Shown piece by piece: positions 1 through 64,000 of a DNA stretch of 64,000 bases. How positions within the stretch are numbered: position 1 is the stretch's first letter; each line of letters opens with the position of its first letter. The position numbers and the translations under genes were made by a program. The notes under the pieces are model-generated. The model did no database searches. It was given only the letters and a program-made list of their open reading frames with translations, and was not told the origin of the DNA. This DNA is from Diplolepis rosae (Eukaryota; Arthropoda; Insecta; Hymenoptera; Diplolepididae). The stretch is taken from contig JAPYXD010000169.1 in the NCBI GenBank assembly GCA_030998225.1, forward strand, positions 682,001-746,000. Reading direction: 5' to 3'.

Positions 1-475
1 AGCCAATCAGGTCATTTTTCTCTCCCTACTAGTTAACTTGACCTTTTCCTCTCCAAGTTAACCCGAAATGTCTATAGCCCTAACTTCAAAAGTCTTTACC
101 GCTAGCTCCTAAGTCACTTTTTATAAACTAAAATTCTAAGAGTTTTAAGCTTATGACTGAATTTATACAGAATTCAATTTACGCTTCTAGTTTCGTTTGC
201 TAGTTCGTAATCTTTGAATTTATGCATCCTGTCTATTCTGACATTTGTTGATTTCTTCAGTCGACTTTCAGTCGCCTATTCTTCATTTTATAAACAAATT
301 TAATTATTTCATATGACTTTTTGGCGCCTGGTTCCGATTCAGAATATAATTTATATGATTTCAAACTACTCTTAATCTAAACTTAAGTCCAGCTTGAATA
401 CAGCTTTGTAATTAATGTTTTGTATCTCAGTTCCATATAATTCACTTAATTAAATCATACCCTTTTTAATCATAC
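1..475. other. AT-rich noncoding DNA
   Basis: I see no credible coding frame, repeat structure or RNA gene here. The stretch ends at a motif CACGGAGAAAAA (about 478-486), which also forms the end of a separate inverted-repeat element near 57.24 kb, so some of this may be transposon flank. Confidence 0.5.
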
Positions 476-487
476 ACGGAGAAAAAT

Positions 488-1910
488 AGTTGAAGTAATT
501 TTACTCAACTTCCGATCAAATTTGGGACATAAGGACAAGTTAGAAGTTATTTAGTATCATTGTATTTATTTGTGATATATTAAATGTTCGAAAATGAATC
601 AAAGTTGAGTAAAATTCAGAAGTGTAGGGTCTAGTATGAAAGCGTGCATTAAAAATTTTTAAATATATATAATATTACTCGTAGTATAACTATAAAAAAC
701 CAATCTTTTATTAAATCACAAAAATAGTAGAGCTTTCCGTTCATTCTACTCTACGCTTCAATGGAGAGTTGAGTAAACCATGAATCGCAAGATTTATTCC
801 AACAGCTACATTTATTCACGCAGGAACGAATGAAAGTAATCTGCGCCTTGGGCACACATAAAATATTTTTAATTTCAAAAACTTAAATTCTTAAAATTAA
901 ATTGATATCATGAAAATTTACACAAAAAAAAGTCGGTAAGTGTATTACATAAAATATGAAATATCACATAAATTACTCAGGCAGAATAATAATTTGGAAT
1001 TCGCAAATGTAAAAGCCAGATTTTGACCATATAACACACAGACAATAAACGAACCTTCTTTTAAATGTGTTGCTACAAGATACTGCTGAATAATCCTGCA
1101 CTTTTTTACTGTAGATTTGAACATTTAGTTTCACTCAACTTCATACGTCGTTATAATAAAAATGTATACTAAATGTAATTTAATAATTATATTATATATA
1201 TCAATAATCATAGTTATAATAATTGATTAATTATATAAATGTTTAAAAATATTTTATTAATCATTTATGAAAAAAATCGATTTATTTTTACTTGAGTAAG
1301 GCTAAAAAATTTTATTGACGGCACTTACTCTTACAAGCTCTGAATAATTCTTGCAGTCACTATATAAGAAAGTTCCAAATTTTATATCTCAGCATTGTAA
1401 GCGAGAGTATGCGTGATTCGACGAAAGCGTATCGTACTATATAGAAGTGTAGTTATTAGATTTATATATGTATGGTTATATGTTTAAGTATATTTGTAAT
1501 TTGAAATGTGATTGGCTACATTTGAATGGTGTGAATGTATTTGTAAGTTGTTTATGTATCTACCAGATGACTATTGGCAGGCTCGAGGTAAGAATTTTTT
1601 TTTTTTGAGAGAAGCATACCATTGCCAGTTGAAATAATACGCCCATTTTACCCAACTACGGTTTGAAGCACCTCAAGCGTCGGTGATATACTTATACATT
1701 TCATGTTAACCCACTGACGCATGTTGGTGCCCTGTCGTCGATAACGTTTTACTCAACTCCTTACTATTCCCTATGTAACGCTTATTGTTATTCACTTTGG
1801 GTGAATTAGGTATATATCAAATTGATTTTACCCGACTAGGATTTAATAGATGTTCAAATGTCCTTATGTCCCAAGTTTAATCGACAGAGTTGAGTAAAAT
1901 TACTTCAACT
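488..1910. mobile_element. TIR DNA element, non-autonomous (~1.4 kb)
   Basis: The left end reads AGTTGAAGTAATTTTACTCA and the reverse complement of the right end (to 1910) starts with the same 20 bases. After a short diverged stretch both ends continue with TTGGGACATAAGGACA, so the inverted repeats span about 50 bases with mismatches. The interior is AT-rich with no open frame that looks like a transposase, so this is a MITE-like or internally deleted copy. No clear target-site duplication was found, and the superfamily is undetermined. The motif CACGGAGAAAAA just outside the left end may belong to a longer end that is missing on the right. Confidence 0.7.
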
Positions 1911-2120
1911 TGTTTACTTTTTTAAGACTGACAGGTTAGGTTGCGTATTTTTTCAAGTCGTTCGCGCATGCGTATCACGTTATGGAAAAGTGAGAGAGGG
2001 ATAGACTAATTCGATTCAATTCAGCATTCACATTTGTTACGTCATTGTTGCATAACTTTAACATTAAAGTGAATGGCCTTTCCGGTTTTGTATAGTTCTT
2101 TTATTTAGAAAGTACGTCAA

Positions 2121-2151
2121 CGTTTCGACCAATTTTTTGGTCCTTATCAAG
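2121..2151 (-). ncRNA. hammerhead-ribozyme-like motif at the 3' side of a PLE
   Basis: Read on the minus strand the sequence is TTGATAAGGACC, a short A-rich loop, then GGTCGAAACG. This matches the layout of a hammerhead core, with a CUGANGA-like box, a GACC/GGUC stem II, and GAAA. The first box deviates at two core positions (U for C3 and A for G8), so this copy is probably inactive. Hammerhead motifs are known in the terminal repeats of Penelope-like elements, and the motif lies downstream of a PLE RT and GIY-YIG remnant on the same strand. Confidence 0.45.
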
Positions 2152-3011
2152 ACTATAAAAAGGAAATACAAAATGAATATATATAAAATAATTTTGAAAA
2201 ATTACAGATACAGTAAAAAGATAGTTTGTATACAATAAATTTTTTTAATAAAAAATAAAATTAAGAGAAGAGGAAAGAGAGAAAGAATAATAATAATAAA
2301 CATACCGTGGATTACATATTTGGTATTTTACTTCCATTCATCAAATTGTTTGATATTTAGTTAAATTTTTAGTCTTTCTTGTGTAATTAAATTAAAAAAA
2401 AATCCATGTTAAAAACATAAGATCATATTGTAAAAGGTTAAATGCTCATCATATAGTAGCATATCAGTTGCTATAAGAGTCCGTTAAATTTTAAAAATTG
2501 TTTGTGTAACTGGTGTCTACCTTTTTAGGTTATATTGATAGACAATGACACCTATAAAATAAATATACATAAGATGGATTTTTTAACAAGTTATATAAAA
2601 AAATTCTTGAAGTATTAGTTACTTACAAACAGTTTCCTTCATTTTTACGTTATTTTAAATTTTTTCAACTACTTTAATACTAGACATTTTGGAAGTAAAT
2701 GTCTCCACAATTGTTCATTTGGTTATCGTAGCGTTATTGATGTCATGGTGCGTTCTCAACAAAATTAATATGTAATATATCGGCTATTGGTAAAATTCAG
2801 TGGTAATTTTTGAAATTTATGAAATTATAAAAATAAAAAGATTAAAGAGGACAAGAGAAAGTAGAAAAATTATTTTATGGATTTTATTATATTATTATAA
2901 ATGGCAGTTACATGTTCAATATCTGTTTTATAATTAATAGAAAAATTTTCTTTTTGAATATAAATCATTTCTAAAATTAATCGTTTTTTAAAAATATTTT
3001 CTGTATCTAAA

Positions 3012-3250
3012 ATTTTTGTGTTTTTGAAATCAAAAGAATGTTTATATAAGAAATAGCATGTTCTGCAAGTGCAGTTTTATTATCTTTATTTTTAACTGAT
3101 CTAGCATGTTCAAGTAATCTGTTGTGTAAGAATCTGCAAGTTTGTCCAATATATTTTTTGTTACATTGAATACAGTTAATTTCATAAATGACGTTATATT
3201 TAAATTTTTTTTGGGTTTTATCTTTAAGTGTAGGAAATAATTTTTTTTGG
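3012..3250 (-). pseudogene. PLE GIY-YIG endonuclease remnant
   Basis: Minus-strand translation gives NVIYEINCIQCNKKYIGQTC and then an Arg-Phe-Leu-x-x-Arg-Leu-x-Glu-His block. These are the CxxC and KYIGQT signatures of the Penelope GIY-YIG nuclease, which cuts DNA to prime target-site reverse transcription. The catalytic Arg region and the following Glu-His are visible, but the segment is out of frame with the RT part and runs into stops near 3010, so it is a relic. Confidence 0.8.
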
Positions 3251-3272
3251 AAAGAATTTCCTATTGTAAAGA

Positions 3273-3644
3273 CTATTTGAAGTTTAGTTTTTTTTTAAAA
3301 TTCTGCATAGCTGTTCTTGAAAATTTTGAAATATATGGAAAAGTTATGACTTTTCTATTTTCTCTGTGATCTATATTATAAATTTCACGTACTTGACTTG
3401 TTTTATGTTGAATTGTTATTAATTTTTTATAACGTTCGAAAATTTTTTCATTTAAAAGATCTAGTGGATAGCCATTCTTTAGTAATGTAGATCGCACACA
3501 GTCTAAATTATTTATATGAAATTCTTTATCTGATAAGAGTATTGCTCTATCAGTAAGTGAGTAGATAATTCCAATTTTACATGTTAAACAGTGGTTAGAG
3601 AAAAAATTGATATATCGACCCGACCAAATTGGTTTTTTTACCAA
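3273..3644 (-). pseudogene. PLE reverse transcriptase, thumb and linker (frameshifted)
   Basis: The segment begins with a PIWSGRYINF block and continues with LTDRAILLSDKEFH. Both match the region after the RT palm in the better-preserved PLE copies at 43.5-45.3 and 46.4-48.9 kb (WSGRYLNF, LVDRAILLSDKEFQ). It directly continues the RT core at 3638-4423 after a frameshift and stops just before the GIY-YIG part, which is in yet another frame. No start codon is expected here, since this is an internal piece of a broken polyprotein. Confidence 0.85.
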
Positions 3645-4423
3645 TTAGTTTTAATTTTATTATCAATAACTTGGATATTGATATCCAAGAAATTGATACT
3701 ATTATTTATAGATTTTTCTAAAGTGAATTTTAGCTTTTTATGTATGGAATTAAATCTGCATAGAATATCTTCCACTTTGTTTTCTGGTAGACAAATTAAA
3801 GTGTCATCTACATATCTGTAATAAAATATAATATTATAAGGTAATTTTTTTAAAATGTTCTTTTCTAACTCCTCCATGACAATATTTGCAGCAGTGGCTG
3901 ATAGAGGCGATCCCATTGGTAAACCAAAAATTTGTTTATAAAATTCATTGTTATAAGTACAGTATGATGATTCTAAACAAAATTGTAAAATATTATCGAA
4001 ATGTGTTTGTTTGAGAAAAGTATTGGTTTTTATTTGATTCCATCTTAATTTAACTGATTTTCTGATAAGATTCCAAGAAATATTAGTGTACATAGAGACT
4101 GCATCAAGTAAGATAATAGTAAAGTTATTTGGTATATAGATATTGGAAATTTTCTTTTTGAATTCAAAACTATCTTTAATATGATATTCTGTATGTCCAA
4201 CTGTTTTCTGCATAGATTTAGAAAGTAATTTAGATAGGTTGTATAAAGGTGAACCAATGAATGAAGTCTTAGGTCTCATTGGACAGTTAGTTTTATGGAT
4301 TTTTGGTAAACCATAGAATTTGGGTGCAATATTGGTGCTACAATGAAGAAATTTGTAAAGTTTTTCATCAATAATATTTTTATCTTTAAGTTCATTTAAA
4401 GGTATAGTTAAAGTATCAAACAT
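3638..4423 (-). pseudogene. PLE reverse transcriptase core (fragment)
   Basis: This 261-codon open segment encodes the fingers and palm of a Penelope-type reverse transcriptase. Visible motifs are FYGLPKIHK near residue 36, the motif-A region TIILLDAVSMYTNI near 102-115, GLPMGSPLS near 169, and the catalytic YRYVDD near 204. YVDD is intact. In motif A the usual Asp is retained, and the following Val is replaced by Ala relative to the copies at 44-48 kb. The frame ends at TNW, where the family continues with a Trp-Ser-Gly-Arg-Tyr block. That block follows in another frame at 3273-3644, so a 1-base frameshift lies near 3640. The copy is not functional. Confidence 0.9.
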
Positions 4424-4450
4424 ACATAAATATCAGATTTTTTTCAAAAC

Positions 4451-4884
4451 ATGTTTGTGAGGAAATTGAGAACTCGACAAGACTCTTTGGAAAAAAAAAT
4501 TCTAAATTTTGAAATTACTGACATTTCACAAGAAATTAAACAAATCAGCAAAAATATCTTCCACCACAAAATGAAAATTATAAACCAAACTTCAAATGAT
4601 TTTTATAACAATTTAAGAACAAAAAATCAAACTACTATTGAAAAGTATACAAACAAACTACACAACAATATTATAAATAAATTGGAAAATCTAAAAATTG
4701 CTAAAATTCCAAAATTAGTTACAGACAAAAACAATTGGTTCATAAACATGTCAAATAAACAAATCCCTGACAACGTTGCAAATATTCTAACTCTTGGTGG
4801 TAAGTTTGCTTTTAATTACAATAAAAAAATTTTCCTATTGCTAAAATTATTACAAATTTAGAATACAGTATTCATAACATTCCA
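4451..4884 (+). pseudogene. PLE N-terminal region, plus-strand fragment
   Basis: The Lys/Asn-rich segment ends with a block, NKQIPDNVANILTLGGKFAF, that corresponds to GNQIPENVAKIASLGINFGV in the N-terminal part of the PLE protein at 46.4-47.7 kb. It is therefore the region upstream of the RT. It lies in the opposite orientation to the RT at 3273-4423, with only about 27 bases between the two pieces. A frameshift near 4830 moves the homologous frame, which then reads on as TNLEYSIHNIP up to 4884. There the 9.57-kb transposon interrupts it, and the frame appears to resume at 14459. Confidence 0.75.
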
Positions 4885-4886
4885 TA

Positions 4887-4910
4887 CCCAGGAACAAAGA
4901 ACCGATTGAA
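4887..4910 (+). repeat. Left terminal inverted repeat of the 9.57-kb transposon
   Basis: It starts CCCAGGAACAAAG immediately after a TA and pairs with 14435-14458. Mismatches are seen at positions 6, 9, 16 and 18 of 24. Confidence 0.75.
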
Positions 4911-5260
4911 ATTTTTCAATCGGTCTGAGGTCCTTGTTAATTAGGTTTCTTAAAAGGCGATGGCAGATTGCCACCGATTGGGTAAAAATAATACTCAATC
5001 GGTGAATATGGTTTTTCAATCGGTAGCAAAATCTTTTCGCGACCGATAGGAAAATGGTTGTGAATCGGAATTGCAGGATTGACGATCATTGAAAGTTACT
5101 GTATTCAATCGTAGTAGTACGATTCAAATAAATAGTGAATTTTATTTTAGAAAAAATAATCATTGGGGTAATAATAATGAATAACAATTATTATTGTCTT
5201 TTTAAAGAACGAATATAATATTTGTAATGATAAAGTATTTTACATTTACATGTTAATGGT

Positions 5261-5269
<9 letters not shown>
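4901..5269 (+). repeat. Left subterminal ACCGATTG repeats
   Basis: A near-perfect hairpin at 4901-4924 (ACCGATTGAAA, two bases, then its complement) is followed by repeats of ACCGATTG or its complement at about 4973, 4998, 5016, 5040 and 5055. Another at 5261-5268 overlaps the stop codon of the BEN gene. Related motifs recur inside the right end. Dense subterminal motif arrays bound by an element-encoded DNA-binding protein are a known feature of En/Spm elements. Whether these have that role is inference. Confidence 0.65.
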
Positions 5270-10807
<5,538 letters not shown>

Positions 10808-11591
10808 TTTTCAACAACTAAAAGTTATCAATTCCAAGTCGGCGTCCTAACGACTAACGTGTCCTTTTTCTATTTTCACGAAAGTGAAAATGCCGGCCGG
10901 CGTTTTTCGTTTGTTTTCTCAGAGTCCCGAAGAATGCCGAATTGAGCGCAAGCGTCGCATGAATCACCTTAACGAATCCCGCTGTCTGAAAATTTTTTGG
11001 CTAGTGAAAAGCCTTAGGACCACGCCTGCGCATCTGAAATACTTGTCTCTTTGATTGGCATCAATCTCTTTCATTCGTGAACATAATTCAAAATTCACAA
11101 GTGTCAGACGTCATGAAATGTCATCAGTAATTTTGTGATACACGTTTTTTCTTAACTTCTGACGTATAAACATATAAGGTTTTGCAAAGTGAATATAGTT
11201 TGTGATATGCAGATTTGTGATATACATTTTGACTAATTCGATATCTATATTAATAATTAATTATACGTATAAGCTCACAAAACACCGCTTTACTTACTAA
11301 CCTCAAGAGTACGTGTTATTTTTATAATTATTAAAATTTGTAGGATTTGTCACTAAGAATAACATTGAGACGCTGAGCGTAATTTTCTGCATTTATTAAT
11401 ATGTAGTTATAATGAGAGTTATCCCGTACTTTTATTACTGAATTAAAGTTAAACTAGTGTAATAACATGATTCGAAAATTTAGAATCCTAACCTTAAAAT
11501 CCTTTCTATTAATGCTAGATGAAATTTTCTTCTTACCCCATCTTGCACAGAAGTAAAACAGTTGTGTCTTTTAAGGAATATAACTATTAAC
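10808..11591. promoter_or_regulatory. Shared 5' region of the divergent BEN and transposase genes
   Basis: This is the interval between the first exons of the two divergent genes. It contains a hairpin TTTTCAC-GAAA-GTGAAAA at about 10873-10890, followed by the self-complementary GCCGGCCGGC, and a CpG-rich patch around 10870-11000. The layout suggests a bidirectional promoter driving both genes of the transposon. No TATA box was positioned with confidence, and an upstream non-coding or start exon of the BEN gene could also lie here. Confidence 0.4.
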
Positions 11592-13758
11592 ATGGCAGCA
11601 GATAATAAGCGAAAACGATATAAGCAACGCTTGGATCCCAGTTACTCGAAAAAGGAGGTTTGCGAAAAAGACCCATAAGATTTGGACCAAGAAAACACAA
11701 TGTTTAACTGAAAAAGGTATAATAAGTCATCTATATTATATTCCTTTATTATAAAAGAATTGTTTTTATTCAATAATATCATTGACATATTCGCAGTAAA
11801 AAGGTGGGCATTGAATGGCATTGAAATGTCAAAATCTGGAAAGAAACGGAATCGAGAATGAAACTTTTGAATGCATTTTAATTCATGGGCATTAAAACGC
11901 ATTCGAAAGTTTCATTTTCGATTCCGTTTCTTTCCAGATTTTGAAATTTCAATGCCATTCAATGCCCACCTTCTTACTGGGTTGTACATAGGAGATCATA
12001 TTCAGTTCCGCATTTCCCCTTATTGCTTATTTTCCCCCTTTTCTGCCACCTTTATTTTTTAAATCCCGTATAATTCTTTTTTTGAAAATTTTATCGCTTG
12101 TTTCACCTACACTTGAAGTACTGTAATCCTATTGTTGTATTGAGAAATGAAATACTTGTTTATTAAAAAATAAATGTTTTACGAGTGTACGAATGCTTTT
12201 ACTATTTAAATTTTATTTTTGTAGATACACAACAAGCTGGAAATTCTACCAATTCACCAACGAAAGATGTTGAACTTGAGGAAATGGAATTTCTATTAGA
12301 ACCTTCGAATCAAAAAATTGCAATTGGCTTTAAATCAGATGGCTCAGAAGATCAGGCAGAGAATTTTCTTGTGATTGCAGATGAGTGCGCAATCTCGACA
12401 GAACGTGAAACAGTATTTTCGGAATATAGTGATCGAGGGAAAAACAGTGATGATCAGATGTCACAGAACAGCAGCGATATTTCCTCTAATACTCCAATTG
12501 TGGAAGAAGCTAACACGGAAACTATTAACATTGATTGCTCTGAAGACGAAACAGCTAATATGATTCGCGATCGATTGCTTGCGGAAAAGAGAATTATATT
12601 CAAAGAATCAAACACAATAATAGGAGACGTAGCGGAAATGATTTCAGCTTTTATGAATCTTCTTTATTTCGATATTGTTTGGTCATTTTGTTTTGACTAT
12701 CTGCACACTGTCCTTCTGGGTCCAGTAGCAGATATGATTTCTCCGGACTACCATTTTTCTAATTCAGTCATTAAGAAAATCGATGATCGTTTAATGGAAA
12801 TAAAACCTAGTCATGAAGTTTACACTCCTCCTCAAAAATTAAGTGAGAGATCAGTATGGAAAGGAACTGGGTGGAAAAGTTGGTTCTTGTATTTCAGTTT
12901 ACCCATGTGCATTGACTTATTGCCATTAAACATTATGGAAAATTACGCTGCGTTGGTTAAATGTATGTATACGCTTTTAAAAATAGAAATTTTGGTAGAA
13001 GAACTCGATGAGTGTCAAGAAAATGTTGAAAAGTTTTTAAAAGTTTTTCACAATTGCGTGGTATAGGTTCAATGAAATTTAATATACATATGATAAGACA
13101 TATTTTTCAAAGTATTGTGCGGACTGGGCCTATTGCGGTTACATCAACTTTCCCTTCCGAGAGTAATATTGGTTTCCTGAAAAATCTTGTTACTGGAACT
13201 AAAGGTCTAGGCCTACAAATGTGCATGAAGTCGATGCAAGTTATGTCTTACAGATGTAAAGCTCGCAATTTTTCATCCTCGCCAGTTGTAAAAGCATTCT
13301 GTGAAAGCTTATTTCAGATAAAAAAGTTTACACTCAGTGCACAAATGAAAAAAGGTGTAACGTTCTTTGGAATTCCTAAAATTTCGCATAACGAAGATAC
13401 TGTAGGTGGAAAAATATTTACAAAATGTATATATCAGAAACAAACTTATCATTCGGTTGATTATAATCGCGGATCAAAATTCAATGACACCATTATACAA
13501 CTCGAATGTGGATCCATTGCGCAAATATTGCAAATTATTGATATGCCAAATGATGGCGAGTGTTATTTTCGCGTATGGAAATTAGAAAGTAATTTAATGG
13601 TTGTCGGGGATGTAGAAATGCCCCATATATGGGAAGTTACCGGCATTGTCGAGCAAAAAATCGTACCTTTGAAAACAGTCTGTTCGAAAATAATTTATCT
13701 GCAGTTTGAGGACAAAAATTATGCTTGCAAACCTCCAAATTTTATTGAGAGCAGTTAA
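11592..13758 (+). pseudogene. CACTA-like transposase, decayed
   Basis: An ATG at 11592 opens a short basic exon (KRKRYKQRLDP) like the N-terminus of animal En/Spm-type transposases. A second exon starts after the acceptor at 12223-12224 and runs to 13066. It begins with an acidic Ser/Glu-rich stretch and then has FDYLHTVLLG, matching the conserved D-x-x-H block of that family, and WKGTGWKSWFLYFSLP, matching its WKA-x-E-x-R-x-FLLY region. The C-terminal block (MKFNIHMIRHIFQSIV, then a TFPSESNIGFLKNLV region) continues in another frame at 13054-13758, so one base is missing near 13055. The central part that should hold the other catalytic acidic residues seems absent, with the join near 12655-12690. 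The exon 1 to exon 2 phases do not fit at the most obvious donor, so an exon is missing or a weak donor at 11641 is used. Confidence 0.65.
11792..11981. mobile_element. Palindromic MITE in the transposase intron
   Basis: The 190-base insert is almost a perfect palindrome. One half runs CAGTAAAAAGGTGGGCATTG and onward, and the other half is its reverse complement, meeting near 11885. The outer ends (CGCAGTAA left, CCCAGTAA right) resemble the CCCAG ends of the surrounding 9.57-kb transposon, and TT flanks both sides, compatible with a 2-bp duplication. It is probably a small relative mobilised by the same machinery. The short open frames crossing it are products of the palindrome. Confidence 0.75.
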
Positions 13759-14154
13759 GGAAACCATTGATAGAGAGGATATGTATTTAAAAATATAACT
13801 TAGTTTTATAATTAGTAATTTAATTTAAAATTATAATTTACTAAAATAGATTTATGTAATATCTTCTTTAACATATTGCTCTCGCTTGTATATAACATAT
13901 TGAAAGTGTATTAATCACAACTCATGAATAAACATAATTAAAACATACATAAAACATACATAAACATACATAATTACTTAATAGAAAAAATTAATTCAAT
14001 GAAAATTTTCATTTATCAGCATTTTCCTATTCAAACTTATTTTGTGCTACTTCCGATTCAGCAATACTGAATAAAGATACATATAAACCGCCTTTTACTA
14101 TTCACCGAACACAACCTCAATGTTACCAATTCATTACATTCACATTAATTTTTC
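13759..14154. other. Noncoding region after the transposase
   Basis: This is AT-rich DNA with several AATAAA-like motifs (for example about 13925), suitable for transcript ends. I see no further exon or repeat. Confidence 0.4.
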
Positions 14155-14400
14155 ATAAATCGGTATTTTCCGATTGACTTATGACTTATTACGCGCTCCG
14201 TTTCAGAGCGATTTCAAACGATTCATACGCTCCCGCTGTTAATTGGAGAAGACTTATTGAAAATATTTGGGGTTAATCGATCCGATTTAAAACATAGAAC
14301 CAATATTTCATTTAATTATGAATCGCCGACTCACAACAGTCTCCCGAGCTGACCGATTCAAATACGCAAAATCGATAGAGCGAGCCGCCGAGTGAATTAG
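14155..14400. repeat. Right subterminal repeats of the 9.57-kb transposon
   Basis: Copies of AATCGGT, CCGATTG, CCGATTT and ACCGATTC are scattered here, together with an AATTAGGTTTCTTAAAA segment that also occurs near the left end (about 4941-4957) in the same orientation. They mirror the left subterminal array. Confidence 0.55.
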
Positions 14401-14434
14401 GTTTCTTAAAATTTCTTATTTACAGCAATGCATG

Positions 14435-14458
14435 TTCAATAGTTTCTTTTTTACTGGG
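14435..14458 (-). repeat. Right terminal inverted repeat of the 9.57-kb transposon
   Basis: Read inward it begins CCCAGTAAAAAAGAAAC. It is followed outside by TA (14459-14460), matching the TA before 4887. Confidence 0.75.
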
Positions 14459-14520
14459 TATGACAATAGAAACTACATACATACATTTTTAAAAAAAAAT
14501 TAGATATGAAAGAAAGTTAT
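14459..14520 (+). pseudogene. Continuation of the interrupted PLE frame
   Basis: With the transposon and one TA removed, the PLE frame that ends IHNIP at 4884 continues as YDNRNYIHTFLKK and then a TAG. This resembles the equivalent stretch of the PLE at about 47.08-47.15 kb, where a similar helix ends in NNFKKN. Beyond this point the similarity fades, and I cannot follow the element further. Confidence 0.45.
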
Positions 14521-15069
14521 TGAAAAGAATAAACCCTTAATAAAAGGTAAATAAAGACGTAATACTTTTTATTTTAGTATAAGTAATAAATATATTCATA
14601 TTTTCGTATACAACTGCATATCACTGCAACATATCACGACTATGTATGTGAGTTTAATTACAATAAATTAAATTTCAATTAACTCTCAACAAAATTTCCT
14701 TTTTTTAGATGTTTTATACTTTGGTTAAAAAAAGGTATTTATGGGCAATCTCACTTTGCTATACATTTAGTATCCTTACGATTACTTTCGACGAAATCCG
14801 CTCATATCTATATAGATCTAATTTAATTTAAAGCTATTAAGTGTGAATGTTACTTCTTTGAATTTCAGTCTTTTCATTAATAAGTACACTTCTAATAACA
14901 CAATTTGAGTTTTCTTGACTTTATTTTAAGTTTACATAAATTACTAAAACAATACTAATACTGTAATGGTTACATCTATGGACTTCTTTTTAAATTCCGA
15001 ATGATATTTATATCATATTATTGCGATGGTTTTAACTATTATTATGAAGATCAGGTTTGTTGATATATT
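14521..15069. other. AT-rich noncoding DNA
   Basis: Nothing coding or repetitive was recognised. It lies between the interrupted PLE and the next TIR element. Confidence 0.5.
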
Positions 15070-17105
15070 CAGGGTGTCCCAGGACTCAAGGTACATATTA
15101 ATATTTTTGAATTCCAAAAAAAAACGGAATGAAAAATTCTAATAGAAAAAATTTGTGAAGTGTATAATTACTGAGTAATTAGTAATTAAAATTGACCAAT
15201 CATAAAAATGCGTTAGATAGACGACTGTTTATATGCTATCGCTGAGAGAGTGTGAGAATGCAAGTTCAGATCGTATAATTTCCCCTCAGTTTATTTTTGT
15301 AGGAGGTGCATTCTTTGGTGCAACTTCACACTTAAACGAGATTCAAAAATTAAAAAGTATCTTTTTCGTAGCTACCAAATTAGAAAACATTGCTTGATGA
15401 GTTAATTACCTTATTTAAAATGTATGCGTTTTTGAATTTTGTACAATCCTCCTGAATTCTTGGTATTCCGCAGAATTCTCTCGAGTTCTGTAGAAACCAC
15501 TTTAACACCGTGATGCCAGCTTTTAAATATATTTATTTATTATATCCTTAAATTTGGCATAAGAACAGACAAAAAATTCAAGATACTAGCAATTTTTATT
15601 TTTTTAGAAAACTTATTTATTTAAAATTGACTGAGCAACAAGTTTATAATGACTGTACAAGTTATAATTATAAATCAAAACAAATAAATGAAACGATACT
15701 AAGGTACACTACTGATGGTTTTTGTTTTAATTTCTACCACTCCCAGGGCATCGAAGTTGATGAAAAAGGAGTTTCTGTTTTCAAAGTCCTAGTAGAGCGG
15801 GCGTGAATTTGTTTCGCTGCTTAGTAGCAACTCCTGTCTCTCGCCTGGCACGATTTTGCACTAACCAACACACTATTTGGTATTGTAAAAAAATCAGTGG
15901 ATTAAAGAAAAATCAAGACAAATTGCTTTGAAAAAGAGAAGTCAACGTGCTTTCAAACGAAGTACTTCTCTTTACCAGATTTTTATTCAATCCTGCTCGG
16001 GATATATCAATAAAAATTACTTCTTTCTGCTACTACTTCTTCTGTCTGCTTGTCGTTAAGACGCGACGACAACAGTCTGATGCCACTAATTCACTTTTGT
16101 GAAAATTTCTACTAATTATTAGTGAAATATCAGTATTTAGTTTAGCAATTCTGAAAATTTCACTGAAGTTTTAGTAAATAGTGTCTAATAATTAGTAGCA
16201 ATTTTCCGAACTGGGACCATATCAGTTTGATTCCTGAGCTTTAAAAACTTCGCAAAGCACTTTGGAAGTAGGTGTTTTTTCCGTTCAAATAAATTATTTA
16301 TTTATTTCCTGGAATCATGAGAAATTAAAAAGAGTTTTATAAGAAATTACTCAAATTCAGCAAAATTCGTAAGAATTTGTAGGATTTATTGCATATTTTC
16401 ATAGCTTGAAAAGTATTTGGACGTTTTTAAATTAATTCAAACGCGTTGAAAGGTATTCCACTGAATTCGTGACAACTATGCAGAATTCAAATAACGAGTA
16501 CATCTTCATTCACTGTTAGCTGAGCCATCGACCTATCTTGAATCATTGAGTAAGAATTACGAAAATTGCGAGAAATTTAGTACAATTCGGATGAATTTAC
16601 AGCATTCGAAACACTTGAAATTCCAAATAATTAGATGTATCCAAAAGTGTTCAAGGTAATTCAAAAATGTTAAAGGGATTTCTACAGAACTCGAGAGAAT
16701 TCTGCGGAATATCAAGAATTCAGGGGGATTGTACAAAATTCAAAAACTCATACATTTTAAGTAAGGTAATTAACTCATCAAGCAATGTTTTCTAATTTGG
16801 TAGCTACGAAAAAGATACTTGTTAATTTTTGAATCTCGTTTAAGTGTGAAGTTGCACCAATGAATGCACCTCCTACAAAAATAAACTGAGGGGAAATTAT
16901 ACGATCTGAACTAGCATTCTCACACTCTCTCAGCGATAGCATATAAACAGTCGTCTATCTAACGCATTTTTATGATTGGTTAATTGAAATTACTAATTAC
17001 TCAGTAATTATACACTTCACAAATTTTTTCTATTAGAATTTTTCATTCCATTTTTTTTTGGAATTCAAAAATATTAATATGTACCTTGAGTCCTGGGACA
17101 CCCTG
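15070..17105. mobile_element. 2.0-kb element with 437-base terminal inverted repeats
   Basis: The arms 15070-15506 and 16669-17105 are near-identical inverted copies of equal length, starting CAGGGTGTCCCAGGACTCAA. The right end is followed by TA and the left is preceded by TT, so a TA target duplication may have mutated. The 1.16-kb middle has no transposase-like frame. Ends of CAGGGTGTCC type next to TA are common in insect non-autonomous elements of the Tc1/mariner group, but the long arms make a fold-back element equally possible. Confidence 0.85.
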
Positions 17106-17107
17106 TA

Positions 17108-18950
17108 TATCATTACATCGTAAAACAGATTATAACACAGGTCTGCAAGGTTTTGTTGTTGAAAAGCTATGGGTCGTTTCCGGAGTAATTTTTGACGTAG
17201 AATCAGAATCCGAAATCAGAATCAGCCTATCACGTCAGGATTTTGAGATATTTGAGGTTATGTGCTCGAAAAATGGGGTTTTTCGCTACTTTTGAGGTTA
17301 TGTACAGGGCGCAAGAAATGTTTTTGGTTTTTTTCTCAAATGTCATCATTTAGCACTACTCTTTCCCTTCAAAATGAGCTATTGAACAGTCACAAACGAT
17401 TTTTTTTCACAAAGATACGGCCATATCAAGTTTTGATATTTATCCGGACAACCTTATGAGCATTCACATTGACTCTTTGGTGCATACCATTCTGCATTCG
17501 AAAATTTATCTTGAAAATTTGTGCTTGCGGGTTTTGATGGTCTGTGAATAAGAATTTACAGTCAGAAAATTGACATTAGAGAGCGAAATCTTTTAATTTC
17601 GTAAATTTCGATCCGCCATTTGGAATCCACCGAGACGAAGCTGAGACGCTATCAGTCCTGCGAGCATTGTCGCGAGTCTCGTAATTTCCCGAATTGTGTG
17701 CATTGGCACGTATTCTATTTTATGTGACTCCGGTGCGTATACGAGTTTTTATGCGTACACTTGAATCTAATCTAGTATTGTAGTTGTTTGCGGCGCTAGT
17801 CATTACACTTGATATGTCACGACTAGTCCCGGCCATTTTGATTTTATCGATCTTGTGTAGTAGTAATGGATTTTAGTAGACGCATCCGCAGTTCAAATTT
17901 ACAAGGCTTTGCCAGTAAGATGCTAACGCTGTACCAAGAAGAAGAAGAATAAGAAGAAGGATTGAGCTTCGTTTCATGGCTATGGGCGCATGCGCAGTTC
18001 AATTTTTACATTTCATTCTTTTGTAGCGCAATGTACTACATTGCGCTCCTGTAACTGTAGCGAAAAACCGAGTTTGCGCGCCGGTGGCACATAAAAATAT
18101 TTATAAATTTTTGCTTTTTTTTTTATAAAACGCTACTTTATATGAAAACACAAAACTCCATAAAATTAATGACTTTTTATGAAGTCAACTTAAATTTTTT
18201 TTATAGAGTCCGGTCTTTTTACGAAATGCGATTTTTTATAAAAAAACGAATCCTCATAAAAATACTGACTTTTCATAAAGTCAGCTATACAAAAATTTTA
18301 TTCAGTTTTGATAAGAAAAAGTTCTTTATAAAAATAGAAAACTTTATAAAATGTTCATAAGGTTTACTATATACAAAATTGGTACATTTATTCAGGTTTC
18401 ATAAAATTACACTATTAATACTCATAATGTATACATTTTTTTAAAATGTTTACTTTATAAAAAAAACTATATGAAAATTTTACAAAGTTGAGAATTTTTA
18501 TAAGAGTTTTAAAAGCCCCCTATTTTATAGCAAAATTTCCGATGGTAAGTAAAGTCCGATCAAAAATAGGAAAATGTTCTATAAGGATTTTCTGGGGTTA
18601 AAATGCCATAAATTATAGAATTTCGCCTAAAAAAAAAGAAGAAACTAAGATATATTTTTCTCAGTGTATACTTATTTTCAGTAAGTGAAATATAGCAATC
18701 GACTTACTCAACTTTCGCAGAAGATTTTATAAAATTTTGTACTTATTCGCTGATGTGCAGTAATTTTTATACCGTTTAGCCCAATTGCTAAAATCTAGAA
18801 AGCGCTTTTTGATATTCAGAATATAATTCTAATAATCGGAAATTCCTTTTTTCCACGTAAAAATGATGGAATTGCAGTTTTCACTTAATCGACTGAAATA
18901 GTAGATTGAGCAACTACGAAAAAAAAAGTTTAAAAATAATAATTTGAAAA
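17108..18950. other. Noncoding DNA with AT-rich TTTATAAA block
   Basis: I see no convincing gene. Short open frames at 17086-17459 and 18142-18360 have no domain and probably arise by chance. From 18110 to 18530 the DNA is a degenerate series of TTTATAAAA-type units about 30 bases apart. A small perfect hairpin (AGCGCAATGTA, one base, then its complement) lies at about 18023-18046, in a CpG-containing patch at 17640-18090. Confidence 0.5.
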
Positions 18951-18952
18951 TA

Positions 18953-20241
18953 CACTACCGTCGGAAATTGTGCGCACGATGCTTGTCATCGCTATTAAAA
19001 ATCACTGCTGACTTTGAACCACGATATCTCGGTAAAAAAAAGAGATAGGGCATTTTTAAAAATGCAGTTGGAAATCTTATGAAATTCCACGTCTAGTGAT
19101 GCTCAATAAATATTTTGTTCACTTTCTGAAAATAATACAGCACGTGAAGAGTTAAAAAAAAAAATTCAAGATTTTCTCAAATTCTCTACCACAACTTCAA
19201 CTTTTTGCATGACCTAGGAAATTTTTTTTCGAAATCTGAAAATCATACGACATAAAGTCTAAAATATTATCTTTAATTTAAGCCAAGAAAACTTGAAAAA
19301 TATTCATGGGTGCCCGAGATACGATTAAAAATGTTTAATCGTATCTAAGTTGATTTTTAATCGACGATCACGGTTCTCGGTCGGTTTGTTGCTCGCCTCC
19401 TTCGTTGAGGCAGGACCGAATAGGCCACGCACAAAGGTGGCGCTTAAGTGGAGCCCACTTATATGTATTTTTGATTCTGTCTATTAGTAATTTTTATTTC
19501 TAATTATTTTAAATTTAAAAAAATATTTATTGTTATTTGTGACTATTAGAAATTATTTAAATCCAATATTATCCCCATATTAACGAATAGAACAATGATA
19601 TGTAAACATTTTTTATTTGCTAAAATTCTTATAAACTAGAACATTAATGAAAATTTTAATAGTCATTGTAAATATCAACTAAGAATGAAAGGAAAGGAAA
19701 TAAAGGAAACACGTTCTTAGATCGAGGAACATATAAGAGAACTCAACTTAAGCGCTACCTTTGTGCGTGGCCTATTCGGTCCTGCCTCAACGAAGGAGGC
19801 GAGCAACAAATCGGCCGAGAACCGTGATCGTCCATTACAATTCAACTCAGATACGATTGAACATTTTTAATCGTATCTCGGGTACCCATGAATATTTTTC
19901 AAGTTTTCTTGGCTTAAATTAAAGATAAGATTTTAGACTTTATGTCGTATAATTTTCAGATTTCGAAAAAAAATTTCCTAGGTCATGCAAAAAGTTGAAG
20001 TTGAGGTAGAGAATTTGAAAAAATCTTGAATTTTTTTTTCAACACCTCACGTGCTGTATCATTTTCAGGAAGTCAAAAAAATATTCATTGAGCATCACTA
20101 GACGTGGAATTTCATAAGATTTCCAACTGTATTTTTAAAAATGCCCTATCTCTTTTTTTCACCGAGATATCGTGGTTCAAAGTCAGCAGTGATTTTTAAT
20201 AGCGATGACAAGCACCGTGCGCACAATTTCCGACGGTAGTG
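18953..20241. mobile_element. 1.29-kb element with ~500-base terminal inverted repeats
   Basis: Both ends read CACTACCGTCGGAAATTGTG inward and are flanked by TA (18951-18952 and 20242-20243). The arms run to about 19455 on the left and from about 19750 on the right, with few mismatches and small indels. The roughly 300-base middle is AT-rich and noncoding. TA duplication with CACTACCG ends fits a Tc1/mariner-type non-autonomous element with extended arms. Confidence 0.85.
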
Positions 20242-20449
20242 TAAATGTTTTTCCCGTGTTGTACATGATTTTTTTACTCCAGTGGGGTTAAAAAGTGGAT
20301 TTGTTTGTCCTGCAGTGGGAAATAAAATGCACTTTATGATCCGTTAGTTTTAAATAGTATATTGTACAACAAATTTATTTTGTCAGTAAAAAGTTTGATG
20401 CCCGAGCACAGCGAGGGTAACAACCACACGAGTAAAATTAATGTTTTTC

Positions 20450-20545
20450 CTGTCATGCTTTTGTAGCAGGTTTCGTTCTTGCTATCCTGGTGAAAAAATC
20501 ATTCATTTTAAGCAGGGATCCCTTCATGTTAAAAAAGTACCAAGT
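20450..20545 (-). mobile_element. Fragment of a CACGGAG-type MITE
   Basis: This 95-base segment is the reverse complement of 57640-57735, the right part of the complete MITE at 57241-57770, with only a few differences. It stops next to the LTR at 20557, so the gypsy element may have inserted into, or recombined with, a copy of that MITE. Confidence 0.7.
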
Positions 20546-20556
20546 GCGACCGGAGC

Positions 20557-20865
20557 CGCTCACTAAAGGAAGGGAAGGAGTGACGCCGAGAAAGGAATAC
20601 ACAAAAATCAAGCGACCATTTACCACATAATCAGTTTATTACGCATTACACTTCGTGGATCGTAGACCAAGGCACTTAGACATGAATGAACGACCAATGC
20701 CGCGGGAACACGTAACTCGCTCGACAGCGCGGACCATCACCATCGGGAGACCGGGGAAGAAGTAACCGGCGACGGCACGCAACCGCGAAGCATGCCGGGC
20801 CGCGTTCACCCGAATTCCGGTCGCAGGGCTGTGTCCCCACGGGGCACCTATGTAACTTTGTTACA
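20557..20865 (-). repeat. 3' LTR of gypsy element A
   Basis: On the minus strand it starts TGTAACAAAGTTACATAGG at 20865, directly after a purine tract. It contains an AATAAA signal at about 20632-20637 and ends near 20557 with a CA. It is GC-rich compared with the surroundings. The outer border is approximate because no 5' LTR remains for comparison. Confidence 0.65.
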
Positions 20866-20879
20866 ACCCCCCTCCCCCT
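20866..20879 (-). promoter_or_regulatory. Polypurine tract of gypsy element A
   Basis: Minus-strand AGGGGGAGGGGGG lies immediately upstream of the LTR start. It is the expected primer site for plus-strand DNA synthesis. Confidence 0.7.
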
Positions 20880-21103
20880 AAACGGGTTGCGGTCTGTTCT
20901 TTGCTTCTGTTTTTCATTTGTTTTTTTTTTTTTTTTTATGGAGTTGACCGAAACCCATGAAGACATTTTCTATAATTATACATTTTAAATAACTAACAAA
21001 AATATATTTTTTCTTGATGATTATATCTATTAAATCAAATAATAAGTTTCTTAAAAGTATTTTCTTAATTCTAATTTCTTAACTTCAGTCATTATTTTCC
21101 TTT

Positions 21104-21680
21104 ATATACTACTGTTTGCGTTGAATCGTCTGATTCTGTGTCGCTATCGTTGTCCTTTTCTTTCTTGTCTGCGTCTTTTATTTTCTTGTTTTCTTTTAAT
21201 TCGCTCTGTGTTCTTTTAAATTCTTTGTTTTCTTCTTCCTGTTCTTATTTTTCTTCCCATCTTCTAAGTTCTTCTCTTTGTTTCTTCCATTCTCTTTCGT
21301 TTTTTCCTTGTTCTCTTTTCTTGTCTTCTTCTTCTATTTCATTAATGTATGTTCTTTGTAGCTTCTCTTTTTTCCACCTTAGAAAGTCTTCTTCTTGTTT
21401 GCTCTTTTCTTCCCATTCTTTCTTTTCTTCTTCATAACTTCTTATTCCCATTTTTTCTCTGGTTTCTTTGATTATCTTTAGGATTTCTTCTTGCGTTTTC
21501 TTCCCTTTCTTCACTTCGGGTTCTTTTCCTTCCTGTTTCAGTTTTTCCTCTCTATATATCTTCTTAAACTCATTCTTCAATTCTATTTCTCTTCTTGCTT
21601 CCTCTCTTCTTCTTATTTCTTCTTTTCTCTCTTTTTCTTCCTTCAGAGATTCCGGGATATTAGTTTTGTCAATTTACTAT
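21104..21680 (-). pseudogene. Lys/Glu-rich helical tail ORF of gypsy element A
   Basis: After the integrase stop, the minus strand encodes a strongly charged stretch dominated by Glu, Lys and Arg (for example EEEKKEWEEKSKQEEDFLRW). It is open from about 21680 to a stop at 21245 and continues in the same frame to about 21104, ending in an Asp/Ser-rich segment. Its pattern predicts a long single alpha-helix or coiled coil. It has no transmembrane segment, so it is not an env. It may be an extra ORF or a C-terminal extension of pol. Low complexity limits any homology claim. Confidence 0.5.
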
Positions 21681-21701
21681 TCTATGTATGTTCCTATTTG
21701 T

Positions 21702-23186
21702 CTATTTAGTTTTTTCTATATATTTTTTAATGTCTTTTACGTTCCAATTGCCAAGTGACTTACCTTTTCTGTTTTTGATTTCGTAAATTGTCGGTGAGAT
21801 TTTTGTTTTGATGAAAAATGGACCCTCGAAATTTTTGTTTAACTTTTTTGCTATATTATCTGCTTTATTTGACAACGTTTTTTCGCTTCTTAGTACCTGT
21901 TCCCCAATCTCGTAGCTAATTGGTCTACGTCTTAAGTTATAATATTTTGCCTGTCTTTCATTTGCTAATTCTAAATTTTTTTGTACCTCGTCTTTTATTA
22001 TTTTCAACCTGTTTAGTCTCTCTACCCACTTCCCTACTTCTTGTGATTCTATTTTCTCGATGTTTATTAAATCTTTGTTTAGCGTTTGAATTGGTTCTAA
22101 TTCCCTTCCAAAGTTTAAGAATGCTGGTGTGAAACCTGTTGACGAATGTTTACTAGTATTTAGCGCGAATTGTAGGTCTTCCAAATTTTCATCCCATTCT
22201 CTATGGTCTTTTTCGAGGTACGCTTTGATCGCTGTTTTTATTGATCTGTTACATCTTTCTGTTGGGTTTGATTGTGGGTGGTATCGTGGTGTTTTTGAAT
22301 GTCGTATTCCGAAGTTTTGCGTTAACTTCACCATGATTCTGTTTACGAATTCTTTGCCGTTGTCTGTAAATAATATTCTTGGTGTTCCCCATTTCGATAT
22401 GATTTTTCTGTGGAATTCCTTTTCTATCGTTGTTGCTACTTTGTTTTTTATTGGAATTATTTCCACCCATTTGGTGAACATGTCTACGCAAACAAGTATA
22501 TATTGGTTTTTTGCTTTTAACCTTGGCAGTGGGCCCATTATGTCTGCTGCTACTACTGTCCATGGTTCTTCGATTATTCTTTTTCCCAGTAGTCCTACTT
22601 GATTGTTCACTTTTGGTTTAATTCTTTGGCATGTGTCGCATTCTTTTACGTATTTTAATGTTTCTGAATACATTCCTGGCCAAAAATAGTTCTCTGCGAT
22701 TCTTGCATATGTTTTCTCCATGCCCAAGTGTCCTGCTTGTTTACTATCATGGTTTTCTGATAGTGCCTGCTCTCTTAGTTCCTTTGGTACTGTTAGTTTC
22801 CAGGGATTATTATCCAGGTTCAAGCTTGATTTTAACGGATCTGGTATGAAGAAATAAAGTTGGTCGTCCCTTATTCGCCAGTTTGGGTTTTCTGTTGGTT
22901 TCTCCTTTACTTGTTTTAGTTTGTGACTATACCATTCATCCTTAACTTCGCTTGTTTTGTTCTTTTTTGTTTCTTTAATAGTGTGTATAAAGGTTCCATT
23001 ATTTCCGAAAATTTTGGTATAAATCTTCTGTACCATGATGTCATTCCTGTAATTCTTTGCAGTTGTTACACATTTTTTGGTGTTGGGAATTCTAGTATAG
23101 GTTTTATTTTGTCTTCGTCCATTAATAGTCCTTTTTCGTTTACTAAAAATCCTAAGTATTTCACTTCCAAGCATCCAAATTCGCAC
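21702..23186 (-). pseudogene. Integrase of gypsy element A (RNase H deleted upstream)
   Basis: The in-frame product from about 22950 onward is a Ty3/gypsy integrase. It has a zinc finger HDSKQAGHLG...CDTCQ, and the three catalytic positions are visible: Asp in AADIMGPLP, Asp in LFTDNGKEF, and Glu in NPTERCNRS. The C-terminal FEGPF motif follows. The N-terminal part of the open frame (before about 22960) is a wrong-frame extension over the RT connection domain. The RT connection runs directly into the linker that normally precedes integrase, so the RNase H domain with its D-E-D-D residues has been lost. The integrase core itself looks intact. Confidence 0.85.
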
Positions 23187-23419
23187 TTTTCCAGATTTAT
23201 CGTTAATCCTGCTTGGTTAATTTTCTCTAGAACTGTTTCTAAAGTTTTTAAATGTTCTTCGAAGTTCTTTGTCACGATAATTATATCATCTAAGTAGCAG
23301 AATACATTGGGTTTTAAGTCTGGTGTTATTATTTTATCCATTAAGCGCTGAAATGTAGCTGGAGCGTTTGTTAATCCAAATGGCATTCTTTTAAATTTGT
23401 ACATTCCTTTTCCTGGCAC
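23066..23419 (-). pseudogene. Gypsy element A reverse transcriptase, palm
   Basis: The segment contains RMPFGLTNAPATFQRLMD and the catalytic YLDDIIIV, then the thumb block LEKCEFGCLEVKYLGFLVNE. These are the standard Ty3/gypsy motifs. It ends at FPTPKNV, where the frame shifts by one near 23065, and the connection domain continues in another frame for about 40 codons before the RNase H gap. Confidence 0.9.
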
Positions 23420-23506
23420 TGTGAATGCTGTTATCTTTTTTGATTGTTCTTCTAGTGGTATTTGGTGGTATGCTGACCTGAGATCGATTTTTGATATGTA
23501 TTTCTG

Positions 23507-24040
23507 TCATGATTGGTATCGGGTATAGGTCTTTTTCGTTATTTTGTTTACCTTTCTGAAATCTAAACAGAATCTATATTTTCCGTTGGGTTTCTTGATC
23601 ATAACTACCGGGTTTGACCAATCGCTGTCTGAAGGTTCAATTATGTCTTCTTCCAACATTTTATCTATTTCTTCGTACATGTACTCTCTTACTTTGGGTG
23701 AGACATGGTAATATCTTTGTTTAATTGGTTCGTGGCCCTGTACGTTTATTTTGTGTTCTGTCATGTGTGTAGGTTCTAGTTTTATTCCTGTTTTGTTAAC
23801 CTTTCTTTCGATTAATTTTCTTAATTGTTGCTCTTGGTTTTCGTTTAGTTCTATTATCCCCTCGAATTTTTCGTTCTCTGTCTCTTTTCTTTCCCTCGAT
23901 TCTTTTCCATTCTTGTTTTCTTCGTTTCGTTCTCTTTTCAGTTTTAATTTATTCTCTATTTCTTTTTCGGGTTCTTCCTCTATTTCATTTTCCCTTTGTT
24001 TATCCCCACGCATGGCTTTTGCTTTGACAGCTGTTTGCAT
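23507..24040 (-). pseudogene. Gypsy element A reverse transcriptase, N-terminal fingers
   Basis: A Glu/Lys-rich linker (residues 1-70) is followed by the RT fingers, with IKQRYYHVSPK, SNPVVMIKKPNGKYRFCLDF and RKVNKITK. The frame ends in TRYQS about 30 codons before the palm ORF. The palm motif-A region lies between in a shifted frame (around 23425-23515), so at least two frameshifts separate the halves. Confidence 0.85.
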
Positions 24041-24110
24041 TACATTTTCTTTTTCTACGGGACTTCTTGCCTCTGTTCTTTATTTTCTCGTGGGATTAGA
24101 CTTCTCTGTC

Positions 24111-24475
24111 TTACTGGTATTTTGGACCATTTTGTGTCCAAATTATCTGGCCGACTTCAGGCAGGGTATGATTGGTTGGGGTACTAGTGGTTATTTCTCT
24201 CCATTGTAGGTTGTTTGCTGGTCTTACTTCTTGATTTCGCAACTTTATTTTATTTTTTACTCTTGTTCTTTCTTCTAGACTATCCTTTCTTGGTTCTCTT
24301 TCCTTTTCATCCTCGTTCCATATTACTCTGTTTTCCTTTGGGTTTGCTTCTATTTTATATCTAATTTGTGTATTTTTGGTAGCCACCAAATTTTCTTTTC
24401 GAAGTCTAATTTTAATCCTAGCCTTTCCATCATGTCTGTTCCGAGGATTCCTATAGATCTTAGTTCTGGTACCAT
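24111..24475 (-). pseudogene. Gypsy element A protease C-terminus and pol linker
   Basis: Directly at the nested element the minus strand reads IGILGTDMMERLGLKLDF, the second conserved block of retroelement aspartic proteases (ILG-x-D). The first part, with the DIGA active-site loop, lies beyond the nested element at 31062-31438. A charged linker of about 90 residues follows, toward the RT. Confidence 0.75.
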
Positions 24476-24697
24476 GTTACCAGGCCAGATGATGACCTAC
24501 TTCCCCCAGGTTTAGTTACCCATATATGTAGAGGTTGATGACCTCCCCCTCCTAGGTTTAGCTGTCTACATATGTAGAGGTTCAGGCAGGCCTCGTCAGT
24601 TCTTCTCTAACATCTCTCACGAATAAAAACATACAAAGTGACATCAGTTTGATGTCACTACCTTTAAAAATTAGAAAGTTTAGTTTTCACTATAACA
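24476..24697 (+). repeat. 5' LTR of element B
   Basis: TGTTACCAGG...ACTATAACA is matched along its length by 30839-31061. It contains two similar AGGTTTAGYT-TATATGTAGAGGTT units and an AATAAA at about 24623. ACCA precedes it. Confidence 0.95.
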
Positions 24698-24698
24698 T

Positions 24699-24716
24699 TT
24701 TGGCGATCCTGCCACG
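24699..24716 (+). promoter_or_regulatory. Primer-binding site of element B
   Basis: TGGCGATCCTGCC starts two to three bases after the 5' LTR. The TGG start is the expected complement of a tRNA CCA end. Primer identity is not settled by eye. Confidence 0.6.
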
Positions 24717-25539
24717 ATCCGCTTAAGTTCTCGGTTTTTAATTTCTACGAAAATCCACATAGAACGCGGACATGTTCGAGACTTTGAATCGACGGACCCA
24801 AGATGCTAAATAAAATTTTCTAAGTTTTAAAAATAATAATTAATCCGGACTTCACTACGGTAAGACCGAAAACATGAATAAGTAGTGGATAATAAATATT
24901 AGTTGGTGACTTTAGTATCCACTATACAACTTAAATTATGAGTGAAAGATTCAATTAAAATCAAACGAGGCCCGCAATCAGGCGGAAGACGCATCTGCGT
25001 AAGTAAGCAGCCAACGCCCAGCCAGGCAACCGGTTCTCAACAGTAAGCTGACTCATCTCTTCGACACGTCAAGGAAGGCAGGCGGTCTACGGATCCCACA
25101 TCAGGCCACGAGTAGCACAGTAAGCATTACTTCTAGAAAGTGAAAGTATTGTAAACATTTCTCAATCGATCTTGGGCCTTAGAGTATAAATCCTCTTTAC
25201 GTACGTTGCACGGCGACTGTACTACGGTACAGGTGAGGTAAAGTTGAGGCAAGATCGGGTTGGCTATACTCTGTGTGTTCACAAGCACTGGCCACCCTTA
25301 ACAAATTAAGTATCACTACCTCAAAATCAGTAGCAGTTTGTAGCAACTTATACTGCATTTTGTTGTATTAAAAAATAAACATTTAAAATTTTATCGCGAC
25401 ATTCTACACCCGAGTCACAAACAATAGATAAGTAGGTACACTGGCGTTTGATAAACACCGAGATAGCACGCTCTATCAAACCGACTCATCCGACGATACG
25501 GACTCATCCTCTTTAAATTTCCCAATCACAACCACTCTC

Positions 25540-26826
25540 ATGTCTCGAGCACAATCTCCCGTCAGGGCCCAGTCCCCCTCTTACACCACTGACGAATTAC
25601 TAGTAAGGGTTCTCAACCAAATGGAAACTCTGACTATCTCATTCAACGCCCTGAAAAAAGAAAACGAAAATAGGATAGATGAAATTTCAAGATTATCAAA
25701 GAAATTAGGAGGACCAGGGACAGTAGAAACAGACAGTGAATTCCAGCAACGACCAGAAGCGACAGACGACCATTCTTCGGTCGAAGAAAAAACATTCCAA
25801 AGAAAAGAAACATTTAGACCAAGACAGGAAAATATTTATGGTCAATCACAATTTTTCTCAACAACTGTCCCAACAGCACCAAACGAGGAACGGAAAATGG
25901 GAGCCAAGTTAGCAATTGAAACAATAAAGCCAATTAACGGTCAGGACGACATGGGAGTAGAAGATTTTATAAAAACGGTAAAGAGAGCTAGAATAAAATG
26001 CGAAGAACCAGAAATTCTTTTAGATTTAATTTTAGCAAAGAAAATCACACACGTGGCAGAAAAAGCCATTAGATATATGCAAATAAACTCATATGAAGAT
26101 TTATACGCGGCACTCAGACAAAATTTGAGACAAACCAGTTCATTAATTTCATTAAAACCTAAATTAGAAAGCTGCAAGCAAGGCTTAACAGAAACGGTTC
26201 AGAACTTCACGACGAGGTTTCGACAAGTAACAAATGAAATAAATTACCTAGTTCAATCCCAGCACGTAAGCCCCACTAAACGAAGACTTAAAATAGAATT
26301 GGAAGAAGAAGAAGCCGTTAACCGTTACTTATTAAATTTAAAAAGAGAAATTGGAATGCAGGTACGTCTGTTAAAACCGAACACAGTAAACGAGGCTCAA
26401 GCATTAGCCATCGAAACTGAAACATGGTTAAAAGACAGCCAGCCTGTCAGACAAATTATCAAACCACCAGTAAAAATATGGGCCAAATCACCCGGACCAC
26501 CTCGACTCAGTGCAAATACTACACCTAGAGCACGGAATAGTACCATACCACTGAGTGACAGATTTAAAATGAATTGCTTCAAGTGCGGAAAAATAGGTCA
26601 TATATCTTCACAGTGCCAAGTGAAGCAGGTTTTTCCCCCAGGCCATGGTTTCAAGCGACCACCTCCGGTAAGAGCAATCCAAGAGGAAGAAACAGAAGCG
26701 GAAAACATGACAGAGGAAGAAATAACGGAGCAGCTGATCTTCGAGGAATCAGCCGAATTTCTTCCATATGCGGAAGATTACGAACAATGGATGCCAGAAG
26801 AAAAACTAGAAGATACAGATTATTAG
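25540..26826 (+). CDS. gag: Gag of element B
   Basis: A 428-residue open frame. The N-terminal third is polar, with a short coiled-coil region (residues 30-60). The central part (about 120-310) is helical and capsid-like. A single zinc knuckle CFKCGKIGHISSQC lies at about residues 347-360, and an acidic tail follows. It forms the particle core and binds RNA. The ATG at 25540 is the first in frame after the leader. The pol frame overlaps the 3' end in the -1 frame, implying a -1 ribosomal frameshift as in related elements. I did not identify a convincing slippery heptamer. Confidence 0.85.
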   Translation: MSRAQSPVRAQSPSYTTDELLVRVLNQMETLTISFNALKKENENRIDEISRLSKKLGGPGTVETDSEFQQRPEATDDHSSVEEKTFQRKETFRPRQENIYGQSQFFSTTVPTAPNEERKMGAKLAIETIKPINGQDDMGVEDFIKTVKRARIKCEEPEILLDLILAKKITHVAEKAIRYMQINSYEDLYAALRQNLRQTSSLISLKPKLESCKQGLTETVQNFTTRFRQVTNEINYLVQSQHVSPTKRRLKIELEEEEAVNRYLLNLKREIGMQVRLLKPNTVNEAQALAIETETWLKDSQPVRQIIKPPVKIWAKSPGPPRLSANTTPRARNSTIPLSDRFKMNCFKCGKIGHISSQCQVKQVFPPGHGFKRPPPVRAIQEEETEAENMTEEEITEQLIFEESAEFLPYAEDYEQWMPEEKLEDTDY

Positions 26827-29480
26827 TAGACTCAGGAGCTGCTATAAACATAATTAAAGAAAAAATATTGGATGATAAAGACGAAAGTAAATCTACCCAC
26901 AAAACATTCCTAATGGGTAACGATCGCCATATCTCTAAACATTCTACAAAATTAAACTTTTTTGGACAAGAACACGTTTTCTACATAGTAACCAACGATT
27001 TTCCCTTACCAGAAGGAGGTATAATTGGAATTAAATTCTTTGAAAAATATCCAAGATACGCGATCACGAATAGTCACCTCGTGCTAAATAAGGTAAAGCT
27101 ACCTTTGCACCTAAGCAATGATTTCATACCAGGAAAATCCGAAAAGATATGTACCATTTCTACTGACGCAGAAGATCAAGATATTATCATTATAGATGAT
27201 AAGGAAATCCCCGACGGACTCTACACTATACGAAACGGACAAATAAAAATCCCATTGAAAAATAATGAGGATTACCCTAAAGAAGTAAATCTCCAGATTA
27301 GCTACGAACCTATATTAAAAATAATCACAAATGAGAGTAATGGACCTCAAATGACCTTTAGACTAAATGAGTTATTGAAAGCTTCAAGATTAGATCATTT
27401 GGAAAAAGACCAGAGAGAATTCATTAAAAAAGTAATAGCCAGATACTCGGAAGTTTTCACATTGGAATCAGACCCACTTCCATGTACTAACCTTACTGAA
27501 CATCAAATAATACTTAAAAATGGAAAAATAATTAATCTAAGATCCCACAAATTACCCGAAAAGCACCGACAGTTTGCCCTAGAAGAAACAGAAAGGTTAT
27601 TAAAAAAGGGAATTATAAGAGAAAGTCAATCACCATACAACTCACCTTTATGGATAGTTCCGAACAAAGGAAATAAATTAAGAATGGTAATTGACTACAG
27701 AAAGATTAAAGAAGACACGTATCAAGATGCTTACCCATTACCAATGATCGACGATATATTAGACCACTTAGGAAAAGCTAAGTACTTTTCTGCCTTTGAC
27801 CTCTCAGCTGGATTCCACCACATCCCGATGAAGGAAGAAGACAAAAAGTACACTGCGTTTTCTACAACCCAAGGACATTTCGAATACAATCGCATGCCTT
27901 TCGGTTTAAAGAACGCACCAGCCACTTTCCAAAGAATGATGGATAATGCATTCAGAGGATTAATCGGAACGAAATGCTTTGCGTACATAGATGACATTGT
28001 GATATTCGGAAGCACAATTCAGGAACATAATGAGAACTTAGTAGCAGTCATGGAAAGAATCTACCAGTTAGGAGTAAGATTAGAACCGAAAAAATGTGAA
28101 TACCTTAAACCAGAACTAGAATACCTTGGACACATAATAACCAAAGAAGGAGTCAAACCCAACCCTGAAAAAATACACTGCATAAAAGAATTCAGACCAT
28201 TGAAAACTGTAAAAGATGTGCAATCATTTTTAGGACTTGCAGGTTACTATAGGAAATTCATCAAGAATTTCTCTACTATAGCGAGACCCTTAACAAAGCT
28301 AACTCTGAAAGAGACAATATTCGATTGGACTGCAGACTGCGAAAAAGCATTTTACGATTGGAAGAACGCATTGGTAATCGCACCAGTTTTAAAATTCCCT
28401 GATTTTTCCAAACAATTTATACTGACTACGGACGCATCCAACTGTGGATTAGGAGCAGTATTGAGCCAAGACGGGCACCCTTGTCTTTTTGCATCAAGAA
28501 CATTGAACAAAGCCGAAGAAAAATACACCACCTCTGAAAAAGAACTTTTAGCAATTGTATGGGCTATGAAACGCCTCAGACAATATCTTCTCAGAAAGAA
28601 ATTCAAAATTCAAACAGACCACCGTGCTTTAGTTTGGCTACACAATGTGAAAGACCCTAGCTCAAGACTTTTACGATGGAGACTTCGTATGGAAGAATAC
28701 GAATACGAAATAGAATATGTAAAAGGAAAAGAAAATAAAGTAGCGGATTGTCTATCCAGACTTTTTCCCATCACTAAGGACAGATTACAAGAAGCAATGG
28801 AAAAAACCGGAATTAGTACTGAAGAAGAAGAACCAAGCTTGGAAAACCAGTCACCGGAAATAGAAACATTCGACAAGCCGCGAATAACAAAAGACGAAAT
28901 ATTAAAAGAAAAAATCAAATTAACCGCAAGGCAAATGAGAGAACCATCAGAAAATGAAACCACAGAAACGGAAGAAGAAATCACGGAAACACCAGGAGAC
29001 AATACTAATTTATATACGGATTTTATAAATTGGAAACTACAACCAGTCAAAGGCAAAATTAAAACAAAGCCTAACGCTATCGGCAAACTTTGGAAAGAAG
29101 TAACTAAGGATGAAATGCCTATGTACAACGAAGAAGATTGGCTGTATAAATTAAGTTGGTATATCGAAGAATTCGTTAACAGGAAACTCTCAATTGTTAG
29201 ATTATCCTTTGGAGATCCTCTATTTACATTTCTGGAGCGAGAAGTAATTCAAGAAATAATGGAATTCCTATCAAACTATTATCCAGATAAAAATTTCCAC
29301 ATTTGTTTCTCTACAACCCGAGAATTAACTAAGGAAGAACGAAAACAAGTTATTAAAGAAGCTCATAGGGATCACACTGGAGAACAAAATACTATCGAAA
29401 AAGCCAAGAGAATCGGAATTTGGACCAAAATGGACCAAGACATTAAGGACTATGTCAAAAAAATCCAAATGATAAAATAG
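26574..29480 (+). pseudogene. pol: Pol of element B: protease, RT, RNase H, start of integrase
   Basis: The meaningful part starts near 26815, with the aspartic protease RLLVDSGAAINIIKE. The RT follows with motif A YFSAFDLSAGFHHIP, then RMPFGLKNAPATFQ and the catalytic YIDDIVIF. RNase H shows LTTDASNCGLGAVLSQDG and ends at the VADCLSRL block. A Glu-rich linker leads to the integrase zinc region HRDHTGEQNT. The frame then ends at 29480, and the Cys pair of that zinc finger is missing, because a deletion and frameshift near 29462 shift to the next frame. Residues before about 26800 are gag read in another frame. RT and RNase H look intact. Confidence 0.88.
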
Positions 29481-30170
29481 CACTGGATATTTTTGGACCA
29501 TTACCCACTACACATAGAGGTAACAAATACATACTTAGTATTCAGGATAGATTGACCAGATACACCACTTTAATACCGTTAGAAAGTGAAACCTCAACAG
29601 CAATAGTAGAAGCTCTGATAGAACAATATATTTACATTTATGGATCCCCTAAAACTATTCTCACTGATCAAGGGTCTAACTTTCTATCTGAGTTAATGGA
29701 CCAATTTGAGAAAGCTTTGAAAATCAAACATATTAAAACTACAGCATTCCATCCACAATCCAACGGAAATATTGAAAGAATGCACTCAACCGTGAATAAT
29801 CTGATCAAAACTAGAATGGCAGAAAATCAGAATAACTGGGACGAAAATCTGAAATATGTAACATTCGCAATAAATTCAATAGTAAATCAAACCACGGGAT
29901 TCACACCCTTTGAACTCACGTTTGGAAGATTACCAAATATACCATCTCAAATTGAAAACTCACCCAATTGAACCCATCAAGATCTGATTAGAAAATGGAG
30001 GCAAAAACACGAGGAAAACATCAGAAAAGCTAAAGAAAGAATCCAAGTGGAATTAGAAAAAACTAAGAAAAGATTGGATGAAGGATATTCAAGCGATACT
30101 CAGAGAACAAATGTAAAACTTCACCTTTTGCTTTACACAAAGAAACCTTCATACCCGTACTAAACGGATA
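29464..30170 (+). pseudogene. Integrase core of element B (frameshifted)
   Basis: The frame following the break reads ALDIFGPLPTTHRGNKYIL (first catalytic Asp), ILTDQGSNFLSE (second Asp) and NGNIERMHSTV (Glu), followed by the usual TTGFTPFELTFGR block. A stop at 29969-29971 interrupts it. A helical tail (RKWRQKHEENIRKAKERIQ) continues in frame, and stops accumulate after 30110. All three catalytic residues are present, but the N-terminal zinc finger is lost and the C-terminus is broken. Confidence 0.85.
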
Positions 30171-30183
30171 CATAATAGTACTA

Positions 30184-30756
30184 ATGAACGAGGTAGATTT
30201 AGATATTAGCTGCGAAACAGGAATAGAACACCTAAAGATTAAACAAACCTCACTACTGACGGGCTCAAATTGTAAAATCTATAATGGAATGGACGCACTG
30301 TACCTTAGCAAAAATCTAAAGGGACAATTTTACAACGAATTCAATGTGACCTACAACATTAGTTACTCTAACGACGATCTCAAAACCTTAGAAAGTAAAT
30401 TAATACGTCTCCCTAAAATTATAGATAACAATGAATTACGACAAGCCAAATTAAGCCTAGACGATGCAGAAAATATGTTAAAATCAATAGCCACTAACAG
30501 AAGACTAAGAACATGGAGAGAAACAACCATAGATTGGTTAAGCTATTTAGGTTACGCAGCGCTAGGATTAGGATCAGCCTATGTTCTGTACAGATTAGGA
30601 ATACTCGAATTCATACAAAAGTGTATGCCCAAAAAACTCTGTATATTCTGTGTAAAAACAAAGGTAACAACGCCGACGAACGTTGTCACGTACAATTTTA
30701 GCTTGCAACCCTTGGTAACCACCGAAATACTAAAAGAAAGGAGGGTAAGAATTTAG
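30184..30756 (+). pseudogene. Env-like C-terminal fragment of element B
   Basis: This 190-residue frame corresponds to the C-terminal part of an insect errantivirus envelope-type protein. It has an ectodomain remnant with Cys residues and one Asn-x-Ser/Thr-type site, and a hydrophobic membrane segment at about residues 118-140 (WLSYLGYAALGLGSAYVLYR). A short basic, Cys-rich tail follows. The N-terminal majority, including any fusion and cleavage region, is absent. The fragment joins the integrase tail within about 60 bases, so a large deletion removed it. Assignment rests on position and overall pattern. Confidence 0.6.
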
Positions 30757-30828
30757 TAAATTGAGAGACTAATTCATGTCTAAAACAGACGGGTAAAATC
30801 TAGAAATTAAAGGGTTAATTTATGTCTA

Positions 30829-30838
30829 AAAAGGGGGG
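30829..30838 (+). promoter_or_regulatory. Polypurine tract of element B
   Basis: AAAAGGGGGG ends exactly at the TG of the 3' LTR. Confidence 0.85.
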
Positions 30839-31061
30839 TGTTACCAGGCCAGATGATGACCTCCTTCCCCCAGGTTTAGTTACCCGTATATGTAGAGGTT
30901 GATGACCTCCCCCTCCTAAGTTTAGCTGTCTATATATGTAGAGGTTCAGGCAGGCCTCGTCAGTTCTTCTCTAACATCTCTCAAGAATAAAAACATACAA
31001 AGTGACATCAGTTTGATGTCACTACCTTTAAAAATTAGAAAGTTTAGTTTTCACTATAACA
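30839..31061 (+). repeat. 3' LTR of element B
   Basis: Near-identical to 24476-24697. It ends TATAACA and is followed by ACCA, the second copy of the target duplication. Confidence 0.95.
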
Positions 31062-31438
31062 ACCAGTCTAAATAGCAAATATTTTTTCACATGACCCACT
31101 TCGGTAGGACTCAATACTTGTCCTATTATTTGTAATTGCTGGCCATTTGCTACTATTAACTTGTCATTATTTGGTTTCTTAACCTCGTAATCCAATTCCT
31201 TTATTTGTTTAAAAAATTGTTTGCCAATATAGGAGTGGGTTGCCCCTATGTCTACTAACATTTTATATTTTGTGTCTTTCCACTTAATTATTATGTGAAA
31301 TCTAGTTTCGTTTGGGGCGTCGCTGTCCGCTTCGATATATTCAGGCGATGTGGTTTGGTATTTACGTCGGCTACTACTCGCCCCTAATAGCCATAATAGT
31401 ACCAACAGTCTCGTCGCATATGACCTTTGCCTCCGCAA
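31062..31438 (-). pseudogene. Gypsy element A protease, N-terminal part
   Basis: The minus strand carries the active-site block MLVDIGATHSYIGKQFF (Asp-Ile-Gly-Ala) and a flap-like region. It is cut at the ACCA target site of element B, and the C-terminal block resumes at 24475. The usual Thr/Ser after the catalytic Asp is Ile here. Confidence 0.8.
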
Positions 31439-31854
31439 TTATAACATTTTATTGGTTGCTGTGTCGTACTATTTTCGTTCTCTTCATTTTGTTTCCTTGA
31501 CATGGTGTACTCTTGCGCGTTTGGATTCGGTTTAAATTTTCTATTATTCCTTTCTTTTTGGTTATCGTCTTGCGTGTTATACGTTAGTTCTGGCCATTTT
31601 GGGATGCTTTGTATTTGTTGTCTGTTACTGTCTTCAGGTGTTTGGTTATCCATTCTTCCGAAAAATTGGTTTGGATTTGGGTATTCGAAACTACGGTTGT
31701 AGTTAAACTTTGTTCTGTTTAGGAATTCATCATTACCTCGAATTCGTGGATATGTGTTTTGATTTATTGACTTGTTATAAAAATATCTTGTGCTATTGTT
31801 AGCGTACCTTGATTGGAATTGTGGTCTATACTGTGTGTTTTGTAATTCTTTCAT
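31384..31854 (-). pseudogene. Gypsy element A gag, nucleocapsid
   Basis: This Asn/Gln/Arg-rich segment ends with one zinc knuckle, CYNCGGKGHMRRDC, at about residues 138-151. It lies between the capsid part upstream (31826-32439) and the protease downstream, with small frame changes on both sides. Confidence 0.85.
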
Positions 31855-32439
31855 AATTATTTTCGTAGTCTTGACTATGCTGTTGTTCCTGGTTTATATC
31901 TATTATTTTAATTTGTTGTCCTTTTAGTCTGGATTTTTCCATTTCAGCTTCCCATTCCCTTCCTACTATTTCTAATTCTGTAAAGTTTTTGAATGAATTT
32001 CTTGTAATGTAAATTTTATATTCGAGTCTTAAATTCTCGTAAACTTTTTTTAATTGCCATGCCAAGCTGGGAAGTGGTTCTAATTCCTCGAATAAAATCT
32101 CATTTCTATTATGAAACTGTGAATTTCTTCGTTTTTCTTTTGATTGCAACATTTTATTTTGTCATGAATTACTTCTAGGTACTTTTCATTTAAATAGGCC
32201 TGTTTGAATTCTTGTATAAACTCTTCTATGTTGTGCCAATTTCTTTTATTTACCTGATACCAACTTTGGGCTTCTCCTATTAGGACGGCATCTAAGTTTT
32301 CTAGGATATCTTGTTTGTTGATTTTATACCCTTTTTTGAATCTCAATAAATTATTTAAAAAATATGTTGGGCTATCGTCTATATTGTTTCTGAATTTAAC
32401 CGGCCAGTTTAGCATGATCTGGAAAGGTGTTTGGACCAT
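31826..32439 (-). pseudogene. Gypsy element A gag, capsid region (two frames)
   Basis: The first frame (32439-32080) has the WPVKF...GEAQSWYQVN pattern of gypsy-type capsid, with DAVLIGEAQSWY near residues 49-60. The second (32152-31826) continues it after a frameshift near 32090-32150 and ends in the helical C-terminal part. No 5' LTR or leader is recognisable beyond about 32520. Confidence 0.75.
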
Positions 32440-32520
32440 TCCGAATGGAAAGAATGATTCATCGATTCAATTACTGCTCTTATTTGATTTACCTATGTTC
32501 CTGCAGTTCACTTAACTTCA

Positions 32521-32877
32521 AAAATGACACTGGGGCCTTTACGAACTACGGAAAGTAAGTTCAAATGTAGTCAAACCTACTGAGATTCTTTTTCTGTGTA
32601 TGTGTAATGAAAAAGTATTGTCAATTTACTCAGAAAAAATTTTTTAGCTTGAAAACAGATTTTTTACTGTGAAAACAGTAAACTTAACCTTCAAAGTGAA
32701 TATCCCTCCGTTGCCGTTAAAAACGGTAAATATTAGAGTCTTAACTCGAACTTTCCCTGTACTTTTTATCTAAGTACAATACAGATTTTCGGTACAGTTC
32801 CTAGTACCGCCCCAGTACTAAAAGACAACTCCCAGCCGAGTGACATTTTGTGCTAGTGCCAGCACCACACCAGCACT
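32521..32877. other. Noncoding DNA beside the gypsy remnant
   Basis: No coding or element structure is clear. Its right part contains CAGCAC/AGTACC-type words that recur at 33540-34060. Confidence 0.45.
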
Positions 32878-33538
32878 CAGAGCTGGGTAACTATTTCAAA
32901 TGAATCCATTTCAAATACCTATTTGAAATGCGAAATGCCATTTTTAATTTTGTATTTTAAATAGGAAGAAGAAAACCATTTCGCATTTTCCATTTTAAAT
33001 AGGTTTTCAACCTATTTTCAACTTAAAATACAATTTTCTACTTTTTTTCGGTTCTGCCCTGGACAAGTAAAAGCACATGTTGGCTTTCCACAGGAGAAAT
33101 GCTGCCATTGGTCAAAATTTGGCGCGCGATTTAAAATTGAATTAATTTAATTCGATATTGAATCGCGGGCCAGTTTACAGCCGATAGCAGAATTTCTCTA
33201 GCGGGAAGCCAACACGCGCTGCTCGCGCAGGCAGCCATTTTTCGAAACACTGATTTTATTTTACTATTTAGTTATGCAGGCATAATTTTGCGCCCAAGAA
33301 GAAGATCCATGGGGGACGCAATATTCGAGAAGCAATTGCTACTTAAAGCAAATGAACACATCCGCAAAGAATAACAAATATTCTTAATATAATTTTTTGT
33401 ATTATGAAAAATCCATTTTGCATTTTTTAAATAGAAAATAGGAAACCATTTTCTATTTTGCATTTTAAATGGGTTTTGCGAAACTATTTTTCATTTTACA
33501 TTTTAAATACATTTTGAGAATCATTTTACCCAGCTCTG
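32878..33538. mobile_element. hAT-type non-autonomous element with 8-bp duplication
   Basis: The ends are CAGAGCTGGGTAA (left) and, read inward, CAGAGCTGGGTAA (right). The 8-bp target duplication CCAGCACT is present at 32870-32877 and 33539-33546. CAGxGxTGGG ends and 8-bp duplications define hAT elements. The 661-base interior is noncoding, with TTTTAAATA-type subterminal repeats near both ends. It also holds a nested imperfect inverted repeat (GTTGGCTTTCC near 33078 against GGAAGCCAAC near 33205), possibly an older insert. Confidence 0.9.
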
Positions 33539-34060
33539 CCAGCACTGAAGGCCAGCGCTAGCGCAGTACCGCTGGTCAGCACTATGCCGTTAACTATTGG
33601 AGTTCCGCCAGCACCACTTCAGCACAGTGTGTCCAGATTTGACACGCGAACGTTACACACACAACACCAACAGCAGTACGTACGTGAGAATGGTTGCGCG
33701 CATAGCGTAGTGTGTCTGCTGTTCGCAGTGGTTCTCTGAGTTTTCTCAGGTTTTCTCTCCTTGACAAGGAGCCTTCAGCCAGAGAAAACTCAGAGAACCA
33801 CTGCGAACAGCAGACACACTACGCTGCGCGCGCAATCATTCTCACGTACGTACTGCTGTTGGCGTTGTGGGCGTAACGTTCGCGTGTCAAATGGGGACAC
33901 ACTGCGCCAGCACTGAAGGTCAGCGCTGACGCAGCACTGCTGGTTAGCACTATGCCAGTGTTACCTTTCGAAGCTTTGCCAGCACCGCGACAGACTTCAT
34001 GAGGGTCTACTGCCAGCACTATGCCAGCGCTGGAAGTCCGCTGGCAGTGCTGGCGCGGTT
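33539..34060. repeat. GC-rich CAGCACTG/CAGCGCTG tandem-like repeats
   Basis: Copies of CCAGCACTGAAGGCCAGCGC (33539) and CCAGCACTGAAGGTCAGCGC (33906), each followed by GCAGxACYGCTGGTYAGCACT, flank the palindromic element at 33625-33904. Similar words occur at about 32855-32877. The composition is far more GC-rich than the surroundings. Confidence 0.6.
33625..33904. mobile_element. 280-base fold-back element
   Basis: It starts CAGTGTGTCC and ends GGACACACTG. The two halves are inverted copies of about 130 bases around a short centre (AAGGAGCC, near 33770). No target duplication was convincing. Confidence 0.8.
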
Positions 34061-34601
34061 CTGCGCCGGTTGTTTTTTTCCGCCTCGGATGTATATTTTT
34101 CTTTTTAATTGAAAAAAAAATACCATTAAAAATCGGAAATTCAATTTTTTAACTAAAATATGTGAAATACGAAAAAAATTCCATTTTTGAACCAAAATAT
34201 GTGAGATAGAAAATACGCGATAATACAAAAAATCGTTTCCTCTAAAAGAGTCTATGAATTCCCTTCCTTTTTTAAATATTGGAAGAAAATAGATTTTTTG
34301 TAATCTTGTAAATTATTAGAAAGTTACAGAAATGTATACAGAAAATCGAGCGCGAAGCGCAAGTGTCATGATAAGAATGTGTTCTTTAAGGCTGATAGAG
34401 CTTTAAGTAAATTGAATTTCTTTTTTCATTTGAAATCAAAAACAAATTTAGTAACTTTGAGAAAATGTAATTCACATCGATAATATTATAAAACTGACTT
34501 GAACTTAAGTATCAAATTACGAGTAATAAATTTAAATAATAATGAAACAGGACTTATATCGACTCTTAGTATTAATATTCAAATATTGTTGATGGTCTTA
34601 G
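34061..34601. other. AT-rich noncoding DNA
   Basis: Contains a short direct repeat (AACTAAAATATGTGAAAT and AACCAAAATATGTGAGAT near 34150-34210). No gene is seen. Confidence 0.45.
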
Positions 34602-35311
34602 TTGGCTTTAGGGTCCGAAGAATATAAGACCGAGTGCGACGATCGAATCGCGCGCCCTAGGTGCGCTCAAACTTGCAAGAGAAGCGTGCGATGAGAAAGT
34701 GCCCACAAAACGGGAAGTTTTTTGTAGTATATTTTTACAAAATTAATATTTTTCTCTTAACTTGGGCTTATTAGAAGCAACACTGTGTTAACTTTTATTT
34801 TAGCATCAGGAAAAAATGTTAACCTTTTATTATAAAAATTAAGTTACTTTAACAATAGCTTAAATAACATATGAACCTCTAATTTCCGATGAAAGTGTCT
34901 GTGTAAAGAAAGGTTTTAAATATTACAAAAAAAGCATAAATTGTATTTGAATTCGCATGCGAACTTGCACTTTGAGATTTATTTGGTGTGAAGTAAATTC
35001 GACAAATCATTACTATAAAGTAAAATACTTGAAAAAACATTTTCAAAATATTTAATATTTTTACACGAATGTACATGCAGTCGACCGGCAATCGAAATAT
35101 CCGGGCTTGAGTCCCAGTGCATTCGAAAACGTCTTTTTTCCACAGAAAGATTTTCAAATTCTTTAAACTTAAGTATGTAGCTATGAACGTATTAATATCT
35201 TCAATGTTTTTAAATTATTCAATGTTTTATCAATGAATTTAAAATAATAGATTGTAATGACCCATGATTTAATTTATAATAGACTTCTTCATTTATGGAC
35301 CCTAAAGCCAA
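34602..35311. mobile_element. Possible small TIR element
   Basis: TTGGCTTTAGGGTCC at 34602-34616 is matched exactly in inverted orientation at 35297-35311. The 710-base interval is noncoding. Only about 15 bases pair and no target duplication was found, so this is tentative. Confidence 0.5.
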
Positions 35312-35530
35312 TGCAATTTGGTAAAACATTTTGAATTCAAAATAATTCTGAATGTTTGAGTATAAAAGGTTTGAATATTTGGAAAATACATAAATTATAT
35401 CAAAATTAGCACAGGAAATCGCACACTACCTTTAATTTGGTATGAAGTAAAATTGAAAATAAATCCTTTAGAATAAAATATTTTGAAAAAACTTACAGAA
35501 TACATAACATATTTTAAATAAAAATTTCAA
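34960..35530. repeat. Diverged direct repeat of about 100 bases
   Basis: The stretch near 34965-35060 (TTTGGTGTGAAGTAAA, then AAAATACTTGAAAAAAC) recurs near 35425-35520 (TTTGGTATGAAGTAAAA, then AAAATATTTTGAAAAAAC). One copy is inside and one outside the possible TIR element. Confidence 0.5.
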
Positions 35531-35587
35531 TATATAAGTATAAATAAAAGGCTTGATTATTCAAAAGTAAAATATATTATTTTTGTA

Positions 35588-36600
35588 ATAGTTAATTTGG
35601 CATGGGGTCAGTTTTGATACGGATTTATTTTTTTAAATGATAGAACACATAAAAAATACAAAAGGCAAACGTTTCGGCCACAAATGGGGGCCCTCTTCAG
35701 TGCCAATTAGCTTAATAGTAACCTTTAAATATTTATTAACTAAGACATGCAACTTAATAATTATTGTATTTTTTGTTTTTTTCTTTTTTTCCTTTGATTA
35801 TTGATATTAGAAAAAGATAGAGTAAACATGCGGAAAGACTTATGGGTAAGCGAGTTCCTAGGTGTGAAGGAACCAGGCCGTTCCAAAAACTGTTCCAACG
35901 AGTAATCCTCTCCCACAGGAACCGTGAAAAATGCGACCGCGGAACGCACTCTCTCAAGGGCACATATATAAACACAATTATTTCACCAAAGAAAGAAACA
36001 ACACGATGGAGAATATAACGTGGATCCTTGGTAAAGCACGCACAGCAAACCACACACATTCACGAGCGCCAGAAGTAAAGGACACTGAAGTTAAAACAAT
36101 AAGAACGATGCAATTGGAACGGAAAAATCTTTATTTTTTATTTTCTCCGAAGCCGCAGAGATGACAGACGAAAGTAAGTCCACCACTGTGCCACATGGCT
36201 AAAAGAAAACTGATTTGGGAAGAAGTCGTATTTAGGAAGACTAGTGTTCAGAGTTTGACGTGTATAGAAAGCATTCGCCAGATAGGTCAGGTTCCAACAC
36301 CAAGGGTTATACACAGTAAAACCTTATTTTAATGTCGCCGGCACTTGAGATTATTATGTGCTCAAGCGTCCGACAAAAGCAAAGACCACCACATGTTCGA
36401 AAAACTCTGTAAGGAAAGGCACTCACTACGGTCCCGACGTCGTAAAAATTATACACATTTTTGTGGATATAGAAAGTAAAATGCAACTAAAGTGGAAATT
36501 CACGAAAAATTAATTTCCTGGTTTTTCGTAACCTCTGATTCTTAATAACTGGAACCCGGAAAAATACAATATTAAGTTTATAAGTATGATGTTCGAGTTT
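35588..36600 (-). repeat. PLE pseudo-LTR, copy A
   Basis: Reverse complement of copies B (45332-46403) and C (52888-53956). It lacks their last 60 or so bases, the part that carries the RT start codon. It contains the hammerhead-like motif at 35671-35700. Repeated short open frames within it occur in all three copies and are a by-product of the duplication. Confidence 0.9.
35671..35700 (-). ncRNA. Hammerhead-like motif, pseudo-LTR A
   Basis: Minus strand CTGAAGA, a GGGCC...GGCC stem with a short loop, then GAAAC. This is the consensus order of a hammerhead core. See copy B for the flanking dyad. Confidence 0.45.
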
Positions 36601-39600
36601 TTCAGATTATAAGACTGTTGTAAAGTGGAAAATATTACGAGAGTTATTCGAACTCTGACTTAAATAGAGTGGCCAATTAATACAGTAGCACTACGGATTC
36701 TAAGACTGATAAAAAGTGGCCAAGTAATGCGCGAGCACTTCGGAATCTAATTCTGAGTAAGGTGGCCAAGTAATGCGCGAGCACATCAGACTCTGATTCT
36801 GAGTAAGGTGGCCAAGTAATGCGAGAGCTCTTCGGACTCAGATTTTCAGTAAGGTGGCCAAGTAATGCGCGAGTTCAATGAACGTCAGGACTGATATAAA
36901 TGCAAAAATAGCCGCGTAATACGCGAGATCAAACGAAGTCTGACCTAAATAAGGAGGCAAAGTACTGCGCGAATTCTTAGGAGTACAGAATTTTTATATA
37001 AAGTGGCCAAGTAATGCGCGAGCTCTTCGGACTCTGGCTTAAAATTATGTGGCCAAGTAATGCGCGAGTTCAATGGACGTCAGGACTGATATAAATGCAC
37101 AAAAAGTCGCGTAATAAGCGAGATCAAACAAAGTCTGACCTAAATAAGGTGGCAAAGTAATGCGCAAATTCTTAGTACAGAATTTTTATATAAAGTGGCT
37201 AAGTAATGCGAGAGTTCAATGGACGTCAGGACTGATATAAATACAAAAATAGGTGCGTAATACGCGAGTTGAACGCAGTCTGACCTGAAAAGAGTGGCCA
37301 AGTAATGCGCGAATTCTTAGGGGTATAAGAATTTTTATAAAGTGGCCAAAAAATAATAATTAACACTTAGGGTCCTTAGACTCTGACCTGAATAAAGCCG
37401 CCAAGTAATGCGCGAGCACTTCGGATTCAGATTTTCAGTAAGGTGGCCAAGTAATGCGCGAGTTCAATGGACGTCAGGACTGATATAAATGCAAAAATAG
37501 CCGCGTAATACGCGAGATCAAACAAAGTCTGACCTAAATAAGGAGGCAAAGTAATGCGCGAATTCTTAGTAGTACAGAATTTTTATATAAAGTGGCCAAG
37601 TAATGCGCGAGCTCTTCGGACTCTTGCTTAAAATTATGTGGCCAAGTAATGCGCGAGTTCAATGGACGTCAGGACTGATATAAATGCACAAAAAGTCGCG
37701 TAATACGCGAGATCAAACAAAGTCTGACCTAAATAAGGTGGCAAAGTAATGCGCGAATTCTTAGTACAGAATATTTATATAAAGTGGCCAAGTAATGCGC
37801 GAGTTCAATGGACGTCAGGAATGATATAAATACAAAAATAGGCGCGTAATACGCGAGTTGAACGCAGTCTGACCTGAAAAGAGTGGCCAAGTAATGCGCG
37901 AATTCTTAGGGGCATAAGAATTTGTATAATGTGGTCAAAAATTATAATTTACACTCAGGGTCCTTAGACTCTGACCTGAATAAAGCGGCCAAGTAATGCG
38001 CGAGCACTTCGGACTCAGATTTTCAGTAAGGTGGCCAAGTAATGCGCGAGTTCAATGGACGTCAGGACTGATATAAATACAAAAATAGCCGCGTAATACG
38101 CGAGATCAAACGAAGTCTGAACTAAAAAAGGTGACAAAGTAATGCGCGAATTCTTAGTACAGGATTTTTATATAAAACGGCCAAGTAATGCGCGAGCACT
38201 TCGGACTCTGGCTTAAAATTATGTGGCCAAGTAATGGGCGAGTTCAATGGACGTCAGGACTGATATAAATACAAAAATAGCCGCGTAATACGCGAGTTGA
38301 ACGAAGTCTGATCTGAAAAGAGTGGCCAAGTAATGCGCGAATTTCTTAGGGGTATAAGAATTTTTATAAAGTGGCCAAAAAATAATAATTAACACGTAGG
38401 CTCCTTAGACTATGACCTGAATAAGGCGGCCAAGTAATGCGCGAGCACTTCGGACTCTGACTTTCAGTAAGGTGGCTAAGTAATGCGCGAATTCAATGGA
38501 CGTCAGGACTGATATAAATGTAAAAATAGCCGCGTAATACGTGAGATCAAACGAAGTCTGACCTAAATAACGTGGCAAGGTAATGCGCGAGCTCTTCGGA
38601 CTCTGGCTTAAAATTATGTGGCCAAGTAATGCGCGAGTTCAATGGACGTCAGGACTGATATAAATACAAAAATAGGCGCGTAATACGCGAGTTCAACGAA
38701 ACCTGACCTAAATAAGGTGGCAAAGTAATGCGCGAATTCTTAGTACAGAATTTTTATATAAAGTGGCCAAGTAATGCGCGAGCTCTTCGGACTCTGGCTT
38801 TAAATTATGTGGCCAAGTAATGCGCGAGTTCAATGGACGTCAGGACTGATATAAATGCACAAAAAGCCGCGTAATACGCGAGATCAAACAAAGTCTGACC
38901 TAAATAAGGTGGCCAAGTAATGCGCGAATTCTTAGGGGCATAAGAATTTTTATAATGTGGTCAAAAAATATAATTTACACTCAGGGTCCTTAGACTCTGA
39001 CCTGAATAAAGCGGCCGAGTAATGCGCGAGCAGTTCGGACTCAGATTTTCAGTAAGGTGGCCAAGTAATGCGCGAGTTCAATCGACGTCAGTACTGATAT
39101 AAATGCAAAAATAGCCGCGTAATACGCGAGATCAAACGAAACCTGACCTAAATAAAGTGGCAAAGTAATGCGCGAATTCTTAGTACAGAATTTTTATATA
39201 AAGTGGCCAAGGAATGCGCGAGCTCTTCGGACTCTGGCTTTAAATTATGTGGCCAAGTAATGCGCGAGTTCAATGGACGTCAGGACTGATATAAATGCAC
39301 AAAAAGCCGCGTAATACGCGAGATCAAACAAAGTCTGACCTAAATAAGGTGGCAAAGTAATGCGCGGATTCTTAGGGGCATAAGAATTTTTATAATGTGG
39401 TCAAAAATTATAATTAACACTCAGGGTCATTAGACTCTGACCTGAATAAAGCGGCCAAGTAATGCGCTAGCACTTCGGACTCAGATTTTCAGTATGGTGG
39501 CCAAGTAATGCGCGAGTTCAATGGACGTCAGGACTGATATAAATGACAAAATATCCGCGTAATACGCGAGATCAAACGAAGTCTGACCTAAATAAGGTGA

Positions 39601-42600
39601 CAAAGTAATGCGCGAATTCTTAGTACAGGATTTTTATATAACGTGGCCAAGTAATGCGCGAGCTCTTCGGACTCTGGCTTAAAATTATGTGGCCAAGTAA
39701 TTCGCGAGTTCAATGGACGTCAGGACTGATATAAATATAAAAAATAGCCGCGTAATACGCGAGTTGAACGAAGTCTGACCTGAAAAAAGTGGCCAAATTA
39801 ATGCGCGAATTCTTAGGGGTAAAAGAATTTTTATAAAGTGGCCAAAAAATAATAATTAACACGTAGGCTCGTTATACTCTGACCTGAAAAAAGCGGCCAA
39901 GTAATGCGCAAGCACTTCGGACTCTGATTTTCAATAAGGTGGCCAAGTAATGCGCGAATTCAATGGACGTCAGGACTGATATAAATACAGAAATAGCCTG
40001 AATTAACTAATGTGGCCAAGTAATGCGCGAATTCTTAGGGCTATAAGAATTTTTATAAAGTGGCCAAAAAATAATAATTAACACTTAGGGTCCTTAGACT
40101 CTGACCTGAATAAAGCCGCCAAGTAATGCGCGAGCACTTCGGATTCAGATTTTCAGTAAGGTGGCCAAGTAATGCGCGAGTTCAATGGACGTCAGGACTG
40201 ATATAAATGCAAAAATAGCCGCGTAATACGCGAGATCAAACAAAGTCTGACCTAAATAAGGAGGCAAAGTAATGCGCGAATTCTTAGTAGTACAGAATTT
40301 TTATATAAAGTGGCCAAGTAATGCGCGAGCTCTTTCGGACTCTGGCTTAAAATTATGTGGCCAAGTAATGCGCGAGTTCAATGGACGTCAGGACTGATAT
40401 AAATGCACAAAAAGTCGCGTAATACGCGAGATCAAACAAAGTCTGACCTAAATAAGGTGGCAAAGTAATGCGCGAATTCTTAGTACAGAATATTTATATA
40501 AAGTGGCCAAGTAATGCGCGAGTTCAATGGACGTCAGGAATGATATAAATACAAAAATAGGCGCGTAATACGCGAGTTGAACGCAGTCTGACCTGAAAAG
40601 AGTGGCCAAGTAATGCGCGAATTCTTAGGGGCATAAGAATTTGTATAATGTGGTCAAAAATTATAATTTACACTCAGGGTCCTTAGACTCTGACCTGAAT
40701 AAAGCGGCCAAGTAATGCGCGAGCACTTCGGACTCAGATTTTCAGTAAGGTGGCCAAGTAATGCGCGAGTTCAATGGACGTCAGGACTGATATAAATGCA
40801 AAAATATTCGCGTAATACGCGAGATCAAACGAAGTCTGAACTAAAAAAGGTGACAAAGTAATGCGCGAATTCTTAGTACAGGATTTTTATATAAAACGGC
40901 CAAGTAATGCGCGAGCACTTCGGACTCTGGCTTAAAATTATGTGGCCAAGTAATGCGCGAGTTCAATGGACGTCAGGACTGATATAAATACAAAAATAGC
41001 CGCGTAATACGCGAGTTGAACGAAGTCTGATCTGAAAAGAGTGGCCAAGTAATGCGCGAATTCTTAGGGGTATAAGAATTTTTATAAAGTGGCCAAAAAA
41101 TAATAATTAACACGTAGGCTCCTTAGACTATGACCTGAATAAGGCGGCCAAGTAATGCGCGAGCACTTCGGACTCTGACTTTCAGTAAGGTGGCTAAGTA
41201 ATGCGCGAATTCAATGGACGTCAGGACTGATATAAATGTAAAAATAGCCGCGTAATACGTGAGATCAAACGAAGTCTGACCTAAATAAGGTGGCAAAGTA
41301 ATGCGCGAGCTCTTCGGACTCTGGCTTAAAATTATGTGGCCAAGTAATGCGCGAGTTCAATGGACGTCAGGACTGATATAAATACAAAAATAGGCGCGTA
41401 ATACGCGAGTTCAACGAAACCTGACCTAAATAAGGTGGCAAAGTAATGCGCGAATTCTTAGTACAGAATTTTAATATAAAGTGGCCAAGGAATGCGCGAG
41501 CTCTTCGGACTCTGGCTTTAAATTATGTGGCCAAGTAATGCGCGAGTTCAATGGACGTCAGGACTGATATAAATGCACAAAAAGCCGCGTAATACGCGAG
41601 ATCAAACAAAGTCTGACCTAAATAAGGTGGCCAAGTAATGCGCGAATTCTTAGGGGCATAAGAATTTTTATAATGTGGTCAAAAAATATAATTTACACTC
41701 AGGGTCCTTAGACTCTGACCTGAATAAAGCGGCCGAGTAATGCGCGAGCAGTTCGGACTCAGATTTTCAGTAAGGTGGCCAAGTAATGCGCGAGTTCAAT
41801 CGACGTCAGTACTGATATAAATGCAAAAATAGCCGCGTAATACGCGAGATCAAACGAAACCTGACCTAAATAAAGTGGCAAAGTAATGCGCGAATTCTTA
41901 GTACAGAATTTTTATATAAAGTGGCCAAGGAATGCGCGAGCTCTTCGGACTCTGGCTTTAAATTATGTGGCCAAGTAATGCGCGAGTTCAATGGACGTCA
42001 GGACTGATATAAATGCACAAAAAGCCGCGTAATACGCGAGATCAAACAAAGTCTGACCTAAATAAGGTGGCAAAGTAATGCGCGGATTCTTAGGGGCATA
42101 AGAATTTTTATAATGTGGTCAAAAATTATAATTAACACTCAGGGTCATTAGACTCTGACCTGAATAAAGCGGCCAAGTAATGCGCTAGCACTTCGGACTC
42201 AGATTTTCAGTATGGTGGCCAAGTAATGCGCGAGTTCAATGGACGTCAGGACTGATATAAATGACAAAATATCCGCGTAATACGCGAGATCAAACGAAGT
42301 CTGACCTAAATAAGGTGACAAAGTAATGCGCGAATTCTTAGTACAGGATTTTTATATAACGTGGCCAAGTAATGCGCGAGCTCTTCGGACTCTGGCTTAA
42401 AATTATGTGGCCAAGTAATTCGCGAGTTCAATGGACGTCAGGACTGATATAAATACAAAAAATAGTCGCGTAATACGCGAGTTGAACGAAGTCTGACCTG
42501 AAAAAAGTGGCCAAAGTAATGCGCGAATTCTTAGGGGTAAAAGAATTTTTATTAAGTGGCCAAAAAATAATAATTAACACGTAGGCTCGTTATACTCTGA

Positions 42601-43480
42601 CCTGAAAAAAGCGGCCAAGTAATGCGCAAGCACTTCGGACTCTGATTTTCAATAAGGTGGCCAAGTAATGCGCGAATTCAATGGACGTCAGGACTGATAT
42701 AAATACAGAAATAGCCTGAATTAACTAATGTGGCCAAGTAATGCGAAAATTCTTAGGAGTACAGAATTTTTATATAAAGTGGCCAAATAATGCGCGAGCT
42801 CTTCGGACACTGACTTAAAGTTATGTGGCCAACTAATGCGCAAGTTCGATGGACGTAAGGACTGATATAAATACACAAATAGCCGCGTAATACGCGAGTT
42901 GAACGAAGTCTGACCTGAAAAGAGTGGCCAAGTAATGCGCAAGCTCTTCGGACTCTGACTTAAAGTTTTTTGGCCAAGTAATGCGCCAATTCTTAGGGGT
43001 ATATGAATTTTTATAATGTGGTAAAAAAATAATAATTAACACTTAGGGTCCTTAGAATCTGACCTGAATAAAGCGGCCAAGTAATGCGCAAGGACTTCGG
43101 ACTCTGATTTACAGTAAGGTGGCCAAGTAATGCGCGAGTTCAATGGACGTCAGGACTGATATAAATGCAAAAATAGCCGCGTAATACGCGAGATCAAACA
43201 AAGTCTGACCTAAATAAGGTGGCAAATTAATGCGCGAATTCTTAGTACAGGATTTTTATATAAAGTGGCCAAGTAATGCGCAAGCTCTTCGGACTCTGGC
43301 TCAAAATTTTGTGGCCAAGTAATGCGCGTGTTAAATGGACGTCAGGACTTTTAAAAATACAAAAATTAGCCGCGTAATACGCGAGTTCAACGAAACCTGA
43401 TCTAAATAAGGTGGCCAACAATGCGCGAGTTACAACGATATCTGACCCAGACAAAGTGGCCAGATGTAAGAACATAAACC
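36601..43480 (-). repeat. Satellite array of the minus-strand PLE (~6.9 kb)
   Basis: The array is built from units with the core GTGGCCAAGTAATGCGCGAG, separated by 20-30-base variable parts of a few recurring types. The types are TTCAATGGACGTCAGGACTG, CTCTTCGGACTCTGGCTT, a CGCGTAATACGCGAG type, and ATTCTTAGxxCAGAATTTTTATATAAA. Several types in a row form higher-order units of a few hundred bases. A larger recent duplication of 2,718 bases lies inside. There is no coding capacity. Confidence 0.95.
37279..42714. repeat. 2,718-base tandem duplication inside the array
   Basis: Landmarks repeat at a constant offset: TGGCCAAAAAATAATAATTA at 37343 and 40061, AACACGTAGGCTCC at 38391 and 41109, and AGCCTGAATTAACTAATG at 39995 and 42713. 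The two copies differ by occasional substitutions and compensating 1-base indels, so the duplication is young compared with the divergence between basic units. The left border is approximate. Confidence 0.85.
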
Positions 43481-43532
43481 GTGAAGGGACGACTGAAACA
43501 CGGTGGGTCCCAATTTCTCAGGTCACATTTTT

Positions 43533-45330
43533 TTATGACCCTTTTTTAAGTATAGGATTGTAAATCTTAGAAAGGTTTTCTATATCGGTTCTAAGATTCA
43601 CCGCATCGTTCGTACCTGCAATGTGACACATTTCCAACAGCAATCTTTTTTTGTAGTTTTTTTCGTTAGCTAAGATTTTTGTTCTATCAAAATCGAAGAA
43701 GTGGTCTCTTTCAATCGTATGTTTTGTTAGCGCATTTTGTTTATTGGGGCTTTCTCTAATGTTATTTTTATGTTCTTTTAGTCTGTTTTTAAGGAATCGT
43801 TTCGTTTGACCTATATAGACAGCCTTGCAGTCATTCCCTTTGCAAGGAACGCTGTAAACGACGTTAGAAGATTGATCTTTGGGTATTTTGTCCTTGGTTG
43901 GTATGAAGATCGTTTTTAGGTTTTTTTGGTTTTTGTACGCAGCGTTTATGTTGTAGCTATGTAGGATTCCTGATATTCTCTCTGACAGAACTTCAACGTA
44001 AGGGATACTAATGAAGGGTTTGTTTTCTGTGTTTATGTCGGCCTGATTGTTACCTAATCGTGTCTTATGTTCAAGGGTAAGAAGTCTTAGATTTATAATC
44101 TCTTGCGTGAACTGTTGTGGATAGTCATTTTCTAGTAGTGTATCTATAATTAGTTTAAGGTTGTTTTTTTGAAATTCCTTATCTGAAAGTAGAATTGCCC
44201 TGTCAACTAAGTTGTTTACAACACTTTTCTTGTATCTGAGGGGGTGATGGGAATTAAAGTTAAGGTATCTTCCAGACCAAGACGGTTTCCTATACCAATT
44301 GAAAGAAAGTTTTTGATTCTGTTTCCTAGTCATAGTGACATCTAGAAAATTAATAGCACCATTTATCTCTTTTTCTAGGGTGAATTCAATATTGAGGGAA
44401 TTGTTGTTGAAGATTTGCAAAATGTGGTTCACTTGTGTGTCAGGAACCACGATAAGAATATCGTCTACGTATCGAAAGTAAACAGGTACTTCAAAATCAA
44501 GATTAGAGAGCCTGTCTTTTTCTAGGTCATCCATCACTATATCTGCAGGGACGGGGGAGAAAGTAGAACCCATTGGTAAACCGCGTTTTTGAAAATAGGT
44601 GGTGCCATCGAAATTAAAGTCTGTGCTATCCAAGCATAATCGCAACCCTTCTTCATATTCCTTCCATGGCAATGATACTTTGCGACGAATCTCTTCCCAT
44701 CTATTTTTTACAGCAGAGATGGCTGCTTCCTTGGGTATATTTGTGAAAAGGGACACTACATCCAAGGAGGCGAGAACAAAATTATCAGGGACACTAACAT
44801 TTTTAAGTTTCTGGACTAGTTCGAAACTGTTAATGATTTTTGATTTTGGTGGCGTGGTGTTTTTAGATATGGTAGTGCTAAAGAAGGATGCTAGATTGTA
44901 GGTAGGACTGCCTATGTAAGATACAATGGGTCTAATGGGGTTGCCTTCTTTATGGATTTTGGGTAATCCGTAGAATCTGGAGGGAACAGCATTAGAAGAC
45001 TTTAAATCCTTAGCTAACAGGTTGTTGATTAATTTTTTGTTTTCCCATGTTTTGACTAGACAATTTACTTTATTTTGTATTTTGGTTGTAGTGTCCTTGG
45101 GGCGGACTTTGTATGTGTTTTCGTCTTTTAGAAGGTTCAATACTTTCTCGTTGTAATCTGTTCGCGTCAAGGCTACTGTGGTGTTACCTTTGTCTGCCCT
45201 AGTAAAAACTATGTCCGGGTTATTTTTTACGAAATCCCTAGCTTCTTTTATTTCTTTAACAGGTTGTACGAATTTAGATTTGTGTTCATTCCCATTTTTC
45301 TTAAAATTATTAACGACGTTAGCAACTTTT
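43533..45330 (-). pseudogene. PLE reverse transcriptase-GIY-YIG protein, 5' truncated but open
   Basis: The frame is open from the junction at about 45330 to the stop at 43533, about 600 codons without a break; the first internal Met is at 45170. Visible parts are RADKGNTTVALTR, RFYGLPKIHKEGNPIRP, motif A LASLDVVSLFTNIP, RGLPMGS, catalytic YFRYVDDILIV, the LVDRAILLSDKEFQ region and a C-terminal GIY-YIG nuclease (CKGNDCKAVYIGQTKRFLKN). RT copies RNA at a nicked target and the nuclease makes the nick. Near the palm it has two substitutions relative to the plus copy (GSTFSPVPAD against GSPFSPVLAD). The N-terminal roughly 250 residues and the promoter are missing, because the ORF is cut at pseudo-LTR B. 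Confidence 0.9.
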
Positions 45331-45734
45331 AAGCTCGGACATCATACTTATAAACTTAATATTGTATTTTTCCGGTTTCCAGTTATTAAGAATCAGAGGT
45401 TTCGAAAAACCAGGAAATTAATTTTTCGTGAATTTCCACTTTAGTTGCATTTTACTTTCTATATCCACAAAAATGTGTATAATTTTTACGACGTCGGGAC
45501 CGTAGTGAGTGCCTTTCCTTACAGAGTTTTTCGAACATGTGGTGGGTCTTTGCTTTTGTCGGACGCTTGAGCACATAATAATCTCAAGTGCCGGCGACAT
45601 TAAAATAAGGTTTTACTGTGTATAACCCTTGGTGTTGGAACCTGACCTATCTGGAGAATGCTTTCTATACACGTCAAACTATGAACACTAGTCTTCCTAA
45701 ATACGACTTCTTCCCAAATCAGTTTTCTTTTAGC

Positions 45735-45800
45735 CATGTGGCAGAGTGGTGGACTTACTTTCGTCTGTCATCTCTGCGGCTTCGGAGAAAATACAAAATA
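45735..45800 (+). promoter_or_regulatory. Possible Pol III-type internal promoter in the pseudo-LTR
   Basis: TGGCAGAGTGG (about 45739-45749) fits the tRNA A box TGGCNNAGTGG exactly. About 30 bases on, GCTTCGGAG is a weak B-box-like word. The same pair is in copies A and C. The B box is poor and no tRNA fold is evident, so this is tentative. Confidence 0.3.
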
Positions 45801-46231
45801 AAAATTTTTCCGTACCAATTACATCGTTCTTATTGTTTTAACTTCAGTGTCCTTTACTTCTGGTGCTCGTGAATGTGTGGGGTTTGCTGTGCGTGCTTTA
45901 CCAAGGATCCACGTTATATTCTCCATCGTGTTGTTTCTTTCTTTGGTGAAATAATTGTGTTTATATATGTGCCCTTGAGAGAGTGCGTTCCGCGGTCGCA
46001 TTTTTCACGGTTCCTGTGGGAGAGGATTACTCGTTGGAACAGTTTTTGGAACGGCCTGGTTCCTTCTCACCTAGGAACTCGCTTACCCATAAGTCTTTCC
46101 GCATGTTTACTCTATCTTATTCTAATATCAATAAGCAAAGGAATAAAAGAAAAAAACAAAAAATACAATAATTATTAAGTTGCATGTCTTAGTTAATAAA
46201 TATTTAAAGGTTACTATTAAGCTAATTGGCA

Positions 46232-46261
46232 CTGAAGAGGGCCCCCATTTGTGGCCGAAAC
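46232..46261 (+). ncRNA. Hammerhead-like motif, pseudo-LTR B
   Basis: CTGAAGA is followed by a GGGCC/GGCC stem and GAAAC, the order of a hammerhead core. The bases just upstream (AGCTAATTGGCA) can pair with TGCCAAATT about 75 bases downstream (about 46331), which could form an outer stem I around a long stem III region. A proper UH cleavage dinucleotide at the expected place was not found, so activity is doubtful. Confidence 0.5.
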
Positions 46262-46382
46262 GTTTGCCTTTTGTATTTTTTTATGTGTTCTATCATTTAA
46301 AAAAATAAATCCGTATCAAAACTGACCCCATGCCAAATTTACTATTACAAAATTATTATTGTGGGTCAATAAAACATTGAAC

Positions 46383-48911
46383 ATGTACGGAAACATGTCA
46401 CGAAATAATTTTACTTATGGCAACAATCAAAATGGTAGAAGTGGGATGGGTTTTTACAAACAAATAGAAGAGACATATGGATATGAGGAGGCATTACTCC
46501 TCAAAAAATGGTCTCAATTAAATCTAGACTATGCGAATAGCTTTAATCAGAGAATTTTCCTACTACGGTGTAGGAAACTTGAAGTTCTTCCCAAACATTT
46601 ACAAGGTATCCGATCTCAACACATTGGTTTTAATTCTAGAAATATGAGTAACAAATTCTCAAACCTGCATAATACTTTTCTTAGGTCCATTTTAAACCTT
46701 GAAATTTGTGACATATGTGCATATTTAAAGTACCTTGTGAATCAAATTATGTATTTTCAAAGTAGAATAGTTGCTATTTTTCCAAACCACATGTTCGACA
46801 GATTTTTTGAGCTCGAATCCGGAAAAGTCTCCCGCCGTTTTGAAGAAAGCAAATTTAAATGCAAAAAGAAACTTAATTTACTGATAAGGTCTCTTGATTG
46901 TAATAAAAAGACCGTTTCCAACAGTAAACTTAACCAAAAGTTGTTCAAAAATTTAACAGGAAACCAAATTCCAGAGAATGTAGCAAAAATAGCTAGCTTA
47001 GGAATAAATTTCGGTGTTACTATAAAAAAACGGGAAATTCCTACATATAATATAATCGCGGACATCGAATCTAACATTAATAAAATTGATCCTGAATCTC
47101 AAGATGAATTGCGCTTAAAAATTGCTAACGTCGTTAATAATTTTAAGAAAAATGGGAATGAACACAAATCTAAATTCGTACAACCTGTTAAAGAAATTAA
47201 AGAAGCTAGGGATTTCGTAAAAAATAACCCGGACATAGCTTTTACTAGGGCAGACAAATGTAACACCACAGTAGCCTTGACGCGAACAGATTACAACGAG
47301 AAAGTATTGAACCTTCTAAAAGATGAAAACACATACAAAGTCCGCCCCAAGGACACTACAACCAAACTACAAAATAAAGTAAATTGTCTAGTCAAAACAT
47401 GGGAAAACAAAAAATTAATCAACAACCTGTTAGCTAAGGATTTAAAGTCTTCTAATGCTGTTCCCTCCAGATTCTACGGATTACCCAAAATCCATAAAGA
47501 AGGCAACCTCATTGGACCCATTGTATCTTATGTAGGCAGTCCTACCTACAATCTAGCATCCTTCTTTAGCACTACCATATCTAAAAACACCACGCCACCA
47601 AAATCAAAAATCATTAACAGTTTCGAACTAGTCCAGAAACTTAAAAATGTTAGTGTCCCTGATAATTTTGTTCTCGCCTCCTTGGATGTAGTGTCCCTTT
47701 TCACAAATATACCCAAGTAAGCAGCCATCTCTGCTGTAAAAAATAGATGGGAAGAGATTCGTCGCAAAGTATCATTGCCATGGAAGGAATATGAAGAAGG
47801 GTTGCGATTATGCTTGGATAGCACAGACTTTAATTTCGATGGCACCACCTATTTTCAAAAACGCGGATTACCAATGGGTTCTCCTTTCTCCCCCGTCCTT
47901 GCAGATATAGTGATGGATGACCTAGAAAAAGACAGGCTCTCTAATCTTGATTTTGAAGTACCTGTTTACTTTCGATACGTAGACGATATTCTTATCGTGG
48001 TTCCTGACACACAAGTGAACCACATTTTACAAATCTTCAACAACAATTCCCTCAATATTGAATTCACCCTAGAAAAAGAGATAAATGGTGCTATTAATTT
48101 TCTAGATGTCACTATGACTAGGAAACAGAATCAAAAACTTTCTTTCAATTGGTATAGGAAACCGACTTGGTCTGGAAGATACCTTAACTTTAATTCCCAT
48201 CACCCCCTCAGATACAAGAAAAGTGTTGTAAACAACTTAGTTGACAGGGCAATTCTACTTTCAGATAAAGAATTTCAAAAAAACAACCTTAAACTAATTA
48301 TAGATACACTACTAGAAAATGACTATCCACAACAGTTCACGCAAGAGATTATAAATCTCAGACTTCTTACCCTTGAACATAAGACACGATTAGGTAACAA
48401 TCAGGCCGACATAAACACAGAAAACAAACCCTTCATTAGTATCCCTTACGTTGAAGTTCTGTCAGAGAGAATATCAGGAATCTTACATAGCTACAACATA
48501 AACACTGCGTACAAAAACCAAAAAAACCAAAAACGATCTTCATACCAACCAAGGACAAAATACCCAAAGATCAATCTTCTAACGTCGTCTACAGCGTTCC
48601 TTGCAAAGGGAATGACTGCAAGGCTGTCTATATAGGTCAAACGAAACGATTCCTTAAAAACAGACTAAAAGAACATAAAAATAACATTAGAGAAAGCCCC
48701 AATAAACAAAACGCGCTAACAAAACATACGATTGAAAGAGACCACTTCTTCGATTTTGATAGAACAAAAATCTTAGCTAACGAAAAAATTACAAAAAAAG
48801 ATTGCTGTTGGAAATGTGTCACATTGCAGGTACGAACGATGCGGTGAATCTTAGAACCGACATAGAAAACCTTTTTAAGATTTACAACCCTATACTTAAA
48901 AAAGGGTCATA
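46383..48911 (+). pseudogene. PLE reverse transcriptase-GIY-YIG protein, full length but disrupted
   Basis: The likely start is ATG 46383, at the end of pseudo-LTR B; an in-frame open stretch begins slightly earlier. The N-terminal domain (to about residue 290) precedes RADKCNTTVALTR, where Gly of the ADKG motif is Cys. The RT core follows. A stop TAA at 47718-47720 replaces the GAA found in the minus copy, just after motif A (SLFTNIPK). The frame then continues with RGLPMGSPFSP and YFRYVDDILIV. A 1-base deletion near 48531 and another near 48787 put the GIY-YIG part (KAVYIGQTKRF) out of frame. It ends at the TAA/TGA cluster near 48911 and is followed by the satellite array. Confidence 0.9.
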
Positions 48912-48959
48912 AAAAAATGTGACCTGAGAAATTGTGACCCACCGTGTTTCAGTCGTCCC

Positions 48960-51900
48960 TTCACGGTTTATGTTCTTACATCTGGCCACTTTGTCTGGGT
49001 CAGATTTGGTTGTAACTCGCGCATTTTTGGCCACCTTATTTAGGTCAGGTTTCGTTGAACTCGCGTATTACGCGGCTAATTTTTGTACTTATATCAGTCC
49101 TGACGTCCATTTAACTCGCGCATTACTTGGCCACATAATTTTAAGCCAGAGTACGAAGAGCTCGCGCATTACTTGGCCACTTCATATAAAAATTCTGTAC
49201 TAAGAATTTGCGCATTACTTTGCCACCTTATTTAGGTCAGACTTTGTTTGATCTCGCGTATTACGCGGCTATTTTTGCATTTGTATCAGTCCTGACGTCC
49301 ATTGAACTCGCGCATTACTTGGCCACCTTACTGTAAATCAGAGTCCGAAGTGCTTGCGCATTACGTGGCCGCTTTATTCAGGTCAGAGTCTAAGGACCCT
49401 AAGTGTTAATTATTATTTTTTTACCACATTATAAAAATTCATATACCCCTAAGAATTGGCGCATTACTTGGCCAAAAAACTTTAAGTCAGAGTCCGAGGA
49501 GCTTGCGCATTACTTGGCCACTCTTTTCAGGTCAGACTTCGTTCAACTCGCGTATTACGCGGCTATTTGTGTATTTATATCAGTCCTTACGTCCATCGAA
49601 CTTGCGCATTAGTTGGCCACATAACTTTAAGTCAGTGTCCGAAGAGCTCGCGCATTATTTGGCCACTTTATATAAAAATTCTGTACTCCTAAGAATTTTC
49701 GCATTACTTGGCCACATTAGTTAATTCAGGCTATTTCTGTATTTATATCAGTCCTGACGTCCATTGAATTCGCGCATTACTTGGCCACCTTATTTAGGTC
49801 AGACTTCGTTTGATCCCGCGTATTACGCGGCTATTTTTGCATTTATATCAGTCCTGACGTCGATTGAACTCGCGCATTACTTGGCCACCTTACTGTAAAT
49901 CAGAGTCCAAAGTGCTTGCGCATTACTTGGCCGCTTTATTCAGGCCAGAGTCTAAGGACCCTGAGTGTTAATTATTATTTTTTGACCACATTATAAAAAT
50001 TCTTATACCCCTAAGAATTCGCGCATTACTTGGCCACTCTTTTCAGGTCAGACTGCGTTCAACTCGCGTATTACGCGCCTATTTTTGTATTTATATCAGT
50101 CCTGACGTCCATTGAACTCGCGAATTACTTGGCCACTTTATATAAAAATTCTGTACTAAGAATTCGCGCATTACTTTGCCACCTTATTTAGGTCAGACTT
50201 CGTTTGATCTCACGTATTACGCGGCTATTTTTATATTTATATCAGTCCTGACGTCCATTGAACTCGCGCATTACCTAGCCACCTTACTGAGAGTCAGAGT
50301 CCGAAGTGCTTGCGCATTACTTGGCCGCCTTATTCAGGTCATAGTCTAAGGACCATAAGTGTTAATTATTATATTTTTTTGGCCACTTTATATAAATTCT
50401 TATACCCCTAAGAATTCGCGCATTACTTTGCCACCGTATTCAGGTCAGACTTCGTTAGATCTCGCGTATTACACGGCTTTTTGTGCATTTATATCAGTCC
50501 TGACGTCCATTGAACTCGCGCATTACTTGGCCACGTAATTTTAAGCCTGGGTCCGAAGAGCTCACGCATTACTTGGCCACATTAGTTAGGTCAGACTTCG
50601 TTTGATCTCGCATATTCCGCGATTATTTTTGCATTTATATCAGTCCTGACGTCCATTGAACTCGCGCATTACTTGGCCTTCTTACTGAAAGTCAGAGTCC
50701 GAAGTGCTCGCGCATTACTTGGCCGCCTTTTTCAGGTCATAGTCTAAGGAGCCTATGTGTTAATTATTATTTTTTGGCCACGTTATAAAAATTCTTATAC
50801 CCCTAAGAATTCGCGCATTACTTGGTCACTCTTTTCAGGTCAGACTGCGTTCAACTCGCGTATTACGCACCTATTTTTGTATTTATATCAGTCCTGACGT
50901 CCATTGAACTCGCGCATTACTTGGCCACTTTATATAAAAATTCTGTACTAAGAATTTGCGAATTTCTTTGCCTCCTTATTTAGGTCAGACTTCGTTTGAT
51001 CTCGCGTATTACGCGGCTATTTTTGCATTTATATCAGTCCTGACGTTCATTGAACTCGCGCATTACTTGGCCACCTTACTGAACATCTGAGTCCGAAGAG
51101 CTCTCGCATTACTTGGCCACCTTACTCAGAATCAGAGTCTGATGTGCTCGCGCATTACTTGGCCACTTTATATAAAAATTCTGTACTAAGAATTCCCGCA
51201 TTACTTTGCCACCTTTTTTAGGTCAGACTTTGTTTGATCTCGCGTATTACGCTGCTATTTTTGCATTTATATCAGTCCTGACGTCCATTGAACTCGCGCA
51301 TTACTTGGCCACATAATTTTAAGCCTGGGTCCGAAGAGCTCACGCATTACTTGGCCACATTAGTTAGGTCAGACTTCGTTTGATCTCGCATATTCCGCGA
51401 TTATTTTTGCATTTATATCAGTCCTGACGTCCATTGAACTCGCGCATTACTTGGCCACATAATTTTAAGCCTGGGTCCGAAGAGCTCACGCATTACTTGG
51501 CCACATTAGTTAGGTCAGACTTCGTTTGATCTCGCATATTCCGCGATTATTTTCGCATTTATATCAGTCCTGACGTCCATTGAACTCGCGCATTACTTGG
51601 CCTTCTTACTGAAAGTCAGAGTCCGAAGTGCTCGCGCATTACTTGGCCGCCTTTTTCAGGTCATAGTCTAAGGAGCCTATGTGTTAATTATTATTTTTTG
51701 GCCACGTTATAAAAATTCTTATACCCCTAAGAATTCGCGCATTACTTGGTCACTCTTTTCAGGTCAGACTGCGTTCAACTCGCGTATTACGCACCTATTT
51801 TTGTATTTATATCAGTCCTGACGTTCATTGAACTCGCGCATTACTTGGCCACCTTACTGAACATCTGAGTCCGAAGAGCTCTCGCATTACTTGGCCACCT

Positions 51901-52887
51901 TACTCATAATCAGAGTCTGATGTGCTCGCGTATTACTTGGCCACTTTATATAAAAATTCTGTACTAAGAATTCGCGCATTACTTTGCCACCTTATTTAGG
52001 TCAGACTTCGTTTGATCTCGCGTATTACACGGCTTTTTGTGCATTTATATCAGTCCTGACGTCCACTGAACTCGCGCATTACTTGGCCACATAATTTTAA
52101 GCCTGGGTCCGAAGAGCTCACGCATTACTTGGCCACATTAGTTAGGTCAGACTTCGTTTGATCTCGCATATTCCGCGATTATTTTTGCATTTATATCAGT
52201 CCTGACGTCCATTGAACTCGCGCATTACTTGGCCTTCTTACTGAAAGTCAGAGTCCGAAGTGCTCGCGCATTACTTGGCCGCCTTTTTCAGGTCATAGTC
52301 TAAGGAGCCTACGTGTTAATTATTATTTTTTGGCCACGTTATAAAAATTCTTATACCCCTAAGAATTCGCGCATTACTTGGTCACTCTTTTCAGGTCAGA
52401 CTGCGTTCAACTCGCGTATTACGCACCTATTTTTGTATTTATATCAGTCCTGACGTCCGTTGAACTCGCGCATTACTTGGCCACTTTATATAAAAATTCT
52501 GTACTAAGAATTTGCGCATTTCTTTGCCTCCTTATTTAGGTCATACTTCGTTTGATCTCGCGTATTACGCGGCTATTTTTGCATTTATATCAGTCCTGAC
52601 GTTCATTGAACTCGCGCATTACTTGGCCACCTTACTGAAAATCTGAGTCCAAAGAGCTCTCGCATTACTTGGCCACCTTACTCAGAATCAGAGTCTGATG
52701 TGCTCGCGCATTACTTGGCCACCTTACTCAGAATTAGATTTCGATGTGCTCGCGCATTACTTGGCCCCTTTTTATCAGTCTTAGAATCCGTAGTGCTACT
52801 GTATTAATTGGCCACTCTATTTAAGTCAGAGTTCGAATAACTCTCGTAATATTTTGCCACTTTACAACAGTCTTATAATCTGAAAAA
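48960..52887 (+). repeat. Satellite array of the plus-strand PLE (~3.9 kb)
   Basis: The same unit family as 36601-43480 in reverse complement (CTCGCGCATTACTTGGCCAC core), so the polarity relative to the RT ORF is the same. Its own local duplications differ. For example, a segment beginning AAGCCTGGGTCCGAAGAGCTC recurs near 50544, 51321, 51471 and 52102. It runs without a gap into pseudo-LTR C. Confidence 0.95.
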
Positions 52888-53956
52888 CTCGGACATCATA
52901 CTTATAAACTTAATATTGTATTTTTCCGGGTTCCAGTTATTAAGAATCAGAAGTTTCGAAAAACCAGGAAATTAATTTTTCGTGAATTTCCACTTTAGTT
53001 GCATTTTACTTTCTATATCCACAAAAATGTGTATAATTTTTACGACGTCGGGACCGTAGTGAGTGCCTTTCCTTACAGAGTTTTTCGAGCATGTGGTGGG
53101 TCTTTGCTTTTGTCGGACGCTTGAGCACATAATAATCTCAAGTGCCGGCGACATTAAAATAAGGTTTTACTGTGTATAACCCTTGGTGTTGGAACCTGAC
53201 CTATCTGGCGAATGCTTTCTATACACGTCAAACTCTGAACACTAGTCTTCCTAAATACGACTTCTTCCCAAATCAGTTTTCTTTTAGCCATGTGGCAGAG
53301 TGGTGGACTTACTTTCGTCTGTCATCTCTGCGGCTTCGGAGAAAATACAAAATAAAAATTTTTCCGTACCAATTACATCGTTCTTATTGTTTTAACTTCA
53401 GTGTCCTTTACTTCTGGCGCTCGTGAATGTGTGTGGTTTGCTGTGCGTGCTTTACCAAGGATCCACGTTATATTCTCCATCGTGTTGTTTCTTTCTTTGG
53501 TGAAATAATTGTGTTTATATATGTGCCCTTGAGAGAGTGCGTTCCGCGGTCGCATTTTTCACGGTTCCTGTGGGAGAGGATTACTCGTTGGAACAGTTTT
53601 TGGAACGGCCTGGTTCCTTCACACCTAGGAACTCGCTTACCCATAAGTCTTTCCGCATGTTTACTCTATCTTTTTCTAATATCAATAATCAAAGGAAAAA
53701 AAGAAAAAAACAAAAAATACAATAATTATTAAGTTGCATGTCTTAGTTAATAAATATTTAAAGGTTACTATTAAGCTAATTGGCACTGAAGAGGGCCCCC
53801 ATTTGTGGCCGAAACGTTTGCCTTTTGTATTTTTTATGTGTTCTATCATTTAAAAAAATAAATCCGTATCAAAACTGACCCCATGCCAAATTAACTATTA
53901 CAAAATCATTATTGTGGGTCAATAAAACATTGAACATGTACGGAAACATGTCACGA
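52888..53956 (+). repeat. PLE pseudo-LTR, copy C
   Basis: Matches copy B from ACTCGGACATCATAC to ATGTCACGA. After 53956 the sequence is unrelated AT-rich DNA, so this is the 3' border of the element. It has the same tRNA-like box (about 53293) and hammerhead-like motif (53786-53815). Confidence 0.9.
53786..53815 (+). ncRNA. Hammerhead-like motif, pseudo-LTR C
   Basis: Identical core to copy B (CTGAAGA, stem, GAAAC). Here TGCCAAATTAACTATT downstream pairs well with the upstream AGCTAATTGGCA. Confidence 0.45.
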
Positions 53957-54530
53957 TATAAAATATATTATATCTAATATTTTATCGAACAGCACACTTT
54001 AAGATTTCATTGGTATTGGGATACACATTTTTAAAATTACACGACTTTTTGTAACATGTTTAACCCCAGCATATAGAATCCATAAAAGACTTTCTAAAAA
54101 TATTTTAATTAGGTTAACAAATCACTATGAAGACATACTAAAAAAAAATCTCTTAAAATTTTAATTTTCTTACACACTTCTTAATTTCCTTTTAAAAGAT
54201 CTAAATTAAAATTTTTTTTGTAATATCTTTCTATAAAATAAATCACTTTAACGAAAGTTGAAACTCCAGGTCAACCTGTAATTTCCGATCGTAGTTTATA
54301 TATATATTAGCGTTTTTCACAAAAAAAAGTTGGTTGTTTGTCCGCGGCCGTATCGCGACAATTGGTTTCTGTAGGTGAGAAAATACTTACCTAATTTTTG
54401 CAGATTAAAAAAAAAATGTAGAGGTCGCGAGCATCAATTTTATGTAAAAATTAAGATTTTTGTAGTTTTCATTTTTTAAAAGCTTAAATATTAATTATAG
54501 AGAAATACTCGATAGATGATATATATATAT
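53957..54530. other. AT-rich flank of the PLE
   Basis: No gene is seen. It ends in a short (TA)n run at about 54521-54541, next to the fold-back arm. Confidence 0.45.
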
Positions 54531-55711
54531 ATATATATATGCAAATTGTCATGTAGAAGATGTAAATTCCAAAAAATGTTATAGATACAAAGCTTCAAAA
54601 TTTTAATATAAAACTTCAAGCATTTATTGACCTTGAATTCCATTGGAAAATTTGTTGTTTACTGTTCAAATCTTCCTCCGATTTCAGAAGAAGAGACAAA
54701 TAAAAATTACAAAATACTTGATTAAAAAAATTGAACTCGTCCATATGATCTTGTCATATTGTAACAAGATTTGAACACGTCGGACGAAAATTTTTATGTC
54801 AAATTTAATATCGATAAATATTTACATGTTCATATGAAGATATTAATGAACACATATTTTAGCTTTTTAATTTATCCACATCTGTTAGAAAATTTTTCCT
54901 TTCCATAGACCATTTCATTTTTTTAATGAAAAGTCTGTGCTTAGGCTACAAAAATGTGAGATGAAAATATTTCTAACATAAAACTGAGAATGTAAATTTT
55001 AAACTTTGAATTTTATGTTTATCTCTTCTTAATAGAAAATATCTGTCTAACTAAAAAGTTTTGAAATGTACAAAATTGATAAGAAGTATGGAAATTTGAA
55101 TAGGAATATATATATTGATTCAAATTTGGGACATTTATTGGCATCAAATTTTACTGAAAGTTTATTTTTGAAGTGTTCGAATGCTTATAAAATTTTACAC
55201 GATATTTCAGATTTTTATTTTAGGCAGATTTTTTCCAAAATATCGAAAAAAAGTGTTGTTTCTTAAATAACATATTTCGTAAATTTGAAATTTTCGTCTG
55301 CTTCGCGCCTCTTTTACACGGTTTCGACAGAAATACACAATTCTTAATTCCGACTTGATAACCGAAAGCGTGAAATCTAGAAATAGCATTGCATGGAGGA
55401 AGCGAGGAGAATAAGGAGAAGTGGGACGACTCGTTCTCGCGTGCAAGAGCGACGAGGAAGAAACAAGGGCAGCGCGCGCCGCTGACCCTCCATAGAAATT
55501 CTGATGGTAAGTCATTTCTGGATTTTCTAACTTTCATTATTTACCGACGCGCAAAGTACACCTTTTGCGCAACGCGTTCAGAGGGCGCGTTTATCAGCCC
55601 ACTTTTGTGAAATTCTCTTATTCCATTACTTTAGCAAAATCCCTACTCATTTCTGGTAATGCATACTATTTTTCATAGCAACTCTTTCGAGAATCTGATT
55701 GGCTGTAACTG

Positions 55712-56032
55712 TGGAGCGGGTTGAAACAGCGACTTTCAACCCTAGGGTTGAAAATCGTAGTTTCAACCCGCTCTACAGCTACCGAAAATCGGATTTTCAA
55801 AGGAGGCGTTATGAAAACATTTTTGTGTCCAAACGGGCGGAAAAAGTCACATTGCATGCTTGTGCGTAGAGCGGCATACAGTCAATTGTGCCTCGGCGTC
55901 AAAATCGGGCGACATGTTCATACCGCCCGCTTCAACGGGCAAAATGTTCATACCGCACGAAACTTGACTGCCCGCGGCTAACTACGCACTCGCACGCAAC
56001 GCGACTTTTTCCACCAATTTGGACACAAAACG
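55712..56032. repeat. Nested small inverted repeats in a CpG-rich patch
   Basis: The first palindrome (about 55712-55783) pairs GAGCGGGTTGAAAC with GTTTCAACCCGCTC around the centre CAACCCTAGGGTTG. The second pair is TTTTGTGTCCAAACGG near 55820 with its diverged complement ending near 56032; between them, CATGTTCATACCGC and ATGTTCATACCGC repeat directly. Confidence 0.75.
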
Positions 56033-56548
56033 TCGTGTGTACCTCGAGCGACATGGTAGCGATGTGACTCGTGCGAATACCGCCCTCGCTACGCTCGGGT
56101 GGGTACACTTCGCACTCGTCACAATCGCCACCATGCCGCCCTTGGTACACAATCTACTATTGTTATATCGGCTTTGCGGACAATCCACTTTAGATTGAAT
56201 TTGCAAGCAAGGCTTTACAGAAATATAAATTATTATCATATCTAAATAGTTTATTTTACTCAATAGAAAGATTCCAAAATTTCTAAAATTAAATTTTAAT
56301 TATTTGGGCACGTTTAGTGATGAAATAAGATGGAAGGTTATTTATAATTTTTTAATATAATTTTTATTCATAGATGATTAAACTACATTAGTTCTGAAAA
56401 TGTTGAGAACTAAGAAAAAATCCGCGTTAATACAGAAAGTATTGAAAATGCCCTATTATCTATGTAATGTGACCAGTGTGCTCAGATTGCAAACCGGGGT
56501 ACTTACAGACGCGATTGCACGCCGTATCCGTGTGAAGCGAATAGGGAG

Positions 56549-57943
56549 TAGGGATGGGCGATTCTACTCGATTTTTTTGAATCATTCGATTCTCCTGCCT
56601 TCAGAATCGATTCTGGAATCGATTATTTACGAAAACGATTCTTGAAGTATCGATTTTGTTTCAACGAAGAATCGGTCAACCAGAATCGACTCACTTTTTA
56701 TCATTGTGCATCAATGTGTATGTCACATTCTCTTCCAAAATTTCAAGTAAACTAAGGTAAGTAAAGAGTTCATGTGATAATAAGTAATAATTACTTTAAT
56801 CATTTAACAAATTTTCAACTTGACAATTCAAAGTGCAAGTGGATTTGGATAGTATATTTGTTTAATGTGTGCGTTGTGTTTGTGATTACCGATGTCGGTG
56901 TCTATATTTCGAAAAACAATTAAAATTAAAGTACAATTATCCCAAAATTGAATAATTGTATACACATATTATTAAGAATATTTCTAATATTTTATTTATG
57001 TTCCAGATTCCATGAATCAATAAAAAAATGGAAATCAAGTATCCTAAATACATTTGCGTGGATATATTTAAATATATATATAAAATATATCCTTGTTTTG
57101 AATAAATGTCCTTCCTATTTTAGATTCTTTAATTTACAAGCAAGTTTAATATGGGATTGGCAACTTCGATTTTTGAATTTTTACTGTATGTTTAGAACGA
57201 TATTTTATATTTTATACGTGAATTCTAATTTTGAAGTACACACGGAGAAAAAAATCTAACTATTATAGTAGGCTGAGCTCTATCCTATTAAAGCACCGAA
57301 CTTAATGTGCGAAATTGGTATGAGCTTCTACCAGTATTGGCATCAACTCGTGCATTTTTAGCATGAAATGTCTTATACTATAAAAGAAACAAGCGCATGC
57401 CATTATTGCTATTGTCATATGCTGTCATAGCAAGGTTCTCGCCTGACTACGGTTGTAAGGGAGCTCATACTGAAATAGGCTGAATTTCTTACAACGGAGA
57501 GAACACGTGAGGTGCTACGCGTTCGAAAGTTGTAAGAGTTGTAAGAGAACTCATACTGAAATAGGATGGGTTTCTTGCAATCATAGTAAGGCCAAGTTCC
57601 AACTATTTTCGCAAGGGACAACTACTCTAAAACCATTAAACTTGCTACTTTTTTAGCATGAAGGGATCCCTGCTTAAAACGTATTATTTTTTCACCACGA
57701 TAGCAAGAACGAAACCTGCTACAAAAGCATGACTAGTGCTCCTACTATTAGTCAGATTTTTTTCTCCGTGCAGTTTTAACTTTTTTAGTGATCAAAATGC
57801 GCTAAAATCAATTTCTTTGTACCTTTAAGTATCGATTCCTCGATTCTTCGTTTCTTTAAAAAATAATCGATTCCTTGGTATCGATTATTCAAAAGTATCG
57901 ATTCTGAGGTATCGATTCTTTTTAGCAGAATCGCCCATCCCTA
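56549..57943. mobile_element. hAT-type element with 8-bp duplication, carrying a nested element
   Basis: The ends are TAGGGATGGGCGATTCT and its exact complement AGAATCGCCCATCCCTA. The 8-bp target duplication ATAGGGAG lies at 56541-56548 and 57944-57951. Subterminal ATCGATT repeats are dense at both ends (56580-56690 and 57830-57920). The interior is noncoding. A second element (57241-57770) is inserted inside. Confidence 0.92.
57241..57770. mobile_element. CACGGAG-ended MITE nested in the hAT element
   Basis: The left end is CACGGAGAAAAAAATCTAAC and the right end, inward, CACGGAGAAAAAAATCTGAC, continuing ACTA-TAGTAGG on both sides. CA flanks each end. Inside, a unit starting GTTGTAAGxGARCTCATACT is duplicated (about 57448 and 57534). 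A fragment of the same family lies at 20450-20545. Confidence 0.88.
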
Positions 57944-58184
57944 ATAGGGAGAGACGACGGGGCGCGCTGCTTTTGTTCCTTCCTTGTCGTTCTTGCGTGC
58001 GAGAACGACACTTCAACTTCTTCTTATTCTCCTCGCTTCCTCCTTGGAATGCTATTTTTAGATTTCACGCTGTCTGTTATAGAGTCGAAATTGAGAATTA
58101 TATTTTTCTCGACTCCGTGCAAAAGAGGCGGGAACTAGATGACAGTTTCGAATTTACGAAATATGTAGTTGAAGAAATAATACT

Positions 58185-60145
58185 TCTTTTTTCAATATTT
58201 TTGAAAAAATCTGCTTGATTTAAATATCTGAAAGGTCCTAGGAAATTGTATAAGGAGTTTAACACTTAAAAAATAAACATACAGCAAAATTTAATACCAA
58301 TCAATATTTAGAATTTTAACCAATATAAGAATTTAATAGAATTTTAGATTTTCAAATTAAATCTTAAATCATGAATTTCGGATTTCCATACATCTTACCC
58401 GTACATTTAAAAAAATTTTAATCGAAGAATTATTTTTTTTATGAAGAATATCTTAATAGAAAATTTCTATTTCAGTTTGAAATTGATATACTCAATTTTA
58501 TGTTAGAATTATTTTCATCTTACGATTTTTTGACAAGACGAAAAATGAAATACTCTACGTAAAGAACAAAATTTCTAATAGAAGTACAGTACATAAATTA
58601 TAAAACTAAAAAATGTGTTCATTGAAATCTTCAGATGACCATGTAAGTATTTATTGACTTGAAATTTTACATGAAAATTTTTGTTTCAAGTGATCAATAC
58701 TTATTACCTTTTTACAAGATCTTATGGACGAGTGCAATTTTTTAATGAAATATTTTGTAATATTCATAATTTGTCTGTTCTTCAGATATCATTGGAAGAT
58801 GAAATTCAAAGTCAATAAATGTTCAACGTTTTATATGAATACATTAATTCCTAAATTTGGAACTTTTATATTCATTCTCAAAATACTTTACCTCTGTAGA
58901 GAATTTTCATATTCTGAATTCAAAATGTATGCTTAGGCTAAAAAAAGTAATATAAAAATAATGTTAGTATAGAATTGAATATATCGATTTTGAACTTGAA
59001 AAATACTTGCCTGAATTAAACTGTTGGAAGATCTTCTAAAATTATTAGGAGATTTAAAAACTCGAAATATAATTTACTCGTAAAATTAAAAGTCAAAAAT
59101 TGTTTGAAATTTCACGTCAATATATGGTATTGATCAAAAACTTTTGTAGTTTTTAAGTCAACTACTTTATTGAAAAAAATTCTCTTCTTCGTACAGCATT
59201 TAATTTTTGAAGTACACCTGTCGGCAACGTATCCTATCTGATACGCGACTAGTGATTCTCTGGTAATGTAGGCAGTGGCAGAAATTTCAAACTCAACTAA
59301 TTAATTTTAAACATTTCTTGACTTTTGATTTTACTAGTAAATTATATTTAAAGTTTGTAAATCTCCTATTCATTTTACAAGATCTTCCAACAGTTTAAGG
59401 GTGGAACCTGGTTTAGAATGCCGAAAATTGCATTATATTCGGCACAGTTTTTTAGGCTGTCTAACTTATGAAATGTTTCAAGTACTGTTGAAGTAGGTCA
59501 TAGATACAGAAATCTTGCAGAAAAAATTTATTTTTATTTTATTCGATAATCTTAAGCAATAAAAATTCGTATTTGTTTGGGGCACTACTCGCTTGAAGAT
59601 TCTCCACTGCGTACATCATAGCGATCGTCCTTTTTATCTGAAACATTGAAACCAAATTTTTTTTTGCACTTTAGGAGTTTATCTTCTATTTAAGCCCAAG
59701 AAATTTATTGAAATGTTAAAAATTGCAAATTTTATGAGTGTTTAAAAAAAAAATTCGCGTTTTACTGACGAAATTTTGAGATGTATGGAAATTGGAAATT
59801 CATGATTTAAGATTTAATTTGAAAACCTAAAATTCTTTTCAATTTTTATATTGGTTAAAATCCTAAATATTGATTGGTATCAAATTTAACTGAACGTTTA
59901 TTTTGCAAGTGTTTAAATCCTTATACAATTTTGTAGGACCTTTCAGATGCCCAAATCAAGCAGATTTTTTCAAAAATATTGAAGCAGAGATTTTTATTTC
60001 AAAAATTAAATGCGGTACGAAAAAGAGAATTTTTTCAAATGAAGTAGGTGACAGTTTAATTTAGGCAAGTATTTTTCAAGTTCAAAATCGATATATTCAA
60101 TTCTATACTAAAATTATTTTTATCTTAATTTTTTTTTAGCCTAAG
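58185..60145. repeat. Second, nested set of inverted repeats
   Basis: About 58185-58400 is the inverted counterpart of 59780-60000, and 58940-59030 of 60040-60145. 59030-59110 faces 59290-59400, and 59165-59215 faces about 59996-60055. Together with the left arm at 54.5-55.5 kb there are three copies of parts of one repeat. The LTR at 60146 interrupts or borders the last copy. Confidence 0.7.
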
Positions 60146-60838
60146 TGTAAGGTCCTGTGACCGGCTGTGAAAATAGAAAGGCGTACGGATGGATAATTAA
60201 GGGATAAGACACTCTTAAAAGAGTAATAGGGTTGTTTATTAACTAACAATACGCACAACGATATTTCTTAAAGGTAGATTCACTCAATCATGCATATCGA
60301 GTGGCGGTCCTCCAAACACTGCCTACCCCCACGCCGTCCCTTACTCATCAAGTGAAAAGGGCGCTTTTCCTCTCTCTGCCGCTTTTCCGTAGGTCCTGGG
60401 GACTCCACGCGCAGTGGTGTCGCCAGGACCGTTTCCACACGCATATTCACACCCACATCCCACAATCGGTCGTCCTGACCTTCGGCTGACCTCAGCCGAG
60501 CGCCTAATCGCTTTCAACTTTACAAGCTTTACATATATGCTTTCACTTGAATCGCTCTTTTTATTTGGCTCTTTATTTGGTTCTTTTAATTTACTCTATT
60601 GCAATATATAAGATATTATAGGACTCTCGTTACAAAAGAGATTCCAAGTTACTTCAAGTATACGCTACTATAATAGATAAAATTTCATCAAACTTCAAAT
60701 ATATAAAACTCCAAACTGCTTATATCCAAAAGAAAACTCTGAAATATTGTACGCCCTTAAAATATAAAATTCTTAAGCTGTAATTCGGAACAAAAAAATC
60801 ACTCGTTTGTTTTTCTTTTCCCTTTTAGCACTGTTACA
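60146..60838 (-). repeat. 3' LTR of gypsy element C
   Basis: On the minus strand it starts TGTAACAGTGCTAAAAGG at 60838 and ends CCTTACA at 60146. It follows the integrase C-terminus by about 60 bases. The borders are inferred from TG...CA ends only. Confidence 0.65.
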
Positions 60839-60897
60839 CCCGTTCGATATTCATACGTGCTTCAGAATATTAGAAAAGTAAAACTCTCGTTCGCACT

Positions 60898-61400
60898 TCA
60901 TTCATTTACAAGCTCTTCGTCCTGACATCCTTGGAGGTCCTCTTCGAGATCGTCTCGGAAGCCGCGCCATGGCTTCATGAAGTCTGCTGATGATGTAGTG
61001 ATGATTGGGCCTTCGTGGTCGCCGATCTTCTCGACGGCGTAACTATTATGTTCGTTACACTTGGTAATGCGGTAGGGGCCAAAATATTTTATTGGAAATT
61101 TTAAGCCCGCTCCTGGCTGCATACGCTGGATTGCCACCAGGTCGCCTTCTTCGTACTTCGTTGCCACCTTGCGATGGCGATTGAACTGCTTGGTGTTCTC
61201 TCTTTGTATCTTGTCGATGGCTTTTTTGGCTTTGTCGCGCAACTTGCTGCGCGCCTCGTTATAATTTCCGTTGGCATCGTGCTCGATAAGCTCGAACAGA
61301 TTAGCGTCCTCTGGGTAGCGTAGTTTCCTTCCGAACAGTAATTTATAAGGACTGATGTTGACTGCTCTCTGCTAAGTTCCATTGATCGCCTGTTGGACCT
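60898..61400 (-). pseudogene. Integrase C-terminus of element C
   Basis: It has the KLLFGRKLRYPED-type block after the core and a charged helix (RDKAKKAIDKIQRENTKQFN). The C-terminal GPY/F-type module follows (KYEEGDLVAI, then KYFGPYRITK), ending in a Glu/Asp-rich tail at the stop 60898. A frameshift near 61415 and an in-frame TAG near 61372 separate it from the integrase core. Confidence 0.8.
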
Positions 61401-61416
61401 TACTTACTCGCTTGTA

Positions 61417-63060
61417 TCATTTTGTTGGTTCCATAACGTTTATTTTCGTTAAGACTCTTTTCACTGTGGAGTTGACTCTCTCCAGTTGTTCGTTACCTCG
61501 TGGAATGCCTGCTGTTATCTTCAAATGATGGACGTTCTCCTTCTGGCAAAACTTGTCGAATGCCCCTGCGATAAAGCATGGACCTCTGTCCGTGACGACT
61601 CTATCCGGATTGCCGAAGTGCTGTAGTAGTACACGTATTTTCTTCGGCGTCTCTTTCGTGCCAGTGGACTTTGTTGGGAAAAGCCATACATATTTGGTAA
61701 ATCCGTCAATAATCACTAGGATGTGATTATATTTTTTCTTCGTCTCGTTCAATGGGCCCACGTAGTTCAGGTGTAGCGTGTGTAATGGCGTCTCTCCTTT
61801 TGGAATTGGTCGAAGAATTCCCTCTTGCTTACCTGCTTTTCGTGAGCCCAAGATGCACGCCAAACAGTTTTGGATAAACTCGTTAATTCGTTTATCCAAT
61901 TTCTCGATGAAGTATTCCCGTGAGAGCAGCTCCACAGTTTTTTTTGTACCAAAGTGTCCGACTTCGTGCGCTCTCCGAATGAGTTCGTGTTGCAATCTCC
62001 TCGGTACGACGAGCATTTCATTGCCTTCGCTGCCCTTGAAGACCAATCCGTACTTGATTTTGTGGTCCTTGAAAGCTTCTTTCTCGAGGAGAGCTTTCAG
62101 TGCTTTCAGCTTGTCGTCACGAGCTTGTGCTCGGCTCAATCGGCTGTTCAATCCGTCGTAAACCAGGTTGATGGATGTCACTCGGCTGAATGCATCCACA
62201 TGCCGCATGCTCGTACCTGCGCTATGTACTGTCTTGAACGTATACTCCGATAGGCTTGTGATCCAACGACCTATCCGTGGAGTAAGCTCCTTTTTCTGCA
62301 TCGTAGCTTCGAATGCAGAACAGTCTGTTACGACTGTAAATGAAATTCCTAGAAGGTACTTACGGAATTTCTCAATGGCCTTGATGACAGCCGAAAACTC
62401 TAACTCGTAGCTGCGGTATTTCTCTTCCGCTGATGTCGTCTTGCGGCTCATGTAGTAGATCGGGTGAAGATTTTCTCTCTTCTCGTCCCACTGCAATAGG
62501 ATTGCGCCGTAGCCATCCTTCGACGCATCGGTATGCTGCTCTGTCTCTCTGGTTTGTCGATATAGTTGTAGACCTGGTGGCTTTGTCAGTGCACATCTAA
62601 GTTCGTGAAACGCTGCTTGTTGCTTTTCGCCAAAAGTAAATCGTCGCTCCTGCTTGAGCAGATCGCTGAGGAGTTTTGCGATTTTTGCATATCCACGGAT
62701 GAATTTACGGAAATACGATGCGAGGCCCAAAAATCGCTGAAGCTGCTTCTCGGTTCGTGGCTCGATGTAGTTTGAGATCGCTGCTGTCTTGTCCGACGAT
62801 GCCCAGATTGCTTCATCCTCCACGATGTGACCGAGAAATTCAACTCTCGTTTGTAGCAGTTGGCACTTTTTCCAGTTGATGTTCAACCCGAAGTGCGCTG
62901 CTACCTCCAAAACTTTACGTAGGTTGTCCAACGCTTCCGCAAAAGTTTTCGCTAAAATAACTCCGTCGTCGAATAATAAAATGAGAATCCTTTTCCTTAT
63001 GAGTTCTGCGAAAATGTATCGCAAAAACCGTGCGAAAACTCCTGGTTATGTAGCCAATTC
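61417..63060 (-). pseudogene. Element C pol: RT thumb, RNase H and integrase core
   Basis: The frame starts in the RT after a deletion. It has LLFDDGVI, where YxDD would be expected, then the thumb NWKKCQLLQTRVEFLGHIV and connection FLGLASYFRKFIRGY. RNase H shows HTDASKDGYGAILLQ. Integrase has the zinc finger HEVGHFGTKK...CLAC. In the core, the first catalytic Asp is Asn (LHLNYVGPL, codon at 61765-61767); VTDRGPCF and GNEQLERVN keep the second Asp and the Glu. The RT fingers and most of the palm, including motif A, are missing. This copy cannot be autonomous. Confidence 0.88.
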
Positions 63061-63084
63061 GAATTTTTCCTTAGGTGCCAAACG

Positions 63085-63747
63085 TCACGGGTTGCGGTAA
63101 ATCGGCGTCTTGTCTGTTAATTTGACCATCAATTCCACAGGTACTTCTTCTTTCGCCTCTGGTTTGTAGTTCTTGACGAGGCTTTGGACTTCTCTGACGT
63201 ACTGTTGTCGTACGCCACATATCGCTCGCTCTATATCTGTCTGCTCCTCCTTGATTAGGCTGGGGTACTGCGGACCGACGATCGGCTCCACTGGTGTCTT
63301 CTCTCTCTCCAGAATTATCTTCGCGACGTTCCGTAGAGGATCGCCGATGAGTATTCTCTCCGATGTCGCGCTGGTTGGCATGACTACATACTCCAAGTAG
63401 TATTCAGCGCCGTCGAGTTCAGTTTTGAGGATTACAACGCCGGAAGGCTTGACTGTAGAGCCACTAAATCCGTCTAAAGAGCCTAGATTCTTTTTGATTT
63501 GCAGTTCTTTTTCTTGCTCTTTTTTTATCTTCTCGAGCGTATCTTCTCTTATTATGCTCACTTTTGCGCCTGGGTCAATCATTACGCCTTCTTCGAAGGC
63601 TCCAAAGTAATACTCTTTGTACTGTCTAAAATATTCAGACATACCTCCTTTGATGAGATTCACGCTCTTCTTCTTGGCCGTTGACTCATCGCTCCTTCTT
63701 TCTGAGCAATTCTTCGCTATGTGTCTCCATTTGCCGCACTTAGGCAA
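63085..63747 (-). pseudogene. Element C protease and second zinc knuckle
   Basis: It begins in a second zinc knuckle (CGKWRHIAKNC). The aspartic protease follows, with MIDPGAKVSIIRE (Asp-Pro-Gly in place of Asp-Ser/Thr-Gly) and ERILIGDPLR near the C-terminal ILG-x-D position. The start of the RT, DKTPIYRNP, is next. A stop follows at the deleted RT. The Pro after the catalytic Asp is unusual and may reduce activity. Confidence 0.8.
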
Positions 63748-63980
63748 GCGGGTCCTTTCTCCTTGTCCGGACAGTGCGACGCTCTGTGGCCCTCCTTGTT
63801 GCAGTTGTAGCAGTTGTTGTTGCCCTTCCTCTCCTTGTAGTCCTTTTCCTTGGATGACTTCGAGTGATGCTGTCCGTTCTTGCTGCGCTTTCCCGATTTC
63901 GGTTGCACCTTGCTCTTGTACACCGACTCGTAGATTGGGAGACTTGCATTGAGTTCGTCGAAATTCTTACTCATATACAA
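63717..63980 (-). pseudogene. Element C gag C-terminus, first zinc knuckle
   Basis: A Lys/Ser-rich stretch precedes the zinc knuckle CYNCNKEGHRASHC. It overlaps the second knuckle frame at 63717-63747, so the two knuckles are in tandem with a frame change between them. The N-terminal gag lies outside the window. Confidence 0.8.
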
Positions 63981-64000
63981 GCTCAGCTTGTCGTTCTGAC

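Follow-up and report, generated by a model that had tools for sequence, protein, structure and literature searches.

The closest analogue of the locus described here is the 3′-UTR satellites of plant Ogre retrotransposons. In the Ogre/Tat elements of legumes (PisTR-A, FabTR), as the relevant passages of PMC7004042 and PMC9659126 describe them, tandem repeats likewise hold a fixed position, after the coding region and ahead of the 3′ repeat, vary in length, and have related long satellite arrays elsewhere in the genome; the difference lies in class and integration, Ogre/Tat being LTR retrotransposons, while here a Penelope-like element (PLE) copies its array in two inverted arms. Satellite from the 3′ non-coding region of a retroelement is also described in an animal host, for HeT-A/TART of Drosophila (in a section of PMC9659126), but these are telomeric LINE-like elements, not PLEs.

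Among PLEs, the Pen families of Adineta vaga and Poseidon of Anolis, as presented in parts of PMC3846280 and PMC11167929, have in common with the present element a reverse transcriptase (RT) and a GIY-YIG domain, pseudo-LTRs (pLTRs), an inverted pLTR, a target-site duplication (TSD), and an optional tail. Pen1 also has a 0.9–1.5-kb spacer ahead of its 3′ pLTR (PMC3846280), said in that part of the source to be captured host DNA that varies by copy, whereas here a single satellite family fills this position throughout the copies read. Tandem repeats are likewise linked with PLEs in metazoan retrozymes and in Harttia fish satellites (excerpts of PMC7229834 and PMC11955569), although the Harttia repeat is simply stated there to be Penelope-related.

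The window analysed (a 64,000-nt stretch of the Diplolepis rosae genome) contains the following features:

35568..35580, no strand: left 13-bp TSD copy, TAAAATATATTAT, an exact match with 53959-53971
35581..36600, minus strand: pLTR A, which has no tail and bounds the left arm on its outer side (BLAST against pLTRs C and B, pieces 97.9–98.3%)
about 36601..43470, minus strand: satellite array 1, 6.9 kb, with a 2.78-kb internal duplication (TRF, self-comparison)
43533..45334, minus strand: left-arm ORF, 5′-truncated, with predicted RT and GIY-YIG domains (PF00078, 1.8e-9; PF01541, 4.5e-6 in the C-terminal 122 residues)
45331..46408, plus strand: pLTR B, 5′ pLTR of the right arm, fused to the truncated left ORF (BLAST, 98.5% to pLTR C; locus L014)
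46383..48912, plus strand: right-arm ORF, disrupted (three-frame translation; PF00078, 9.7e-10 on the second piece)
48913..48978, plus strand: linker from the ORF stop to array 2, used as a search pattern (116 genome sites)
about 48979..52884, plus strand: satellite array 2, 3.9 kb, 72 monomer starts (TRF, monomer split)
52885..53958, plus strand: tailed pLTR C, bounding the right arm on its outer side (BLAST, locus comparison)
53780..53826, plus strand: hammerhead-like motif within pLTR C (strict core kept in 27 of 30 pLTR loci)
53959..53971, no strand: right 13-bp TSD copy, an exact match with 35568-35580

An earlier note on this DNA had treated the two oppositely oriented units as independent. 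They are not: because a perfect 13-bp TSD stands at both outer ends, the 18.4 kb that it brackets is one insertion, of which the units are the two arms. What the note had said of the arrays, that 6.9 and 3.9 kb of satellite lie precisely between ORF stop and pLTR with the same polarity, agrees with the coordinates, TRF, and BLAST. The arms are 98.1% identical over ORF plus array edge (BLAST), and BLAST pieces of the three pLTRs are mutually 97.9–98.5% identical, with a value of 99.1% for pLTRs A and C. The left ORF ends in a stop at 43533-43535, separated from array 1 by a short linker, and its 5′ side is cut off at about 45334; the right ORF is interrupted by an in-frame stop (47718-47720) and by frame changes.

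By its predicted domains the element is a PLE encoding RT and a GIY-YIG endonuclease. PF00078 scores above its cut-off in both ORFs in a profile search, and the C-terminal GIY-YIG match in the left ORF reaches 27.3 bits (PF01541, cut-off 22.6); searched as a full-length piece, the ORF gave RVT_1 alone at E ≤ 0.001, with no GIY-YIG at that threshold. The other hallmarks of the class are present: pLTRs, tandem or inverted units, a TSD, and an optional tail. The closest named proteins to the ORF are from ants (44%), and the top named relatives are insect proteins of unnamed function. The motif in pLTR C, which was recognised by eye, is one that we take to resemble a hammerhead ribozyme; Rfam gave no match at E ≤ 1 anywhere in 35000-54500, this motif and the arrays included. 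The arrays thus differ from retrozymes, which in the excerpt cited above carry a hammerhead in each monomer. The idea of a structured RNA in the array was dropped: a 341-base piece of it, when folded, gave a z-score of 0.12.

The arrangement is kept across the genome. The array directly precedes the pLTR, always in the same polarity, in 29 of the 30 pLTR loci read, the sole exception being pLTR B of the window, at the joint between the arms; it directly follows the ORF linker, again with constant polarity, in all 30 ORF-end loci read. As in Ogre, the array thus keeps one position and one orientation behind the coding region. Genome-wide there are 608 array/pLTR junctions against 620 pLTR starts, and 116 ORF/array junctions (linker pattern, up to 3 mismatches), with no hits for control patterns in either case; from the excess of the former junctions over the latter, the majority of arms would seem to end within the array. 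The edge monomers are fixed at both array junctions, and copies of this family with the whole interval from ORF to pLTR were never seen without an array. Of the 29 array-bearing pLTR loci, 23 run out into host DNA, representing 22 distinct sites. These data support the array being a constant component of the PLE family, and also its having transposed together with the element, since it sits inside TSD-flanked insertions; the counts, which answer the check on other pLTR copies that the earlier note suggested, support its view of the satellite as a 3′ module of the element.

The whole is best explained, with a probability that we put at roughly 80%, by a PLE in which a satellite array of highly variable length and content serves as the 3′ untranslated region and would be copied from a tandem RNA template by priming on both target strands, the two cDNAs being joined head to head. 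TSDs accompany the inverted geometry well beyond the window: they measure 12 bp in L024/L040, 11 bp in L071, and about 15 bp in L074, and were found in all of 20 further chosen convergent pairs, two of them with one mismatch. Scored by script, 17 of 19 pairs had a TSD of at least 10 bp, against 2 of 342 mismatched pairings; the remainder of the 20 (the two repeats with a mismatch, and a pair without a score) were judged by eye. In every one of these 24 insertions, the window's included, exactly one end is tailed, which suggests that RT starts at two sites, each used on one of the target strands. Among 100 junctions listed, adjacent pairs run -,+ in 26 cases and +,- in none. Two loci depart from the pattern: L072 has tails at both ends, with inverted repeats as flanks, and L073 has a pLTR shortened to 37 bp and no TSD.

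Five arm joints were fetched. In two (L118 and L119) the pLTR is read through into an upstream array; in L115 pLTR position 772 is fused to the ORF; in L116 the right arm terminates at pLTR position 53; and L117 consists largely of other sequence. These joints do not uphold the idea, hinted at by pLTR B, that the RNA has a discrete 5′ end where the pLTR begins.

The model has a published precedent in a lizard PLE, in which synthesis begins internally, at two neighbouring sites that flank the tail, and both strands are cut (PMC11167929). Here the template would be an RNA of tandem units, in the order pLTR, ORF, array, pLTR, start of the next ORF; that it includes the array is indirectly suggested by the read-through arms. 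Both target strands would be cut, some 10–17 bp apart, and each cut would prime RT at one of two sites near the start of the next ORF, tailed on one strand and tail-less on the other, a strand-specific step that is not predicted by PMC11167929, since no strand difference in start sites was seen there. Copying would proceed from pLTR through array to ORF, mostly ending within the array, so that ORF-less arms would be products of truncation, and the two cDNAs would then be joined head to head. Every such insertion would leave satellite DNA behind, in many cases two arrays in opposite orientations, and the satellite would grow from these element-borne seeds. A stronger version is offered tentatively, as one we would rather bet against: that asymmetric twin priming (tailed and tail-less, on opposite strands) is obligate, with cDNAs mostly ending and joined in the array, and that the element is a satellite factory, the source of a satellite making up ~1% of the genome.

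The element is a PLE counterpart to plant Ogre: a satellite belongs to it as a constant component and is deposited by it at hundreds of sites, so that the birth and spread of a satellite can be traced insertion by insertion. Its copies flanked by TSDs, tailed at one end and not at the other, also provide a testable strand-specific model of PLE integration, which is poorly known.

The array sequence is also a true satellite, as long stretches of it occur apart from the element, on which it therefore does not now depend. There are 36,227 module matches genome-wide (roughly 8 Mb), of which half or more may be held by element-free long arrays. Such arrays, at C2, C12, and C79, are unidirectional, with the monomer order of the PLE arrays: exact module matches keep one direction for 19 kb in C2 and for 17 kb in C12, and two fetched pieces contain array sequence alone (2.2 kb of sequence read). 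They speak for the strongest alternative, to which we give somewhat less than an even chance: that an ancestor captured a pre-existing genomic satellite once, which the element has since spread, the long arrays being older and independent. Two sibling PLE families, one copy each, also favour capture: they have no array in the first 670 bp past the ORF (85–99% identical to P0003, about 70–72% to the array-bearing family). In 12 comparisons of their 3′ regions with array monomers, the best was equalled by 9 of 200 shuffles, which is not significant. Short repeats ~250 bp apart occur in loci L122 and L123. The fixed edge monomers, however, suit a single capture and a single birth inside the element alike. 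The earlier note had seen here a mechanism for seeding satellite DNA: array DNA at hundreds of sites and separate long arrays fit this, but the precedence of the element does not follow. It had also held that PLE copies lacking the array, with the array found independently elsewhere, would count against it; arrays do occur without the element, but the first half has no example among whole-interval copies of the family.

A second possibility, which we consider improbable, is that a short array was inserted and kilobase arrays grew later by unequal exchange or replication slippage. Array lengths between ORF and pLTR do range from ~0.9 to 6.9 kb as assembled, differ between arms of one insertion (6.9 and 3.9 kb), and in array 1 include a recent duplication (99.1% identity); interiors are scrambled between copies with 97–99% identical flanks. 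Array 2 monomers are mainly 45/46, 54, and 103 bp. Arrays 1 and 2 match at their edges (97.3% over 864 bp, 96.5% over 433 bp), but their middles seldom reach 95%, so that neither is a copy of the other over its full length, and this despite the near-identity of pLTRs A and C; one short array would have yielded closer monomers. Repeated tandem units in C352, moreover, share arrays of 2.0–2.2 kb. The description of this PLE type as unusually large holds for composites (up to 29.5 kb from junction to junction) and less so for the single unit (~4.5–10.5 kb, as a sum of parts).

That the arrays are an assembly artefact of misjoined repeats is very improbable: they are difficult to assemble, and the flanks of L072 are palindromic, but these junctions reappear at hundreds of places that differ in their flanks, and with TSDs. 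Least credible of all is a preference of the element for inserting into or beside satellite arrays, for which the abundance of the satellite might speak, but which is refuted by the position of the arrays, inside the TSDs and between ORF and pLTR with one fixed junction sequence, and by 3′ flanks that are unrelated host DNA.

The two RVT_1 open reading frames of the Penelope-like element (PLE) in the window lie head to head; 3′ of each come a satellite array (array 1, 6.9 kb, on the left; array 2, 3.9 kb, on the right) and then a pseudo-LTR (pLTR) of about 1.05 kb. In a domain profile search the final 122 residues of the left ORF give a GIY-YIG match above the curated cut-off. The left ORF is truncated on its 5′ side; the right is disrupted by an in-frame stop and frame changes. 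Array 2 has 72 monomer starts, spaced mainly 45/46, 54, and 103 bp apart, and array 1 contains a 2.78-kb duplication (99.1% identity). The earlier note took these units to be independent, but the same 13 bases, TAAAATATATTAT, abut the left-hand pLTR (A) on its left and the right-hand one (C) on its right, so that everything between them is a single 18.4-kb insertion with two inverted arms. Of the pLTR copies compared, A and C are mutually nearest (99.12%), with C nearly as near to another copy (99.11%) and the inner pLTR B more distant. Inverted pLTRs, target-site duplications (TSDs), and a tail (extra end sequence) optional on one inverted pLTR are already known for PLEs (PMC3846280, in excerpt).

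The check suggested in the note, whether arrays always precede copies of pLTR C, gave one exception among the 30 loci read. Of 1855 candidates in a genome search with pLTR C, the 40 that were scored are all 98–100% identical, and 30 loci were taken with 1.5-kb flanks: 29 have an array upstream of the pLTR, with matching polarity; the sole pLTR without one is pLTR B of the window, fused to the truncated left ORF. Six of these 29 arrays continue into an ORF, while 23 stop in host DNA, at 22 distinct sites (two loci, L018 and L019, have a common flank). Read from the other side, the array follows the 40-base post-ORF linker in all 30 ORF-end loci examined. Genome pattern counts (≤3 mismatches) gave 608 matches to the 47-base array/pLTR junction and 620 to the 42-base pLTR start, with none for reversed-pattern controls of either. 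The linker has 116 matches at the same threshold, a count that may be too low, full-length ORFs of a subgroup (e.g., on contigs C43 and C216) being absent from the 100 linker places listed.

The arrays vary in length and internal order. A script given 36 of the 100 linker positions listed and the 40 pLTR positions from the pLTR C search could pair 15 copies, whose linkers lie 1.1–6.25 kb from the next listed pLTR; these distances are upper bounds, because only 40 pLTRs are listed. Two arrays read completely measure 0.93 kb (L045) and 1.1 kb (L048). Different copies have colinear array edges, extending about 400 bp in from the ORF and about 200 bp in from the pLTR, but their interior order varies; the 3′ UTR tandem repeats of Ogre elements are likewise hypervariable (PMC7004042, in excerpt). 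The one array piece folded (341 bases) has no unusual RNA fold.

Sibling families were also examined. P0003, a public-source protein, is 99% identical to a copy on contig C182 (54 of 8547 candidates scored). In the approximately 670 bp read past the ORF of one P0003-family copy and of one copy of an 85–87% family (C398), there is neither an array nor any significant likeness to array monomers. On the 3′ side of the sibling ORFs (L122 and L123), short degenerate repeats recur at intervals of about 250 bp and are partly common to both families, again with no array.

The satellite also occurs apart from the element. A 47-base array module has 36,227 genome matches (control 0) and a density in the window of one per 220–231 bp; extrapolated from this single locus, the satellite is estimated to total about 8 Mb, or 1% of the 757.7-Mb genome. 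Even with 6.9 kb of array in each of the 608 arms, only about half of the modules would be accounted for, so that a large part of the satellite seems to reside outside junction-bearing copies. On contig C2, which is 28.2 kb long, exact module matches keep one direction for 19 kb, and on C12 they do so for 17 kb. Two loci (L120 and L121, 2.2 kb together) consist of array only, with the same monomer kinds similarly ordered; the best long matches between them and PLE arrays reach 76–92%. The strand imbalance of the module across the genome (13,596 forward vs. 22,631 reverse) suggests that a small number of very long arrays run one way.

Six composites, insertions with two inverted arms, were read at both ends. 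Four have TSDs (13 bp in the window, 12 in L024/L040, 11 in L071, and about 15 in L074), each with one tailed and one tail-less end. The other two were excluded from the tail count: L072 (C316:9837700-9840900) has two tailed ends and host flanks that are mutually inverted repeats, which we read as inversion or fold-back assembly, and L073 has one pLTR shortened to 37 bp and no TSD. Twenty convergent pairs were then chosen from the 100 listed junctions and read at both outer ends; every one has exactly one tailed end, an outcome with a chance of about one in a million if ends are independent and even, so that all 24 counted insertions are asymmetric. An exact repeat of at least 10 bp was found in 17 of 19 script-scored pairs vs. 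2 of 342 mismatched pairings, and the remaining two have one-mismatch repeats (11/12). In the pair on C369, not script-scored, a repeat is visible by eye and the non-tailed end falls short of the usual tail-less length. Four pairs (C281, C355, C296, and C88) have additional junctions between their outer ends; the largest composite, on C88 with two junctions per arm, spans 29.5 kb from outer junction to outer junction. Adjacent listed junctions less than 40 kb apart are in minus-plus order in 26 cases vs. none in plus-minus.

Work on a purified lizard PLE found that reverse transcription begins within the template, at two adjacent sites bounding the tail, and that cleavage and extension occur on both target strands, with no difference in start site seen between strands (PMC11167929). 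The tail asymmetry is consistent with two cDNAs, one per start site, although this would be a stricter rule than that reported for the lizard element. The array would be copied directly after the pLTR, so premature stops would leave pLTR and array without the ORF; this would account both for the excess of junctions over linkers (608 vs. 116) and for ORF-less composites of 2.2–3.6 kb (L071, L024, and L074). In two loci (L118 and L119) the arm continues through the 5′ pLTR into an upstream array, as expected if the template is RNA of tandem units. Tandem units of this kind are present on contig C352, where they recur at periods of about 5.65 and 5.84 kb; the one read (L039) has an open frame of 839 codons, an array of 2.2 kb, and the pLTR.

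A putative hammerhead-like motif in the pLTR has its core intact in 27 of 30 loci, but there is no Rfam match at E ≤ 1. Minimal type I hammerheads have been recorded in PLEs (PMC7229834, in excerpt). Searches of openly accessible literature, judged from listings and excerpts, turned up no PLE whose ORF and pLTR are separated by a fixed satellite array. As excerpted, a 2025 review names Penelope elements among satellite sources in a single clause (PMC12692304), the word Penelope is absent from a review with a table of TE-derived repeats (PMC9659126), and Harttia fish satellites are described as Penelope-related (PMC11955569).

The window has these other features:
11794-11979, near-palindrome of 186 bp
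15061-17112, inverted repeat, arms of 447 bp, 96.6% identical
18951-20243, inverted repeat, arms of 516 bp, 94.4% identical
21705-23216, minus strand, Gypsy-type pol fragment with integrase domain
24475-31061, plus strand, Gypsy-type element (gag-like, RT/RNase H, integrase)
61417-63966, minus strand, Gypsy-type pol fragment with integrase domain

The Gypsy-type element at 24475-31061 has a weak Baculo_F envelope match under the cut-off (2.6e-4), and its two ends carry copies of a 223-bp repeat that are 97.8% identical.
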